Below, piece by piece: positions 1 through 64,000 of a stretch of DNA of 64,000 nt. The stretch comes from Lachnospiraceae bacterium (GTDB taxonomy: Bacteria > Bacillota > Clostridia > Lachnospirales > Lachnospiraceae). Position 1 is the first letter of the stretch. Each line of letters begins with the position of its first letter. Under the pieces are notes generated by a model, which did no database searches, was not told the DNA's origin, and saw only the letters and a program-made list of their open reading frames with translations. A program made the translations under genes and the position numbers. The DNA is taken from assembly GCA_017621815.1 (NCBI GenBank), contig JAGASK010000046.1:1-64000 (forward strand), in the 5' to 3' direction.

Positions 1-218
1 GTTTTGTTGCCCTGATATACCAAATGGCTCTCGCCAATCACATAATATTTATCCCGGTATTTTACAAAATTGGTACTGACAATCGGTTCCTCATCATACG
101 GTTCCACTCCGGTAGTAAATACTCTGTGTGCGGTCTTGATATTCCCATACCCATGATCCAAACCGATATAAATTTTTCCTTTTGCTTTTCCATTGTTCTT
201 AATATAATTTTTCTCCAT
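1..218 (-). CDS. ParM/StbA-like actin-family protein (partial)
   Basis: This is the N-terminal 72 residues of a leftward gene that continues past the left edge. It starts at ATG 218 behind a GGAGGATATTTTA ribosome binding site. Residues 18-30 (IGLDHGYGNIKTA) match the phosphate-1 loop of actin-like ATPases of the ParM/StbA type, which build filaments that segregate plasmids or integrative elements. The following VFTTGVEPYDEEP segment also fits that family. It lies directly downstream of a dense array of GTTTAC hexamers, the arrangement expected of a par operator/centromere. Only the N-terminus is visible, so the nucleotide-binding site cannot be checked in full. The family call is a motif-level inference. 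Confidence 0.7.
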   Translation of the reverse strand, partial: MEKNYIKNNGKAKGKIYIGLDHGYGNIKTAHRVFTTGVEPYDEEPIVSTNFVKYRDKYYVIGESHLVYQGNK

Positions 219-241
219 TAAAATATCCTCCTGAATGTCCT

Positions 242-402
242 GTTTACATATCCGTTTACACGTTTTGTTTACAAATACTCTTTTTTAAAAATTCCGTTTA
301 CTCTGTTTACAAAGCCTCAAATCCTTAATTTTACTGCATTCTTACGTAAACCGGATTGTTTACATTTCCGTAAACGAACGCCTGTAAACAGAATTTGTAA
401 AC
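242..402. repeat. Array of ten GTTTAC/GTAAAC hexamers upstream of parM-like gene
   Basis: GTTTAC occurs at 242, 254, 267, 296, 305 and 358, and its complement GTAAAC at 346, 370, 384 and 397. Several copies are 12-14 bp apart, close to one helical turn plus. Ten copies in about 160 bp of non-coding DNA next to a ParM-like start suggests binding sites for a DNA-binding adaptor (a parC-like centromere or operator) or replication iterons. No adaptor gene is visible in the window. Confidence 0.6.
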
Positions 403-427
403 GCAGCCTAAAAAACTTTTATTTTGC

Positions 428-564
428 TACTATTCAGCCATGCACAAATATTGGAAATAGGCTGTTCATGCTTGCATGATAAAGACTATTTTCAAATATT
501 TGTATAGGGCGCTTAGCTCAAGCGAGGAAATGCAACGCATTTTCGAGCTTATGGCTGAATAGTA
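428..564. repeat. Large imperfect inverted repeat, possible origin or structured RNA
   Basis: TACTATTCAGCCAT at 428-441 is the exact reverse complement of ATGGCTGAATAGTA at 551-564. Inside it, 444-460 pairs imperfectly with 486-503, and a further smaller stem lies at about 514-550. The whole 137 bp could fold into one branched structure directly after the VapE-like stop codon. No U-tract marks it as a simple terminator. It could be an origin, a transfer site or a small mobile palindrome. Confidence 0.5.
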
Positions 565-565
565 A

Positions 566-1924
566 TCATTTACTGAACGGTATTACCGCATCCTCCGGCA
601 GTTTCTGAAACTCATTTTTACCTGCCACCCTGCGCCACCCTCTTTGTGTGCCATACCCGGCAAATCGGTGTGAAGAAACCTTTTCCCACCCGACAATGCT
701 ATGGTTCATGACATTATTGATTTCCTTCAGTTCCCAATCCTTTGGTGTATCATACTCATGGGAAAATGCTTCCTTGTAAATCATAATGCTGCATACATAA
801 TCCTCTGCCAGTTCATCCAGCCAGAGCTGTATCACTCCGACCTTTGCATCCTCCGGCATAAAGTCCTTCTGCATCTCCTTTAAGTATTCTTCCGTTTCCC
901 TCGACAGCTTTAACCCATGAGAACCGTTCCGATATAGTTCCATCGCTTCCGCCCACGCCTGACGTATGTATTCTCTAGACTCCTTTTCATTCTCAAGAAT
1001 GTGCTTTTCCACCCGTTCCGGATGCACCAACACCGGGGCAAATCTCCGGTTCCCTGTGCGGTCAAGAGGAAGAAAATCCATATTGTTGGAAGTACCCACA
1101 AATACGCATTGTCTTGGTCTGTCCTCTGGATGCGTTTCGTAAGGAATTTTGTATGTCTCTTTCTGTCTGCTGATAAAAGACTTAATATCTTCAATGCTCT
1201 TGGCATTCACTGTTGCCATCATTTCAGACATCTCAATAATCCAATGCCCCTGCATCTTCCGATAGACATTATCATCATCCATCCGCTTCAAATCATCCGA
1301 AAACCATTCATCATTGATGGCTAAAAACCGAAAAAATGTTGACTTGCCTGCTCCCTGCCCTCCTACAAGGCATACCATGATTTCAAACTTACATCCCGGC
1401 TCATACACCCTGCGGATAGCTGACAGCATCAACAGCCGCATGATTTCTTTTGTATAATCATCGTGATCAGCACCCAGATACCTGGGCAAAAGATTGTCTA
1501 TGCGTGGCTGTCCGTCCCATTTGAGTTTTTCCAGACATTCCCGAATAGGGTGATACTTATTTTCACTTGCAACAATATTCATAGCCTTGTTGATGTTACG
1601 GTCATTTTTCAGACCATAATTCTTTTCTAAGTACCAATGTATCTGATACACATCAGTATCCGTCAGGCTGGAAGATGTGCGCTGCCATCCGAGATTACCT
1701 ACAATATCAATCTTTCCGGACAGTTCATTTTTTCTGATTGTACCTTTTAACACCGGATCACGCTGAAATACAGTCATGCAGTTGCTGATTGTCTGACATG
1801 TATTGCCTTTGTCGTTTCTTGCCAAATCTTCCTGAATATCCTCTACCGTACTCATTTCCGTATCAAGCACTTCCCCGATTGCGTTCCATGATACGTTCTC
1901 TTCCGATTCTGACTCTCTCTGCAA
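566..1924 (-). CDS. VapE-family primase-helicase-like ATPase
   Basis: 452 residues starting at TTG 1924, preceded by a strong AAGGAGGTGG site that lies inside the end of the primase gene; the two genes overlap by 62 nt. A Walker A motif GGQGAGKST sits at residues 188-196, followed by the WFSDDL and WIIEMSEM segments typical of the virulence-associated protein E family (Pfam VirE). These are superfamily-3-like helicase ATPases that act in replication of satellites and integrated islands, despite the 'virulence' name. With the CHC2 zinc-finger gene upstream it probably forms a split primase-helicase that replicates the element after excision. The length is normal and no lesion is visible. Confidence 0.85.
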   Translation of the reverse strand: MQRESESEENVSWNAIGEVLDTEMSTVEDIQEDLARNDKGNTCQTISNCMTVFQRDPVLKGTIRKNELSGKIDIVGNLGWQRTSSSLTDTDVYQIHWYLEKNYGLKNDRNINKAMNIVASENKYHPIRECLEKLKWDGQPRIDNLLPRYLGADHDDYTKEIMRLLMLSAIRRVYEPGCKFEIMVCLVGGQGAGKSTFFRFLAINDEWFSDDLKRMDDDNVYRKMQGHWIIEMSEMMATVNAKSIEDIKSFISRQKETYKIPYETHPEDRPRQCVFVGTSNNMDFLPLDRTGNRRFAPVLVHPERVEKHILENEKESREYIRQAWAEAMELYRNGSHGLKLSRETEEYLKEMQKDFMPEDAKVGVIQLWLDELAEDYVCSIMIYKEAFSHEYDTPKDWELKEINNVMNHSIVGWEKVSSHRFAGYGTQRGWRRVAGKNEFQKLPEDAVIPFSK

Positions 1925-2510
1925 TTTCTTCCACCTCCTTCCTACCTTTCATGAAAAGTTCCTGTTTATCCTCTGTGCTTCCCATGCACAGAATATCCAA
2001 CCAGTAATTCAAAACCGGTTCTGCATGGAGCATCTGCGAATAGTCCTCTGATAAAATAATATCCGGTGGCTTACCATTAAGGAAAATACTCATCTGCTCT
2101 ATCAGTGATAAACTGTCCCTTAAACTTTCAATACTTTGATTGCACCATCTGGTAAAACGCTCCCTGATGTGTATCAGCCTCTCACGTTCTGTCCGTTCTC
2201 TACGAATACGCTCCCTGTCCTGCTCGCTTAATTCCTTATTTCCTTTGATCTCTATCGGCAACCGGAAATCTTCTGCAATCTTTAACGCCGCCTCATATTG
2301 CGATAAATTAAACATCCGGGATACATAGTCAATCGCATCCCCTCCCACGCCGCAAGCAAAGCAATGATAGTTCTTATCAATCTTCATGCTTGGGTGCTTA
2401 TCATCATGGAAAGGGCAACAGGCTAACCCATTTCTTCTGACCTGCAGACCATAGTTTTCCGCTACCTGTCTCGCCGTCAGATACTCCTTTACCTCTGAAA
2501 AAATATTCAA
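1863..2510 (-). CDS. CHC2 zinc-finger primase-like protein
   Basis: Likely start is TTG 2510, nine bases after AAAGGAGA; the frame stays open further upstream but overlaps mobC there and lacks a good binding site. The protein has about 215 residues. The zinc ligands of a DnaG-type CHC2 finger are C32, H35, C50 and C53 (CCPFHDD, HCFACG), followed by GGDAIDYV. The Toprim catalytic domain of full primases is missing, so it is a DNA-binding primase fragment that would work with the overlapping VapE-like gene. Residues 95-215 are charged, helical and unrecognised. Same leftward operon as int. Confidence 0.8.
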   Translation of the reverse strand: MNIFSEVKEYLTARQVAENYGLQVRRNGLACCPFHDDKHPSMKIDKNYHCFACGVGGDAIDYVSRMFNLSQYEAALKIAEDFRLPIEIKGNKELSEQDRERIRRERTERERLIHIRERFTRWCNQSIESLRDSLSLIEQMSIFLNGKPPDIILSEDYSQMLHAEPVLNYWLDILCMGSTEDKQELFMKGRKEVEEIAERVRIGRERIMERNRGSA

Positions 2511-2589
2511 TATGCAATTTTCTCCTTTCCTCTGGAGAAAGCCTTTGCTATAATAAATGTGTGTGTTGGATAGAAAGGCTTTATCCTTT

Positions 2590-2913
2590 TTATTCATGAA
2601 TGCCCTTGTTACCAGCAGGGGCATTTTTATTTACTTCCAGCAATTGCTTTACCAATTCCAGCAGTAATCTTTCCTCTTCTGTATTGCCATTCTGTAAATG
2701 TACCAATATCTGCTCCAATACTTTTGCCACCCTAACCGACATATAGTTTCCGGCAATAACCGTTACCTCCTGCCCTAAAACTGCTTTCCGGTAATATTCA
2801 CCTTTCGATATCCCCGATAAAATTATCTTCGCTTCCACTTGGCTTTTCTCTTCGTCACTCAGCCAAAAAGCAATTGTATTGCGCCGAAACCTGTCCTCTC
2901 GTTTACACGTCAC
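2590..2913 (-). CDS. MobC-like/ribbon-helix-helix mobilization protein
   Basis: About 107 residues if the GTG at 2913 is used. It is preceded by GAGGTGAGGA and overlaps the integrase stop by 11 nt; the reading frame is open further up to 2952. The segment RNTIAFWLSDEEKSQVE followed by SGISKGEYYRKAVLG is the pattern of MobC-type relaxosome accessory proteins, with a short basic strand, a helix and a Gly turn ahead of a second helix. No relaxase is visible, so a role in transfer is not shown; it could equally be a regulator. It is coupled by overlap to int upstream. Confidence 0.6.
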   Translation of the reverse strand: MTCKREDRFRRNTIAFWLSDEEKSQVEAKIILSGISKGEYYRKAVLGQEVTVIAGNYMSVRVAKVLEQILVHLQNGNTEEERLLLELVKQLLEVNKNAPAGNKGIHE

Positions 2914-3982
2914 TCTCCTCACCTCTTTCCACTTTTCCAAGTCTGTCTGCAATTTTTACCTGCGCATCCATAGACTGATGACAATAGGTTTCAATCGTAG
3001 TCGTAACCTTTCCATGCCCTAACCGTTTTGCAATCTCGACTGGGCTGAATCCCATCTGCACAAGCATACTTGCATGACTGTGACGGGTACAATGAACTGT
3101 AATTTTCTTTACCCCTGACAACTTAATTCCACGTTCCATTTCATGCTCAAAGAAACTCTTTGTCCTTCCGGCAAAAAGACGTGTTCCCGGTCTCACATGA
3201 TACAAGGTCGCAATATATTCCTTAAGTTCCTCCTGCAATTCCTTATGTATCGTAATCACCCGAACCGAGCTTTCCGTCTTTGGTGCCGTAATCAAATCCT
3301 CTCCATCAAGCCTCGTCAAAGATTCGTCAACAGTTATGGTTCCCTGCTCAAAATCAATATCTTTCACCTGTAACGCCAGTAATTCTCCTATCCGCATACC
3401 TGTCCAAAATAAAATCTGAAAGGCAATCCAGGAATCCTGCTTATCCATAATCGCATCTGAAAATTTCTGAAACTCCTCCAGTGTCCAATACGGTCTCTCA
3501 TCCGCTTTACTCTTTCCCATGCTTCCGGCTTTGCGACAGGGATTCGAGCGCAGATCATAGAAATTTACTGCATAATTCAAAATGGCACTAAGCTGGTTAT
3601 GTATTGTTTTCAGATATGTGGGCTTAAAACCTTTTTCCATCATTTCTCCCTGCCATTTGCGTATCATGGGAGCTGTGATTTCATTAATTGGCGTTTTCCC
3701 GAAATACGGCAGTATCTTATCGTTCATCACATACTCTTTCTGTTTCATGGTAGTCTTTCGTAAACGCTTTTCCATATCTGCCTTATAAATCTCCCAAAAG
3801 TCCGCCAATGTCATCGTCGGATCAGATGATTGCTGCAGCATGAAATGTGCGTACCATTCTTCTGCTTCTTTCTTGGTCTTAAAACCTCTTTTCTGTGATT
3901 TCTTTTTGGTTCCCGTCCAATCCGTCCACCGATATTGTATCCGCCACGTACCGTTGGGATCTTTCTTTGCATTGCAGCTCAT
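2903..3982 (-). CDS. int: Tyrosine recombinase (integrase)
   Basis: About 359 residues from ATG 3982, chosen because AAAGGAGGTAAGTGC directly precedes it; an upstream ATG at 4012 lacks such a site. The N-terminus is an AP2-like arm-binding region (GTWRIQYRW), then a SAM-like core-binding domain, then the catalytic domain with R197 (GMRIGE), K235, H297-x-x-R300 (HCTRHSH), H323 (LGHG) and Y333 (ETYCH). All catalytic residues are intact. It should integrate and excise the element at the 3' end of guaA. Its ATG overlaps the xis stop as ATGA, so the two are translationally coupled. Confidence 0.93.
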   Translation of the reverse strand: MSCNAKKDPNGTWRIQYRWTDWTGTKKKSQKRGFKTKKEAEEWYAHFMLQQSSDPTMTLADFWEIYKADMEKRLRKTTMKQKEYVMNDKILPYFGKTPINEITAPMIRKWQGEMMEKGFKPTYLKTIHNQLSAILNYAVNFYDLRSNPCRKAGSMGKSKADERPYWTLEEFQKFSDAIMDKQDSWIAFQILFWTGMRIGELLALQVKDIDFEQGTITVDESLTRLDGEDLITAPKTESSVRVITIHKELQEELKEYIATLYHVRPGTRLFAGRTKSFFEHEMERGIKLSGVKKITVHCTRHSHASMLVQMGFSPVEIAKRLGHGKVTTTIETYCHQSMDAQVKIADRLGKVERGEESDV

Positions 3983-4173
3983 GCACTTACCTCCTTTGCT
4001 CCTCCGTACCATTTTTCCTTAAAATACTCCACCGGAATCTTTCCGGCGATTGTGAGAAATCCTTTACTTGCCAAATCCTTATTCATTTCTCTAAGGATTT
4101 TGTACGATTTCCCCATGCTCACACCAAGCATTTTTGCAATGTCCTCCGCACTGTAATAGATTTTTTCGCTCAT
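3979..4173 (-). CDS. Excisionase-like small HTH protein
   Basis: 64 residues, ATG 4173 behind AGGAGGAAACAAT. The sequence YYSAEDIAKMLGVSMGKSYKILREMN is a helix-turn-helix of the MerR/excisionase type, followed by a basic wing and FKEKW. Position immediately upstream of and overlapping int (ATGA) is typical for a recombination directionality factor. As the first gene of the leftward operon it would be made together with integrase and the replication genes. An AlpA-like activator role is an alternative. Confidence 0.8.
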   Translation of the reverse strand: MSEKIYYSAEDIAKMLGVSMGKSYKILREMNKDLASKGFLTIAGKIPVEYFKEKWYGGAKEVSA

Positions 4174-4230
4174 ATTGTTTCCTCCTGTTCTTTTATTTGT
4201 TTCTGTATGGTATCATTTTGTTGCGTTTTA

Positions 4231-4259
4231 ATAATATCGTAACTTTTGTTTCGTGTCAA
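4231..4259 (-). promoter_or_regulatory. Promoter of the xis-int-replication operon
   Basis: On the minus strand TTGACA (4254-4259) and TATTAT (4231-4236) are separated by exactly 17 bp, giving a start near 4225 and a leader of about 50 nt to xis. The strong match suggests it is kept silent by the divergent XRE repressor. Confidence 0.8.
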
Positions 4260-4279
4260 TATCTTTTTGCTTTATTTTT

Positions 4280-4308
4280 TTGTTCTTGTGTGTTATCCTA
4301 TATATGAT
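4280..4308 (+). promoter_or_regulatory. Promoter of the XRE repressor
   Basis: TTGTTC (4280-4285) and TATGAT (4303-4308) are 17 bp apart. It is back to back with the xis promoter; the 20 bp between the two -35 boxes is the natural place for repressor operators. Confidence 0.65.
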
Positions 4309-4357
4309 GTTAAACAGTTTCACGAAAATATAGCTTTAGAGCAGGAGGCATGTTGTT

Positions 4358-4897
4358 ATGACAGTCGGGGAAAACATAAGACGTATCCGGCAGGAACGTA
4401 ATCTTACTCAAAGACAATTAGGAGAAATGGTTGGAGCTAGTGAAGCCTACATTCGCGCCTACGAAAGCGGCAGAAGAAATCCCAAGCCATCATCCCTTGA
4501 AAAAATAGCAGACGCTTTATCTGTCAATCCCGAAGTACTGGCAAATTCTGATTTTGATGGTATAAAAGCCATACACAGACTTTTTCAGATATTCCGGCAA
4601 TACGACGGACAACTCTTTGAATACCAGGATAAAGATGGAAATGATATGGTTGGAATCAGCTTTGGAACATTGTCTTTGATGCGCTCATGGTTAGATCGTT
4701 ATGAAGAATATATGGAAGAAGTTGAGAAATGCAATGAAATAAAGGATGTTAAGAAGCGTGGGGAAGCTCTGCTGAAAGCGGAGGCAGACTTTAACCTTTG
4801 GATGGATATTTATCCGGAGTCGGAACCATGGCAGGAACGACTCAAAATTCAGAAGGCACATGATGAGGTTATGGACAAACTAGGACGAAGTGAATAA
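4358..4897 (+). CDS. XRE-family repressor
   Basis: 179 residues, ATG 4358 after AGGAGG with 9-bp spacing. Residues 3-58 are a Cro/C1-type helix-turn-helix (NIRRIRQERNLTQRQLG, YIRAYESGRRNPK). The remaining 120 residues are acidic and helical without a recognisable peptidase or dimerisation motif. It is transcribed divergently from xis-int, which is the standard lysogeny-type switch arrangement of integrative elements. The next gene follows after 36 bp, so the cargo may be co-regulated. Confidence 0.85.
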   Translation: MTVGENIRRIRQERNLTQRQLGEMVGASEAYIRAYESGRRNPKPSSLEKIADALSVNPEVLANSDFDGIKAIHRLFQIFRQYDGQLFEYQDKDGNDMVGISFGTLSLMRSWLDRYEEYMEEVEKCNEIKDVKKRGEALLKAEADFNLWMDIYPESEPWQERLKIQKAHDEVMDKLGRSE

Positions 4898-4933
4898 ATT
4901 ATAACGAATAAGACAAAATAATTGGAGGAACAT

Positions 4934-6892
4934 ATGCAAAATAATAAATATATTAAACTGTATGCTGCTTTTAAAGCTGGATATATGGGACAAAACATCT
5001 TAAATACATACTTTCCTTTCTTTGCAAATATACTTTACGAAAAGCATATTGAAGTTATTGATGAATATCTTTTACAAACAGAATTTAATAATAAGTACAA
5101 TTTTGAACCAACTATTCCATTTATAAGGCAGGTGTTAAGTGTCGGTTTGGAAAACAAATCCATTAAGAAAGTTGCAAATAACTATATAAGCGATTTTTCA
5201 GAATTAAAAAAATATTCCTTAAATACCGATGATTTTGAAAGCAATTGGAGCAAACTAATTTACGAATTTAAAAACTATTGTTCTGACAACAAAACAGAAT
5301 ATGACACAACAAACGCAGAAGATGATCTTATTTCTTATATCGAAAATAATGATTACTTAATAATAAGTCAGACAGATTTAGAGAATACAATGCCACTGCC
5401 TAACTCCTTTGAGTACGCATGGGTAAGATTTATCAAAAGACTAGCCGAAAATTCCTCGCCACTTTTAGATTTTATTGCTGCCATTTCCGCAAGTAATATT
5501 TTTAAAGATGCCTTATTATACAGCGGAGAGGTTAACGACTCATTTAAAGGACTAAATGTATATCTTGATTCTCCTATGGTTTTTGCACTACTTGGCATGG
5601 ATTCTCTAGAACGCACAAAATCTTATCAAATTTTACTCAAGGATATGATTAAAGCTGGCTGCAACGTACAAATTTTGGATAATAATTATAATGAAATTGA
5701 GGGAATTATAAATCGTTCGGCAACATGGGCTCATAGCACACAATATACCATATCTAAAGCCACCAAAGTCGCTAAATATCTACACGACTTAGATTTATCT
5801 CCTGAGGAAATGGTAGAATATTGTGAGTCTATAGAAGAAAAACTCAATAATTTAGGTATTACTATACGAAAAACTGATTTCAATATGCAAGATGCTTCAT
5901 TTCAAGAAGACGAAACTGAACTATTTAATATGGTAAAAGCTCGATACGATGAACAGCATATGGGCATATCGGAAGAGAAAGCACAGAGTATCGAAACAGA
6001 TGTTCGTTCAATCATCCTAGTATATCGCGAGCGTAAGGGGCGTACATCTGTAAAAATCCAAACATGCTCTGATATTATGCTAACACTGAATGGAGTTCTG
6101 GCAAATGTTAGTAAACAATATGAAAGTAACCGAAGTGTGAATGCCGGTCATATTCCTGCATGTATTTCCGCTGATTTATTTGGTGCACTTTTATGGTTAA
6201 ATAGTCCTAACGACATTGTAAATTACCATAAACACAAGCTTCTGGCTGACTGCTATTCTTCCCTACAGCCCAGTAAAGAGTTACTTGATAAATATATATC
6301 GTCCTTAGAGAATGCAAAAAGTCTCGGAGAAATCGATGAAAAGAAATATTTATTTATGCGCTCACACTCAATGGTCAGCGATGCATTAATGAATGTAACA
6401 AAAGGTGATTATGCTAGATTTAATGACCGAACCTATCTTGATGTTTATGAAGAAATTAAATCTCAAGCTAGAAAAGAATACTTAATTGAAGCCGAAAAAC
6501 ATAATCAGACAAAAAAGGATTTGCAAAATATTATTTTTGAAAACAATTTGTTGTCACAAAAAAACGCAGAACTATCGGGAGAATTTATTTCTTTAAAACA
6601 AGATTTCGAAAACTATAAAAAAGCACAAATTCAAAAAGAAGAAAAACAATTTAACTCGCTATCTGCTTTCATAGGAAATTGTATTGCATTTATTCTTCTA
6701 ATAATTCCGTATGTTTTGATTCTAGTTAAGCTAGAATTTGTTAAAGCCAAATATGCCGCCCAAGTTACAAAAGGTAATATAATCTATTTGACCTTAGCAG
6801 TTATTATTAGTTTAATCGTTGCATTTTTGTATATGCAGCTAAAAAAAATAATTGTCATGTTGGTTAGAAAAATCATGTCTAAATACAAATGA
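4934..6892 (+). CDS. PIN-like domain protein with C-terminal coiled coil and two membrane helices
   Basis: 652 residues from ATG 4934, after TTGGAGG; a TTG at 4922 is in frame but has no site. The region around residues 205-390 looks like a PIN nuclease fold: VYLDSPMVF (D212), an NEIEGI segment (E254), TDVRSIILVYRERKG (D356) and CSDIMLTLN (D380). About 505-575 is a charged coiled coil, then two hydrophobic helices at about 580-600 and 617-637, ending in a basic tail. The gene is clearly more AT-rich than the chromosome and sits between the element's regulator and its attachment end, a usual cargo position. The PIN call is from spacing of acidic residues only; an antiphage or toxin role is inference. 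Confidence 0.55.
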   Translation: MQNNKYIKLYAAFKAGYMGQNILNTYFPFFANILYEKHIEVIDEYLLQTEFNNKYNFEPTIPFIRQVLSVGLENKSIKKVANNYISDFSELKKYSLNTDDFESNWSKLIYEFKNYCSDNKTEYDTTNAEDDLISYIENNDYLIISQTDLENTMPLPNSFEYAWVRFIKRLAENSSPLLDFIAAISASNIFKDALLYSGEVNDSFKGLNVYLDSPMVFALLGMDSLERTKSYQILLKDMIKAGCNVQILDNNYNEIEGIINRSATWAHSTQYTISKATKVAKYLHDLDLSPEEMVEYCESIEEKLNNLGITIRKTDFNMQDASFQEDETELFNMVKARYDEQHMGISEEKAQSIETDVRSIILVYRERKGRTSVKIQTCSDIMLTLNGVLANVSKQYESNRSVNAGHIPACISADLFGALLWLNSPNDIVNYHKHKLLADCYSSLQPSKELLDKYISSLENAKSLGEIDEKKYLFMRSHSMVSDALMNVTKGDYARFNDRTYLDVYEEIKSQARKEYLIEAEKHNQTKKDLQNIIFENNLLSQKNAELSGEFISLKQDFENYKKAQIQKEEKQFNSLSAFIGNCIAFILLIIPYVLILVKLEFVKAKYAAQVTKGNIIYLTLAVIISLIVAFLYMQLKKIIVMLVRKIMSKYK

Positions 6893-6896
6893 TTTT

Positions 6897-6980
6897 GTAC
6901 CCAAATCGTACCCAACGTCATCTAAAAAATCCCTACAAAGCCTATAAATACAAGCTTTGTAGGGATTTACCTTTTTATTC
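6897..6980. other. Attachment-site region at guaA 3' end
   Basis: Two direct copies of GTACCCAA (6897-6904, 6908-6915) resemble arm-type integrase sites, followed by an inverted repeat and the last codons of guaA. The AT-rich element sequence gives way to the guaA coding end here. The partner site lies beyond the left edge, so the duplicated core cannot be defined. Confidence 0.55.
6927..6976. terminator. Bidirectional terminator between cargo gene and guaA
   Basis: A perfect 15-bp inverted repeat (6927-6941 with 6954-6968, AAATCCCTACAAAGC) with T-runs on both sides: CTTTTT on the plus strand and GATTTTTTAG on the minus strand. It can end both the rightward cargo transcript and guaA. If the element boundary is at guaA, this terminator came with the element. 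Confidence 0.85.
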
Positions 6981-8516
6981 AAACTCAATCGTTGCCGGCG
7001 GTTTCCCAGTGCAGTCATACATTACCCTGTTAACCCCTTTCACCTCATTCACAATCCTGCTGGTAACAACACTCAGCACTTCCCAGGGAATCTGTGCTGC
7101 TTCCGCAGTCATGAAATCTGATGTATTCACGGCTCTCAACGCCACCGCATAGTCATAGGTTCTCTCATCACCCATAACGCCGACACTTCTCATATTGGTA
7201 AGAGCAGCAAAATACTGTCCAAGTCCCTTGTCTACGCCTGCCTTTGCAATCTCTTCCCTGTAGATTGCATCTGCATCCTGCACGATACGAACCTTTTCCG
7301 CAGTAACCTCCCCGATAATTCGAATGCCAAGTCCCGGACCGGGGAAGGGCTGCCTGTACACCAGATATTCAGGAATGCCAAGTTCAAGACCTGCTTTACG
7401 AACCTCATCTTTAAACAATAATCTTAATGGTTCGATAATTTCCTTAAAATCAACATAATCAGGAAGTCCGCCTACATTATGATGTGATTTGATTACGGCA
7501 CTTTTGCCAAGTCCGCTTTCAATGACATCAGGATAAATGGTTCCCTGTACAAGGAAGTCCACTGCTCCGATTTTTTTTGCTTCCTCTTCAAACACACGAA
7601 TAAACTCTTCGCCGATAATCTTACGCTTTCTTTCCGGTTCTTCCACTCCGGCAAGCTTCTCATAAAATCTTTCCTGGGCGTTCACACGGATAAAATTAAG
7701 GTCATAAGGACCGTCAGGACCGAAAACAGCTTCCACTTCATCTCCCTCATTCTTACGAAGAAGTCCATGGTCAACAAATACACATGTCAGCTGCTTGCCC
7801 ACTGCTTTTGCAAGGAGTACTGCTGCTACAGAGGAATCCACGCCGCCTGAGAGTGCACAAAGCACCTTGCCGCCTCCAACCTTTTCACGAATCTGTTTAA
7901 TCGTAGTTTCCACGAAGGAATCCATACGCCAGTCACCCTTGCAATGACAGACATTAAATACAAAATTGGAAAGCATCTTCATACCTTCCTGTGTATGCAT
8001 TACTTCCGGATGGAACTGCACTGCATACAGCCCTCTTTCAGGATTTTCCATAGCTGCTACAGGGCATACCGGAGTATGTGCGGTAACTTTAAAGTCTGCG
8101 GGAGCTGTCTCAATATAATCAGTGTGGCTCATCCAGCAGATTGTTTTTTCTGATACATCGGAAAACAGAACAGAGCTTTGATCCACTTCTACTTCTGTTT
8201 TTCCATATTCACTGACCGGCGCTGTTTTTACACTGCCGCCTAACAGATAAGACATTAACTGGGAACCATAGCAGATACCCAGAATCGGAATCCCTAATTC
8301 AAAAATCTCCTTGGTGCACCTTGGAGACTCTTCCGCATAAACACTGTTGGGACCTCCTGTGAAAATGATGCCTTTGGGATTCATTTCCTTTAATTTCTCA
8401 AGACTCATACTATAAGGATGTACCTCACAGTATACATTACACTCTCTGACCCTTCTGGCAATCAGCTGATTATACTGACCGCCAAAGTCAAGTACAATGA
8501 CCATTTCCTTGTCCAT
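6975..8516 (-). CDS. guaA: GMP synthase (glutamine-hydrolysing)
   Basis: 513 residues, the usual length. It converts XMP to GMP using glutamine and ATP. The class I glutamine amidotransferase domain has C82 (GICYGSQ), H169 and E171 (QFHPEV). The ATP-pyrophosphatase domain has the PP-loop SGGVDSS at 223-229, and the C-terminal dimerisation domain ends in the conserved KPPATIEFE. The start ATG 8516 follows GGAGGAGCACATTT. The coding end is intact although a mobile element adjoins it, as expected when integration at a gene's 3' end restores the reading frame. Confidence 0.97.
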
Positions 8517-8559
8517 AAATGTGCTCCTCCGTTGTATTTAACACTTTTATAATACACCA

Positions 8560-8707
8560 ATCACATAAATTGCCTGCGACTGCGCTTCGCAGCCCCTCAC
8601 AGACTCAGAGCCTTCCGGCTCCTCGTTAACTTATCTGTCCTTCGGACCCGCAGAACTCTCTTCGTTCCTTCTGCGAAGCTGCTTCGCAGCTTCCGATAAG
8701 TTACATT
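8560..8707. repeat. Dispersed palindrome-rich repeat, copy 1
   Basis: This 150-bp stretch upstream of guaA is full of short hairpins (TGCGCTTCGCA, CTGCGAAGCTGCTTCGCAG). It carries CTCGTTAACTTATC (8622-8635) and, inverted, TTCCGATAAGTTACATT (8691-8707). The same two boxes in the same order occur at 23903-23971, so it is a dispersed element. No protein is encoded. Confidence 0.7.
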
Positions 8708-8784
8708 ATATAAGATAGACAGAAAGCTTGTCAAAATATTCTTATATAAACCTCATAACAGTTTATCTCACCAAAGTAAAAAGT

Positions 8785-10128
8785 TTATTTCCGCGTGGCT
8801 GAACCGCGGCAAAATCTCTCCCATTTATGTCCGTGATATCGTATTTCGTAGCAAATTGCACGGAACGCCCAGTCTATTGTCATGGCAATCCACACACCCA
8901 GCAATCCGCCGTTAAAATAGTAACTGAAAATATAGGCAAATGCAATTCTGAAAATCCACATGGAGGCAATGGCAATAAACATTGTCCAGACTACGTCACC
9001 TGCTGCCCTCAAGGTGTTCGGCAGAGTAAACGAAGGCATCCAGAGGAAAACAGCAAGAACCGCATGCCAGCGAATAACTTCTATTGCCAGACTTTCTGTC
9101 TGAGGTGTCAGCTGATAAATTTTCATCACCCAGGGGGCAAAAGCAATTAAAAAACCGGAAATCACGGCTGTACAGCCTATAGAAATCCTCATCAGCTTCT
9201 TTGTATAATATCTCGTCTGTTCAAAATCCCCGGCACCGATACACATAGAGGCTACGGAAATCAGCGCCAGATTAATGGCCTGCCCCGGCAGGACATTAAA
9301 ACTTGCCAGCGTATTGCAGACAGCATTTGCAGCTATAGCATAAGTTCCGAAGGTGGAAATCAAGCTGAGAAGCAGAATTTTTCCAAGCTGAAACAGGCTG
9401 TTTTCCAGTCCGTTTGGTATCCCGATATAAAGAATTTTCTTAATCAGGCCAAAATTCATTCTCCATGTAACCTGACCCTTAAAATTGATTGTCTTTTCCG
9501 GACGGAACATCAGAATCATAATAACAACTGCCGCCACTATTCTTGAAAAAGTGGTGGCAATGGCTGCACCCGCCACGCCGATTTTAATACCGTATATTAA
9601 AACAGCATTTCCAATCAGATTGATTAGATTCATGGCAATGGCAATAAACATTGTTGTCTTAGAATCATTCATGGCACGAAACAGTGCCGCACAGGAATTA
9701 TAGATTGCCAGAGGGCAAATAGAAACAGCTGTAATAATCAGATAAGTAGTGGCACTTTCCATGACCTCAGGCTCTACCTGCCCGAAAACAGCCCGAAGCA
9801 GCGGCCTGTGGGCTGCCAGGAAAATAATTGTCACAATCACAGACAGCCATATGGAAAATAATAAAAGCTGCCATGCTGATTTACTGGCATTTTCGGAATC
9901 CTTCTGACCGAGAAAATGCCCTGCAACCACTGCGCCGCCCGTTGCCAGCGCAGCAGTAATATTTATGATAAGAATATTAATGGTATCCACCAGAGAAACA
10001 CCGGAAACCGCTGCTTCTCCGACTCCCGCTATCATAACCGTATCCACCATTCCCACCAAAATGGCAAGAAGCTGTTCAAATACAAGCGGTATAATTAACT
10101 TTTTCAAATCTTTATTCGTGTATAACAT
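8785..10128 (-). CDS. MATE-family efflux transporter
   Basis: 447 residues with about twelve hydrophobic helices arranged as two homologous halves. The opening LIIPLVFEQLLAILVGMVDTVMIA and the GGAVVAGHFLGQKD segment are characteristic of NorM/DinF-type MATE proteins, which export drugs or metabolites in exchange for Na+ or H+. The start ATG 10128 follows AGGGTGGAATT. It is a single gene with its own promoter about 120 bp upstream; the substrate cannot be deduced from the sequence. Confidence 0.9.
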   Translation of the reverse strand: MLYTNKDLKKLIIPLVFEQLLAILVGMVDTVMIAGVGEAAVSGVSLVDTINILIINITAALATGGAVVAGHFLGQKDSENASKSAWQLLLFSIWLSVIVTIIFLAAHRPLLRAVFGQVEPEVMESATTYLIITAVSICPLAIYNSCAALFRAMNDSKTTMFIAIAMNLINLIGNAVLIYGIKIGVAGAAIATTFSRIVAAVVIMILMFRPEKTINFKGQVTWRMNFGLIKKILYIGIPNGLENSLFQLGKILLLSLISTFGTYAIAANAVCNTLASFNVLPGQAINLALISVASMCIGAGDFEQTRYYTKKLMRISIGCTAVISGFLIAFAPWVMKIYQLTPQTESLAIEVIRWHAVLAVFLWMPSFTLPNTLRAAGDVVWTMFIAIASMWIFRIAFAYIFSYYFNGGLLGVWIAMTIDWAFRAICYEIRYHGHKWERFCRGSATRK

Positions 10129-10246
10129 AATTCCACCCTATGAATGCCGCAAGCCTTACAGACAGACATAATTATCCTTTGCTTCCGTTCCGCAGCGAGC
10201 ACCTTATTCATTCCCAGAAGCTGCCCATAACCAGGGCGCAATGTCT

Positions 10247-10274
10247 ATTATAGCACGAATCCAAAATACATCAA
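10247..10274 (-). promoter_or_regulatory. Promoter of MATE gene
   Basis: Minus-strand TTGATG (10269-10274) and TATAAT (10247-10252) with 16-bp spacing. The resulting leader of about 110 nt is long, but I recognise no known riboswitch in it. Confidence 0.6.
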
Positions 10275-10340
10275 CTCATGTCCCGTTCTCATTGTTCTTC
10301 TCTGTTGTACTCATCTCCCGTTCTCTTCTATCCGTATCTT

Positions 10341-11684
10341 CTATCCATGTTTTCTACCCTTATCTTCTATTCTCTTCTTCTTTTCTGAACCCAAAATCTC
10401 CTTTAACCCTTTCACCGGCTCGTACCTCTTCTTCAGTTCATGCACCACCTTGTTGGTATTTCCCGGTTCCACCACCACATCATAACGACCTTCAATGCTG
10501 CCGAAAGTCACCGTCTTTTTAAGTCCCAGCATTTCCTTTAAATACTGAATCATATTTTCCCTGACAGCATTTTTGTTGTAAATCTTAATATAAGAATATC
10601 CCGGATAATCCACCGAATCATACTTCAAAACTTTCAGTTTATCCACATACCCTTCCGTCTTAAGCACCTGATAAAAATTTTCCATGACCTGTTTAGGATA
10701 AAGCAACATAAAGTAAATCACATTTTCCCTGTCCAAAGCTTCACTTTTTACATAGTTCCGGTAGGGAGATTTCCTCATTTCCTTCACCAACCGATTATGC
10801 ACCTCATCCCCTGTTTCTTTGTAAAAAATAACCAGCATATCATCAATAACCACATTTACAAAACACTGCAGCCCCTGCCCGTAAACCAGTTTTAAGATTT
10901 CCTTTGACATGGAGTTTGATATCACATAGGTTTTCAGATAAACATTTTCCTGAATATCATAAAGCACCGCTCCGTCCATGGCAATTACCGGAAGCTTTAA
11001 ACGAATGTCTTTCATAGGCACCATGAGAGATGCCGGGGTGCGCATGGTGGAAATGGTAAAATTGGCTCCCTCGTCCAGCATCCTGTTCAGTTCCACCTTG
11101 CTGTAATCGCTTAGATTGTCCTTTTCATGCAGCAGAGTATCATCCAGCCCGGAAATAAACAAAATATCCTTTTGCTTGCTCCTTGGCAGCGAAAAACTGT
11201 TTACACCGATTCCGATAATAATACCGATTATCGTATCCAGAAAACGATTCCATACAAAAAGGTAAGGATTATTATCCGACACATGGTTAACTACAATGCT
11301 TAAGAAAACCACGCAGGAAAAATAAGACGCCTGCTTTTTCTTAATCAGCACCGTAGTATATAAAACCACAATAATCATGCCGGAAATTACAAGGGCATTC
11401 ACCGCTTCGCTTTTTCCGGCAGAAAGATTCATTTTTTCTTCTATTAATAAAAATATCAGCCCATAAACGGCTCCGATAATTGTTCCGATAAAACGCTGAA
11501 CTGCATTTTGCCTGCTGTTTGAAATATACATCTGGATGCACCAAAGCGCCGCCAGCTGGGAATAAAACACAATTCCGCTGCTTCCCCGAAGGAAAGATAC
11601 CAGATAACATATACCGATAGCAAGCGCAGATTTCACAATCCGCATACCGATGGGCGGTAATATTCTTTTTACTGTTTTCCCCAT
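10341..11684 (-). CDS. FUSC-like membrane domain fused to degenerate HAD (Cof-type) domain
   Basis: 447 residues. Residues 1-165 hold about six hydrophobic helices resembling the FUSC/aromatic-acid-exporter membrane domain. From about 172 a Cof-type HAD phosphatase fold begins at LFISGLDDTLL. In active members motif I is D-x-D-x-T; here the first Asp, the nucleophile, is Gly. The last motif (usually GDxxND) reads GSIEGRYD. The HAD part is therefore probably a binding or regulatory domain rather than an enzyme. It overlaps the kinase-like gene upstream by 16 nt, suggesting a common transcript. Function unknown. Confidence 0.7.
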   Translation of the reverse strand: MGKTVKRILPPIGMRIVKSALAIGICYLVSFLRGSSGIVFYSQLAALWCIQMYISNSRQNAVQRFIGTIIGAVYGLIFLLIEEKMNLSAGKSEAVNALVISGMIIVVLYTTVLIKKKQASYFSCVVFLSIVVNHVSDNNPYLFVWNRFLDTIIGIIIGIGVNSFSLPRSKQKDILFISGLDDTLLHEKDNLSDYSKVELNRMLDEGANFTISTMRTPASLMVPMKDIRLKLPVIAMDGAVLYDIQENVYLKTYVISNSMSKEILKLVYGQGLQCFVNVVIDDMLVIFYKETGDEVHNRLVKEMRKSPYRNYVKSEALDRENVIYFMLLYPKQVMENFYQVLKTEGYVDKLKVLKYDSVDYPGYSYIKIYNKNAVRENMIQYLKEMLGLKKTVTFGSIEGRYDVVVEPGNTNKVVHELKKRYEPVKGLKEILGSEKKKRIEDKGRKHG

Positions 11685-12268
11685 TTTTTCTGTACAATAC
11701 CGGCCAGAATATCTGCCGTTCCTTCTATTCCAAATTTGCTGCTGTCTATCATAACATCCTTATGGTCAAAAACAGATTTGACCTCCGGACAATATTTCTT
11801 CTGATAATTGCTTCTGGCAGTATCCACTTCCTTCATCATTCTGACGGCAGTTTTTTCCTCCATCATCAAATCATGAGTGCAGTTATAGAGCCTTGCCTCA
11901 AAGGGTGCATAAACATATACACTTAAATGATTGGGAAAATCCTGAAGAATGCTGTCAGCGCACCTTCCTACAATGATACAGGATTCCCTGGCTGCCCTGT
12001 CCCGGATAATATTTTTTTCCACACAGAATATTTCATCTGTTATACTGTAAATCCCCATATTAAAGGGATATTTTTTTCTCAGGAAAAAGGATTTCGCAGT
12101 TTCCTCCGCATCACTGATAGTGGACACCGGATGCCCCATCCGTTTCGCAGTTTCTGCCACAATATCCCGGTCAAGATACTCAATGCCAAGCTTTTTCGAC
12201 ATACATTCCGCAATGCTTCTTCCCATGCTTCCAAATTGTCTTGATATTGTTACAACATACTGTTCCAT
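11669..12268 (-). CDS. Cytidylate kinase-like family protein
   Basis: 199 residues from ATG 12268 behind GGGAGGTTCTT. The N-terminus VTISRQFGSMGRSIA is a P-loop variant of the cytidylate-kinase-like family (AAA_26), followed by LGIEYLDRDIV and later CIIVGRCADSIL, both diagnostic. Many Clostridia carry such proteins besides the canonical Cmk; their substrate is not established. It is followed by, and overlaps, the FUSC-HAD gene. Confidence 0.8.
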   Translation of the reverse strand: MEQYVVTISRQFGSMGRSIAECMSKKLGIEYLDRDIVAETAKRMGHPVSTISDAEETAKSFFLRKKYPFNMGIYSITDEIFCVEKNIIRDRAARESCIIVGRCADSILQDFPNHLSVYVYAPFEARLYNCTHDLMMEEKTAVRMMKEVDTARSNYQKKYCPEVKSVFDHKDVMIDSSKFGIEGTADILAGIVQKKWGKQ

Positions 12269-12319
12269 AAGAACCTCCCGTCCTTACATTCCCTTTTTTC
12301 AAATTTTGCGCTCCTGCCA

Positions 12320-13087
12320 CTACTCGGCAGCCGCTGTTTTAGGCGCTTTCTTGTTTTTCTTCTGCAAATACCTTACCACACAGGATAAAGAATAATTAAT
12401 AATAAAATAAATAAGCGTTGCACAGCCAAACAGTACAAAAACATCCGAAACATTAATATTCCCCGTTCCGTTATACATATTTGCCGAGCTTAAAACCTTT
12501 TTCACACGGGCCATCAGCTCAATGGTCGCCACATTGGCAAGATAAGAAGAGTCCTTAATTGTCGTAATAACCTGACTGAGTAAAGTAGGCACTACATTTT
12601 TATAAGCCTGCGGCAAAACAATGTAAATCATTATCTGCACCGTACTGAAGCCCTGAGAATGCCCTGCTTCAAACTGCCCATTTGACACGGAGTTAAGACC
12701 TCCCCTTACAATTTCCGCAATAACCGAAGAGGTAAAAAGAATCAATGCTACTGCTGCCTTGAAAAGCAGCTTTGTCTCAACTGATGTCAGCCCGAACATT
12801 TTCCTTTCAAAAAGCCTGGGGCAGGGGCAGAACACAAGACAAATAAAAATCCAAAGTAATAACGGCGTATTTCTGAACACTTCAATATATATGGTTGCCA
12901 GCCACTTGAATATGCGGTTTTTAGGCTGCGTACAATAATTCCTCAGAAGCGCCAGAATTGAGCCCCATAAGATGCCGATAACAACCGCAATCACTGAAAT
13001 TATCAATGTGAAAAGCACGCCTTTTAAAATATAAACCCATATGCTGCTGTTTTGTAAAATAGACAGACTTGCCATCCAGTTATTCAT
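12320..13087 (-). CDS. Polar amino-acid ABC transporter permease
   Basis: 255 residues with five predicted membrane helices and the His/Glu/Gln/Arg-type permease (HisM) pattern; the EAA loop reads QFEAGHSQGFSTVQIMIYIVLP. It follows the other permease gene after 2 bp and has its own AAGGTGGCATAAGG site. Together they form the heterodimeric channel of the uptake system whose ATPase and binding protein are encoded upstream. Order ATPase, binding protein, permease, permease is that of gluABCD-type importers. The exact amino acid is not deducible. Confidence 0.9.
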   Translation of the reverse strand: MNNWMASLSILQNSSIWVYILKGVLFTLIISVIAVVIGILWGSILALLRNYCTQPKNRIFKWLATIYIEVFRNTPLLLWIFICLVFCPCPRLFERKMFGLTSVETKLLFKAAVALILFTSSVIAEIVRGGLNSVSNGQFEAGHSQGFSTVQIMIYIVLPQAYKNVVPTLLSQVITTIKDSSYLANVATIELMARVKKVLSSANMYNGTGNINVSDVFVLFGCATLIYFIINYSLSCVVRYLQKKNKKAPKTAAAE

Positions 13088-13089
13088 CC

Positions 13090-13818
13090 TTATGCCACCT
13101 TCTTTCCTCTCCTTCTGGATATTACCATATGCACTCTCTGGTCACGTTTTTTCAGATTTTCTTCCCATACGCTTGCAAGCTTGGAAAGAGGATAACAAAT
13201 AATGAAGAACAAAGCGCCGCTGACCAGATAAGCAGGTGCATAAGCCCCGCCGGTGGTGGCCCCTGTTACAAAGCTATAAGTCAGTGAAATCAAATCGGCG
13301 CCGCCTATAATATAAAGGCAGGAAGTATTTTTTATCAGATTCACCACCTGATTAACCATGGGCGGCAAAATAATTTTTATACTCTGGGGAAGAATAATAA
13401 AAAACATTTTTCCTATATATCCGAACCCCTGTGATTCTGCAGCTTCAAACTGGCCTTTGGGAATCGCTTCTATTCCTGCCCGGATTACCTCAGCCATATA
13501 AGCGCCGTGATAAATTCCCAGTGATATAATACCCGTTACAAGTATTCCCAAACTGTGCCCCGAAAAAGCCAGGGCATAATAGAGGAAACAGATCTGCAGA
13601 AGCAGCGGCGTATTCTGGATTAATTCCACGTAAACACGGCTGATACCCTTCAATATTCTTTTTTTACTTGTGGCCATAAGTCCCAGAACAATTCCGATTA
13701 CCAGCGAAAGCACCACTCCTGCGAGCGCCGTTTCCACCGTATTTAAAAGTCCCAGTCCAAAGGTTCCCCGGTATGTCCAGACCTTAAGCCATGCATTTTC
13801 AGAAAAAATACCAGACAT
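13090..13818 (-). CDS. Polar amino-acid ABC transporter permease
   Basis: 242 residues, five helices, EAA loop QFEAAESQGFGYIGKMFFIILP. The start ATG 13818 follows GGAGGAAACAGA. It pairs with the permease encoded 2 bp downstream. Both loops keep the Gly needed to contact the ATPase, so a complete functional importer is expected. Confidence 0.9.
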   Translation of the reverse strand: MSGIFSENAWLKVWTYRGTFGLGLLNTVETALAGVVLSLVIGIVLGLMATSKKRILKGISRVYVELIQNTPLLLQICFLYYALAFSGHSLGILVTGIISLGIYHGAYMAEVIRAGIEAIPKGQFEAAESQGFGYIGKMFFIILPQSIKIILPPMVNQVVNLIKNTSCLYIIGGADLISLTYSFVTGATTGGAYAPAYLVSGALFFIICYPLSKLASVWEENLKKRDQRVHMVISRRRGKKVA

Positions 13819-13865
13819 TCTGTTTCCTCCATTACTCCTTAATAACTTACTTTAAAATCCCTGAA

Positions 13866-14825
13866 TTAGTCTAATCCATTTTCTGTAATTAATCCGGCAA
13901 TTGTGCCGTCAGACAGCCATCCTGTTACCAGTTCTTCAGCAACAGCGGAAAGACCTGAGCCCTTTGTCGTTGCAATGCCGTATTCCTGAGGTGCAAATTC
14001 TTCTTCAATATAAGAACGTGAATCAGTATTGTAAATAGCAAGAATGGATTTATCAACGCAGAATGCATCTACTTCGCCTGCGCTTAATGCTGTTGAAATT
14101 GTGGGATAATCATCATACTGCTGGAAGGATACACCTTCTGTCCACAAAGCAGGGTCAAAAGTTTCTGCATCAAAATTATCTCCGGAAATAAGTCCTGCTG
14201 CTATCATGGCTTCTACCAGTGATTTTGCTGAAGTAGATCCTGAAGATACGCCAACCTTCTTATCTGCAAGACCTTCCAGATTGGTAATACCGCTTGCGTT
14301 TTCAACAAGTACTGTTACATGGTCTGTAAAGTAAGGTGTTGTGAAATCCCAGCTTTCCTTTCTTTCATCTGTGATGGTAAAGGTAGCCAGTACGCAGTCA
14401 ATGTCACCGGAATCAAGAAGCTCTGTTCTTGTAGCTGCTGTAACTGCCGTAAACTCAACATCCACGCCAAGATATTCCGCAAGCTTTTCTGCCAGAGAGA
14501 TTTCAAGACCTGAATACTCGCCTGTTAAAGTATCCTGGAAGCCAAAGCCTACAACTGCATTTTTAACGCCTACCTTAAGAACGCCTCTGTCAATAATTGC
14601 CTGCACATCCTCGGCAAATTCTGTCTCAGCGCCTGCTGCTGTGCTTTCTTCTGTTCCTTCTGCTGCACCGTTTTCTTCCACAGGTGCCTCAGTTGCTTCT
14701 GCTGCAGGAGCCTCTGCCTCCGTGCCGGTTGATGCTTCCTCTGCCTTACTGCCGCAGCCGGTAAAAAGCATCATTGTCATGGCAAGGGATAATCCCAAAG
14801 CCATCCATTTTTTCATTTTCTTCAT
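13866..14825 (-). CDS. Amino-acid ABC transporter substrate-binding lipoprotein
   Basis: About 319 residues from ATG 14825, directly after AAGGAGGAGAAATATT; an ATG at 14855 is in frame but unsupported. The signal peptide ends in the lipobox LFTGC, followed by a 50-residue Ala/Glu/Thr-rich linker and a bacterial extracellular solute-binding domain family 3 (VLKVGVKNAVVGFGF, GLEISLAEKLAEYLGVDVEF). It should be membrane-anchored and deliver a polar amino acid to the permeases. The linker is long for the family, perhaps to span the thick envelope. Confidence 0.92.
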   Translation of the reverse strand: MKKMKKWMALGLSLAMTMMLFTGCGSKAEEASTGTEAEAPAAEATEAPVEENGAAEGTEESTAAGAETEFAEDVQAIIDRGVLKVGVKNAVVGFGFQDTLTGEYSGLEISLAEKLAEYLGVDVEFTAVTAATRTELLDSGDIDCVLATFTITDERKESWDFTTPYFTDHVTVLVENASGITNLEGLADKKVGVSSGSTSAKSLVEAMIAAGLISGDNFDAETFDPALWTEGVSFQQYDDYPTISTALSAGEVDAFCVDKSILAIYNTDSRSYIEEEFAPQEYGIATTKGSGLSAVAEELVTGWLSDGTIAGLITENGLD

Positions 14826-14952
14826 AATATTTCTCCTCCTTAAAATATATTGCAAACGAATTCAGGCAGGAAATTATATTCCCGGGAATCCGTCTGTCAG
14901 CTTTTTTTGCAGCCCTTTTCTCTTTCAGTTTTTAAAACTGATGCCCTCCTGC

Positions 14953-15675
14953 TTACCGGATGATTTTTCCAAGGAACTGCTTTACCCTCTCATTTTGAGG
15001 ATTGGTAAAGAAATGCTCCGGCGTTCCTTCCTCAATAATCTGCCCGTCTGCCATAAATACCACCCGGTCAGCCACCTGTCTTGCAAATCCCATTTCATGG
15101 GTAACAACCACCATAGTAATATTTTCCTTTGCCAGCTTAATCATGACATCCAGAACCTCCTGAATGGTTTCCGGGTCAAGCGCGGAAGTAGGCTCATCGA
15201 ATAATATAATTTTTGTCTGCGCACAGAGCGCCCTTGCTATCGCAATACGCTGCTGCTGCCCGCCGGATAAGGTAGTGGGATAAACATGCGCCTTATCCCG
15301 AAGCCCTACAATATCCAGATAATGATAAGCCAGCTCTTCTGCTTCTTTCTTGCTCTTATGATGAAGCTTCATTGGCGCCAGCGTTAAATTCTTAAGCACT
15401 GTCATATGGGGATAAAGATTAAACTGCTGAAATACCATGGAAGTCGTACTGCGCACAAGCTTTGTCTTGTTTTTACTTGTCAGTTCCTGCCCATCAATAA
15501 AAACATGGCCGCTGGTAGGCTCCTCCAGAAAATTCATACAGCGGACTGTGGTAGACTTTCCCGAACCGGACGGACCGATAATAACCAGTTTTTCGCCTTC
15601 CTTTACTTCAAGATTAACATCCTTCAGCACGTGCAGCTCTCCAAAATACTTGTTGATGTGTTCCAGCTTAATCAT
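14953..15675 (-). CDS. Polar amino-acid ABC transporter ATP-binding protein
   Basis: 240 residues. Walker [11 protein letters not shown]-loop [13 protein letters not shown], signature [15 protein letters not shown], Walker [15 protein letters not shown] and the switch His (VTHEMGFA) are all present, matching GlnQ/GluA-type ATPases. It is the first gene of the operon, and the start ATG 15675 follows GGAGGAAGCCCT. A leader of about 200 nt with two terminator-like hairpins precedes it, so expression may be controlled by premature termination. Confidence 0.93.
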
Positions 15676-15748
15676 AGGGCTTCCTCCTTATACTATTGCC
15701 ATATACAACAGATTGCACGCTTCACCGGCAAACCTATTGCCATGAACC

Positions 15749-15784
15749 AAAAATGACGCTTCACCACCGATGTGTGAAACGCCA
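15749..15784 (-). terminator. Terminator-like hairpin in leader of amino-acid transporter operon
   Basis: On the minus strand TGGCGTTTCAC (15774-15784) pairs, with two wobble or mismatch positions, with GTGAAGCGTCA (15754-15764) and is followed by TTTTTGG. It lies about 75 nt before the ATPase start, a position for attenuation. Confidence 0.5.
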
Positions 15785-15831
15785 TTGTCTCTTTTCAAAT
15801 AAAAGCTATCCTTACTTATATTTTATTGTTA

Positions 15832-15874
15832 TAAAAACAAAAAGATGCTTAGCTTCCCTACGCCAAACATCTTT
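15832..15874 (-). terminator. First hairpin with U-tract in the same leader
   Basis: AAAGATG (15868-15874 on the minus strand) pairs with CATCTTT (15841-15847) across a 20-nt loop and is followed by TTGTTTTTAT. It begins about 5 nt after the predicted transcription start. It may act as a terminator or as part of a regulatory leader. Confidence 0.45.
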
Positions 15875-15885
15875 GTTATTTGAAT

Positions 15886-15914
15886 AACATAAACCTAAAT
15901 TGGGGAATTGTCAA
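15886..15914 (-). promoter_or_regulatory. Promoter of amino-acid transporter operon
   Basis: Minus-strand TTGACA (15909-15914) and TATGTT (15886-15891), 17 bp apart. The transcript would start near 15879 and contain both leader hairpins. Confidence 0.65.
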
Positions 15915-15987
15915 GATAAACTTATAAATTTTTTAAATAGGTATCATATAAATTTCTTTATAGCTTTACACCTTTTCTGCATTCTAA

Positions 15988-16018
15988 AAACAGGACATAC
16001 CTCAGGTACATCCTGTTT
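15988..16018 (-). terminator. Terminator of spoIIID
   Basis: A 14-bp stem (AAACAGGATGTACC pairing across a 3-nt loop, one G-T/A-C variation) followed by TTTTAG on the minus strand, 13 bp after the spoIIID stop. Confidence 0.8.
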
Positions 16019-16031
16019 CCGCCCGATTTCA

Positions 16032-16286
16032 CTATGCATGCTGATGCAAATATTTCTCCTTGGTAGCCATTCCTCCTCTGATATGCCGCTCTGACTTATT
16101 CACATCAAGCACCTTTCTTGCTTCTTTTGCAAGTGCCGGATTAACCTGCATTAGCCTTTCTGTTACATCCTTATGTACCGTACTTTTACTAATCCCAAAC
16201 TGCTTGGCAGTCTGCCTGACCGTAGCCTTATTTTCAATAATATAATTGGCAATATCGATTGCACGCTCCTCGATATAATCTTTCAA
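16032..16286 (-). CDS. spoIIID: Sporulation transcriptional regulator SpoIIID
   Basis: 84 residues, the normal size. The helix-turn-helix TVRQTAKQFGISKSTVHKDVTERL and the basic C-terminal HIRGGMATKEKYLHQ are near-identical in pattern to Bacillus SpoIIID, which reprograms sigma-E gene expression in the mother cell. The start is TTG 16286, aligning with the family N-terminus; the only plausible ribosome binding site, GAGGGGA, lies in the 3' arm of a 13-bp hairpin. This is good evidence that the organism forms spores. Confidence 0.95.
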   Translation of the reverse strand: MKDYIEERAIDIANYIIENKATVRQTAKQFGISKSTVHKDVTERLMQVNPALAKEARKVLDVNKSERHIRGGMATKEKYLHQHA

Positions 16287-16291
16287 AGGAA

Positions 16292-16339
16292 ATCCCCTCA
16301 GAATACTTTTTTACATTGTATGAAGCATTCTGAGGGGAT
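16292..16339 (-). promoter_or_regulatory. Hairpin covering the spoIIID ribosome binding site
   Basis: ATCCCCTCAGAAT (16327-16339, minus strand) is exactly complementary to ATTCTGAGGGGAT (16292-16304), with a 22-nt loop. The second arm contains the GAGGGGA site five bases before the TTG start, so folding would hide it. No U-tract follows, which argues against a terminator. Confidence 0.6.
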
Positions 16340-16413
16340 ATGACTATTTCTCCTCTTATCCCTCAGGTTGCATTACCCCTGTCTGTTAAGACATTTGTAA
16401 TATGAACCCGGGA

Positions 16414-16641
16414 TTACCACACCGTCTCAATCTCATCCTTATCAACACCATATAGCTGCATGAATCTTTCCAAATCTTTTTCACCCGTAATCAGCATCAG
16501 CTCTTCTATATGCCCGGTTTTTTCATCCCGGAAACCTGCCACCTTTTCTCCGGTGCAGATACTCGCCCTGATAACCGGCTTTTTACCTGATTTATCAAAA
16601 TCCGAAATAACGCCTGTCTTCTTATCTTTCTTCCAAAGCAT
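16414..16641 (-). CDS. Conserved hypothetical small protein
   Basis: 75 residues from ATG 16641, 12 bp after the exonuclease stop, so probably co-transcribed with it. The core KKPVIRASICTGEKVAGFRDEKTG followed by LMLITGEKDLERFMQLYGV looks like a compact alpha/beta fold. There is one Cys, and no signal peptide or membrane segment. I recall similar proteins in Clostridia but no established function. Confidence 0.7.
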   Translation of the reverse strand: MLWKKDKKTGVISDFDKSGKKPVIRASICTGEKVAGFRDEKTGHIEELMLITGEKDLERFMQLYGVDKDEIETVW

Positions 16642-16653
16642 GGGACTCTCCCC

Positions 16654-17349
16654 CTATCTTACATTTCTGGTAAACCGGCACCTGGGAAAACTGCTGCAGC
16701 CGTAAAACATACCGAATTTCCCTTTCCGTAAAATCAGTTCGCCGCCGCAGACAGGGCAGCTTATTTCTTCCTCTGCACTTTCCGGCATTTCCTTTTTCTT
16801 TTCTTCCATGAGCTTCCCAAGTTCCTCATAGCACCCCTGATTCATCATACAGTCAAACAACGCCCGGTGGGCGCCCTCTGTCCGGAGGCAGAAATGCTGC
16901 GCCACATCTGTCAGTTTATGGTGAGGAAGCTCCGGCAGATATTTTCTTGCCATATACAGCGTATCTACATAATCGTTCTTCAGTTCTTTTCCCAGATAGT
17001 TAAAAGCAGCATCATAGACAAAATTTGTGTCAAAGGTATGAATATTATGTCCTACCAATATATCACTTCCGATAAATGTAAGAAAATCCTCCATAGCTTC
17101 TTTAATGTGAGGCGCCTCTGCCACCATCGCATCTGTAATTCCGTTTACTGCAGTAGCTGCTGCCGGAATGTGTCTTTCCGGATTCACCAGAGTGGAAAAT
17201 TCACCCACTATTTTATGACCTTGCACTTTTACCGCCGATATTTCAATAATAGCATCTCTTTCCTGATTAATCCCTGTAGTTTCCAAATCAAAAACCACAT
17301 AATTCTCCGCATATTTATTCAGTCTTCTTCCCTTGTTTCTCTGCACCAT
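16654..17349 (-). CDS. DEDDh 3'-5' exonuclease with C-terminal topoisomerase-type zinc ribbon
   Basis: 231 residues. The exonuclease motifs are FDLETTG (Exo I), GHNIHTFDTNF (Exo II) and HRALFDC (Exo III, with the DEDDh His), as in DnaQ/epsilon and PolC-type proofreading domains. Residues 196-231 (CPVCGGELILRKGKFG, GCSSFPRCRFT) form a C4 zinc ribbon like that at the end of topoisomerase I. A free exonuclease with a DNA-binding ribbon suggests a repair or trimming role. Confidence 0.85.
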   Translation of the reverse strand: MVQRNKGRRLNKYAENYVVFDLETTGINQERDAIIEISAVKVQGHKIVGEFSTLVNPERHIPAAATAVNGITDAMVAEAPHIKEAMEDFLTFIGSDILVGHNIHTFDTNFVYDAAFNYLGKELKNDYVDTLYMARKYLPELPHHKLTDVAQHFCLRTEGAHRALFDCMMNQGCYEELGKLMEEKKKEMPESAEEEISCPVCGGELILRKGKFGMFYGCSSFPRCRFTRNVR

Positions 17350-17437
17350 TTTTTCAAGCCCTTTATCTTTCCGTTCATTCTCGTTATCATTATACCCCAG
17401 GCCTTCCCAATAGTTAAGTCAAAATTTGAGCTAAGCC

Positions 17438-17465
17438 TTGACTTTCTTTCCTTTTCCGGTATAAT
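17438..17465 (+). promoter_or_regulatory. Promoter of queT
   Basis: TTGACT (17438-17443) and TATAAT (17460-17465), 16 bp apart. The start near 17472 places the whole riboswitch in the leader. Confidence 0.75.
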
Positions 17466-17484
17466 AAACCCTTGGAAATATAAC

Positions 17485-17548
17485 CGGTCAGTTCGAGACC
17501 TTCCTGACCGAACCGCTAAATGCGGAGAAAAAAACAAAACTAAAGGAG
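17485..17548 (+). ncRNA. preQ1-type riboswitch upstream of queT
   Basis: Stem CGGTCAG/CTGACCG (17485-17491, 17504-17510) encloses the loop TTCGAGACCTTC. A second hairpin CCGC-TAAAT-GCGG (17513-17525) follows, then an A-rich stretch and AAAGGAG (17542-17548). CCTT of the first loop can pair with AAGG of the ribosome binding site, giving the H-type pseudoknot that hides it. The layout resembles preQ1-II or preQ1-III riboswitches, which control queT; the class is not settled by eye. Confidence 0.65.
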
Positions 17549-17557
17549 AAAAGAAAA

Positions 17558-18058
17558 ATGAATAACAAAGAATCAAACAAAGTTTTGCTGCTTGTTCAGG
17601 CAGCAATGATTGCCGCACTTTACATTGTGCTCACCTTTATCGCCAACGCTCTTGGGCTTGCCAGTCAGGCAATTCAGATCCGTTTCTCAGAAGCTCTGAC
17701 CATTCTGCCTTATTTTACTCCTGCTGCCATACCGGGACTTTTTGTAGGCTGTTTATTATCGAATATTTTAACAGGCTGCGCTCTTCCCGACATTATTTTC
17801 GGCTCCCTGGCAACCTTAATCGGGGCATTATTGACCAGAAAACTGCGTAAACATAAATGGATGGCGCCGGTACCTCCAATCGTAGCCAACGCCATCATAG
17901 TTCCGCTTGTTTTATTGTATGCCTACGGAGTAAAACCCCTCTGGCTTTCTTTTATTACTGTAACAGCCGGGGAAATTATCTCCTGCGGCGTGCTTGGTAT
18001 GCTGCTTTTATTTGCACTTCAGAAATATGCAGGCCGGTTATTCGGAGAACAGGCTTAA
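17558..18058 (+). CDS. queT: QueT family queuosine-precursor transporter
   Basis: 166 residues with five or six hydrophobic helices. The N-terminal IAALYIVLTFIANALGLASQAIQIRFSEALTILPYF pattern is that of QueT, an ECF-type substrate-binding membrane subunit for a precursor of queuosine (preQ0/preQ1). ATG 17558 follows AAAGGAG, which is part of the leader pseudoknot, so translation should fall when precursor is abundant. It is monocistronic and convergent with the DUF4097 gene. ECF energising subunits are not in the window. Confidence 0.88.
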   Translation: MNNKESNKVLLLVQAAMIAALYIVLTFIANALGLASQAIQIRFSEALTILPYFTPAAIPGLFVGCLLSNILTGCALPDIIFGSLATLIGALLTRKLRKHKWMAPVPPIVANAIIVPLVLLYAYGVKPLWLSFITVTAGEIISCGVLGMLLLFALQKYAGRLFGEQA

Positions 18059-18076
18059 ATTCCATAAAAACATTCA

Positions 18077-19159
18077 TTATTCAGCGGTGATGTGCACATT
18101 GCCGCTGTTTGCTTCTACTGAAATCAGGCAGGAAGGATTTCCGCCTATGGTACCGCTTGCCTGATTTCCTTTTTTATTATAAGAAAGAGAATCATCAAAG
18201 GACGTATTAATATTGCCGCTTCCTGTCTGAATCTCCATTTGGAAAGACAACTCTTCCGGCAGATTCAGGCGTATGCCTCCGCTTCCGGTTTTGGCCTTTA
18301 TATCGCCTGTCACCTGTGAAGCCTCCACCTTTACATTACCGCTTCCTGCCTTCACACTTCCTTCACCTGACAGTTCCCGGATTGTAATACCGCCGCTTCC
18401 GGTTTCCATTGCTATGATACCTGACAGCTGCTCTGCCGTAATATTTCCGCTTCCTGCTTCGGCAGTGCTTTGGCCGGTCAACTGCTCAATGGAAATATTT
18501 CCGCTTCCCGTCTTTATTTTAAAGCTTCCTGCCCCTTCCATAACTTTAACATTACCGCTTCCTGCCTGTATTGACGCATTGCCGCTTATTCCCTCCAGTC
18601 CGATGTTGCCGCTTCCCGCCTGTATTTTTATTTCTTCCGCCTTAGAATCAAACCACTTGATATTTCCGCTGTTTGCCATTATCTCCAGCTTTTGTGCATC
18701 TAAGGAAAAATTATCCTTTGCCATAATATTTCCGCTGGTTGTCTGAAGATTTAACCCGGCTATTCCCTCTCTGGGAATATACAATTCAATCCTTTCTAAA
18801 CCTGTGAAAAATCCGAATATGGTAATAGTAACGGCCTTTCCGCCGGTTATTACAGCTGTACGGTCAGTAATTTCAACATCTGCAAGAGCATCTTTCTCAT
18901 CACTTATCAAGTATTCCTTTATAATAACTTTATCCCCTTCTGTGGGATATATTTCAAGGTTATCACTGGTATATGATACCTGCAGACTATCTATGTCGGA
19001 AAGGGGAATTTCTATCGTATTCCTAAGCTGTGCTTTTCCTCCGAAAACAAAATGTATCTTTCCTCCTCTTTCCCTGGAGTATCCTACGGACAAAACACTG
19101 ACAATTATAACAATGGGAATCATAACAACTGCAGCAATTATCATACTTTTACTCTTCAT
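18077..19159 (-). CDS. Membrane-anchored DUF4097/LiaG-like beta-repeat protein
   Basis: About 360 residues from ATG 19159 (AGGTGAAGCGC in front), overlapping the regulator upstream by 11 nt. One N-terminal helix (about 5-26) anchors it; the rest is a beta-helix-like domain made of repeats of roughly 18 residues with an (A/T)GSGNI turn, at least eight copies, typical of DUF4097 proteins. Such proteins often accompany stress regulators of the cell envelope. Role in this bacterium unknown; the coupling with an HTH membrane protein suggests a sensing pair. Confidence 0.85.
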   Translation of the reverse strand: MKSKSMIIAAVVMIPIVIIVSVLSVGYSRERGGKIHFVFGGKAQLRNTIEIPLSDIDSLQVSYTSDNLEIYPTEGDKVIIKEYLISDEKDALADVEITDRTAVITGGKAVTITIFGFFTGLERIELYIPREGIAGLNLQTTSGNIMAKDNFSLDAQKLEIMANSGNIKWFDSKAEEIKIQAGSGNIGLEGISGNASIQAGSGNVKVMEGAGSFKIKTGSGNISIEQLTGQSTAEAGSGNITAEQLSGIIAMETGSGGITIRELSGEGSVKAGSGNVKVEASQVTGDIKAKTGSGGIRLNLPEELSFQMEIQTGSGNINTSFDDSLSYNKKGNQASGTIGGNPSCLISVEANSGNVHITAE

Positions 19160-19970
19160 GCGCTTCACCTGTTCCTTCCCCTGCCTCATATGTTCCGGTT
19201 TCACCCGGCTCCGCCTCATTCCTTTTACCGAATCCCTGCAGATAATTCACCAATGCATAATAAAGCGGTATGGTGAGAAAAACAACCCAGCCCGGATGCC
19301 AGAGAAATTTAAAAAATCCCAGGCACAAGAATATCAATGTCGTCAAAACAGGATAAGCAAAGCAGTGTGCATTCCTTTTTTCAATGGCTTCAATAAGGGA
19401 AGCCCAAATGGGCGCTGCAAGAAACAAAAGCCAGCCCGGATGCCATGCATTCCATACAGCGCCAATGATAAAATAAATTACTACAATCAGAAGAAACATA
19501 GGGAAATGGGCATGATGAGAAATCCATTCTTTATCATATTTTTCTCCGTTCACGTAGACACCGTTTTTATCAATATGAACATTTTCACCCTTTTTCCTGT
19601 CATCCACATGAATTCCGTCCCAGCCCACATGAACCTCTCCGTCCTTATCCTTTACATGCACTCCTCCAAAACCAACATGCACGTAATCAGAGCTGTTTTC
19701 GTTTTCCTGCCCTGAATCATCTGTTTCAGATTCTTTTTCTTCTCCATAATAAGGAACAGGAATCTCATCATCCGTTTTTAATAATTCATCTAATGATACT
19801 CCATAAAGCCGTGCAAGCAGAATCAGATTATCCGTATCGGGAGAAGCTTCTGCCCGCTCCCACTTACTGACCGCCTGCCTGCTGATTCCCAGTTTTGCTG
19901 CCAGAGCTTCCTGAGAAAGATTATTCTTTTTTCTAAGTTCTACAAGTCTGTTTGCAATTTCAATATTCAT
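19149..19970 (-). CDS. XRE regulator fused to repeat region and membrane domain
   Basis: 273 residues. Residues 5-65 are a Cro/C1-type helix-turn-helix (LSQEALAAKLGISRQAVSKWE). Residues 92-145 hold four variants of a G(V/I)HV(K/D)D turn (VHVGFGGVHV, VHVGWDGIHV, VHIDKNGVYV), then about four membrane helices with two WHPGW motifs in their turns. A DNA-binding domain tethered to the membrane suggests direct signal transduction from the envelope. Three direct repeats upstream (20035-20084) could be its operators. It overlaps the DUF4097 gene. Confidence 0.85.
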   Translation of the reverse strand: MNIEIANRLVELRKKNNLSQEALAAKLGISRQAVSKWERAEASPDTDNLILLARLYGVSLDELLKTDDEIPVPYYGEEKESETDDSGQENENSSDYVHVGFGGVHVKDKDGEVHVGWDGIHVDDRKKGENVHIDKNGVYVNGEKYDKEWISHHAHFPMFLLIVVIYFIIGAVWNAWHPGWLLFLAAPIWASLIEAIEKRNAHCFAYPVLTTLIFLCLGFFKFLWHPGWVVFLTIPLYYALVNYLQGFGKRNEAEPGETGTYEAGEGTGEAHEE

Positions 19971-20034
19971 TTGCTGTTACTCTCCTCATAATCATTTCTT
20001 TGAGCCGCCTCATGAATAAATTGAAACATATTTT

Positions 20035-20084
20035 CTTTCGGTTGCTCTACCAATTTTAGGTTGAAACCCCGCAACTTTTGGTTG
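20035..20084 (-). promoter_or_regulatory. Three direct repeats, candidate operators of the XRE membrane regulator
   Basis: CTTTCGGTTG (20035-20044), TTTTAGGTTG (20054-20063) and CTTTTGGTTG (20075-20084) share TTTNGGTTG with 19-21 bp periodicity, i.e. about two helical turns, 65-115 bp before the regulator's start. Confidence 0.55.
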
Positions 20085-20129
20085 CATATGCCATATTTTC
20101 GGCATTTTTACTGATTTAAGCCGCTAATC

Positions 20130-22664
20130 TCACTGACCGGCTTTTATATAAGTAATGAATCTGTTTCCATTCTGTTCAAACCATTCCTTGGAATCATTCA
20201 TTCCCATTTTATATACTGTTCCTGTCTCCGGATTCATAATCACGGTATTCATTTCATTGAAACCGATAAGCAATACTGCCGAACCGTCCTCAAGCATTAC
20301 CAGAACAGGAATATCCTGGTTCACATAATACAATACCGAATCCAGGCTGCAGCCGGATAAATCCAATACCGTGGCATCCTCCAGATTATTTTCCAGAATA
20401 GTAAAAACATTTTCACCCCGGTCTAACAGGTATTGTGAATTCCTGCTGATGCCTTCAAAGGTAAGTATGGTATCAAGGCAGACTGCCAGGGCTCCTTTTT
20501 CTTCTGTAGCAGCCTCTCCCTGAATCGCCATAATCTGATTCTTAAGGCTTCTGTTTCCTTTCATCCAGACATAAGCGCCTGCATCGTCTACCACCACGCC
20601 GGAAACCCCGGAAGCAAGACTAACCGCATTGCCTTCGTCCATAAAGATTCCTTCGATGCCGTTCTTGCCATAAACATAATATCTTCCAAGCCCCGTTTCC
20701 GTCTTAGTGACAACAATATTTCTTCCGCCTTCAAATAGAACCTCCTTAGGCGTCAAAAATTTAATGGACGCCTTCTGAATCTCATTCTTTAACGCTATCT
20801 GCGTTACCTTCTCATAAATATCAATTGCCACTGTTTCTACGGTATTCAGACTGTCATCCGCTACCTCCGCATTCAGGATCTGGTCATCCGGAATATCTTC
20901 ATATTCCCCGTCTTCATTTTTCCGGACACGCTTCAGGGTAATCTGGTTTCCTGCTACGCTGCCCTCTATGACATAAACATTTTCCTGGCGATATTCCTTT
21001 AAAACCCCTTCCGCCTCGTTCTGTATCCTGATGCAATACATAGGGAATATTACACTTCCTGTATGGTCCGGCACAATATCGCTTTTTTTGGCAATTCCGT
21101 AAATTAAATCATCCCCCATGAAACCAACAGGCGCTATTACTTCCCCACTCCCTGCTTTTATACTGCTTTGTTTTCCGGTATTTAAATTCATCAGAATCAG
21201 TTCCGTTCCCTGATATAACTGATTTTCCTTCTGCCATACTACCATCCGGTTACTGTCGGACACCTTATAGCAGCCTTCTTTCAAATCCTCCGATACCACT
21301 TCACAGGAGCGATTCATGGCACTGATTCCGTATATTTCATTGTCCAGCATTAAATACAACGTTCCCATTCTGTTGATATAAGCAAGCTGTTCTACCTCCG
21401 CAAGCAGAAGCTCCGGCGATTTACTGTAAGGAACATAAACCATCTCCTCTGTTGTATTGACAGTACTGTCATAATAATAAACAGAAATTCCGACCTTACC
21501 TTCATGCCGCCCTCTGTTCATATAGCCATATACCATAAATGTCACGTTTCCTCCTTCATCCACATTCAGGATTTTAACGCGGTATTTATTGTATAATGTT
21601 CTGGCATCGCTGTTTTCTTTATTATAAAATCCGAAAAGATATGCCAGTTTGTGGTCCACCACATTATAGCTGTACAATCTGTTACCTGTTACGAATGCAA
21701 TGACATTTCCACCGTCACTTTCTTCAAGGGGTACTTCATCGCCCGTTATTCCCAGATATATTTTATTGTTATTAAAAACGTCTTCTGTCTCATCAAATAT
21801 CTGATTCATGGTACGTTCATAGTCCAGAAGATACATACGCTCTGCCGTATATCTCACCCTGTAGAACTCGCTCACAGTATAATAATTCGTCTTTTTCCCT
21901 TCTTTTGCGGATACAAAATACTGCAGCAGAAAACTGCCGGTCTGGGAGGCCAGTTCTTTGATAGTAATCTTAGTCGCACCCTCCTTTGTTACCTTCAAAT
22001 CTCCCCATGTCACCTGATTAAAGCTGCTGTGAATTGTAACTTTTCCCAGGGTAGTATTGTCACCCTCAGAATTGGATTCCAGATATTTGGTAAGTTCCTT
22101 TGCCTGCTCCTTATCAAAGGTTCTGTTTGAAAAATCCACAATATAATCCAGCTTTTCATTTGCATAATAATTCTCAGAATAAACAACACGGGTATAATAC
22201 CGGATTTCTGCTCCGTCATCCATAGTCAGAATCAGCACCAGTACATATTCCTTTTCACTGTCAATTAAATCCTTAAGTCCAAAGGATACCGAAATCACAT
22301 CCTCTTCCACCGTAAATTCCTGCACCTTTGTATTTTCAACAAGCCTTTGCCCGTCAATGCTTCTTACCTCAAAATCAATACCGGATATTTCCCTGCCATA
22401 ACAGTCTATCTGAAGAGATACCTTTCTTCCGGCAGCCAGCGGAGTAATGCTCTCTCTCATATAATTCACTTCCATGGTATCATCATATCCATGAAGCTCA
22501 TTGATTGCCCTGCCGCCGTATTTCATTGTAACAACCGGAAAGGAAGCCTCTGACATCTCCACTGTCATATCCGTATTTCCTTTATTCATAATGCTGCTGA
22601 TTACAAAAAGAGCTGCCAGAAATACCGTCAGAATAATGACCCATTTAATAATATATTTCTTCAT
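20130..22664 (-). CDS. Large membrane-anchored extracytoplasmic protein with C39-like C-terminus
   Basis: 844 residues. One N-terminal helix (5-24) anchors the protein; the remainder is a long extracytoplasmic chain rich in beta strands. Around 300-600 are segments like those of beta-propellers (ENQLYQGTELILMNL, DDLIYGIAKKSD). The final 75 residues (SLDSVLYYVNQDIPVLVMLEDG, LIGFNEMNTVIMNPETG) resemble the C39-like peptidase fold, but the usual GH of the active site is GS, so the domain is probably not catalytic. It shares an ATGA overlap with the methyltransferase upstream. Function unknown. Confidence 0.65.
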   Translation of the reverse strand: MKKYIIKWVIILTVFLAALFVISSIMNKGNTDMTVEMSEASFPVVTMKYGGRAINELHGYDDTMEVNYMRESITPLAAGRKVSLQIDCYGREISGIDFEVRSIDGQRLVENTKVQEFTVEEDVISVSFGLKDLIDSEKEYVLVLILTMDDGAEIRYYTRVVYSENYYANEKLDYIVDFSNRTFDKEQAKELTKYLESNSEGDNTTLGKVTIHSSFNQVTWGDLKVTKEGATKITIKELASQTGSFLLQYFVSAKEGKKTNYYTVSEFYRVRYTAERMYLLDYERTMNQIFDETEDVFNNNKIYLGITGDEVPLEESDGGNVIAFVTGNRLYSYNVVDHKLAYLFGFYNKENSDARTLYNKYRVKILNVDEGGNVTFMVYGYMNRGRHEGKVGISVYYYDSTVNTTEEMVYVPYSKSPELLLAEVEQLAYINRMGTLYLMLDNEIYGISAMNRSCEVVSEDLKEGCYKVSDSNRMVVWQKENQLYQGTELILMNLNTGKQSSIKAGSGEVIAPVGFMGDDLIYGIAKKSDIVPDHTGSVIFPMYCIRIQNEAEGVLKEYRQENVYVIEGSVAGNQITLKRVRKNEDGEYEDIPDDQILNAEVADDSLNTVETVAIDIYEKVTQIALKNEIQKASIKFLTPKEVLFEGGRNIVVTKTETGLGRYYVYGKNGIEGIFMDEGNAVSLASGVSGVVVDDAGAYVWMKGNRSLKNQIMAIQGEAATEEKGALAVCLDTILTFEGISRNSQYLLDRGENVFTILENNLEDATVLDLSGCSLDSVLYYVNQDIPVLVMLEDGSAVLLIGFNEMNTVIMNPETGTVYKMGMNDSKEWFEQNGNRFITYIKAGQ

Positions 22665-23827
22665 TGATTATCTCCTTCAAACAGCTTTTGAAGTGTGGTA
22701 TTGACATGAAGCAGCTCCGTGACTGCCTGAATACCTGTTTTTTTATTTTCTTTATTTTTAACCGCTCTTATCAGTATATTCTTTGGCGTGTGTTCCATGT
22801 CAATAAATTCAAGCACCTGCGTATCATATCCATGCTCCTCCAAAAGATTGGCTCTGATTGCATCCGTTAGCAGCGCAGACATTCTCTCCTTAATCAGTCC
22901 ATACTTAAGTACAGGCGCAAGGTCTTTATTCTCAATCTGCCTGTTCACCTCATGCTGACAGCAGGGCACCGAAAAAATTACCTTTGCGTCCCAGTCCACA
23001 GCCTTCTTCAAAGCATAATCCGTGGCGGTATCACAGGCATGCAGGGTTACCACCATGTCCACTTTTTCCTCTCCTTCAAACCCGGCAATATCCCCCTTCA
23101 GGAATTTAAGCTTATCATACCCGTATTTTCCCGCCAGAAGACTGCAATGCTCTATCACATCTTCCTTAAGGTCAAGGCCCGTAATAGAAACATCATATCC
23201 TTTCAGTTCATGGAGATAATAATACAGGGCAAAGGTCAGATAAGATTTTCCGCAGCCGAAATCAATAATATGAATGCACTCTCCCTTATTAAACACAGGC
23301 AGCACATCTTCTACAAATTCAAGATACCTGTTTATCTGTTTAAACTTATCATATCTGGCACGGACAATTTTTCCTTCCCTTGTCTGCACACCTAAATCAA
23401 CCAGAAAAGGAACGGCTTTCCCCTCTTCCAGTATATATTTTTTCATGCGGTTATGGGACAAATCAGGCCGCATGAGCATCCCCTGTTTTCCTTCTTCTGC
23501 CTGCTTTTTACCCGCAGTTTTCACCGTAACCTTACTCTTTTTGCTGACAAGCACAGTTACTCTAAGCTCCGTACTTTCCCCTTCCAGCTGTCTGAAGTCC
23601 TTCTCCATACAGGCCAGAATGCTTTCAAGAGCCTCCTGCTTGTCCAGATTTTCATGAAATACCTTTGTCCCTTCGTAAACCGTCTGTTGAAATAACAACT
23701 GTTCTTTTACCATGACAGGACGAAATTTTATTTTAAATGCGCCTTCTTTAATCCTGGGATTGCTGATAATTATCTGATACAGCTTTTCTGATAAAAGTTC
23801 ATAAAGTACTTTACGCAGTTCTTCCAT
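22661..23827 (-). CDS. SAM-dependent methyltransferase (Methyltransf_32-like)
   Basis: About 388 residues from ATG 23827. The frame extends to 23875, but those 16 codons come from the repeat element, and GGAAGGAAAACTGGAA precedes 23827. The SAM site IIDFGCGKSYLTFALYYYL, the DLKEDVIEHC segment and VTLHACDTATDYAL match the Methyltransf_32 domain found in rRNA/tRNA-type methyltransferases. The N-terminal 150 residues are helical and unassigned. The substrate is unknown. Its stop overlaps the next gene's start. Confidence 0.8.
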   Translation of the reverse strand: MEELRKVLYELLSEKLYQIIISNPRIKEGAFKIKFRPVMVKEQLLFQQTVYEGTKVFHENLDKQEALESILACMEKDFRQLEGESTELRVTVLVSKKSKVTVKTAGKKQAEEGKQGMLMRPDLSHNRMKKYILEEGKAVPFLVDLGVQTREGKIVRARYDKFKQINRYLEFVEDVLPVFNKGECIHIIDFGCGKSYLTFALYYYLHELKGYDVSITGLDLKEDVIEHCSLLAGKYGYDKLKFLKGDIAGFEGEEKVDMVVTLHACDTATDYALKKAVDWDAKVIFSVPCCQHEVNRQIENKDLAPVLKYGLIKERMSALLTDAIRANLLEEHGYDTQVLEFIDMEHTPKNILIRAVKNKENKKTGIQAVTELLHVNTTLQKLFEGDNQ

Positions 23828-23835
23828 TTCCAGTT

Positions 23836-23971
23836 TTCCTTCCACTTCGCTCGAAAATCCATGCACTTCGTGCATGCCGCAGCTTCGCTGCTCTCTGATT
23901 TTCTCGTTAACTTATCGGGTGAAAACAAATGCCGCTTTGCGGCGCTTGTTTTCCTTCCGATAAGTTACATT
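23836..23971. repeat. Dispersed palindrome-rich repeat, copy 2
   Basis: It contains small hairpins (TGCACTTCGTGCA, GCCGCTTTGCGGC) and the boxes CTCGTTAACTTATCG (23903-23917) and TTCCGATAAGTTACATT (23955-23971), matching the copy at 8622-8707. It abuts the methyltransferase start and spuriously extends its reading frame. Confidence 0.7.
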
Positions 23972-23997
23972 TTAATAATTTATGTGTCAAATCACAA

Positions 23998-24387
23998 CTA
24001 AAATTTCAGAATCCCTCTTCGGGAGTTGTGTCTTCTTTTATAGATTTCATAAAAAAGCAGTATCTGAATCATGTCACCCATCCACTCCCACTTTTCAGGA
24101 GGCACATTCTGGTTTTCTTCTTCCCGGGTATCTTCTCTTTTGATTCTCTCCAGAATATCCATGGACAGCTTGTAAAGCTGCCATCTGTCAGGATATTCAT
24201 CATAAATCATACTGCCCTCATAATCCAGCTTATCTAATATGGAAGCTATCATTTTCTGATACCTTTTTGCTTCTGCCGGATACATCTGCTGAAGATATTC
24301 AAGGTCTCTGATAATGGAATCTTCCTCCTGATAATACATGGGAAGGGGATAGGTCATATAAAAAGGCAGAATTTTTCGTTCATACAT
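23998..24387 (-). CDS. Conserved hypothetical protein
   Basis: 129 residues, acidic and helical, rich in Tyr and Glu (YPLPMYYQEEDSIIRDLEYL, YDEYPDRWQLYKLSMDIL). No membrane segment, signal peptide or known motif is visible. It sits 45 bp downstream of the MoxR-DUF58-membrane operon in the same direction and may be its last gene. I do not recognise the family. Confidence 0.65.
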   Translation of the reverse strand: MYERKILPFYMTYPLPMYYQEEDSIIRDLEYLQQMYPAEAKRYQKMIASILDKLDYEGSMIYDEYPDRWQLYKLSMDILERIKREDTREEENQNVPPEKWEWMGDMIQILLFYEIYKRRHNSRRGILKF

Positions 24388-24432
24388 CGCTGCAAGACTT
24401 CCTTATTTCTTTACAGTTATAATATGCAGATA

Positions 24433-25710
24433 TTATTTAAGAAGTTCGCCTGACAGGTGCTTCATCCGCCTTACATCCGCTTTATTGCATGCAGCATTGG
24501 CATATCTTGCTTTTTCGTAAAGCTCTGCAAACGCCTCTGCTTCCTTTTGCCTTTCGGGAAACAGGCTCCTGCAGCATTCTCTTGCCGTTCCTCTGCGCAG
24601 CTGCTTCTCAATTCCTTCATTTTTTATTATCCTGAATCGCCGGATAAGAGTGCGCAGATACTGCCTTCTGACCATATACGAAGGCTCCCTTGGCACAAAA
24701 ACCCGCATCCCTTCATCCGCTTTTTTCTTTCCGCGCTTTGGACGCAGCAAAAATTCCACCTTATCTTTTTCTTCTTCCTCATCTTCCTGACATAATCTGC
24801 CTTTCTGCCGAAAGGCTCTTTCCACCAGACGGATGAATCCTATAACAACCGCTGCCAAAAGCACAATAATCCCGGCAATTCCCAGAATATAAACTAACGC
24901 ATTGAGTATCCAGATCAAAACAGAAGGCTCTGACGCTTCATAAACCGGAGAGATAAGCTCAACCTTTTCCATATCCCCCGACCATATTTCACTTTGCGCT
25001 TCCCCTTCCGGAATCAGAGAAAAAAGAAAGGTCAGCGCCATAACAAAAACTCTTTTTATTCCGGCAATGATGCGGTAAATAAACTGCCTGCCGATTCCGA
25101 TGCAGATAACTCCCGCCGATATTCCCAAAAATCCAATCATAAGACCAAAAGAAGAATAAAATGCATGTCTTACCGGAATGTGCTCTGTAGTCCTGTTATT
25201 CACATCCATATACTCAGAAAAACGCCTGAAATAAAAGTACAGAAAATAGCCGAGAATATATAAAATCATCATCACTATCACATAATTTCCGCTTTTCCCA
25301 TCCGCCTGCCACCCATCAACCAAATAGATGAAAAAGAAAAATCCTGCTGCTCCGGGCGGCGGGGCTGCTCCCATGCCCACTTCTTTTCCTGTCAGGCGTT
25401 TACCTGCGCTGAGCAGTGCGAAGACAGTGGATATAATCGCAAAAACGATTTGTTCATAAGGTGTTTTACTCCACAGAGCAATCACTCCCACCGGCGGCAG
25501 AATATGCAGCAGAAAAAACAGACTCCTGCTGCCGCAAAGCTCCCGTACCATATAATAAAACACCGGTATGACACTAAGCAGTATTATTCTGAAAAATCCC
25601 GGCCACTGCTGTACAAAATCGGAGAATATTACCACCTGTAAAGCTATGGCAAGCATATAATTCAATATTTCTGCCAGGATATTTCCGGCAATCTCCATTC
25701 TGCGGCTCAA
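24433..25710 (-). CDS. Membrane protein of MoxR-DUF58 operon (TgpA/DUF4129-like, no transglutaminase)
   Basis: 425 residues. Up to eight hydrophobic helices fill residues 10-300, followed by a charged cytoplasmic tail whose end (LIRRFRIIKNEGIEKQLRRG, then AEAFAELYEKARYA) looks like the DUF4129 tail of TgpA-type proteins. The transglutaminase core usual in this operon position is missing. It starts either at TTG 25710, overlapping the DUF58 stop, or at ATG 25698. Role probably in envelope assembly with the MoxR system. Confidence 0.6.
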   Translation of the reverse strand: MSRRMEIAGNILAEILNYMLAIALQVVIFSDFVQQWPGFFRIILLSVIPVFYYMVRELCGSRSLFFLLHILPPVGVIALWSKTPYEQIVFAIISTVFALLSAGKRLTGKEVGMGAAPPPGAAGFFFFIYLVDGWQADGKSGNYVIVMMILYILGYFLYFYFRRFSEYMDVNNRTTEHIPVRHAFYSSFGLMIGFLGISAGVICIGIGRQFIYRIIAGIKRVFVMALTFLFSLIPEGEAQSEIWSGDMEKVELISPVYEASEPSVLIWILNALVYILGIAGIIVLLAAVVIGFIRLVERAFRQKGRLCQEDEEEEKDKVEFLLRPKRGKKKADEGMRVFVPREPSYMVRRQYLRTLIRRFRIIKNEGIEKQLRRGTARECCRSLFPERQKEAEAFAELYEKARYANAACNKADVRRMKHLSGELLK

Positions 25711-26825
25711 TCTCTTTCCTCCAAAATCATTTTAATGCTTCCTGCAAGCTCAGGTCTGATATTGCCATCATCTATTTCCTTCACAGGACAAAGCCAGCAA
25801 AAATCTTCCCTTTCCTTATAAGCCGAAAGCAGACCCTGAAAATCCTCATGCCGGTTAGGCGAAATAAAGACTGTATAAAGCCCCTCTTCCCTAAACAGCT
25901 TTTCACCAAAGCAGACGGAAAAGTCTTCTGTTTCTTTATGGAAATCCAGCCTTGCAAGAGATTTGAAAATTGCTTCAGTTCCTCCGGCTGCAGCTGTTCC
26001 CTGCAGGTTCATTATCTGTCCTGTCATACAATCTCTGGCATTAGCATATACGGCTGTCTGCACTCCCTGATTCAAAAGTTCCCACACCATGCGGGCACAG
26101 ATGCTGACTGATGCCTCAAGCAGTTCTTCCCGCCTTAAAATATTATTATCCTGCAGATTCAAGAAAATCCTTACCGCCTTAACCGCTGTATGCTCCCTTA
26201 CATTAACCTTCAATTCCCCTGTTCCTGCGGTTGCCTTCCAGTTAATTGCTTTCATCTCATCATAAGGCTCATATTCCCTGATTCCCCGATAAGTAAAAGG
26301 GTCTTCTGCCTCATGGCGCCTTACTGCCACTTCTCCGTTAATTTTCTTTATTGCACTGTCAAGAAAGAGCGATTGATACATTTTAGGCAAAACATAAAGT
26401 CTGGAATCACTGTCAAGGTGCCCATGCATTTCTACTGAAAAAAACAGGTCTGCTCCCACTAAATCTATGCCGTATATCCCATAGTATCCTCTTTGCGGGC
26501 ATTCTATTTTATGTGTTCTTGTAATTCTCTGATAAGGCATAACGGAAAATAAATCATTACGGTAATACTTATCCGTTACGGCACTGTTATCCGTATCGGA
26601 AAATTTGAGAGCCTTAGAACACTGAAATTTGACCTTCAAAGTTGCTAAAGGAAGCCATTTCCTGTTTTCCACTATTTCCAAAAGCGAAGTCCGCTCCCCT
26701 GCATTTACTGCTTCATCGGAAAAAGAAAGCTTCACCGTGATTCCGCTATTCCAAAATCTGCGGTATAAAAATCTTTGCAGCAGAAATAATGCGCCTGCAA
26801 ATAAGGCAATCAAAAAAATTACCAT
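25707..26825 (-). CDS. DUF58 domain protein
   Basis: 372 residues, ATG 26825 behind GGCAGGAGGGGAAT. One N-terminal membrane helix (2-18), an Ig-like beta region, then the DUF58 signature around 195-210 (DPFTYRGIREYEPYDEMKAINWKATA) and a von Willebrand A-like fold. DUF58 proteins work with MoxR ATPases, probably as chaperone targets in envelope or complex maturation. The operon order MoxR-DUF58-membrane protein is conserved across bacteria. Confidence 0.88.
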   Translation of the reverse strand: MVIFLIALFAGALFLLQRFLYRRFWNSGITVKLSFSDEAVNAGERTSLLEIVENRKWLPLATLKVKFQCSKALKFSDTDNSAVTDKYYRNDLFSVMPYQRITRTHKIECPQRGYYGIYGIDLVGADLFFSVEMHGHLDSDSRLYVLPKMYQSLFLDSAIKKINGEVAVRRHEAEDPFTYRGIREYEPYDEMKAINWKATAGTGELKVNVREHTAVKAVRIFLNLQDNNILRREELLEASVSICARMVWELLNQGVQTAVYANARDCMTGQIMNLQGTAAAGGTEAIFKSLARLDFHKETEDFSVCFGEKLFREEGLYTVFISPNRHEDFQGLLSAYKEREDFCWLCPVKEIDDGNIRPELAGSIKMILEERD

Positions 26826-26841
26826 ATTCCCCTCCTGCCTT

Positions 26842-27798
26842 TCACATCAATTTTGAAAAATCCTCTGTGGGTGCAGGTACTTCCGCCAGTATTTCTTTTA
26901 TAATACTCTGCGCTTCATTTCCCTTCTGATAGCCATAAGAAATTACAAGTCTGTGGGCAAGTACCGGTACTGCAAGTTTCTTTACATCATCAGGGATACA
27001 ATAATCTCTGCCCATAAGGGCCGCATATGCTTTTGCCGCATGCATAAGTGCCAGCGCTCCGCGGGTGCTGGCTCCTGCGATCACCTTTTCTTTTTTTCTG
27101 GTAGCTGCAGCAATTTCTACAATATATTTTTCCAATGACTCATGCACAAAAACATCACGGACATCCATTTTCATTAAAAGCAGTTCTTCCTTTGTAATGA
27201 CGGCCTTCAACTCCTTAAGCGGATTCTCTTTTCCGAATCTTCTCAAAATATCCTGCTCTTCTTCAAAGGATGGCTGCCCTATGGACAGCTTCATCATAAA
27301 GCGGTCAAGCTGTGCTTCGGGAAGGGGAAAAGTTCCCGCAGTTTCAACAGGATTCTGGGTAGCAATTACAAAGAAAGGATTTTCAAGCCCATAGCTGACG
27401 CCATCTATTGTAACCTGTTTTTCCGCCATACACTCCAAAAGCCCCGACTGGGTTCTGGGAGTTGCCCTGTTAATTTCATCAGCAAGCAGTATATTGGTAA
27501 AAACAGGACCTTTTCGTAATTCAAATTCATTATTTTTTCTGTTAAATACATTTAAGCCTGTCACATCGCTGGGGAGCAGATCCGGTGTAAACTGAATTCT
27601 TGAAAAGGCTGCCTCAAGAGATGCCGCCAACGCCTTTGCCATTTGGGTTTTTCCGGTACCCGGCATATCCTCAAGAAGTACATGGCCTTCTGTAAGCAGG
27701 GCTGTCAAAAGAAAGGTAACTGTTTCTTCCTTTCCTATGATGACCTTCCCTACATTTTCAATTATTTTTCTTCCGTTTTTCTGAACAGATTCCGCCAT
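26842..27798 (-). CDS. MoxR-family AAA+ ATPase
   Basis: About 318 residues from ATG 27798, preceded by GGGAGGGTGAAG; an in-frame ATG at 27819 is less likely. Walker A EDMPGTGKTQMAKAL, Walker B ILLADEINRATPRTQSGLLE and sensor 1 FFVIATQNPVE are textbook MoxR. It would remodel protein complexes together with the DUF58 partner. First gene of its operon, 64 bp after atpC, with a hairpin without U-tract in between, so partial readthrough from the ATP synthase operon is possible. Confidence 0.93.
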   Translation of the reverse strand: MAESVQKNGRKIIENVGKVIIGKEETVTFLLTALLTEGHVLLEDMPGTGKTQMAKALAASLEAAFSRIQFTPDLLPSDVTGLNVFNRKNNEFELRKGPVFTNILLADEINRATPRTQSGLLECMAEKQVTIDGVSYGLENPFFVIATQNPVETAGTFPLPEAQLDRFMMKLSIGQPSFEEEQDILRRFGKENPLKELKAVITKEELLLMKMDVRDVFVHESLEKYIVEIAAATRKKEKVIAGASTRGALALMHAAKAYAALMGRDYCIPDDVKKLAVPVLAHRLVISYGYQKGNEAQSIIKEILAEVPAPTEDFSKLM

Positions 27799-27826
27799 CT
27801 TCACCCTCCCTTTTCCCATAAAGCAT

Positions 27827-27850
27827 AGGGGCAGTATATTTACTGCCCCT
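27827..27850 (-). terminator. Hairpin between atpC and moxR
   Basis: AGGGGCAGTA (27827-27836) is exactly complementary to TACTGCCCCT (27841-27850). On the minus strand it is followed by ATGCTTTATGGG, a weak U-tract, so it is a leaky terminator or processing hairpin. Confidence 0.5.
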
Positions 27851-27861
27851 GAAGAATTTCA

Positions 27862-28266
27862 TTATTTTAAAACATGAATACGAGCCATTGCTCTTTGAAG
27901 CGCTGTTTCCGCACGAAGAATATCGGTTTCCGGCGTCTTGGAACGAAGCCTTTCTTCCGCACGTTCCTTTGCCTTTTCCGCACGTTCTTCGTCAATTTCT
28001 TCCGGCCACTCTATAACTTCAGCCAGAATCACTACTTCATCCTGAAGGATTTCCGCAAACCCTGCATGCAGAGCCGCTTCCTTTGTTCCTTCAGCCTCGG
28101 TAATGGTAAGAATACCGGGACTTACGATTACGGTAGTGGGAACATGTTTCTTTAAAACACCGATTTCTCCCTCAGTGGTATTAAACTCCACCATGGAAAC
28201 CTCTCCCTTATAAAATACACGGTCGGGAGTAATAATCCTGAGTGTAAATAAATTATTATCTGCCAT
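27862..28266 (-). CDS. atpC: ATP synthase F1 subunit epsilon
   Basis: 134 residues. N-terminal beta-sandwich (FTLRIITPDRVFYKGEVSMVEFNTTEGEIGVLKKHVP) and a two-helix C-terminal domain ending in ETALQRAMARIHV. It couples rotation of the stalk to catalysis and can inhibit hydrolysis. Last gene of the operon, 17 bp after atpD. Confidence 0.96.
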   Translation of the reverse strand: MADNNLFTLRIITPDRVFYKGEVSMVEFNTTEGEIGVLKKHVPTTVIVSPGILTITEAEGTKEAALHAGFAEILQDEVVILAEVIEWPEEIDEERAEKAKERAEERLRSKTPETDILRAETALQRAMARIHVLK

Positions 28267-28283
28267 TTATGATTCCCCCGTTC

Positions 28284-30700
<2,417 letters not shown>

Positions 30701-30726
30701 AATCTAATCACCTTTTCTTTCTACTG

Positions 30727-32256
<1,530 letters not shown>

Positions 32257-32291
32257 TCATTTTTATTAAAACGGCTTCACATACCATATGT

Positions 32292-32846
32292 TCAGCTGTT
32301 ATCAATTCTTGTTTTCAGCAGCTGTCTGCGCAGTTCAAACAGCCTGGTTTTAATGCTGCTGTCAACCACTCTGTCTCCAATGCGGATTACCATACCGCCG
32401 ATTAGTTCTTCATCCACCTGATAATGCATTTCCATCTGTTTGTAAGATGTAGTGGAAAGAAGTTTTTCTTCTATTTCCTTCTGCTTTGCCGTGCCAAGCG
32501 GAATTGCTGTAGTAACATAGGCAACACCGATGCCCTTCAGCTTCTTTACTTCATCAATAAAATAATCAAGGATTGCATCAATATCTCCGTATCGGTCCTT
32601 GTTTATAATCAGATGTAAGAATCCTGCCAGCTCATCGGAAATCCTTCCCTTAAAAACATTATCAAGAACCTCCTGCTTTTCTTCCTTCAGAATCTTGGGG
32701 TGGTTCATCAATTTATTAAAATCGGGATTTTCCTTCAATACTTCTTTAAAAGCGATGATTTCTTCAAGAAAAGCATCCTCTTTGCCTTCCTCTACCGCCA
32801 GTTCAAACAAAGCTTCTCCATATGTTTTTGAAACTAGCTTAGCCAT
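32292..32846 (-). CDS. atpH: ATP synthase F1 subunit delta
   Basis: 184 residues; N-terminal helical bundle (YGEALFELAVEEGKEDAFLEE) and C-terminal ELIGGMVIRIGDRVVDSSIKTRL signature of the OSCP/delta family. It joins F1 to the b-subunit stator. Its start overlaps atpF by 13 nt. Confidence 0.95.
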   Translation of the reverse strand: MAKLVSKTYGEALFELAVEEGKEDAFLEEIIAFKEVLKENPDFNKLMNHPKILKEEKQEVLDNVFKGRISDELAGFLHLIINKDRYGDIDAILDYFIDEVKKLKGIGVAYVTTAIPLGTAKQKEIEEKLLSTTSYKQMEMHYQVDEELIGGMVIRIGDRVVDSSIKTRLFELRRQLLKTRIDNS

Positions 32847-33352
32847 GTGCTCTCACCTATTTCTTTCAAAGTTTCGTTTACAAGACTTTCCTGCACGCTG
32901 GTATCAATGGATGCCTTAACCACTTTACCGGCCATCATGGATGCAATGACTACCATTTCACGTTTCACATCATCCGCCATCTTCTTCTTTTCAAGCTCAG
33001 CTTCCACCCTGGCTCTGTCAATAATTCTGGCAGCTTCTTCCTTGGCTTCTGCCACAATCTTATTTTCATTTGCCAGCCCGCGCTTTCTGGCATCGCTTAA
33101 GATTTCATCCGCTTCCTTTTCGATGTTCTTTAATTTATCCTCATATTCAGCCTTCAGTGCAGCCGCATCTTCCATGTCCTTTGCGGCATTATCCAATTCT
33201 CCCTTAATCTTATCCTGTCTTTTCTTCAGAAATTCCCTGGCAGGATTAAAGAGAAAGTAGGATGCAAACAAAAACAGGACAAAGATAGAAATCATCATAA
33301 GCCCCGCATCCGCCAAAAGCTGCAAATCCAGGTCAAACAACCTCGGTTCCAT
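32834..33352 (-). CDS. atpF: ATP synthase F0 subunit b
   Basis: About 172 residues from ATG 33352 (AAAGGAGGCTTGACG in front). One N-terminal membrane helix (LLADAGLMMISIFVLFLFASYFL) followed by the basic turn and a long charged coiled coil, the stator stalk. It is separated from atpE by a 129-bp gap filled with tandem repeats, unusual in an otherwise tight operon. Confidence 0.95.
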   Translation of the reverse strand: MEPRLFDLDLQLLADAGLMMISIFVLFLFASYFLFNPAREFLKKRQDKIKGELDNAAKDMEDAAALKAEYEDKLKNIEKEADEILSDARKRGLANENKIVAEAKEEAARIIDRARVEAELEKKKMADDVKREMVVIASMMAGKVVKASIDTSVQESLVNETLKEIGESTWLS

Positions 33353-33409
33353 CGTCAAGCCTCCTTTCTGTTATTATTCATTTCAGAAGAATGCCGGCAG
33401 CATTCTTCC

Positions 33410-33480
33410 CCGGAAAACCTTTTTTCCCCGGAAAACTTTTTCTCCGGAAAACTTTTTCTCCGGAAAACCTTTTTCCGGTA
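33410..33480. repeat. Tandem CCGGAAAAC repeats between atpE and atpF
   Basis: CCGGAAAAC occurs at 33410, 33428, 33444 and 33460 and a partial CCGG at 33475, spaced 18, 16, 16 and 15 bp with T-rich spacers. Neighbouring units can pair (GGAAAAAG with TTTTCC), giving alternative small hairpins in the mRNA just after the atpE stop. Confidence 0.8.
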
Positions 33481-33481
33481 G

Positions 33482-33769
<288 letters not shown>

Positions 33770-33777
33770 TTAATATT

Positions 33778-34503
33778 TTAATTTTCATCTGTACTGCATG
33801 CATCCGTAATATATGTCATGGTCAGCATACAGAAAACATACGTCTGAATTGCTCCTGAGAACAAATCAAAATATACATGCAATGCTGCGGGCCAGATAAC
33901 AGCAAACTTATTAAGGAGCGCATAGATAAGCGCCATAATAGCTGTTCCTGACAAAATATTGGCAAACAGACGTAAGGATAAAGAAACCGGCACCGCCAAA
34001 TCACCTATGATATTAATCGGCGCCCAGATTGGCCACGGGTCGCATAAGCCCTTTAAAACGCCTGATACCTTCTGATGTTTAAATTTGTTGAAATGAATCA
34101 TCACAAAAGTAATAATACCAAGTGCAAAGGTTACGCCATAATCGGCAGTAGGCGGACGTAAACCTAAAAGTCCGGATATATTGCTGATAAAAATGAAAAT
34201 AAAAATAGTGCCGATGTAATTTCGGAAATTTACGGCATACTTGCCCATAACACCTCCGATCATACCATCCAGCATCTCAACAATAATTTCAACAACATTC
34301 TGGAACGCACCCGGAACCTCTGTTGCATGCTTTATAGCCCGGTTCGCCAACAGGCAGAATGCCATAATAATAAGCATTACAATTAAAATACATACATGCG
34401 ACGTTGTTATCCATACCGTCTGTCCGAATAATTCATAGGAAAAGACCCCATGAATCATAAAATCCACAGCCGTGCCTTCCGATAACAAGATTCCCTGCCC
34501 CAT
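33778..34503 (-). CDS. atpB: ATP synthase F0 subunit a
   Basis: 241 residues with five or six membrane helices. The essential arginine lies in the helix VPVSLSLRLFANILSGTAIM. ATG 34503 follows AGGAGGTGAAAAT. With the c-ring it forms the ion path. Confidence 0.95.
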   Translation of the reverse strand: MGQGILLSEGTAVDFMIHGVFSYELFGQTVWITTSHVCILIVMLIIMAFCLLANRAIKHATEVPGAFQNVVEIIVEMLDGMIGGVMGKYAVNFRNYIGTIFIFIFISNISGLLGLRPPTADYGVTFALGIITFVMIHFNKFKHQKVSGVLKGLCDPWPIWAPINIIGDLAVPVSLSLRLFANILSGTAIMALIYALLNKFAVIWPAALHVYFDLFSGAIQTYVFCMLTMTYITDACSTDEN

Positions 34504-34507
34504 ATTT

Positions 34508-34963
34508 TCACCTCCTTATTTCCTGCTCACAGGCAGGCTCTTCTATGATTAATTCAGGCAGAATTTCTTCCCCATAAAGAAGCTTGCTGATTTTTCTGGT
34601 AAAGGCATTCATATATGCGGACACCTTTAACCCCATTATGCCGAGGAAAGCTGAAAGAGGATTTCCTATCCCGGTAACAGCCGTTGCAATCAAAACAACT
34701 GTGATAAAAACATACCTGATGATATTCTGTCTGCTCAAATAATTCACAGCGCCCTTTTCTCCAAGATCCAGTCCTCTGTCCAGGGAACGCCACATATGAT
34801 ATGCGGAAATCCCCGCTGTCAGAATACCAATCCATAGACCTGCGCTGTAATCAGCCCTGTCCTTTACCCAAAATACAAACAGCTGGCAAATAATTCCGAA
34901 AATCATGATGCCGGTCAACAGTTCAAATAATGTCCTGTTCATTTTGGTTATGACTGTTTTCAT
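34508..34963 (-). CDS. atpI: ATP synthase subunit I-like membrane protein
   Basis: 151 residues with four hydrophobic helices. Its position directly ahead of atpB (4 bp) and the motif AGISAYHMWRSLDRGLDLGEKGA mark it as a variant of the AtpI/subunit I family that helps c-ring assembly or Mg2+ handling. It overlaps the previous gene by 41 nt. Sequence is divergent, so assignment rests mainly on context. Confidence 0.75.
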   Translation of the reverse strand: MKTVITKMNRTLFELLTGIMIFGIICQLFVFWVKDRADYSAGLWIGILTAGISAYHMWRSLDRGLDLGEKGAVNYLSRQNIIRYVFITVVLIATAVTGIGNPLSAFLGIMGLKVSAYMNAFTRKISKLLYGEEILPELIIEEPACEQEIRR

Positions 34964-35255
34964 AATTCGTTTCCTCTGATTTTACTTCTGTTCCATTCTG
35001 CTTTTTTCTGCCCTTGTGAAGATAGGCGGATTCACTGCTCTGACGGTTGAAAATCCTTTTGGAAAACCGGTAAATATTCCTGAAACCGGCAGCTGCACCC
35101 ATAAAGAACAGCACAATGACGAAACAGGAGGTTCCCAGCTTCTTATCCAGAAACATTCCCAGAAAAGAACAAGCAAAGACGGGAACTAACATGTTAATAC
35201 CGAATTGCCCTATCATCGCCAGGGATTGATACACATTCCGATTAGATTTAGGCAT
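34923..35255 (-). CDS. AtpZ/AtpI-family small membrane protein
   Basis: About 110 residues from ATG 35255 (GAGAGGGAGAGGC). Two membrane helices joined by FLDKKLGTS match the AtpZ/AtpI family (ATPase_gene1), normally encoded first in F-type ATP synthase operons. The C-terminal 45 residues are charged and variable. First gene of the operon. Confidence 0.8.
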   Translation of the reverse strand: MPKSNRNVYQSLAMIGQFGINMLVPVFACSFLGMFLDKKLGTSCFVIVLFFMGAAAGFRNIYRFSKRIFNRQSSESAYLHKGRKKQNGTEVKSEETNYENSHNQNEQDII

Positions 35256-35311
35256 GCCTCTCCCTCTCAAGAAATCTCATACTAAAACATACCGCTTACA
35301 TACACTTATAG

Positions 35312-35340
35312 ATTATACCCATTTTTAACGTTTATGTCTA
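35312..35340 (-). promoter_or_regulatory. Promoter of ATP synthase operon
   Basis: Minus-strand TAGACA (35335-35340) and TATAAT (35312-35317) with 17-bp spacing; start near 35305, leader about 50 nt. Confidence 0.75.
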
Positions 35341-35349
35341 GGAAAAAAG

Positions 35350-35378
35350 TTGACTTTCTGCCTGTTTAAGAGTAGTAT
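35350..35378 (+). promoter_or_regulatory. Promoter of GNAT gene
   Basis: TTGACT (35350-35355) and TAGTAT (35373-35378), 17 bp apart, back to back with the ATP synthase promoter (9 bp between -35 boxes). Confidence 0.65.
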
Positions 35379-35449
35379 TTTGAAAAATAGATTTTTTATA
35401 AAATTTATCTTAAATTTATTGAAATTTTATGTGAATTGGAGACTTTTTT

Positions 35450-35998
35450 ATGAACGCCGGTATTAATATCAGGCCTGCCCGGGAAGAGGATGCAGAGGCT
35501 CTTTTGAATATTTATGCGCCTTATGTGGAATACACGGCTGTCACCTTTGAATATAAGGTTCCTTCCCCTGCAGAATTCCGGGACAGAATTTTAAACATCT
35601 CTGCACGCTATCCCTATTTAACTGCATGGAAAAACGGATGCATTATGGGATATGCTTATGCTTCGTCTTTTAAGGGAAGAGCTGCTTATGACTGGTCCGT
35701 GGAAACTTCTGTTTATGTTTCCCGTGATGCCCGCAGCTCAGGCATCGGCACCGCACTTTATAAGGAGCTGGAAGAGCTGCTGAAAAAGCAGAATATATGC
35801 AATATGTGCGCCTGTATTACCTACCCTAACCCCGCAAGCATTGCTTTCCATGAAAAATTCGGTTATACCACAGTGGCACACTTTCACAAATCCGGCTACA
35901 AGTTTGGAGCCTGGCATGATATGATTTGGATGGAAAAATTCATTAATGAACACCCCTGTAACCCCAAAACCTTTGTTCCCATAAAGGAGGTATTATGA
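35450..35998 (+). CDS. GNAT N-acetyltransferase (phosphinothricin acetyltransferase-like)
   Basis: 182 residues. The opening INIRPAREEDAEALLNIYAPYV, the central TSVYVSRDARSSGIGTALYKEL (acetyl-CoA pyrophosphate loop) and ITYPNPASIAFHEKFGYTTVAHF match the Pat/YwnH/MnaT subgroup, which acetylates amino-acid analogues such as methionine sulfone or phosphinothricin. Substrate here is not known. It overlaps the DUF402 gene by an ATGA junction. Confidence 0.88.
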   Translation: MNAGINIRPAREEDAEALLNIYAPYVEYTAVTFEYKVPSPAEFRDRILNISARYPYLTAWKNGCIMGYAYASSFKGRAAYDWSVETSVYVSRDARSSGIGTALYKELEELLKKQNICNMCACITYPNPASIAFHEKFGYTTVAHFHKSGYKFGAWHDMIWMEKFINEHPCNPKTFVPIKEVL

Positions 35999-36474
35999 CA
36001 AATCCTGTTTTGTACCGCAGACGCCTGATTCCTGATGAATGTATTCTTCTGAAAGACGATATCATACTGGAGTGCGGTGAAGAGCATATTGTTACTTCAT
36101 GGAATGCCATCCACCCCAAAAAGGATCTTCATCACGGTTATTCCTGCTATTTCTTAAAGGAAGGTTTTAAGGTAAGTAAATTTTACTACGAGGACGGCAG
36201 ACTCCTGTACTGGTATTGCGACATAGTAGATTTTGATTACTCTCCCGCAGACAACAAATTGATTGTAACCGACCTGCTTGCAGACGTAATTATTTATCCC
36301 GACGGCTTTGTAAAAGTGGTGGATTTGGATGAGCTGGTAACTGCCCTTGAATCCCGTTCCCTTACTCTGGACACTTTAAAATCCTGCCTGCAGAAGCTCG
36401 ATAAGCTGCTTACAATTATCTACGGCGGAGATTTTAACAAATTGACCTCTTATATTGAGAAATACGAATCCTGA
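35995..36474 (+). CDS. DUF402 family protein
   Basis: 159 residues, coupled to the acetyltransferase. Segments WYCDIVDFDYSPADNKLIVTDLLADVIIYPDG match the DUF402 beta-barrel of nucleoside di/triphosphatases (Ntdp) and FAU-1-like proteins; the acidic residues in the CDIVDFDY, TDLLADV and VVDLDEL segments are kept. Activity toward nucleotides is plausible but not demonstrated. Confidence 0.8.
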   Translation: MTNPVLYRRRLIPDECILLKDDIILECGEEHIVTSWNAIHPKKDLHHGYSCYFLKEGFKVSKFYYEDGRLLYWYCDIVDFDYSPADNKLIVTDLLADVIIYPDGFVKVVDLDELVTALESRSLTLDTLKSCLQKLDKLLTIIYGGDFNKLTSYIEKYES

Positions 36475-36478
36475 CGTA

Positions 36479-36508
36479 AAAACGGCTGATAATACTATCA
36501 GCCGTTTT
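36479..36508. terminator. Bidirectional terminator
   Basis: AAAACGGCTGATA (36479-36491) pairs perfectly with TATCAGCCGTTTT (36496-36508), with T-runs on both strands, between the convergent DUF402 and SleB-like genes. Confidence 0.85.
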
Positions 36509-36518
36509 GCTATTCATG

Positions 36519-36553
36519 ATAATAGAAAGTTCGCAAAGCGTACTTTCTATTAT
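36519..36553. repeat. 35-bp dispersed palindrome, copy A
   Basis: ATAATAGAAAGT (36519-36530) pairs perfectly with ACTTTCTATTAT (36542-36553) around TCGCAAAGCGT. Related copies lie at 43211, 43251, 54947 and 58943. Confidence 0.8.
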
Positions 36554-36559
36554 TGATAT

Positions 36560-37723
36560 CTAATAAAAAATATGTCCGCCTATCTGGATTCCGCTTAAGC
36601 CCTCTATCGGGGTTCTGAAAAACAGACAATTTCCCACCGTTGTTGCCCCCTTCATGGCTTCATCGGCCGCCTGATAACACGCCTGGGTGGCATGGCCTTC
36701 TGCAAGTGCCAGTGCAAGACGTCCGCTGGCTACCGGCGAAAACTGTTTATTTTGATAAATGACTCCCACCACCGTATCCGGAAAGACTGAACTCATTACA
36801 CGGTTCATAACAACTGCCCCCACTGCAACCTGTCCTGCATAAGGCTGGTTTCCCGCCTCACAGTAAATCAGATTTGCAAGAAGATATCTGTCACCGTCAG
36901 CAAAGGAGATTTCCGATATATTGCGCCAGGTTGACTGGGCTGCCAGCTGCGAAAGCCTTCTTTCTTCCTCCAGCTGCTTCTGCAGCTGTTCAATATTATT
37001 ATTCTGTTCCGCAAGCTGCTGCTCATAGGCAAGCATTTCCTGCTCTGCTGCCGAAATCTGATGCTGATAGCTGGAAATCTTTCCCGAGGTCTGGCTTACC
37101 AGTCCGGCTACGCGGCTCTGCTCCGCTTCCACCTTTACCTTTAACTCATCCAGGTCTTCCTTTTCCTGCTTAAGCCTTTCTTCCGTTTCTTCGATCCGGG
37201 TTCTGGTTTCCTGAAATTCTGTAAGCTTCTCCCGGTCATAGGAAGCAAGATTTTCTATATATTCACTACGGTTGAGCATGTCCGAGAAACTGCCAGAACT
37301 GAACAGCATTTCCAAAAGCAGGAAATCCCGCTTCTCATACATGAACTGAACACGCTTTTTCATAGCAGCATATTGAGCTTCCTCCACTGCCTTTGCTTCT
37401 TCCAGTTCCTTACCCGTCTGTTCAATTTCTTCTTCTTTTGCCTCAATCTTATCTTCCAGCTCTGCAAGATTATTGCTTACCTGCGTCAAATCATTGTTTA
37501 AACTGTTCAGCTGACCTTTAAGGCCTTCCGTCGTCTCCTGCAGATTATCCAGTTCCTGCTGCGTGGAATCGATTGCTTCTTCCGTTTTATCTCTTTCTTC
37601 TTTTGCCTGATTCAGCCTGTTTTCCGTATCTTTTACATCTGCATAAGCAGTTGTGGGAACGGCGCACAGCAGCAGGGCAACCGCCGTCAATATGGCAACA
37701 CGCTGCTTTCCTGCCTTTTTCAT
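36560..37723 (-). CDS. Secreted coiled-coil cell-wall hydrolase (SleB/Hydrolase_2 domain)
   Basis: About 387 residues from ATG 37723 (AGGTGAAGCGG in front); an ATG at 37750 overlaps the upp stop but has no site. The signal peptide ends at TTAYA, followed by about 230 residues of coiled coil of the PcsB/EnvC N-terminal type and a C-terminal Hydrolase_2 domain. That domain carries the catalytic Glu in LANLIYCEAGNQPYAGQVAV plus VVMNRV and NCLFFRTP, as in SleB/CwlJ lytic transglycosylase-like enzymes. It may act in septum splitting or spore germination. Confidence 0.88.
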   Translation of the reverse strand: MKKAGKQRVAILTAVALLLCAVPTTAYADVKDTENRLNQAKEERDKTEEAIDSTQQELDNLQETTEGLKGQLNSLNNDLTQVSNNLAELEDKIEAKEEEIEQTGKELEEAKAVEEAQYAAMKKRVQFMYEKRDFLLLEMLFSSGSFSDMLNRSEYIENLASYDREKLTEFQETRTRIEETEERLKQEKEDLDELKVKVEAEQSRVAGLVSQTSGKISSYQHQISAAEQEMLAYEQQLAEQNNNIEQLQKQLEEERRLSQLAAQSTWRNISEISFADGDRYLLANLIYCEAGNQPYAGQVAVGAVVMNRVMSSVFPDTVVGVIYQNKQFSPVASGRLALALAEGHATQACYQAADEAMKGATTVGNCLFFRTPIEGLSGIQIGGHIFY

Positions 37724-37749
37724 CCGCTTCACCTGCCTTTTCGACAGCA

Positions 37750-38379
37750 TTATTTAGTACCGAAAATTCTGTCGCCGGCATCTCCCAGCCCCGGCACTAT
37801 ATAACCATGATCATTTAATTTTTCATCCAATGCTCCGATATAAATATCCACATCAGGGTGATTCTCCTGCATAGCCTTTACCCCTTCCGGAGCTGCAATT
37901 ATGCACATAAAGTGTATATTCTTACAGCCTTTGTCCTTCAGCATCTGAATTGCGGCAACCGAAGAACCGCCTGTAGCAAGCATGGGATCCACTACAAAAA
38001 CTTCTCTTTCCGCGCAGTCAGCGGGAAGCTTGCAATAATACTCAACAGGTTTTAAGGTTTCAGGGTCACGGTAAAGACCGATATGCCCCACCTTAGCTGC
38101 CGGAATCAGATTAAGCATACCGTCTACCATTCCAAGACCAGCCCGGAGAATGGGCACGATTGCCATCTTCTTTCCTTTTAACTGTTTTACAGTCGTTTCA
38201 CAAATCGGAGTCTCTATTTTTACATCCGTAAGCTTTAAATCCCTGGTTGCTTCATAACAAATCAGCATGGCAATTTCGCCGATGGTCTGTCTGAAGTCCT
38301 TGGTACCTGTGTCTGTCCTTCTGATATAACCGATTTTGTGCTGAATCAGGGGATGATCCATAATTACTGTTCTTGCCAT
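37750..38379 (-). CDS. upp: Uracil phosphoribosyltransferase
   Basis: 209 residues. The PRPP site reads [16 protein letters not shown], and the uracil-binding [18 protein letters not shown] end is intact. It makes UMP from uracil in pyrimidine salvage. ATG 38379 follows GGAGGTAAAAAA. It is in line with rpiB and tsaC, the same grouping seen in many Firmicutes. Confidence 0.97.
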
Positions 38380-38435
38380 TTTTTTACCTCCGCATTTTAC
38401 TTTTTCTTTTATCTTTCCCGTTTTCCTGCAGTGTC

Positions 38436-38864
38436 CTACGCATCCAGCTTGGAAATTCTTCTGATATGATTCTCACCCTGCGAAAACTCCGTATCCAGAA
38501 ATGTATCTACAATCTCCATAGCCAGATTTTTTCCCGTAAAACCTCCGCCTAACGCCAGCATATTAGCATCATTATGCAGCCTTGTCATCTTAGCAAGATA
38601 AGCATCTGTGCACAGGGCGCAGCGCACTCCTTTTACTTTGTTGGCAGCAATGGAAATCCCGATTCCCGTAGTGCATATTACAATTCCTTTTTCACATGTT
38701 CCGTCCGCAACTGCCCGGGCTGCGGCATATCCGAAATCCGGATAATCGCAGGAACTTTTGTCAAAGCATCCGAAATCCTTATATTCAATGCCCCTTTCCT
38801 TTAAATGCTCAATAACCTGCATTTTTAAATCATACCCGCCATGGTCGCTTCCAAGTGCTATCAT
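38436..38864 (-). CDS. rpiB: Ribose-5-phosphate isomerase B
   Basis: About 142 residues from ATG 38864, directly behind [23 protein letters not shown], the catalytic Cys in [16 protein letters not shown] and [17 protein letters not shown] are the RpiB/LacAB signature. It interconverts ribose and ribulose 5-phosphate, supplying PRPP precursors for the downstream upp. Confidence 0.95.
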
Positions 38865-38908
38865 ATCCTTACCTCCACACATTTAGCTGATTTACTTTTA
38901 TCTAAATT

Positions 38909-39958
38909 TTATACCTGCACTACCTGATGGCCTGCTGCTTTCAGCAGCCGGTTCATAACAGCCTGTCCGATTCCCCTGTGGGGAAAAGACTCCGCAAACA
39001 TCACCTGCACCTCATCATCATCAAACTCCCTTAATATGCGGAACAAATGCTTTGCTGCAGCCTCCTCGTCCTCTCTTTTCCCTGCGCTCTTTACCTCATC
39101 GCCAAGATACCTTCCGGCAGTTTCATCCGCGGCAATCACGCCGGTTTTTATCCCGTCTTTTTTCAGGACGCCAATCTTTTCATTTATATATTTTATTACC
39201 TCTTCGGGCTCTCCCTCCACAATGGTGAGATTTCCCCTGGGTGCATAATGTCTGTATTTCATGCCGGGGGCTTTGGGCGCCTGCCCGGAGTTATTATCTA
39301 TAATCGTTTTGTCAACGTCTATCTGTCCGATTGCTTCCTTCAGCATAGCCTCTGTAATAAATCCGGGGCGCAGAATTGTAGGACAGCTTCCTGTCAAATC
39401 AATAATTGTGGATTCCAGGCCGATATTCACTTCTCCGCCGTCAATAATCATATCCACTCTGCCCTCAAGGTCCTCAATAACATATTTGGCAACCGTAGGG
39501 CTGGGCCTGCCGGAACGGTTCGCACTGGGAGCTGCTACATAACCTCCCGCTGCATCAATCAAAGCCTGCGCCGTCTTATGGGAAGGCATTCTGACTGCTA
39601 CTGTCTCAAGCCCTCCTGTAGTTGTAAGGGGCACAGCATCAGACTTATTAAAAATCATAGTGAGCGGTCCCGGCCAGTATTTCTCTGCCAGCAGATATGC
39701 CTCCTCCGGTATATAACTGACTATCCCTGCCAGTGCTTCCATATTGGTAATATGTACAATAAGCGGATTATCGGAGGGCCTGCCTTTTGCCTCATAAATT
39801 TTCGCAGAAGAACTTTCATTTAAAGCATCCCCGCCAAGTCCGTAAACGGTTTCCGTAGGAAAAGCCACCAGACCTCCCTGCTTTAAAATTTCTCCGGCTT
39901 TTCTTATGGCTTCCATATCTATATTATTTTCATCAATCCTGATAACTTCTGTCTTCAT
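38909..39958 (-). CDS. tsaC: L-threonylcarbamoyladenylate synthase (Sua5 type)
   Basis: 349 residues, hence the long Sua5 form: a YrdC domain (GGLVAFPTETVYGLGGDA, KGRPSDNPLIVH, ANRSGRPSPT) at 1-210 and the C-terminal Sua5 domain (240-349). It makes threonylcarbamoyl-AMP for the t6A modification of tRNAs reading ANN codons. ATG 39958, leftward, first of the tsaC-rpiB-upp group. Confidence 0.95.
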   Translation of the reverse strand: MKTEVIRIDENNIDMEAIRKAGEILKQGGLVAFPTETVYGLGGDALNESSSAKIYEAKGRPSDNPLIVHITNMEALAGIVSYIPEEAYLLAEKYWPGPLTMIFNKSDAVPLTTTGGLETVAVRMPSHKTAQALIDAAGGYVAAPSANRSGRPSPTVAKYVIEDLEGRVDMIIDGGEVNIGLESTIIDLTGSCPTILRPGFITEAMLKEAIGQIDVDKTIIDNNSGQAPKAPGMKYRHYAPRGNLTIVEGEPEEVIKYINEKIGVLKKDGIKTGVIAADETAGRYLGDEVKSAGKREDEEAAAKHLFRILREFDDDEVQVMFAESFPHRGIGQAVMNRLLKAAGHQVVQV

Positions 39959-40042
39959 TTTATGATTTCCCCAAGCCTGTTAACCATATATACTCTACCA
40001 TATTTTTCTCTGTTTGACTAGTAGCGCGGATTAACAAGAATC

Positions 40043-40747
40043 TTAATGTATATTAATATATTTCATTATGCCCATATGTATATTCCATGCCATTTTTTCC
40101 TGATAAAATGCAGTAACCAGTTTTTCCGCCTCTTCAGAATTTGACAAAAAACCGCACTCCACAATCACAATGGGTTTCGATGTCTTTTTCAGCAGATAAT
40201 AACTGTCATTTCCTTTAGCCTGTCTTTTATTTTCGGGATTCAGCACACGCAGCTGCTCCTGCAGGATTTCTGCAAGTTCTTTGCTTTTGTCGCTGGTCTG
40301 ATAATAAAAAACCTGGGCTCCTTTGACATACTCTTCATGATAACTGTTCTGATGAATGCTCACTACCAGCACAGGGTCAGCCGCTTCAATAATCTCAAGC
40401 CGTTTTTTCATGTCCTGTACCTTTTTATTGGAAGCATTTTCATCATACAGACCATTCTCATCCTCTCTTGTCATTACTACCTTAATATCTTCCGCTTCCA
40501 GAAACTTTTTTAAAATAATTGCTATCTGTAAATTAATATCTTTTTCCAATGCATTATTGATTCCCACTTTGCCGGGGTCAGACCCCCCATGTCCCGCATC
40601 TATTACCACGCAAATCTGTTTTTCGACCGGTGTCTGCACTTCTTTTGAAAACACAAAGGCTGCTCCCTCCCTCGACACAACAAACATGGAAAACAACAAA
40701 ATCCCTGCCATTACCAGTTTCAGAACTCTGTTTTGATTTTCTGTCAT
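40043..40747 (-). CDS. cwlD: N-acetylmuramoyl-L-alanine amidase, CwlD-like
   Basis: 234 residues: N-terminal signal/anchor (14-30) and an Amidase_3 domain with zinc ligands in VVIDAGHGGSDPG (His), NALEKDINL (Glu) and SIHQNSY (His) and the catalytic Glu in VIVECGFLSN. Size and single domain match CwlD, which prepares muramic-delta-lactam in spore cortex. Close to the YaaH-like gene, which acts on cortex fragments. Confidence 0.82.
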   Translation of the reverse strand: MTENQNRVLKLVMAGILLFSMFVVSREGAAFVFSKEVQTPVEKQICVVIDAGHGGSDPGKVGINNALEKDINLQIAIILKKFLEAEDIKVVMTREDENGLYDENASNKKVQDMKKRLEIIEAADPVLVVSIHQNSYHEEYVKGAQVFYYQTSDKSKELAEILQEQLRVLNPENKRQAKGNDSYYLLKKTSKPIVIVECGFLSNSEEAEKLVTAFYQEKMAWNIHMGIMKYINIH

Positions 40748-40792
40748 AGGTATCCTGCCGCATTTAATTTCATAATATATTTATGAAAAAAC

Positions 40793-40815
40793 AGCTGTGG
40801 GTATAACCCACAGCT
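40793..40815 (-). terminator. Terminator of GH18 gene
   Basis: AGCTGTGGG stem (40793-40801 with 40807-40815), then GTTTTTTC on the minus strand, 31 bp after the GH18 stop. Confidence 0.88.
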
Positions 40816-40845
40816 TATCCTTAAATCCAAATAATTCCCATTGCT

Positions 40846-42543
40846 TTACTGATTCAGATAATTCACAATTTCATCCCAGATTTCCGGCTTTTCAAATCCC
40901 AGCCTCCAGCTGGCCACACCGGCAATTCCGTACTTTTCCATGATGTTAAGTTTTACCTGAATTGATTTTTCATCTTCAAGCCACACCTGATACAGCGTAT
41001 CTCCTGATGTGTATTCTCCGTAATTCTGACAGGTCGCATCATCCCATTCCACCTCAATATTATGAGCTGCCACGTATTCCTCTGCCACAGCCATGCCGAC
41101 TGCCTGGCTGCTGATGCTGCTGCCTGTAGTTTCCCATATTCTGGTATAAAAGGGAACTGCATTAATTACCTTATTCGCCGGAACCTGTTCCACGGTCCTG
41201 GCAATTCCTTCCTCCACGTAATCGATGGAAGCAACACTGCCTGCCACTTCGCTTCCCGCATAATGTTCATCATATCCCATAATAATAACATAATCGGCTA
41301 CAATGCCCTGTTCCCTCCGGTCATAATGGTCCGTATAACCGGTAGGCACATAATTATCCACGGAAAGTACAATGCCATGTTCCCTGCAGGGAATGGAAAG
41401 TTCTCTGATAAACTCAATATAGTGCTCCCCGCAATCCATGCTGATTTGCTCAAAATCCACATTAATGCCGTCAATGCCATATTCCAGAACCGTATTGATT
41501 AAATTATCAATCAGCTGTGTTCTCGTAGCTGTAGAAGATAAAATGGCATACATATCGATGCTGTTTTTATATTCAATATTTTCTATCAGTGCCCATACCT
41601 CAAGTCCCATATCATGGGCCTTATTCACATATTCCGATGTGGCAAAGCTTGTAAATCCGCCATTGTTATCCGAAAGCTTAAACCATGTGGGCGAAATAAC
41701 ATTCAGCCCCTTTGTATTTGCAGTTACGCTGCCAAGGGTATCATTGCCCGCAACGCCGGCTATTACATGCCACCCCAGATTAATTTTATAATCTCTTGTT
41801 ACGCTGGTATACTCAGGTTCTTCATAATCCGTTACCGGAATAGGCTGTTCGCTCCTTATATCCGACAATCTCTTGTTTTCCACATATCCTATTACGGAAT
41901 CTGATGTCTTTACCTTGCTCCAGGTTTCCATTTGCTCCAGTACAGTAACCTTTTCGCCCTGCTGCACATCCTCAAGGATTTCGCTTTTTACGCCGCCCCT
42001 GATTCTGACTGCCGTATTCTTTTTGATTTCCGAAACCTGAATTTCATCCCAGGAAGTATCTATCTGGAGACGGTTAGGCTCTGTAAACGCTTCGCAGGAA
42101 AAATTTGTATACTGCTTCACATAATCAACTGCCACATACAGCGTATCTTCTTCATACCTGGCAATCACATATCCCAAATCTTCACTGCCGTTTTTGCTTT
42201 CCTTCACCGTACTGCCGGTATTTGTTTTCACAATATCATCCGGAAGAGTATATAACAGCAGATTTTCGTTTTTATCCTCATAAAATCTGTCATTAAAATA
42301 TTTATGGACAGTAGATAAATCCAGATAATAAACTCCGTCTATCAATCTGGCACGTTCTTCTATCATTTCATTTCCAAGAATTATGGCGGTATCTTCCTGT
42401 GAACTGATTTGAAAATAATCATTCAAATCCGCCCTTTCCCTGGAATAGGAATATCTTTCTATCAATTTAGCCCCAATACTGACGCATCCTATAATTATAA
42501 TAAGGACGATTGCAACTAATATGGGAATGATTTTTTTCTTCAT
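40846..42543 (-). CDS. GH18 family glycosidase with SH3b domain (YaaH/SleL-like)
   Basis: 565 residues: N-terminal membrane anchor (4-24), a region resembling a copper-amine-oxidase-type/beta domain (55-160), an SH3b-like domain (165-230, VRIRGGVKSEILEDVQQGEKVTV) and GH18 from about 255. The catalytic motif DGINVDFE is at 358-365 with E365 as acid. Such enzymes cleave N-acetylglucosaminyl bonds; in spore formers YaaH/SleL degrade cortex fragments. Its own promoter and terminator make it monocistronic. Confidence 0.88.
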   Translation of the reverse strand: MKKKIIPILVAIVLIIIIGCVSIGAKLIERYSYSRERADLNDYFQISSQEDTAIILGNEMIEERARLIDGVYYLDLSTVHKYFNDRFYEDKNENLLLYTLPDDIVKTNTGSTVKESKNGSEDLGYVIARYEEDTLYVAVDYVKQYTNFSCEAFTEPNRLQIDTSWDEIQVSEIKKNTAVRIRGGVKSEILEDVQQGEKVTVLEQMETWSKVKTSDSVIGYVENKRLSDIRSEQPIPVTDYEEPEYTSVTRDYKINLGWHVIAGVAGNDTLGSVTANTKGLNVISPTWFKLSDNNGGFTSFATSEYVNKAHDMGLEVWALIENIEYKNSIDMYAILSSTATRTQLIDNLINTVLEYGIDGINVDFEQISMDCGEHYIEFIRELSIPCREHGIVLSVDNYVPTGYTDHYDRREQGIVADYVIIMGYDEHYAGSEVAGSVASIDYVEEGIARTVEQVPANKVINAVPFYTRIWETTGSSISSQAVGMAVAEEYVAAHNIEVEWDDATCQNYGEYTSGDTLYQVWLEDEKSIQVKLNIMEKYGIAGVASWRLGFEKPEIWDEIVNYLNQ

Positions 42544-42569
42544 ATGTAAGTTTCCTCCAATCGTCCTTT

Positions 42570-42598
42570 ATTATAACAGACTATTTCCATACCGTCAT
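42570..42598 (-). promoter_or_regulatory. Promoter of GH18 gene
   Basis: Minus strand ATGACG (42593-42598), 17 bp, TATAAT (42570-42575); the transcript start is about 20 bp before the GGAGG site. Confidence 0.55.
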
Positions 42599-42623
42599 TA
42601 TCATTTTTTGACTTTTTATTACT

Positions 42624-42707
42624 TTCCGGCAGCTGCTTTTTTGTTTATGCTTGTCAAATATGGGGGTATGCTTACGCGCAGATAAATAATTTCTGCTGCT
42701 GCCGGAA
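42624..42707. repeat. Inverted repeat with 64-bp loop
   Basis: TTCCGGCAGC (42624-42633) is exactly complementary to GCTGCCGGAA (42698-42707). The loop contains a T-tract and AAATATGGGGGTATGC. It lies just after the hypothetical gene at 42723 and may be its terminator or a structured element. Confidence 0.45.
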
Positions 42708-42722
42708 TTTTCAGATAGGGGC

Positions 42723-42941
42723 TTATTTCAGAGAAATCCTGTCATACCTGATTTCTTTTATTCTTCCCTCTTTATCGGTTATGTAATCAGGCATATACAA
42801 AGTATCTTCATTAACACAATTTTTTTCAATATTTTCCGAAGTGGTCGGTGTACCATTAAGATAAAGCCTGATTCCCGCTTTTTCCCATTTTTGCAGCTGC
42901 TGCCTGAGGGAATCTGAATCTCTTTCGCTTTTGTCAGTCAT
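42723..42941 (-). CDS. Small hypothetical protein
   Basis: 72 residues from ATG 42941, directly behind GGGAGAAAAT; an ATG at 42953 is also in frame. Helical charged N-terminus (LRQQLQKWEKAGIRLYLNG) and an acidic loop ending YMPDYITDKEGRIKEIRYDRI. No membrane segment or known motif. Monocistronic; flanked on the right by a 738-bp gap. Family not recognised. Confidence 0.6.
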   Translation of the reverse strand: MTDKSERDSDSLRQQLQKWEKAGIRLYLNGTPTTSENIEKNCVNEDTLYMPDYITDKEGRIKEIRYDRISLK

Positions 42942-43210
42942 ATTTTCTCCCATCCGTTTTAAGTTTTAAATTTTCAAACAGCCAAAAGAAGCCGTGATAT
43001 GTTATGTCGGAAAATAAACCTTAAAACTGATTATAGTTTTTTTGTTTCATGACGATAATAAAACAGTAGAGATGCCGGATATGTATCAAAATTAAATTTA
43101 CCGCTTGCGAATTTTCAAAGTGAATTATAAGGTGAAAACCTATGTGGAATTTTCGCGACAGACACTTAAGCCTGTTAGACTGCCTTCTTAAAAATTATTT
43201 GTGATTATCA

Positions 43211-43285
43211 ACAACAGAAAACTCTCTTTACAAATTTTCTATTGTCCTGAACAATGGAAAGCACGCTTTGCGAACTTTCTATTGT
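43211..43285. repeat. 35-bp dispersed palindrome, two tandem copies
   Basis: 43251-43285 has arms ACAATGGAAAG and CTTTCTATTGT around the CACGCTTTGCGAA centre. 43211-43245 is a degraded copy with arms ACAACAGAAAA and TTTTCTATTGT. They are 5 bp apart, the only tandem pair of the family in the window. Confidence 0.75.
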
Positions 43286-43583
43286 CTTGAATTATAAGCA
43301 GCGGTTCAGCTGCTATTATTAAAGAAGGGGTAGATTGATGCTCCTTACGGAAACATCAACTGAAAAATAATTTTGCTTAAAATAAATATAACTGTAATGT
43401 TATAACCTCATGCCTCCTCCTGATACTGATTTACCCGGAGACATCTCATGAAGCTATAATAGTATAAATTACCAATTTTTGCAAGTGTTTTTATATAATT
43501 TTTATATATTTTTCATAAACCCGGTTATCTCCACTTATAATATGGAAGATTATTAATTTTTTTTAAACACTTTACCTGTCCTA

Positions 43584-43610
43584 TTGACTTAAATTCACGC
43601 AAAGTATAAT
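43584..43610 (+). promoter_or_regulatory. Possible mecA promoter
   Basis: TTGACT (43584-43589) and TATAAT (43605-43610) with a short 15-bp spacer, 80 bp ahead of mecA. Confidence 0.4.
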
Positions 43611-43691
43611 ATAACTTATCATAAGGAAATGTTGAATTTATTGTAACCAAACGACAGGATAACAGTATCTTAATAGTAAGGATGTGATAAA

Positions 43692-44492
43692 ATGAAAATA
43701 GAAAAAGTAAACGATCATCAGATTCGCTGTACCCTTACCAGAGAGGACCTGGCTGACAGAGAATTAAAGCTCAGCGAACTTGCTTACGGTACCGAAAAGG
43801 CGAAAGATTTGTTCCGTGACATGATGCAGCAGGCGTCTTTTGAATTTGGATTTGAAGCGGAAGATATTCCGTTAATGATAGAGGCTATTCCGTTAAATTC
43901 CGAATGCATTGTTCTGATTATCACCAAAGTAGAGGACCCAGAGGAATTGGATACCCGTTTTTCAAAATTTGCCCCTTCTGTTCACGAGGACAGGGAAACC
44001 GTGGATGATGTGTTGGATTCCATTGCCGATGGTGCCGATGATGTACTTGATTTATTCAAAAAAATCCAGAATAAGCATGCCTCTTCTGAAAGCTCAGAAA
44101 CAGACAACGCCCATGCACAGTCTGCTGAATCCCTGGAAGAAACAAGACGTTCCTTTAAGAATGCCTTACAGAAGAAGCTGAGTGATGCTTCTGCAGCAAT
44201 GGAACTGACCAAAATATATATGTTCCAATCTCTCCACGAAGTCATGATGCTGTCCCGGATTCTTTCCGGTTACTATGAAGGCAGGAATTCCCTGTACAGG
44301 AAAGCAGATGGTTCTTATATTCTGGTTCTCTCCAAAAGCGGACACACGCCGGCGGAATTTAACAAAATCTGCAATATTCTTTCCGAATATGGCAATTCAT
44401 CAAAATCGGTTCCCGCTTCGGAAGCGTATCTGGAAGAACATTTTGAACCGATTATTAAAGATGCCGCATTACAATCTTTATGCCGCATATAA
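43692..44492 (+). CDS. mecA: MecA-family adaptor protein
   Basis: 266 residues. The N-terminal substrate-binding part (MKIEKVNDHQIRCTLTREDLADRELKLSELAYGTEKAKDLFRDMM in pattern) and the C-terminal ClpC-binding domain (SLHEVMMLSRILSGYYEGRNSLYRKADGSYILVL in pattern) are separated by an acidic linker rich in Ser and Asp at about 95-160. MecA delivers proteins to ClpC-ClpP in Firmicutes. ATG 43692 follows TAAGGATGTGATAAA. Monocistronic, with a strong terminator. Confidence 0.92.
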   Translation: MKIEKVNDHQIRCTLTREDLADRELKLSELAYGTEKAKDLFRDMMQQASFEFGFEAEDIPLMIEAIPLNSECIVLIITKVEDPEELDTRFSKFAPSVHEDRETVDDVLDSIADGADDVLDLFKKIQNKHASSESSETDNAHAQSAESLEETRRSFKNALQKKLSDASAAMELTKIYMFQSLHEVMMLSRILSGYYEGRNSLYRKADGSYILVLSKSGHTPAEFNKICNILSEYGNSSKSVPASEAYLEEHFEPIIKDAALQSLCRI

Positions 44493-44544
44493 CAGGCAGC
44501 AAACTAAATTTTATTTTTGTACCATATAAGCCATAACTGCGGCC

Positions 44545-44580
44545 GCACATATCAGAGCATTCTGATATGTGCGTTTTTTT
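44545..44580 (+). terminator. Terminator of mecA
   Basis: GCACATATCAGA (44545-44556) pairs perfectly with TCTGATATGTGC (44561-44572), followed by GTTTTTTT. Confidence 0.9.
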
Positions 44581-44602
44581 GTGTAAAATATACCGAAATT
44601 AC

Positions 44603-44631
44603 TTGGTTTTTGTCACATCTGATGATAGAAT
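44603..44631 (+). promoter_or_regulatory. Promoter of nhaC
   Basis: TTGGTT (44603-44608) and TAGAAT (44626-44631) with 17-bp spacing; leader about 65 nt. Confidence 0.6.
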
Positions 44632-44703
44632 GATGAAATAGGCCGTCAGAATTTCTTTCTGAAGCCCAAAATATTACTAAACCATCACAGAAGGGAAAAA
44701 TTT

Positions 44704-46212
44704 ATGGACATGTATGCAACATTCTGGGCTCTCGTTCCGCCCATCGTAGCCATTGTACTGGCTTTAATCACAAAGGAGGTTTACAGTTCCTTATTTATCG
44801 GCATTGTAGTCGGCGGACTGTTTTTCTCCGGATTTTCCTTTGAAGGAACTCTTACACACATTTTTAATGACGGATTTGTTGCCGTTCTTTCAGATCCCTA
44901 CAATGTGGGAATCATTATTTTTCTGGTTATTTTAGGCGCCATGGTAAGCCTGATGAACCGTGCAGGCGGAAGTGCCGCTTTCGGGCGATTTGCCAGAGAA
45001 AAAATTAAAACCCGCGCCGGTGCACAGCTTGCTACCGTTGCCCTGGGCGTGCTGATTTTCATTGATGACTATTTCAACTGCCTTACAGTAGGAAGCGTAA
45101 TGCGCCCGGTTACAGATGAGCATAAGGTTTCACGTGCCAAGCTTGCTTATCTGATTGATGCCACCGCTGCTCCTGTCTGCATTATTGCTCCCATCTCTTC
45201 CTGGGCAGCTGCAGTATCGGGATTTGTTGAAGGAGAAGACGGCTTTTCCATTTTTATCAGTGCTATTCCTTATAACTTCTATGCGCTTCTGACTATTGTC
45301 ATGATGATTGGCCTGATTATAATGAACGTAGATTTCGGTCCTATGAAAAAATATGAAGCAAATGCACTTAAAGGTGATTTGTTTTCTGATGATGACAGCG
45401 TTCAGACTGATGATACACCTGCTGATGCAAAGGGCAGGGTCATTGACTTGATTATCCCTATCCTCACTTTGATTATCTGCTGTGTTATCGGCATGATTTA
45501 TACCGGCGGCTTTTTTGAAGGTGCGGACTTTGTTACTGCTTTTTCCAATTCCGATGCTTCCGTCGGTCTGGCACTTGGCAGTATATGTGCTATGCTGATT
45601 ACTATCATTATCTATTTGCTGCGCAGAGTGCTCACTTTCAGCGAATGTATGGAATGTCTTCCTTCCGGTTTTAAGGCGATGGTTCCTGCTATCCTGATTC
45701 TTACCTTTGCATGGACTTTAAAGGCTATGACTGACAGCCTGGGTGCCAAGGAATTTGTTGCTGCCGCCATGGAACAAAGCGCAGGTTCTCTTATGAATTT
45801 TCTTCCTGCCATTATTTTCCTTGTTGGCTGCTTCCTTGCTTTTTCTACCGGAACCTCATGGGGCACCTTTGGTATTCTGATTCCTATTGTAGTTGCCGTA
45901 TTCTCCGGAAGCAATCATGAATTAATGATTATCTCCATTTCTGCCTGCATGGCAGGCGCTGTATGCGGCGACCACTGTTCTCCCATTTCGGATACCACCA
46001 TTATGGCCAGTGCGGGAGCCCAGTGCAAGCATGTAAACCATGTTACCACCCAGCTGCCCTATGCACTGATTGTGGCAGCAATCTCCTTTGTTACCTATTT
46101 AGTTGCAGGTTTTGCCCAAAATGCCTTTATTTCACTTCCAATCGGAATCCTGCTTCTTCTTATCGCCCTTGTTGTGATAAAAAAGCTTGCTTCTGACAAA
46201 GCGGAAATTTAG
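44704..46212 (+). CDS. nhaC: Na+/H+ antiporter, NhaC family
   Basis: 502 residues, about twelve membrane helices. GVLIFIDDYFNCLTVGSVMRP and GTSWGTFGILIPI, with CGDHCSPISDTTIMAS further on, are signatures of the NhaC ion transporter superfamily, with the paired Asp of IDDYFN likely in ion exchange. Together with the Na+-type ATP synthase it would link sodium and proton gradients. A substrate/ion antiporter role such as malate-lactate (MleN) is possible within the same family. Confidence 0.88.
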   Translation: MDMYATFWALVPPIVAIVLALITKEVYSSLFIGIVVGGLFFSGFSFEGTLTHIFNDGFVAVLSDPYNVGIIIFLVILGAMVSLMNRAGGSAAFGRFAREKIKTRAGAQLATVALGVLIFIDDYFNCLTVGSVMRPVTDEHKVSRAKLAYLIDATAAPVCIIAPISSWAAAVSGFVEGEDGFSIFISAIPYNFYALLTIVMMIGLIIMNVDFGPMKKYEANALKGDLFSDDDSVQTDDTPADAKGRVIDLIIPILTLIICCVIGMIYTGGFFEGADFVTAFSNSDASVGLALGSICAMLITIIIYLLRRVLTFSECMECLPSGFKAMVPAILILTFAWTLKAMTDSLGAKEFVAAAMEQSAGSLMNFLPAIIFLVGCFLAFSTGTSWGTFGILIPIVVAVFSGSNHELMIISISACMAGAVCGDHCSPISDTTIMASAGAQCKHVNHVTTQLPYALIVAAISFVTYLVAGFAQNAFISLPIGILLLLIALVVIKKLASDKAEI

Positions 46213-46220
46213 TGTTATCA

Positions 46221-46259
46221 AAAGACCCCTGCTTCACCGTGTGTGAGTCAGGGGCCTTT
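46221..46259. terminator. Bidirectional terminator between nhaC and DUF1858 gene
   Basis: AAAGACCCCTG (46221-46231) with CAGGGGCCTTT (46249-46259), followed by CTTTT; the stem has one mismatch. Confidence 0.8.
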
Positions 46260-46283
46260 CTTTTATAACCGCTTAATATTCTT

Positions 46284-46475
46284 TTATAATTCTGCAATCT
46301 TAGCCATTAAATCATCTATATTCATGCCATGAACCATAGCGGCTTCTTCAAGGCTTTCTGCCTGTGCGGAAGGACATCCCAGACAATGCATTCCTGCTTC
46401 CATAAGAACAGGTGCAACAGCCGGATTGGTTCTTAAGATTTCGCCGATTGTCATTTCCTTAGTAATCTGTGCCAT
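46284..46475 (-). CDS. DUF1858 domain protein
   Basis: 63 residues from ATG 46475 after AGAAGGAGGTTTACTCAA. The core [33 protein letters not shown] is the DUF1858 domain (hybrid-cluster-protein-associated redox disulfide family); the pair of Cys in CLGC is a probable redox disulfide. It is common in anaerobes; partner unknown here. Confidence 0.9.
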
Positions 46476-46549
46476 TTGAGTAAACCTCCTTCTATTTATA
46501 ACCATTTGTAATATTACAAGCTTAAAACCTAATGCCTGTGACTTTATTC

Positions 46550-46578
46550 AGTATAATACTTTACCCACTTTCTGGCAA
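46550..46578 (-). promoter_or_regulatory. Promoter of DUF1858 gene
   Basis: Minus strand TTGCCA (46573-46578), 17 bp, TATACT (46550-46555). Confidence 0.6.
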
Positions 46579-46595
46579 GCCTAGTCAGCAGAATT

Positions 46596-49289
46596 TTATT
46601 TCACGGCTTCTGTTTTTATTATAAATTTAACACTTCCATCCACACCTTCCGGAAGTCCCGTAAAGGTATTATATTCTTCACCGGCATCAGCCACTGCCTT
46701 GAGCCTGTCAACAACCTCCTGAACATCATCACCGAAAAGTTCTGTCAGTTTACTGATTCCTTCTTCATCAAACCGGAACATGCCGTCTACCAGCGCAAGC
46801 GCGCCTTCATCCAGGGTTCCCATTCCCTCATCCAGTATCAAAACACCTTCCTTCAGAGTATCAATTCCCTGTTTTAAATCTCCTGCACCATTATTCAAAG
46901 CTTCTGTACCTGAAACCAGCTGACTCGTACCGTCTTTGAGTACGCCTGTACCGCTCTTCAGGGAAGCTGCTCCGTCTTTCAGGCTTCCTGCTCCGTCTGC
47001 CAGTTCACCGGCCCCGTTGTTTAAGGTATCAATTCCCTGTTTTAATTCACTTACGCCGCTGTTTAATTCCTGTGCTCCCGAAACAGCAGATGCCGTTCCG
47101 TCCTTCAGTTGTGCTGCTCCTATTCCCAAAGCCTGCAGGCCTTTATCCGGTGTCTCACCTACCAGCTGATTTACACCTGCAGATACTTGCTGTAAGCCCT
47201 GATTCAGATTTCCCGTACCGCCGGCAATCCCTTCCGCCAAAAGCTTAATATTAGCTTTGGCTTCCTTTGCCTGCTCACTATTCGCAGAGGACAACGCCGA
47301 AGCCATGGCTTCCAATGTTCCTATCTGTGCATCGCAGGCTGCCACTGCAGCCTGACAGGCAGCCACCTGATTTTCCGCTTCCTGATAAGCTGCTAACGCG
47401 CTTTGAATATCACCTGAATTTACAACTTCAACCTCCACATTTTCTGTGTTGTAAGAAGTCACTTCCACTTCCGCTGTTTTTGATAATGACTGAGTTTCTG
47501 TTCCTGTGACCACTTCTATCTCATAGCTTTCCGTTTCTTCCTCCCCTTCGCCGTCGCCTTCAGAAGCCTGACTGATAGTACGCTGTTCCGTTACGGGTAC
47601 TTCTATCTCTACTTCTACTTCCTGACTGACCACCTGCGTGTCTGCTCCTGTTACAACCTCAAAGCTCTGACTGGAAGCAGAACATGATGCAAGCAGCGCA
47701 TTTTGTGCATTATCCCGCGCAGCCTGAGCCTGTTCCAATCCTGCCTGAGCCTGAGACCTGCTTTCTCTGGCCCCGGCAAGCTGTGCTTCAATAGTGGCTG
47801 TCAGTTCTCCTGCTGCCTGGTCCGCACTTTCAAAATATGCCTGCACCAGGGTATTTAATATGGCAGCATTGTCTGTCAGGCTCTTCGAACCTGCTAAAAT
47901 GGAGACATTGTCGCCGTTTTCATTTGTCATCTGACTTAAACTGTATTGTAACTGCTTTGCACCTTCACTGGCTGCCAACACACCGTTTTTCAAAGAATCG
48001 GCGCCTTCATCCAACTGTTTTGCTCCGCTTACCAGCGAACTTGTTCCGTCGAGAAGCTTTTGTCCACCCTGCTGCAGTTCACCTGTTCCTGACTTTAACT
48101 GTGAAACACCATTTTGCAATGCCACTGTTCCGTCCAGAAGCGCCGATGCTCCTTCATCCAGCTGATCGGCTCCGCTGTTTAAAAGCCCTGACTTCTCATA
48201 TAATTCCTGTGTACCGTTTTTTAACTGTGAAGCACCATCCTTCAGTTCATCCGTACCTGCCAGCAGTTCACCTGTTCCTTCCTTAAGTTGACTGCTTCCG
48301 TCCTGCAGTTCCACAGTACCTTCTTTTAATTCATTTGTGGCCGCCTGCAAATCTTCCATAGAATCATTGATATCGGAAAGGTCAAAGGAATCTGTCAGTT
48401 CAATATCCGAAAGCACATCACTCATAGCCACTGTCATGGTCATGCCAAGTTCAAAATTCTGTGCATCCGCCGTCACCTCAATATAATCCGGAATTTCCAA
48501 ATCCTCAAGTTCTTTTCCTTTATCTGAAAGTTCCTCCTTTAATCCTTCCGCATCAATGCTTTCCTTTAATCCAGGAAAAGCAACACCCACTACTACGCTG
48601 TTATTTCCTTCCGACATCAGCCTTGCATTGGTCACTTCAATATTTGAAAATATCTCCTGGGGAAGCACCATACCCGAAATCATTGCAAAAGGAATTTTTA
48701 TTTCCTGCTTCTTCCCTCCGATATCCACTGTTCTTGTTTCTTTATTTTCATAATCCAGACGAATAGTAACCCTGCCGCTTTTTCCTGCCAGTTCTTCCGG
48801 CGCAATATCTTTTCCATCCAGCTGATAGGAAACTTTTACTTCTACCGGAACCTCCTTATCGGTAGTTCCCCTGTAATAAATATCAGCGCCCTGGGCCTGC
48901 CATGTAATATTTCCATCCCCATCTGCTTCAAAGGTTTCATATCCCTTCACATTCTCAATGCCTGTTAAATCCGAATAATCTGTAAGAACACTGTCACCGT
49001 CAGCATTTTTCAGCCAGTCACTGACAATCACCTCATTAACGCCGCCCGCGGCATCAGCCAGCACATATACAGTTTCTTCTTTCCCTGCCTCGCTGCTGTG
49101 GGAGGCATTTACCTGTCCGTTTAACACTTCTTCCAAAACACTTTCCTGGTTTTCCTGCGTGATCACGGAAGAGACTTCAGCCTGTTCCTGACCACAGCCC
49201 GCAAGGCTGATTACCAATACTGCGCTAAGTCCCAGGCTTAATACCTTTGTTCCAATCCCTCTGTTTCCTTTCCTGTTTTCGTTTTTCAT
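46596..49289 (-). CDS. Heptad-repeat lipoprotein partner of MMPL transporter
   Basis: 897 residues. Signal peptide with lipobox VISLAGC; N-terminal 330 residues beta-rich; two long blocks (about 320-465 and 690-850) of a heptad-type repeat LxxGxxxLxxG (LKDGTSQLVSGTEALNNGAG) as in YhgE/Pip-type envelope proteins; between them a Gln/Ala coiled coil with a Glu-rich insertion (EGDGEGEEETESYE). It overlaps the MMPL gene by ATGA, so it is probably an extracellular rod or channel element working with that transporter. Confidence 0.82.
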   Translation of the reverse strand: MKNENRKGNRGIGTKVLSLGLSAVLVISLAGCGQEQAEVSSVITQENQESVLEEVLNGQVNASHSSEAGKEETVYVLADAAGGVNEVIVSDWLKNADGDSVLTDYSDLTGIENVKGYETFEADGDGNITWQAQGADIYYRGTTDKEVPVEVKVSYQLDGKDIAPEELAGKSGRVTIRLDYENKETRTVDIGGKKQEIKIPFAMISGMVLPQEIFSNIEVTNARLMSEGNNSVVVGVAFPGLKESIDAEGLKEELSDKGKELEDLEIPDYIEVTADAQNFELGMTMTVAMSDVLSDIELTDSFDLSDINDSMEDLQAATNELKEGTVELQDGSSQLKEGTGELLAGTDELKDGASQLKNGTQELYEKSGLLNSGADQLDEGASALLDGTVALQNGVSQLKSGTGELQQGGQKLLDGTSSLVSGAKQLDEGADSLKNGVLAASEGAKQLQYSLSQMTNENGDNVSILAGSKSLTDNAAILNTLVQAYFESADQAAGELTATIEAQLAGARESRSQAQAGLEQAQAARDNAQNALLASCSASSQSFEVVTGADTQVVSQEVEVEIEVPVTEQRTISQASEGDGEGEEETESYEIEVVTGTETQSLSKTAEVEVTSYNTENVEVEVVNSGDIQSALAAYQEAENQVAACQAAVAACDAQIGTLEAMASALSSANSEQAKEAKANIKLLAEGIAGGTGNLNQGLQQVSAGVNQLVGETPDKGLQALGIGAAQLKDGTASAVSGAQELNSGVSELKQGIDTLNNGAGELADGAGSLKDGAASLKSGTGVLKDGTSQLVSGTEALNNGAGDLKQGIDTLKEGVLILDEGMGTLDEGALALVDGMFRFDEEGISKLTELFGDDVQEVVDRLKAVADAGEEYNTFTGLPEGVDGSVKFIIKTEAVK

Positions 49290-51382
49290 AATGAAACTGC
49301 CTCCTGCTTTATTTTGTTTTTCTTTTTACTGCTTTTTAAAACACTGTGCATAATTACCCTGTCAAATACCATGAACATGGAGGGTAATATGAAAATTACA
49401 GATACCATACTGATAAGTGCGCCCCTTGCCATCAATGTACAAAGAGAACTGATCATATCAATATTGGAATACAGTCCAACCCCAAAGGTTGCTGCAAAAA
49501 AGGACAATGCACTGACCATAATAGACTTCACGCTGGTCTGACATGCAATTGTAACTGCTTCCTTTTTCTCCACACCGCAAAATCTTTCTTTTCTGTATCT
49601 TGTAGTCATTAAAATTGCGTAATCCACTGTGGCCCCCAGCTGGATTGTTCCGATAACCACAGAGGCAATAAAAGGTATTGCTGTTTTTGTATAATAAGGA
49701 ATTCCCATATTTACAAAAATCGCCATTTCTATAACCGAAACGAGGATTATCGGCAGAGAAACTGACTTAAACACCAACAGGATAATAACAAAAATCACAC
49801 CGATGGATACCACACTGACCGTACTGAAATCCTTATCTGTAATTTCTATCAAATCTTTGGTACATGGCGCTTCTCCTACCAGCATTCCCTTGCTGTCATA
49901 AGATTTGCAGATAGCATTCAGTCTTTCACACTGGGCGTTAACTTCATCAGAAGCCACCTTATATTGAGAACCAATTAATAAAAGCTGCCAGTTTTCATTC
50001 ATAAGGGAATCCGTTAAATCAGAAGGAATCAGCTCATCCGGAACAGATGCCCCTTTTATGGAATTAAGCCCCAGTATCCAGTTAACGCCATCCACTTCTT
50101 TCATTTCATCAGTCATATGCTTTACATCCTTAGAAGAGAGATCCGCACTGAGCAGAAGCATATGCGTGGCATTCATATCAAAGCTTTCATTCAGCTTGTC
50201 ATTCGCTATAATACTGGGCAAATCCTTTGGCAAGGTCTCATCCAGATTGTAATATACCTTCGTATTTTTGTAGCCATATAAAGCCGGTATCAAAATAATC
50301 ACAAACAATACCACAAAAATCTTGTAATTCTTCGTTACAAATGCACCCACACCTTTTAAATCGGGAAGCAACGCCTTATGTTTTGTTTTTTCCAGCGCCC
50401 TGTCAAAAACAAGTATCATGGAAGGCAAAATTGTAACACAGGCAACTACACCGAAAACCACCCCTTTTGCCATCACTATGCCCAAATCCATTCCCAGCGT
50501 AAAGCTCATAAAGCAAAGGGCGATAAAGCCTGCCACAGTGGTCATGGAACTGCTCACCACGGAAGTAATCGTCTCGCCGATTGCTTTTGCCATAGCTTCC
50601 TTTTTATCCGCTGCTTCCAACTGCTTTTCCTGATAGCTGTGCCACAGGAAAATGGAATAATCCATAGTTACCCCAAGCTGCAGCACTGCACTTAATGCTT
50701 TCGTAATATAAGAGATTTCCCCCATAAAAACATTGCTTCCAAGATTATAGATAATCGCCATTCCTATACTGAGCAAAAACAGAAACGGAATCAAAAACGA
50801 ATCCATGGTAACAGATAAAACCAGACAGGAAAGCAGCACGGCAATGCACACATAAATGGGAGCTTCCTTTTCCGAAAGATTTTTTGTATCTGTCACCACT
50901 GCGGACATTCCGCTTAGAAAGCAGTTTTTATCAGCTATTTTTCTGATATTTTCAATAGCCTCCATGGTTCCGTCCGCCGAAGTGGTCTCATTAAAGATGA
51001 TGGCCATCATCGTGGCATCTCCGCTGTTAAATGCATCATACAGTTCATCCGGCAGCATTTCCATAGGCACCGAAATATCCATAACCGAATCATACCAGAG
51101 CACCTTTTCCACATGCTCCACACCTTCAATTTCTTTCTTCAGTTTTTCAATTTCTTTTGGCTCCATTCCTTCCACAACAAACATGGAAAAGGCACCTGTA
51201 CCGAATTCGTCAACCAGAATATCCTGCCCTTTCATCGTTTCAATATCTTTGGGCAGGTAAGACAGAATATCATAGTTGACTCTGGTAGCCGCATACCCCA
51301 GAAAGGATGGTATCAGAAGTACCAGGCTTAAAATCAGAATCGGTATTCTCAGCTGAACGACCTTTTTCCCGAATTTTTCCAT
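49286..51382 (-). CDS. MMPL/RND-family transporter
   Basis: About 698 residues; start taken at ATG 51382 after GAGGTG, although ATGs at 51388 and 51397 are in frame. Two blocks of six membrane helices each follow a large extracytoplasmic loop, the RND layout. TVDYAILMTTRYRKE and TMDYSIFLWHSYQEK are the paired GxxxDY motifs of MMPL lipid/hydrophobe exporters. Expression is probably controlled by the divergent TetR through an operator over its -35 box. Confidence 0.9.
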   Translation of the reverse strand: MEKFGKKVVQLRIPILILSLVLLIPSFLGYAATRVNYDILSYLPKDIETMKGQDILVDEFGTGAFSMFVVEGMEPKEIEKLKKEIEGVEHVEKVLWYDSVMDISVPMEMLPDELYDAFNSGDATMMAIIFNETTSADGTMEAIENIRKIADKNCFLSGMSAVVTDTKNLSEKEAPIYVCIAVLLSCLVLSVTMDSFLIPFLFLLSIGMAIIYNLGSNVFMGEISYITKALSAVLQLGVTMDYSIFLWHSYQEKQLEAADKKEAMAKAIGETITSVVSSSMTTVAGFIALCFMSFTLGMDLGIVMAKGVVFGVVACVTILPSMILVFDRALEKTKHKALLPDLKGVGAFVTKNYKIFVVLFVIILIPALYGYKNTKVYYNLDETLPKDLPSIIANDKLNESFDMNATHMLLLSADLSSKDVKHMTDEMKEVDGVNWILGLNSIKGASVPDELIPSDLTDSLMNENWQLLLIGSQYKVASDEVNAQCERLNAICKSYDSKGMLVGEAPCTKDLIEITDKDFSTVSVVSIGVIFVIILLVFKSVSLPIILVSVIEMAIFVNMGIPYYTKTAIPFIASVVIGTIQLGATVDYAILMTTRYRKERFCGVEKKEAVTIACQTSVKSIMVSALSFFAATFGVGLYSNIDMISSLCTLMARGALISMVSVIFILPSMFMVFDRVIMHSVLKSSKKKNKIKQEAVSL

Positions 51383-51406
51383 TGTCATACACCTCATTCA
51401 AATTTG

Positions 51407-51419
51407 TGACCATTGGTCA
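51407..51419. promoter_or_regulatory. TetR operator 1
   Basis: Palindrome TGACCATTGGTCA, 25 bp upstream of the MMPL start, downstream of the MMPL promoter; identical to operator 2. Confidence 0.8.
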
Positions 51420-51438
51420 TTTTTATTTTTCAATGGGT

Positions 51439-51467
51439 GTTATATCACAATAATGACCATTGGTCAA
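51439..51467 (-). promoter_or_regulatory. Promoter of MMPL-lipoprotein operon
   Basis: Minus strand TTGACC (51462-51467), 17 bp, TATAAC (51439-51444). The -35 box lies within operator 2, so binding there should block transcription. Confidence 0.7.
51454..51466. promoter_or_regulatory. TetR operator 2
   Basis: Second exact copy of TGACCATTGGTCA, centre 47 bp from operator 1, overlapping the MMPL -35 box. Confidence 0.8.
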
Positions 51468-51504
51468 TATTCTAAATATTAAAAAATTCTAAACACAAAA
51501 TTCG

Positions 51505-51533
51505 TTGCTTTTTCGACTTTTTATTTTTATACT
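51505..51533 (+). promoter_or_regulatory. Promoter of TetR gene
   Basis: TTGCTT (51505-51510), 17 bp, TATACT (51528-51533). It lies outside both palindromes, so repression of the tetR gene itself may be weak. Confidence 0.6.
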
Positions 51534-51560
51534 GTATGTAAGAAAGGGCAGAGTAAAATC

Positions 51561-52175
51561 ATGGGAAAAATAGATTTAAACAAAAAACAGAAGCGGGAGG
51601 CCCTGTTAAATACTGCTTTTGAACTGTTTACCACCCAGGGCATCAATAAAACTACCATTAATAACATTGTGGAAGCCGCAGGCGTCGCCAAAGGAACTTT
51701 TTATCTTTATTTTAAGGATAAATATGATATAAGGAATAAGCTGATTGCCCATAAAGCCAGCCACATCTTTTCTATTGCTGACGAAGCCTTATCCCAAACA
51801 GGACTAACAGAGTTAGATGACAGAATTATTTTTCTTGTGGATAATATTATTGAACAATTTAATGCTGATAAATCTCTTTTAAATTTTATATCCAAAAACT
51901 TAAGCTGGGGCATTTTTAAGAACGAGCTGATATCCTCAAGTGATAACTATGATGTGAATTTTTACAATATTTACACAATTCTTGAAAACTCCCCCAGAGC
52001 CTTCAAAAACCCTGAAGTACTCCTTTTTATGATTGTTGAACTTGTCAGTTCTACCTGCTACAGTTCTATTTTATATGGCGAACCTGTCTGCATAGAAGAA
52101 CTGAAGCCGTACCTTTTTGATGCCATCAGGCAGCTTATAAAAAGCCAGGAAGTCAAATCCCCGGAGGCAAACTGA
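51561..52175 (+). CDS. TetR/AcrR-family regulator
   Basis: 204 residues. The N-terminal helix-turn-helix is classic (FELFTTQGINKTTINNIVEAAGVAKGTFYLYFKDKYDIRNKL pattern, residues 16-57); the C-terminal ligand domain is divergent with two Cys near 172. Divergent from the MMPL operon with two identical palindromic operators between, so it most likely represses the exporter until an unknown hydrophobic ligand binds. Confidence 0.92.
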   Translation: MGKIDLNKKQKREALLNTAFELFTTQGINKTTINNIVEAAGVAKGTFYLYFKDKYDIRNKLIAHKASHIFSIADEALSQTGLTELDDRIIFLVDNIIEQFNADKSLLNFISKNLSWGIFKNELISSSDNYDVNFYNIYTILENSPRAFKNPEVLLFMIVELVSSTCYSSILYGEPVCIEELKPYLFDAIRQLIKSQEVKSPEAN

Positions 52176-52280
52176 CTTACATCAAACTTACAGTATGACA
52201 GCGCTGCAGAGTATTTAGTAAATTTTTATAAAATTTCTGTAAAAATCACCCTTTGTTTGTAAAAAAGTACATTTCCTTGC

Positions 52281-52310
52281 TTGACTGATACTCCCCTTGT
52301 AACCTATAAT
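52281..52310 (+). promoter_or_regulatory. Promoter of pflB operon
   Basis: TTGACT (52281-52286), 18 bp, TATAAT (52305-52310); leader about 65 nt to pflB. Confidence 0.7.
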
Positions 52311-52380
52311 TAGAAGTACAAAAACAGCATAGTTGTTATGCTCATAATTAAATAATAAATAAATAGGAGGCTTACTCAAA

Positions 52381-54420
52381 ATGAGACCAGAATGGAACAA
52401 TTTTGTAGGCGGTAAGTGGGAAAATGAAGTAAACGTACGTGACTTCATTCAGAAAAACTATCATCCTTATGATGGTGATGATTCCTTCTTAGCTGAAGCT
52501 ACACAGGACACAAAAGACTTATGGTCAATGGTACTTGATTTACAGAAAAAGGAACGTGAGGCAGGCGGCGTTCTTGATATGGATACCAAGGTTGTATCCA
52601 CTATCACATCACACGGCCCCGGCTATCTTGACAAATCCAAGGAAAAAATCGTTGGATTCCAGACAGATAAGCCCTTCAAGCGTTCTCTTCAGCCTTACGG
52701 CGGTATCAGAATGGCAGAAAAAGCTTGTTCTGACAACGGATATGAAGTAGATCCTGAAATCAGCGAGTTCTTCTCTACACACAGAAAAACTCACAATGCA
52801 GGATGTTTTGATGCTTACAACCAGGAAATGAGAGCATGCCGTTCCGCACACATCATTACAGGTCTTCCTGATGCTTACGGACGTGGACGTATCATCGGCG
52901 ACTACAGACGTGTTGCCCTGTACGGTATTGATTACCTGATTCAGGATAAGCAGGCACAGAAGGATTCTACCGGACGTGTTATGACAGATGATGTTATCCG
53001 TCTTCGTGAAGAACTTTCCGAGCAGATGGTAGCTCTTAAGATGATGAAGGAAATGGCTGCTTCCTATGGATGCGATATTTCCAAACCCGCTACCAACGTA
53101 AAGGAAGCTATCCAGGCTACTTACTTCGGATATTTATGTGCAGTTAAAGAGCAGAACGGTGCTGCTATGTCCCTTGGACGTACATCTACATTCCTTGACT
53201 GCTATGCAGAAAGAGACTTAGCTAACGGAACATTTACAGAAGCAGAAATTCAGGAATTCGTTGACCACTTCATTATGAAGCTGCGTTGCGTAAAATTCGC
53301 GCGTACTCCTGAATACAACCAGATTTTCGCTGGTGACCCTGTATGGGTAACAGAATCCTTAGGCGGTGTTGGTGTTGACGGCCGTCATATGGTAACAAAG
53401 ATGAGCTTCCGTTACTTACACACATTAACAAACTTAGGACCCAGCCCTGAACCTAACTTAACAGTTCTCTGGTCCACAAGACTTCCTGAAAACTGGAAGA
53501 GATACTGTGCTAAGATGTCCATCCAGACTTCTTCCATCCAGTATGAAAATGATGACCTTATGAGAGTAACTCATGGTGATGACTACGGTATCGCATGCTG
53601 CGTATCCTCCATGGTTATCGGTAAGGAAATGCAGTTCTTCGGAGCTCGTGCTAACCTTGCAAAATGTCTGCTTTACGCTTTAAACGGTGGTGTAGACGAA
53701 GTTACCAAGAAGCAGGTTGGACCTAAGTATCGTCCTGTTTCCGGCGATGTGCTTGATTATGATGATGTAATGGATAAATTCATCGATATGATGGAATGGC
53801 AGGCAGATGTATATGTTAACACTCTGAACATCATTCATTATATGCATGATAAATACTGCTATGAAAGAGCTGAAATGGCACTTCATGACAGAGACGTTAA
53901 GCGTTATTTCGCAACAGGTGTTGCAGGTCTCTCTATCGTAGCTGACTCCTTATCAGCAATCAAATATGCTAAGGTTGAAGTTATCAGAGATGAAGACGGC
54001 ATTATCGTTGACTTCAAGACAACTGGTGACTTCCCTAAATACGGTAATGATGATGACCGTGTTGACAGCATTGCTCAGGAAATTGTACACAAATTCATGA
54101 CAGCTATCAGAAGACATCACACCTACAGAAACGGTGTTCCTACAACTTCCATTCTTACCATTACTTCTAATGTAACTTATGGTAAGGCTACAGGTAACAC
54201 ACCTGACGGACGTAAGAAAGGACAGCCTTTCGCACCCGGTGCTAACCCGATGCATGGACGTGATACTCATGGTGCAGTAGCATCTCTGTCTTCCGTATCC
54301 AAACTTCCTTTCAAGGATGCACAGGATGGTATTTCCAATACCTTCACCATCATCCCCGGAGCTCTTGGTAAAGAAGACCAGGTATTCGCTGGTGATATCG
54401 AAATCGATTTAAACAAGTAA
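52381..54420 (+). CDS. pflB: Pyruvate formate-lyase, large subunit lacking the glycyl-radical domain
   Basis: 679 residues against about 760 in Escherichia coli PflB. ATG 52381 follows AGGAGGCTTACTCAA. It aligns from the start ([17 protein letters not shown]), has the catalytic pair C406-C407 ([20 protein letters not shown]) and the [12 protein letters not shown] segment, then ends shortly after [16 protein letters not shown]. The C-terminal radical loop (RVSGY) is absent and is found as a separate gene at 54697. The enzyme would cleave pyruvate plus CoA to acetyl-CoA and formate only with that subunit. The stop is genuine: the downstream gene has its own start and site. Confidence 0.95.
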
Positions 54421-54471
54421 TTTGAAGTAAAGTTAAAAATTCAATATATCTAATTTCAGGGAGGTAACGTA

Positions 54472-54675
54472 ATGGACGAAAAAAATATGATTGATGATCT
54501 TGTAAAAATGCTGGATTCCGGTATGGCTATGGGCGTGGGACATGTAAATGTTGACACTGATGCCACAAGTGAGCAATCCAAAAACGTTCAAACCATGGGA
54601 TGTACTGATTGTTCCAGAACTCCTCTGGCATGCAGCGTTCCTACCCTGGAAGATGGATTAGATGATTTTCATTAA
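54472..54675 (+). CDS. 67-aa cysteine-containing paralogue of the radical-domain N-terminus
   Basis: ATG 54472 after GGGAGGTAACGTA, 51 bp after pflB and 21 bp before the radical subunit, so one transcript. Residues 7-28 (IDDLVKMLDSGMAMGVGHVNVD, read as two pieces) align with residues 8-29 of the next protein, sharing DxLVxxLD and HxNV spacing. The second half has no RVSGY; it carries C44, C47 and C54 (MGCTDCSRTPLACSV) and an acidic end LEDGLDDFH. It may compete with or protect the radical subunit, bind a metal, or be a chaperone. I know no described function. Confidence 0.8.
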   Translation: MDEKNMIDDLVKMLDSGMAMGVGHVNVDTDATSEQSKNVQTMGCTDCSRTPLACSVPTLEDGLDDFH

Positions 54676-54696
54676 TATTTAAGGAGGTAATTAACC

Positions 54697-54939
54697 ATGG
54701 CAGCAAGTGCAGCACAGGTAGATAACTTAGTATCATTATTAGATGGTTACGCAACAAAAGGCGGTCATCATCTTAATGTCAATGTATTAAACAGAGATAC
54801 ATTATTAGATGCTCAGAAGCATCCTGAGAACTATCCTCAGCTTACAATTCGTGTTTCAGGATATGCAGTTAATTTCATTAAATTAACTCCTGAACAGCAG
54901 GCTGACGTTATCAGCAGAACATTCCATGAAGCTATCTAA
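54697..54939 (+). CDS. Detached glycyl-radical subunit of pyruvate formate-lyase (GrcA-like)
   Basis: 80 residues, ATG 54697 behind AAGGAGGTAATTAACC. Residues 22-60 ([33 protein letters not shown]) are almost the same as the C-terminal end of PflB. G55 in RVSGY is the radical glycine. It supplies exactly the part missing from the large subunit, starting where that protein stops. Autonomous GrcA (YfiD) in enterobacteria is a repair spare for a complete PflB; here it appears to be the only radical source, i.e. an obligatory subunit. Confidence 0.93.
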
Positions 54940-54946
54940 TATGCAA

Positions 54947-54981
54947 ACAACAGAAAGCACGCTTTGAGAACTTTCTATTGT
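54947..54981. repeat. 35-bp dispersed palindrome, copy C
   Basis: Arms ACAACAGAAAG and CTTTCTATTGT around CACGCTTTGAGAA, 7 bp after the radical-subunit stop. Confidence 0.75.
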
Positions 54982-54991
54982 CATGAAAAAC

Positions 54992-55021
54992 AAGACGGCA
55001 CGCAAAACGTGCCGTCTTTTT
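54992..55021 (+). terminator. Terminator of pflB operon
   Basis: AAGACGGCACG (54992-55002) pairs perfectly with CGTGCCGTCTT (55008-55018), followed by TTT. It ends the formate-lyase transcript at the stop codon of the convergent GGDEF gene. Confidence 0.9.
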
Positions 55022-56924
55022 AATGCATATTTTCTCTTGTAAATTTATTTTTCCTTTTTTGTATATACATCCTCTTATCAGCAAGCTGCATACATGACAT
55101 AAGCGACAAATCCTTCTCATCACTTATACAGCAGATTCCGACGCTGGCCTGAAAAGGATACGGCTTTTTGCAGCGTTTTTCTTCTTCCTGCATGGCACTG
55201 ATAAACTGCCTTTCAAAATCTATACTCCGTTCTCTTGTAGGTGAGTACAACAATACAGAGAATTCATCACCACCTACCCTCGCACAGATTTCATCTTCTT
55301 CAATCAGCTTTTCCAAAACCTTAGCCAAACGGCAAAGTGCTTCATCACCTTCTGCATGCCCGAAATTGTCATTAATATATTTCAGTCCATTCATGTCTAT
55401 ACTGACAATACTTAAATACTTTCTCTCATCCTCGTATCTTTCATGCAGACTTCGAAGGTGCTTTTCATATCCTCTTCTGTTATATATTCCGGTTAAGGAA
55501 TCCACATAATAAAGCTTCTTAATCTGTTCCAGTCCGGACAATTCCTGATGCATATAGGCATCCTCAATAGCGTTGGCAAGGCTCGTAAGATACGCAGAAA
55601 CATAACTATCCGGCCATTCATCATCCTCAAATGTGAAAACCATATATCCGTAACTCTTATTTTTATAATGTATGGAAAAAACAAGATAGCCCTGCGCTTC
55701 TTTTCCGCTAAGCACACTATCCGGAAGGATGCTTCCCCTGTCAAATTCTTCTTCATACTTAATTCCCCTGCTGTCACGGGTAAAAATTCGTTTTAAAATC
55801 ATTTTCTCAGAAAAATAATTATCATTTTCCGCCGCCTCAAAGCTTTTTTCCTCTGTATTACACATACATAGATAAGCTTTACTGCAGTTAACGTTCTGAA
55901 GGTATTTCTCAGCCACCTTCAGATACTCTTCCTCTTCAAAAGCATCCTGATAATCTGTTGTCATAAATACTGACTGTTTAATATTATCTTCCTCAACATA
56001 AATCTTAGACAGCATCCATGATAAATCCTCCAATTCCCCCTGCTCCCCGCATCCGCAGCTTCTGCGCAGCTGCAGAGAGGGCTTAAGCCATTCCACGCGC
56101 TTTTGTTCCCGGCCTGCACAGATATTATCTATCATTTCCACTGCTTTTACACCCATACTTTCAAAAGGTGCCTTAATACTCGTAAGAGACGGCTGATATC
56201 TTCTTGCGTCCGGCAAATCATCATATCCTGAAACACAAACCTCCTCCGGAATGCGGACCCCTCTCTTTTTCAGTTCATCGCAAACCGACAACGCCATGTA
56301 ATCATTAGAACAAATAATCGCCTGCGGATAAGAATCCCTGCCTTCCATAAACCAATCTACCGCTTCTTTTCCTTTTTTTCTCCAATAATCCCCCTCAAAT
56401 ACCATATGCTTTGTAACAGGAATTTTCGCTTCCTCCATTACACTCAGAAAAGACTGATATCTCTCCCTGGCATCCTGACTTCTCATATCCCCCGTCATAA
56501 AACAGATATCCCGAAAGCCATGATGGATGATAAAATGCCTGACCATATCCGCAATAGCTTCTCCGCCTTCTACCAGAACATTATAAAAATTCTCTTTAGC
56601 ATCCCGGATATAAACCACCGGGCAAGCTGCCTTTTTTTCCAAAAGCTTTTGCAATTCGCCTTCCATTCCGTCAATGTCAAAGGTATCCTCTGCAACAATA
56701 ATCCCATCTAATTTTGAACAATCAGGAAGCCTGATAATTCCCTTTTCCCCTTCCGCATAAAGCACATTATCTCCATATGCCCCGAAATTGCAGAACACAA
56801 AAACATCATAATCCAACTCCCCGGCTTTTTTAAATATAGATTTAAGAACAACTATCTGATATTCTGACGTAATTTCCCCCATAAAAACGCCGATTCTCCT
56901 TCTCATCTGCCTGCCTTCTCCCAT
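55020..56924 (-). CDS. Diguanylate cyclase with LacI-like periplasmic-binding sensor domain
   Basis: About 634 residues from ATG 56924 (GGAGGAACTTTGATA); the frame is open further up to 57068 through a terminator hairpin, so the longer form is unlikely. Residues 5-280 form a LacI/PBP1-type sugar-binding fold (VCVSGYDDLPDARRYQPSLTSI) without its helix-turn-helix; then a GAF-like region and a GGDEF domain with active motif GGDEF at 551-555. No RxxD inhibitory site is visible. It should be a cytosolic cyclase whose cyclic di-GMP output depends on a small ligand. Confidence 0.88.
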   Translation of the reverse strand: MGEGRQMRRRIGVFMGEITSEYQIVVLKSIFKKAGELDYDVFVFCNFGAYGDNVLYAEGEKGIIRLPDCSKLDGIIVAEDTFDIDGMEGELQKLLEKKAACPVVYIRDAKENFYNVLVEGGEAIADMVRHFIIHHGFRDICFMTGDMRSQDARERYQSFLSVMEEAKIPVTKHMVFEGDYWRKKGKEAVDWFMEGRDSYPQAIICSNDYMALSVCDELKKRGVRIPEEVCVSGYDDLPDARRYQPSLTSIKAPFESMGVKAVEMIDNICAGREQKRVEWLKPSLQLRRSCGCGEQGELEDLSWMLSKIYVEEDNIKQSVFMTTDYQDAFEEEEYLKVAEKYLQNVNCSKAYLCMCNTEEKSFEAAENDNYFSEKMILKRIFTRDSRGIKYEEEFDRGSILPDSVLSGKEAQGYLVFSIHYKNKSYGYMVFTFEDDEWPDSYVSAYLTSLANAIEDAYMHQELSGLEQIKKLYYVDSLTGIYNRRGYEKHLRSLHERYEDERKYLSIVSIDMNGLKYINDNFGHAEGDEALCRLAKVLEKLIEEDEICARVGGDEFSVLLYSPTRERSIDFERQFISAMQEEEKRCKKPYPFQASVGICCISDEKDLSLMSCMQLADKRMYIQKRKNKFTRENMH

Positions 56925-56960
56925 TATCAAAGTTCCTCCGCCAGAAGATTTCCCACTTGG

Positions 56961-57001
56961 TAAAAAACAACGCCGAAAACAGACTGCATCTGCATTCGGC
57001 G
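56961..57001 (-). terminator. Terminator between XRE/DUF2975 pair and GGDEF gene
   Basis: CGCCGAA (56995-57001, minus strand) pairs with TTCGGCG (56971-56977), followed by TTGTTTTTTACC. It is 100 bp after the XRE gene stop. Confidence 0.75.
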
Positions 57002-57097
57002 CTGCCAATGTGCACAAAAAAGCAAATACATACACATTTATATTAGCTTTTTTTGCCATTTTTTTCAACTATATTTAATATAATTTGTACAATATTT

Positions 57098-57325
57098 CTA
57101 AGTATCAGATGGATTTTGCTTATCTCTTTCAAATTCCAATATATCCCCCGGCTGGCAGTCCAACACATCACAAATTGCATTCAAAGTGGAAAATCTGATA
57201 GCGCTGACCTTTCCCGTTTTAATATTAGAAAGATTCACATTTGCAATGCCTACCTTTTCTGCCAGTTCATTTAATGATATTTTCCTGTCGGCCATCACTC
57301 TGTCCAGTCTCAAAATAATTGCCAT
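57098..57325 (-). CDS. Small XRE-family regulator (YozG-like)
   Basis: 75 residues from ATG 57325, chosen because AGGAGGAATTTGCG precedes it; the open frame runs to 57400. Helix-turn-helix MADRKISLNELAEKVGIANVNLSNIKTGKVSAIRFSTLNAICDVLDCQPGDIL pattern of the YozG group. It is paired with a DUF2975 membrane protein as in many Firmicutes. Confidence 0.9.
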   Translation of the reverse strand: MAIILRLDRVMADRKISLNELAEKVGIANVNLSNIKTGKVSAIRFSTLNAICDVLDCQPGDILEFERDKQNPSDT

Positions 57326-57347
57326 CGCAAATTCCTCCTGTCTGTTC

Positions 57348-57890
57348 CTATAATGTTTCATCTGATTGCTTTTGAAGCTCACAGCCATATTCAAAAACAT
57401 TCAAAACGCACCACAGTGAAAAACCAATTACGGCTCCGATTAGAAGACTGCTTTTCAAAGATAAAATTGTTATCAGCACAAATGAAACCCTCAGACTTTT
57501 CACTATTTCAGCTCTAAAAGGAGAGTAACTTTCTTTCATTTCCTTAAAAACCTTACCGATAAAATGCATTACCACTGCAAGGCAAATCATCATTGCACCC
57601 ATTGCGAGCATGTATGCCCCTGCCGATTCAGCTATATAGCCTTCTTCTATTAACTTTTGCCCTATCATTCCTTCATAAGCGAAACTAAATTCTTCCGGCT
57701 GCAGCTGCCCGCTCTCTATGCCGTAAGAAATCGCTTCATTTAAAATTCCTTTCAGCCCTATCATCAAAAATCCACACAAACATAAAATAACTGCCATGGT
57801 AATAGCAAAAATCTTTGCAATTGTAGTAATAGTAAGCGCTGCCTTACTGCTTTTTTGAATCTTTTCAATTCTCATATTTTCTTCTCTCAT
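57348..57890 (-). CDS. DUF2975 membrane protein
   Basis: 180 residues with four predicted helices, the DUF2975 arrangement (FKEMKESYSPFRAEIVKSLR before the third helix). ATG 57890 after GAGGGAAAA. Together with the XRE gene 22 bp downstream it forms a common two-gene module, probably a membrane signal passed to the regulator. Confidence 0.85.
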   Translation of the reverse strand: MREENMRIEKIQKSSKAALTITTIAKIFAITMAVILCLCGFLMIGLKGILNEAISYGIESGQLQPEEFSFAYEGMIGQKLIEEGYIAESAGAYMLAMGAMMICLAVVMHFIGKVFKEMKESYSPFRAEIVKSLRVSFVLITILSLKSSLLIGAVIGFSLWCVLNVFEYGCELQKQSDETL

Positions 57891-58118
57891 TTTTCCCTCA
57901 TTTCTATACCAGCCTTTTAACTGATACCTATACTTTGCAAATTTTATCTAACAGCTGCGCATATGCTTCCTTCTCTGTTATACTGTCATAATACACTCTA
58001 TCATTATGTTTGTCAATAATTATTTAATGTTTATCGTTAAATTTTATATCTTTTTCATTGTTTTAACTATTATATGCTTTTATATTTTCTATTTCATTTA
58101 TTAAAACCTTTTCTGATA

Positions 58119-58147
58119 TTGGATTTTAGGCAAATATCTGCTATACT
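58119..58147 (+). promoter_or_regulatory. Promoter of pflA
   Basis: TTGGAT (58119-58124), 17 bp, TATACT (58142-58147), 30 bp before the start codon. Confidence 0.7.
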
Positions 58148-58177
58148 ATAAATGAATTTGGAAGGGAGATTGAGATT

Positions 58178-58936
58178 ATGAAAGGCAGAATTCATTCATT
58201 AGAAAGCTTCGGCACTGTAGATGGTCCCGGAACCCGTTTTGTTGTTTTCGTACAAGGCTGCCCCATGCGCTGCGCTTATTGCCACAATCCTGATACCTGG
58301 TCTATGACCGGAGGCACTATGATGGAGCCGGAAGAAATCTATGAGCAATATAAAAGGAACGAAGGCTTTTATAAGAACGGCGGCATTACTGTTACCGGCG
58401 GAGAACCTCTAATGCAGGTTGATTTTTTAATTGATCTTTTTACTATTGCCAAGAAAGATAATGTACACACCTGTATTGATTCTTCGGGCATTGCTTTTAA
58501 GCCGGGAAATACCGAATTTATAAAAAAACTTGACAAATTAATGGAATTAACCGATTTGGTTATGCTGGATATTAAACACATTGATCCGGAAAAACATAAG
58601 GAACTTACTTCACAGCCCAATGACGGCATCCTGGCTTTTGCCGAATACCTTGACAGCAGGAATGTGGATATGTGGATTCGCCACGTTGTCGTTCCCGGCA
58701 TTACGGATGATGATAAATATCTTTTTAAGCTTGGTTATTTCATTGGACAGTTCTCCAATTTGAAGGCGCTTGACGTACTTCCTTATCATACAATGGGAGA
58801 AACCAAATATGAAAAACTGGGAATTCCTTATAAACTTGCAGGTGTACCGGCTATGGATAAAAACAAAGTCATAGAGAAAAAGGAAGTCATTTTAGAGGGA
58901 ATCCGTAAACGCCGCTCGGAAGAAGCGCCGCATTAA
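58178..58936 (+). CDS. pflA: Pyruvate formate-lyase activating enzyme
   Basis: 252 residues. Radical-SAM cluster ligands C28, C32, C35 in GCPMRCAYCHNPDTW, then GGITVTGGEPLMQ and DVLPYHTMGETKYEKLG, all typical of PflA. It would abstract a hydrogen from the glycine of the RVSGY loop, which here sits on the separate 80-aa protein, so it must recognise a small free or docked domain. ATG 58178 after GAAGGGAGATTGAGATT. Confidence 0.96.
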   Translation: MKGRIHSLESFGTVDGPGTRFVVFVQGCPMRCAYCHNPDTWSMTGGTMMEPEEIYEQYKRNEGFYKNGGITVTGGEPLMQVDFLIDLFTIAKKDNVHTCIDSSGIAFKPGNTEFIKKLDKLMELTDLVMLDIKHIDPEKHKELTSQPNDGILAFAEYLDSRNVDMWIRHVVVPGITDDDKYLFKLGYFIGQFSNLKALDVLPYHTMGETKYEKLGIPYKLAGVPAMDKNKVIEKKEVILEGIRKRRSEEAPH

Positions 58937-58942
58937 TCCAAG

Positions 58943-58980
58943 ACAATAGAAAGTTCGCAAAGCGTGAAAACGTGCTTTTC
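58943..58980. repeat. 35-bp dispersed palindrome, copy D (partly degraded)
   Basis: The left arm and centre ACAATAGAAAGTTCGCAAAG (58943-58962) are intact; the right arm is replaced by GAAAACGTGCTTTTC. It lies 7 bp after the pflA stop. Confidence 0.65.
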
Positions 58981-59017
58981 ATTTTTACCAGTTTTTTATA
59001 AGAAGTTTTTAGATATT

Positions 59018-59045
59018 TTGCTTGTATTCGCAGTATATTTATATT
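59018..59045 (+). promoter_or_regulatory. Possible promoter of ferredoxin gene
   Basis: TTGCTT (59018-59023), 16 bp, TATATT (59040-59045). Confidence 0.5.
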
Positions 59046-59108
59046 AAAATGTATAAAGAGATTGATAATAAAATATCAATAGTATAGATATTTAAGGAGG
59101 ATTAAGTT

Positions 59109-59279
59109 ATGGCATTTGTAATTGGTGACGCTTGTATTTCATGTGGTGCCTGCGCCGGACAGTGTCCTGTTGGCGCTATTTCTGAAGGAGACGGCAAATT
59201 TGAAATTGACCCTAATACCTGTATCAGTTGTGGTTCCTGTGCAGGTGGATGTCCTGTAGGTGCTATTTCTGAAGAATAA
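59109..59279 (+). CDS. 2[4Fe-4S] ferredoxin
   Basis: 56 residues, ATG 59109 after AAGGAGGATTAAGTT. Two internal repeats CISCGACAGQCPVGAISEGD and CISCGSCAGGCPVGAISEE give the eight cysteines of a clostridial-type ferredoxin. A low-potential electron carrier, plausibly the reductant for pyruvate metabolism or for PflA. It has its own promoter and terminator. Confidence 0.96.
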   Translation: MAFVIGDACISCGACAGQCPVGAISEGDGKFEIDPNTCISCGSCAGGCPVGAISEE

Positions 59280-59287
59280 TCAGGAGC

Positions 59288-59320
59288 AAAGCGTTCAATC
59301 AGTTGATTGAACGCTTTTTT
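59288..59320 (+). terminator. Terminator of ferredoxin gene
   Basis: AAAGCGTTCAATCA (59288-59301) is complementary to TGATTGAACGCTTT (59304-59317), followed by T-run. Its arm also encodes the last codons of the convergent MerR-type gene. Confidence 0.88.
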
Positions 59321-59991
59321 CTTTGAAAAAATCCAGCTTTTTGTTTTTCGGGCTTATTCTCATATTCTTCCGCTTCTGCGGTCTTATTTCTTTCCTTTTC
59401 TTCCTTTTCCTGCAATTCCTCTTTATTGCGTGATTTTTTCTTTTTATTTCTATTACGAAGCAGCTCATCAATCTGTCTGTAATGCTCTTCCTGTCTGCTT
59501 ACCCGCGCATCTTCTCTTTCATCTTCACGTTCCTCCTGCAGTCTGAACTGATAATCAAGTTCTTTAAGCAGACTTTCCTTTATTTCTTCACAAACTTCCT
59601 GGTTATTGCTTTTTACCGCTTCAATAATCATATTCTGAAGAAGCTGCTGCAGACGAATGCTTTTAGCTTCTTTGCTTTCTTCCGTAATCGGCACAAACTC
59701 CCCCTTATTTACCATTACCACATGACGCTTATTATTTTCCTCCACTACCATAGAATTCAAATCCCCCCTGAGCAGCATACTCCTTATAGCCTTCAGCTGA
59801 AGACCCTGCTCTTTTAAGTTCTTTATTTCTTTAAATCTGGTAATGTCCTCCTCAGTATAGTAGCGATGTCCCATCTCATTCCGCTTTATAGGGAGTTTTA
59901 ATTCATCCTCCCAATACCTCAGCACATGAGATTCCACCTGAACCTGCTTTGCAGCATCCGAAATCAAATAATATTTTTCTGCCTGTTTCAT
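59299..59991 (-). CDS. MerR-type HTH protein with charged C-terminal tail
   Basis: About 230 residues from ATG 59991 behind AAAAAGGAGGAATTTTGT. MerR-like winged helix at 4-72 (YYLISDAAKQVQVESHVLRYWEDEL, GHRYYTEEDITRFKEIKNL), then a long coiled coil of about 120 residues ending in Lys/Glu-rich repeats. A RacA-like DNA-binding coiled-coil layout. It lies downstream of dnaB in the same direction; a link to chromosome organisation is a guess. Confidence 0.8.
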   Translation of the reverse strand: MKQAEKYYLISDAAKQVQVESHVLRYWEDELKLPIKRNEMGHRYYTEEDITRFKEIKNLKEQGLQLKAIRSMLLRGDLNSMVVEENNKRHVVMVNKGEFVPITEESKEAKSIRLQQLLQNMIIEAVKSNNQEVCEEIKESLLKELDYQFRLQEEREDEREDARVSRQEEHYRQIDELLRNRNKKKKSRNKEELQEKEEKERNKTAEAEEYENKPEKQKAGFFQRKKRSIN

Positions 59992-60020
59992 ACAAAATTC
60001 CTCCTTTTTTATTAAAATAG

Positions 60021-60050
60021 AAGAGGACAGCAAATAAAGCTTGTCCTCTT
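60021..60050 (-). terminator. Terminator of dnaB operon
   Basis: AAGAGGACA (60021-60029) pairs with TGTCCTCTT (60042-60050); on the minus strand CTATTTTAAT follows. Confidence 0.75.
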
Positions 60051-60098
60051 TAGTATAATCATTATAAAATTATTTGCTATGCCTGCCCACCGACAAGA

Positions 60099-61439
60099 CT
60101 AATGCTCCAGGTTGGCAAACTTAGTGTAATCAGGTAACCATACCAGTTCTACGGTACCAATAGGACCGTTTCTCTGCTTGGCAATAATAATCTCCGCAAT
60201 ACCTTTTTTGTCCGTATCCTTATTGTAATAATCATCTCTGTAGATAAACATTACTACGTCCGCATCCTGCTCAATCGCCCCCGATTCACGAAGGTCGGAA
60301 AGCATAGGTCTGTGATCCGGACGCTGTTCCACAGCACGGCTCAGCTGGGAGAGTGCAATCACCGGAACATTCAGTTCCCTTGCAAGCGCTTTAAGTGACC
60401 TTGAAATATCCGATATTTCCTGCTGTCTGGAATCGCTTCCCCTTCCGCTTCCGCTCATCAGCTGCAGGTAGTCGATAATAATCATCTGAAGATTATGCTC
60501 CAGCTTGTATTTACGGCATTTGGAACGCAGCTCCGAAATGCTGATGCCCGGCGTGTCATCAATAATCAGATTCGACTTTCCGATAATTCCGGCGCTTTCG
60601 ATTAACTTTTCCCACTCCGCATCTGACAGATTACCGGTACGTAAATGCTGGGAATCCACTCTGGACTCCAGGGAAAATAATCGGTTTACAAGCTGTTCCT
60701 TTGACATTTCCAAACTGAATATTGCCACTGTCTGATTCATTTTGAAGGCCACATATTGGGCTATGTTAAGCACAAATGCTGTCTTACCCATGGAAGGCCT
60801 TGCCGCTACCAGAATAAGGTCTGAAGGCTGCATACCGGCAGTTCTGTAATCCAAATCAATAAATCCGGTGGCAACCCCTGTTACATTACCTTTATTCTTG
60901 GATGCTTTCTCGATCTTATCCATGGCATTCATTACCACCTGCCTGATTGGAACAAAATCACCTGTATTTCTTTTTTGAACCAGTTCAAAAACTCTCTTTT
61001 CAGTATCTTCCAGAATCACTTCCAGATTTTCTTTTCCCGCATAACAGGTATTAGCTATTTCCTCATTTAAACGTATCAGCCTGCGCAATGTTGCCTTCTC
61101 TGCCACAATACCGGCATAATACTTTATATTGGCTGAAGTAGGCACCGCTGTAATCAAATCTCTGATAAACTCCAGACTGCTTACCTCGGGAGGTACATCC
61201 TTCTCTTTCAAACGATCCTGCAGCGTTACAAGGTCTACCGGTTTACCCTCATCATTCAATTCCACCATAGCATCAAACAGTACTCCATACTGTCTGCCGT
61301 AAAAATCATCACCCGATATGATTTCAGAAGCAACTGTAATGGCTTCTCTGTCCATAATCATGGAACCGATTACCGATTGCTCCGCTTCTATACTATGCGG
61401 TAATACACGCTTTAAAAGCGCTTCCTCTGTTGCTGCCAT
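60099..61439 (-). CDS. dnaB: Replicative DNA helicase
   Basis: 446 residues. N-terminal domain PHSIEAEQSVIGSMIMDREA, RecA-like domain with Walker A ARPSMGKTAFVLNIA and Walker B LQMIIIDYLQLMSG, and ALSQLSRAVEQRPDHRPMLSDLRESG-type loop. It unwinds DNA at the fork (DnaC of Bacillus). The order gdpP-rplI-dnaB is conserved in Firmicutes. Confidence 0.97.
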   Translation of the reverse strand: MAATEEALLKRVLPHSIEAEQSVIGSMIMDREAITVASEIISGDDFYGRQYGVLFDAMVELNDEGKPVDLVTLQDRLKEKDVPPEVSSLEFIRDLITAVPTSANIKYYAGIVAEKATLRRLIRLNEEIANTCYAGKENLEVILEDTEKRVFELVQKRNTGDFVPIRQVVMNAMDKIEKASKNKGNVTGVATGFIDLDYRTAGMQPSDLILVAARPSMGKTAFVLNIAQYVAFKMNQTVAIFSLEMSKEQLVNRLFSLESRVDSQHLRTGNLSDAEWEKLIESAGIIGKSNLIIDDTPGISISELRSKCRKYKLEHNLQMIIIDYLQLMSGSGRGSDSRQQEISDISRSLKALARELNVPVIALSQLSRAVEQRPDHRPMLSDLRESGAIEQDADVVMFIYRDDYYNKDTDKKGIAEIIIAKQRNGPIGTVELVWLPDYTKFANLEH

Positions 61440-61514
61440 AGATTTACATTCCTCTTATCTTAACTTATGTATAACAACCGGAAAGCTTCCTGCCCGGAAG
61501 ACTCCCGTTCCACA

Positions 61515-61961
61515 TTATAACTCTGTAACCTTAACCTTAAGCTTGCCTGTTACCTTAGGATGAAGCTTAACGTTTACTTCATATACGCCGAAATTCTTAA
61601 TGGCTTCCGGTAATTGAATTTTTTTCTTATCTATCTCTTTACCGCATTGATTTTTATAAGCAGCGGCAATTTCCTTTGAAGAAACAGAACCAAAGGTTCT
61701 TCCGCCTTCTCCTGCTTTAATGGAAACTACCACCTCATCCTTTTCCATTGCCTCCGCAAAAGCCTGCGCTTCCTCCAGTAATTGTTTTGCCACCTTTTCA
61801 TCATTAGCTTTCTTAAGCTTCAGATCATTCATATTCTTACCGTTAGCTTCTATTCCCAGCTTTTTCGGAAGTACATAGTTTCTCGCATACCCATCATTAA
61901 TATCTACTATCTCATCTTTTTTACCGAGACTTTTTACGTCCTGTAATAATATAACCTTCAT
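61515..61961 (-). CDS. rplI: 50S ribosomal protein L9
   Basis: About 148 residues from ATG 61961 (GGAGGTAGACAA); the longer frame up to 62018 overlaps gdpP. MKVILLQDVKSLGKKDEIV, GYARNYVLPKKLGIEA and the long connecting helix to the C-terminal domain are typical of bL9. Confidence 0.96.
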   Translation of the reverse strand: MKVILLQDVKSLGKKDEIVDINDGYARNYVLPKKLGIEANGKNMNDLKLKKANDEKVAKQLLEEAQAFAEAMEKDEVVVSIKAGEGGRTFGSVSSKEIAAAYKNQCGKEIDKKKIQLPEAIKNFGVYEVNVKLHPKVTGKLKVKVTEL

Positions 61962-61980
61962 TTGTCTACCTCCATTATTG

Positions 61981-64000
61981 TTAAATTGTAATATCGCCCT
62001 CTTCCAGCATCCTGTCAAGAGTAGCCTTCAATATACCGATACCTTCCGAAATAGATACCCCGTTCAGCTGGCAGCCCGCAATATTCAGGTGCCCGCCTCC
62101 GCCCATTTTTTCCATGATTATCTGCACGTTAATTTCATCTATCGAACGTGCACTGACAAAAATCTGATTTTGATATTCTGTCAGAATAAAACTTGCCTTA
62201 ACGCCCCTGATATTCAAAAGCTCGTTGGCTGCCTGGGCGCCTACTACCGTAGGGCTCTGAATATCCTCACTGGTACAGGTGGAAATTGCAAAAGCATTCT
62301 TATAAATTTCTGCCTGGCTTACTGCATCCGCTTTCGCTTTATATTCTGATGCATCTTCACGGAACAGCTTACGCACCCTTGTTACATCAGCACCGTTTCT
62401 CCGAAGGAAAGCAGCTGCTTCAAAAGTTCTCACACCGGTTTTGCTCATAAAGTTATTTGTATCAATCATAATTCCCGAATACATACAATCAGCTTCTTCT
62501 GAGGTTATTCTTATGCTCTCACCAATATACTGCAGGATTTCGGAAACCATTTCACAAGATGAGGATGCATATGCCTCCACATAAGAAAGGGTTGCATTTT
62601 CAATTACCTCGGTTCCCTGCCTGTGATGATCTAATACCACGATAGGCTTGCATATATGAAGTAATTCAGGACATTCTGTAATGCTGGGCTTATTGACATC
62701 AACAACCACTAAAACCGTATTGCTTCCCGCAAACTCAAGCGCCTGCTGATTATTGATAATCATGTCATCCTCATACTCTTCATGATTCTTAAAAAGTTCT
62801 ATCATAGGCTTCACGGAAGTACTTACATCATTAATGATAATATGTGCCTTCCTGTCTAATGTCTTGGCAATCCGGTAAATACCTACTGCAGCGCCGAAAC
62901 TGTCCGCATCTCCAAGCCGGTGTCCCATAATAAGAACCTGCTCTTTGTCGGAAATAATTTCCCGGAGAGCCTGGGCCTTTACCCTTGCCTTTACTCTTGT
63001 ATTCTTTTCCACCTGCTGGCTCTTGCCGCCAAAATAAATAATATTGGAAGGTGTTTTTACAACGGCCTGATCACCGCCTCTTCCAAGAGCCAAATCAATG
63101 GCGTTGCGTGCAAACTCGTAATTCTGGGCATAAGAAAGACCGTCCAGGCCTATTCCAATACTAATGGTTACCGCCATTTCATTGCCGATATTAACCGTCT
63201 TTACATCATCCAGTAAATCAAATTTGTTTTCCCGAAGGAGGGTAATGGCCTTTTTACGCAAAATAACCATATACTTGTCCTTCTCAATTTTTTTGCAAAT
63301 ACCGTCCAGGGCAGCGATATATTTGTTTACTTTACGGTCTATGAGTGCCGTCAGCAGTGAACGCCTTACCTCTTCAACACTTTCCAGCGCTTCTTCATAA
63401 TTATCCAGGTAAATCATCCCCACTGCAAGGCTCTGATCATCCACCTCCTGCAGTGCAATTTTAAGAGCCGTTTCATCAAAAAGATAAAACGCAATCAGGC
63501 ATCCGTCATAGCTATGCCCGTCTATAATATCGCTGTTTTCCGCCATTTCCTTCATGGAAATCCGCTTCATTTTGGCAAGATAGTTTCTATCCTCATAAAC
63601 AATATCAATGTCTACTTCTTCCATCTCATCCGGCAGTTTTTCTTTGGTTATGGATGGAAATAAAGATGTTATGGACTTACGGTATCCCTTATCACGGTGC
63701 ACTACATGTTCAAAATAAGCATTGGTCCAGATAATCCGCCCTTCCTCGTCAAGCATTGCGTAGGGCAGCTCCAGTTCCCGCAAAAGCACTTTTTGAATCT
63801 GTCCGTACTGGGTAGCAAAGCTGACCAGTTCATTCATGATAATCGGTTTATTATACAAAAGCATCGAAACCGTAATTGCAAAATAAAACAGTGTAAAACA
63901 TGTCACCACAAGACCGGACGAAACATCCAGTATGTACACCAGTAAATTAACCGCCACAAGCAGGAAACCCAGATAAAGCGAAGTCTGCGTGTAGCTCTTC
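61981..64000 (-). CDS. gdpP: Cyclic-di-AMP phosphodiesterase GdpP (partial at 5' end)
   Basis: At least 672 residues; the frame is open to the right edge (KSYTQTSLYLGFLLVAVNLL upstream of a GTG at 63957), so the true start and first membrane helix lie beyond the window. Visible are two N-terminal membrane helices, a PAS-like region, a degenerate GGDEF (LALGRGGDQ), DHH (MGHRLGDADSFGAAVG, VVLDHHRQG) and DHHA1 (GGGGHLNIAGCQL). It hydrolyses c-di-AMP, controlling potassium, wall and sporulation signalling. Its stop lies 20 bp before rplI. Confidence 0.95.
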   Translation of the reverse strand, partial: KSYTQTSLYLGFLLVAVNLLVYILDVSSGLVVTCFTLFYFAITVSMLLYNKPIIMNELVSFATQYGQIQKVLLRELELPYAMLDEEGRIIWTNAYFEHVVHRDKGYRKSITSLFPSITKEKLPDEMEEVDIDIVYEDRNYLAKMKRISMKEMAENSDIIDGHSYDGCLIAFYLFDETALKIALQEVDDQSLAVGMIYLDNYEEALESVEEVRRSLLTALIDRKVNKYIAALDGICKKIEKDKYMVILRKKAITLLRENKFDLLDDVKTVNIGNEMAVTISIGIGLDGLSYAQNYEFARNAIDLALGRGGDQAVVKTPSNIIYFGGKSQQVEKNTRVKARVKAQALREIISDKEQVLIMGHRLGDADSFGAAVGIYRIAKTLDRKAHIIINDVSTSVKPMIELFKNHEEYEDDMIINNQQALEFAGSNTVLVVVDVNKPSITECPELLHICKPIVVLDHHRQGTEVIENATLSYVEAYASSSCEMVSEILQYIGESIRITSEEADCMYSGIMIDTNNFMSKTGVRTFEAAAFLRRNGADVTRVRKLFREDASEYKAKADAVSQAEIYKNAFAISTCTSEDIQSPTVVGAQAANELLNIRGVKASFILTEYQNQIFVSARSIDEINVQIIMEKMGGGGHLNIAGCQLNGVSISEGIGILKATLDRMLEEGDITI

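Follow-up and report, generated by a model that had tools for sequence, protein, structure and literature searches.

A pyruvate formate-lyase of Lachnospiraceae encoded as a catalytic core and a separate glycyl-radical subunit, with a conserved third gene between them

Introduction

Can a pyruvate formate-lyase (PFL) be built from two separately encoded parts, and is the second part then obligatory? This question is raised by a locus of a Lachnospiraceae bacterium, a gut anaerobe (GenBank assembly GCA_017621815.1, contig JAGASK010000046.1), of which a stretch of 64,000 nucleotides, referred to here as the window, was analysed. Oxygen destroys glycyl radical enzymes through cleavage at the radical site, and a preliminary description of the locus, made from the sequence of the window, had proposed that a shortened PflB depends on a small protein that carries the radical domain. 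We followed up this proposal in the source genome (a draft of 3.5 Mb in 52 contigs, 91.55% complete), in related genomes up to the level of the phylum, and in phage sequences. A third gene in the operon (ORF2), a spare copy of the radical-subunit gene and phage versions of the split enzyme had been missed in the preliminary description and were found here.

Results

Core and radical subunit

According to the preliminary description, PflB ends at residue 679, just where the radical domain starts, and an 80-aa protein with the motif RVSGY (G55), encoded downstream, represents this domain. Both statements agree with the profile searches. The core scored 1105 bits against TIGR01255 (cut-off 994) while covering only model positions 2-665 of 744; the 80-aa protein spans positions 665-743 of the same model and is recognised as GrcA3 (NF038360, 161 bits, cut-off 158). 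The C-terminal glycyl-radical domain is thus absent from the chain of the core and encoded separately. Aligned with E. coli PFL (1h16), the core corresponds to residues 10-681 and the small protein to residues 683-758, so that, judging from these alignments, the two tile a whole PFL almost without a gap. The adjacent active-site cysteines typical of PFL type 1 are present in the core (C406-C407, IACCVSSM; for the roles of residues C418/C419 see PMC12338860). The coordinates of all features are given in Table 1.

Table 1. Features of the split PFL locus in the window
Feature	Position	Strand	Basis
Promoter-like site TTGACT-18-TATAAT	52281..52310	+	11/12 consensus matches; weak
pflB core, 679 aa, catalytic part without glycyl-radical domain	52381..54420	+	TIGR01255 1105 bits, PF02901 727 bits
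Codons of active-site cysteine pair C406-C407 (GIACCVSSM)	53596..53601	+	Sequence; aligned to E. coli IACCVS loop
ORF2, 67 aa, docking-segment-like N-terminal third and two-cysteine C-terminal tail	54472..54675	+	Conservation, dN/dS, hhalign
grcA3-type glycyl-radical subunit, 80 aa	54697..54939	+	NF038360, TIGR01255
Codon of radical glycine G55 (RVSGY)	54859..54861	+	Sequence; aligned with RVSGY of E. coli PFL
12-bp hairpin 3' of operon	54992..55018	.	Terminator-like listing for - strand only
pflA, activating enzyme, not contiguous with operon	58178..58936	+	TIGR02493 PFLA 296 bits, cut-off 232

In core fold, cysteine pair, radical-domain sequence and activating enzyme the system resembles PFL type 1 (E. 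coli PflB, TIGR01255), from which it differs by its separate radical domain, by the small gene in between and by a second radical-subunit gene elsewhere in the genome. The substrate is not readable with certainty from sequence, which leaves some room for the idea that the core is no longer a PFL and that its radical subunit serves a reaction on a different 2-oxo acid. However, the core passes the cut-off of the TIGR01255 equivalog even with 79 model positions missing, and a PflA equivalog is encoded nearby; we regard such a change of reaction as improbable.

The promoter-like site has to be taken as weak, since the scan gave 6 such sites where 7.3 were expected. On the plus strand, the stem of the hairpin is followed by TTTAATG. 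No RNA element was matched in an Rfam search of positions 51400-58200. A TetR-type regulator gene (51561-52175, +) lies just upstream of pflB, and a LacI-type sugar-binding domain joined to a GGDEF domain is encoded between the operon and pflA (55020-57068, -). Further upstream, an MMPL transporter gene stands beside that of an 897-aa protein without Pfam match (46596-51397, -), and the window starts with remains of a mobile element, a VapE-like protein and a phage-type integrase (566-4012, -).

The split in the genome and the genus

A PF02901 profile search of the genome hit one place only, which is the core described here, without radical domain. PF01228 matched four places. Two belong to the operon (the core's end and the radical subunit), one is a second small-subunit gene on another contig (C41) and one a ribonucleotide reductase (C44). 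The last of these, a Gly_radical place of 768 aa, came into consideration as a full-length PFL and was rejected: it is a class III ribonucleotide reductase encoded beside its activase. A full-length PflB elsewhere, named in the preliminary description as the finding that would overturn its proposal, was looked for and not found in this 91.55%-complete draft. Since the only PFL core found in the genome lacks the radical domain, this domain would have to act in trans. The claim of an obligatory small subunit is supported by the gene content of the draft (one PFL core, no full-length copy); the complex, its activity and any oxygen benefit are putative. For pyruvate:ferredoxin oxidoreductase (TIGR02176), the genome gave partial sub-cut-off matches only (best 158 vs 911 bits), and PFL may therefore, tentatively, be the main route to acetyl-CoA in this draft genome.

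All 37 genomes of the genus match the core protein in some form. In 34 of them, the window's own included, identity is at least 93%, with some copies cut by contig ends; one of the others (G011) has a fused-type fragment of 65% identity, and two (G013 and G016, 59% and 82% complete) show distant relatives of the core only. Wherever a listed match covered the whole core (27/27), the frame comprised 684-702 aa, which is too short to include a radical domain.

ORF2, a third gene in the operon

The distance of 276 bp between core and radical-subunit gene had been given correctly in the preliminary description; the gap is not empty, as it contains a third gene, ORF2, that has a ribosome-binding site of its own. 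In 68 equally long loci, differences by codon position amounted to 506/292/2089, and for the 39 loci with usable dS the median dN/dS to the window was 0.066 (maximum 0.135). Stops were present in 136 of 136 shifted frames of ORF2 loci. ORF2 is under purifying selection. Read-through into one long protein was considered, as the three genes share one frame in the window, but was rejected on the mixed frames of relatives, where the first gap is in frame in 20 of 80 loci and the second in 29 of 79.

The two window proteins ORF2 and GrcA3 match each other in BLASTP with an E-value of 3e-4, and the alignment of the two families by hhalign gave a probability of 95.2 (E 2.6e-8) over 33 columns. By these comparisons, ORF2 and GrcA3 are homologous in their first thirds. 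In an order-wide search the ORF2 model also produced weak matches (E between 1e-6 and 1e-3, reaching model position 36 at most) to GrcA3 and, in the same range, to the radical domain of fused PFLs. Mapped via GrcA3, the N-terminal region of ORF2 corresponds to about residues 683-709 of E. coli PFL, within which strand beta10 falls according to the excerpt of PMC8683613.

In place of RVSGY, all 30 diverse ORF2 members compared have a tail of the form C-x(4-8)-AC-x-[VTSI]-PTL. Invariant in these 30 are D15, C47, A53, C54, P57, T58 and L59, and the proteins contain two (16 members), three (13) or four cysteines (one). By eye, the tail ACSVPTL resembles the active-site loop ACCVSSM. Pfam has no family for the window ORF2 and gave chance-level matches only for 17 members. 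For 15 of the 17 members NCBIfam returned weak matches to NF038360 (best E 7.1e-5), and for one a weak match to NF041053 (0.0039). No ORF2 match was found in PHROGs, and among solved structures nothing was better than E 0.28.

Being small, containing cysteines and having its gene next to that of a glycyl radical enzyme, ORF2 calls to mind a small iron-sulfur subunit as in benzylsuccinate synthase or 4-hydroxyphenylacetate decarboxylase. A usual [4Fe-4S] site has four cysteines. With 16 of 30 members having two only, too few for the usual single-chain site, this candidate was rejected on cysteine count; moreover, the above-chance family matches consist of GrcA3 on the N-terminus and the one weak match of a single member. 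We consider an iron-sulfur subunit very improbable. The accessory subunits of benzylsuccinate synthase, which bind [4Fe-4S] clusters (PMC12590467, excerpt), are likewise small extra proteins of a glycyl radical enzyme; as far as that excerpt describes them, ORF2 is distinguished by its mostly two or three cysteines and its relationship to the radical domain itself.

Occurrence of the split and of ORF2

The order was sampled evenly with 196 genomes, of which 26 had a small stand-alone GrcA3 frame among the matches listed, from which GrcA3 status was taken (25 over the cut-off and one further genome, G109); a 94-aa frame of lower score in G221, possibly cut by a contig end, was excluded from the 26. 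Full-length ORF2 (E below 1e-23) was present in 21 of these 26 genomes and in none of the 170 others, a comparison in which the ORF2 model was partly built from members of the same sampled genomes. The 20 order loci examined comprised 18 split operons (15 with ORF2, three without), a lone grcA3 and a fused PFL without ORF2; at one locus (L103) the core is cut by the contig end.

Of the 150 genera sampled within the family, 39 have ORF2 at an E-value of 1e-8 or below, two of the matches being partial (G635 and G648). A core was present in 18 of 20 family ORF2 loci by text search, none being seen in L232 and L234, and all 18 have a separate gene for the radical subunit. ORF2 was recognised in 13 of these 18, a tally that reflects our reading of the annotated rows, where some GrcA3 genes with RISGY bore the ORF2 label. 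In a sample of the phylum, ORF2 occurred in 2 of 398 genomes, both from the family of the window.

A scan of genome contigs that required ORF2 confirmed 519 of 537 stretches. In the best 80 of the 519 loci, the core is always short (80/80), ending at 678-680, and grcA3 follows downstream in 79, the exception (L159) lying at a contig edge. These loci were chosen through ORF2; they therefore demonstrate an association of ORF2 with the split and give no measure of the frequency of the split. ORF2 is not needed for every split PFL, because it is absent from 5 of the 26 GrcA3 genomes and unseen in phage loci (see below).

Origin of the split

In a tree built from 42 cores, 21 of them split and 21 fused, the split ones all fall into a single supported clade (100/98), which also holds one fused member, the PFL of locus L105 (genome G162). 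The label split or fused needs two changes on this tree, and none of 500 shuffles was as low. The grouping of the fused L105 with split cores that lack ORF2 is not strongly supported (90/65); L105 is probably a re-fusion of a core with a GrcA3-type domain. We read the tree as a single ancient split, with the loss of ORF2 and one re-fusion in the same sub-clade. As the split clade spans four families (f1, f8, f11 and f22), transfer or repeated loss must have occurred. Among named organisms, Parablautia intestinalis stands closest to the window genome in the core tree, with 96% identity.

The preliminary description had allowed that the gene might have been broken recently in a single strain. 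All that can be said for such a break is that a gene broken in one genome can look alike. It is contradicted by the genus-wide short cores and by the single origin in the core tree; the split also occurs in other genera and families, and the gap contains a conserved gene. We give a recent break hardly any weight, and from these comparisons the split appears real and old.

The split cores of one ORF2-less genus (g81; loci L096 and L099) carry a cysteine-rich tail, DDCLCCEP..., in both of the two sequences read, as if the function of the cysteines had moved to the core.

A spare radical-subunit gene and its palindrome

The second, stand-alone grcA3 of the window genome (contig C41, 22639-22896, corresponding to 10640-10897 of locus L005) scored 157.6 bits against NF038360, just under the cut-off of 158. 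It is flanked by genes for a Crp/Fnr regulator and a formate/nitrite-family transporter; near the spare grcA3 of 16 congeneric loci, the regulator was found in 14 and the transporter in one. A perfect palindrome, GTAACnnnnGTTAC, is located 82-139 bp upstream of the spare grcA3 in 17 of 17 loci (16 congeners and the window genome), which are close relatives and in which the motif was spotted by eye before counting. It occurs in none of 27 pflB upstream regions; of 2000 shuffled versions of one such region, 3 contained a perfect copy. Over the whole genome, the palindrome is no more frequent than expected by chance (6 sites, 6 in the control); only the grcA3 site lies outside a long frame, the other five being inside. 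According to the excerpt of PMC1274295, GTAACnnnnGTTAC equals the consensus of HcpR2, with a regulon tied to nitrogen-oxide stress. The adjacent Crp/Fnr protein matched several Crp/Fnr models, all below cut-off, and its best match among solved structures is Lmo0753. We infer from this arrangement that the spare grcA3 may be induced by stress, and the separately encoded copy lends indirect support to the idea that the radical part is replaced.

Phage versions

A scan of viral contigs with the window GrcA3 yielded 14 loci. Three contain a split core together with grcA3 (L255, and the look-alikes L256 and L262), two (L263 and L264) a frame of 739 aa that encodes a fused PFL, and nine a lone grcA3 in the stretch examined; ORF2 was sought in all 14 and not found. 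Two phage lineages among these contigs carry the split pair, in two gene orders. In L255, a contig of 110 kb, a 680-aa core is followed by a 77-aa grcA3. In L256 (IMGVR_UViG_3300028833_000149), grcA3 precedes the core and stands beside class III ribonucleotide reductase and ThyX-like genes. The core frame of this phage (4243-6270) stays open only with TGA translated as Trp; its three in-frame TGA codons all fall on Trp positions of the window core. This phage seems to use a recoded stop, and L262 shares its in-frame stop. A viral scan with the core gave 10 loci, nine fused and one split, the latter being the L255 contig. Small GrcA-like stretches were counted in 1539 of 50,697 phage records, a number that includes fused PFLs of bacterial records. 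T4 Y06I is a known phage GrcA-like protein, in agreement with a common occurrence in phages.

Discussion

Known relatives and an engineered counterpart

Small free-standing glycyl-radical domains are known as GrcA, YfiD and T4 Y06I (NCBIfam GrcA, GrcA2 and GrcA3). E. coli GrcA repairs an enzyme that was made complete, whereas no complete enzyme was found in the draft genome studied here; the window GrcA3 also lacks the 60-residue N-terminal part of YfiD. NCBIfam already names the small-protein family GrcA3, and the small protein is thus already annotated, as a spare part.

An artificial split of E. coli PFL, consisting of a truncated PFL (tPFL) and a truncated YfiD, was made by Andorfer et al. 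2021 (PMC8683613, excerpt). It shares with the natural system an equal division of labour and a cut at most about 15 residues away, the natural cut lying a few residues earlier. Once activated, tPFL:truncYfiD was as fast as intact PFL (kcat 204 vs 105 per s), but the radical installed reached only 2.7 uM compared with 17.2 uM for intact PFL, and 0.5 uM when full YfiD was used. According to the same excerpt, residues 696-733 of E. coli PFL, with strand beta10, are important for binding and activation. As described there, the engineered pair differs from the natural one in being man-made, poorly activated and without ORF2.

The best-scoring solved relatives of the core are PDB 38la_A and 38lb_A ('Formate acetyltransferase', 687 and 739 aa), of which 38lb extends 44 residues past the aligned core. 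Neither was among the listed matches of the radical subunit. They are possibly split PFL cores, either natural ones or engineered truncations, and related work is probably under way. In the open-access literature (bioRxiv left aside), no natural split PFL or ORF2 was described among the matches listed, which is weak evidence of absence.

A possible mechanism

We think it likely that this is an obligatory two-part PFL with an exchangeable GrcA3-type subunit, in which ORF2 may have a placeholder or loading role. According to this proposal, the core would hold the substrate pocket and the cysteine pair and be unable to carry the radical, and the 80-aa GrcA3-type protein would dock where the C-terminal domain is missing, receive its glycyl radical from PflA and hand it to C406/C407. 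If the small subunit were destroyed by oxygen or another radical trap, only that part would have to be replaced, the replacements coming from the operon copy and from the second, stand-alone copy with its own putative Crp/Fnr-type operator. Complex formation, activity and exchange after damage are what we infer here from gene content and conservation.

In ORF2, a copy of the docking helix and strand of that domain is joined to a conserved two-cysteine tail in place of the glycine loop. If it occupies the docking position left free on the core, it could guide the loading of GrcA3 or guard the open pocket until then, and its cysteine tail might permit redox control. We tentatively favour this assignment as placeholder or loading factor, for which the chances may be a little short of even, because ORF2 offers a copy of the docking segment in trans and the engineered split loads less radical; the split systems that lack ORF2, those of phages among them, speak against it.

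The two cysteines, invariant in 30/30 members and located where the radical domain has its glycine loop, also fit a redox or radical-safety device, which would quench a stray radical by donating a hydrogen atom or block the pocket by a disulfide under oxidising conditions; the cysteine-rich core ends of the ORF2-less genus g81 point in the same direction. Since the distance from the first cysteine to the conserved alanine is variable (4 to 8 residues), however, and phage split pairs do without ORF2, we see such a device as rather unlikely. The placeholder or loading role of ORF2 could be extended to an at least three-part, hot-swappable enzyme made up of core, exchangeable radical subunit (one copy in the operon, another under a stress-type operator) and ORF2 as a mimic of the radical domain, which would fill the vacant docking site and set the time of loading through oxidation or reduction of its cysteines; we regard this scheme as less likely than not.

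Significance

A radical site on a cheap, separate part would, if true, turn permanent damage into an exchange of parts. This natural system would allow docking, installation of the radical and replacement to be examined one by one, and the conserved ORF2 together with a spare copy putatively controlled by the palindrome makes the replacement idea directly testable. As ORF2 was found in more than a quarter of the sampled genera of the family, the split may matter for the production of formate and acetyl-CoA in many gut Lachnospiraceae. If the hot-swap reading is true, central fermentation in a clade of gut Lachnospiraceae and their relatives would depend on an enzyme maintained by replacement of a part, and phages would carry the pair as well.
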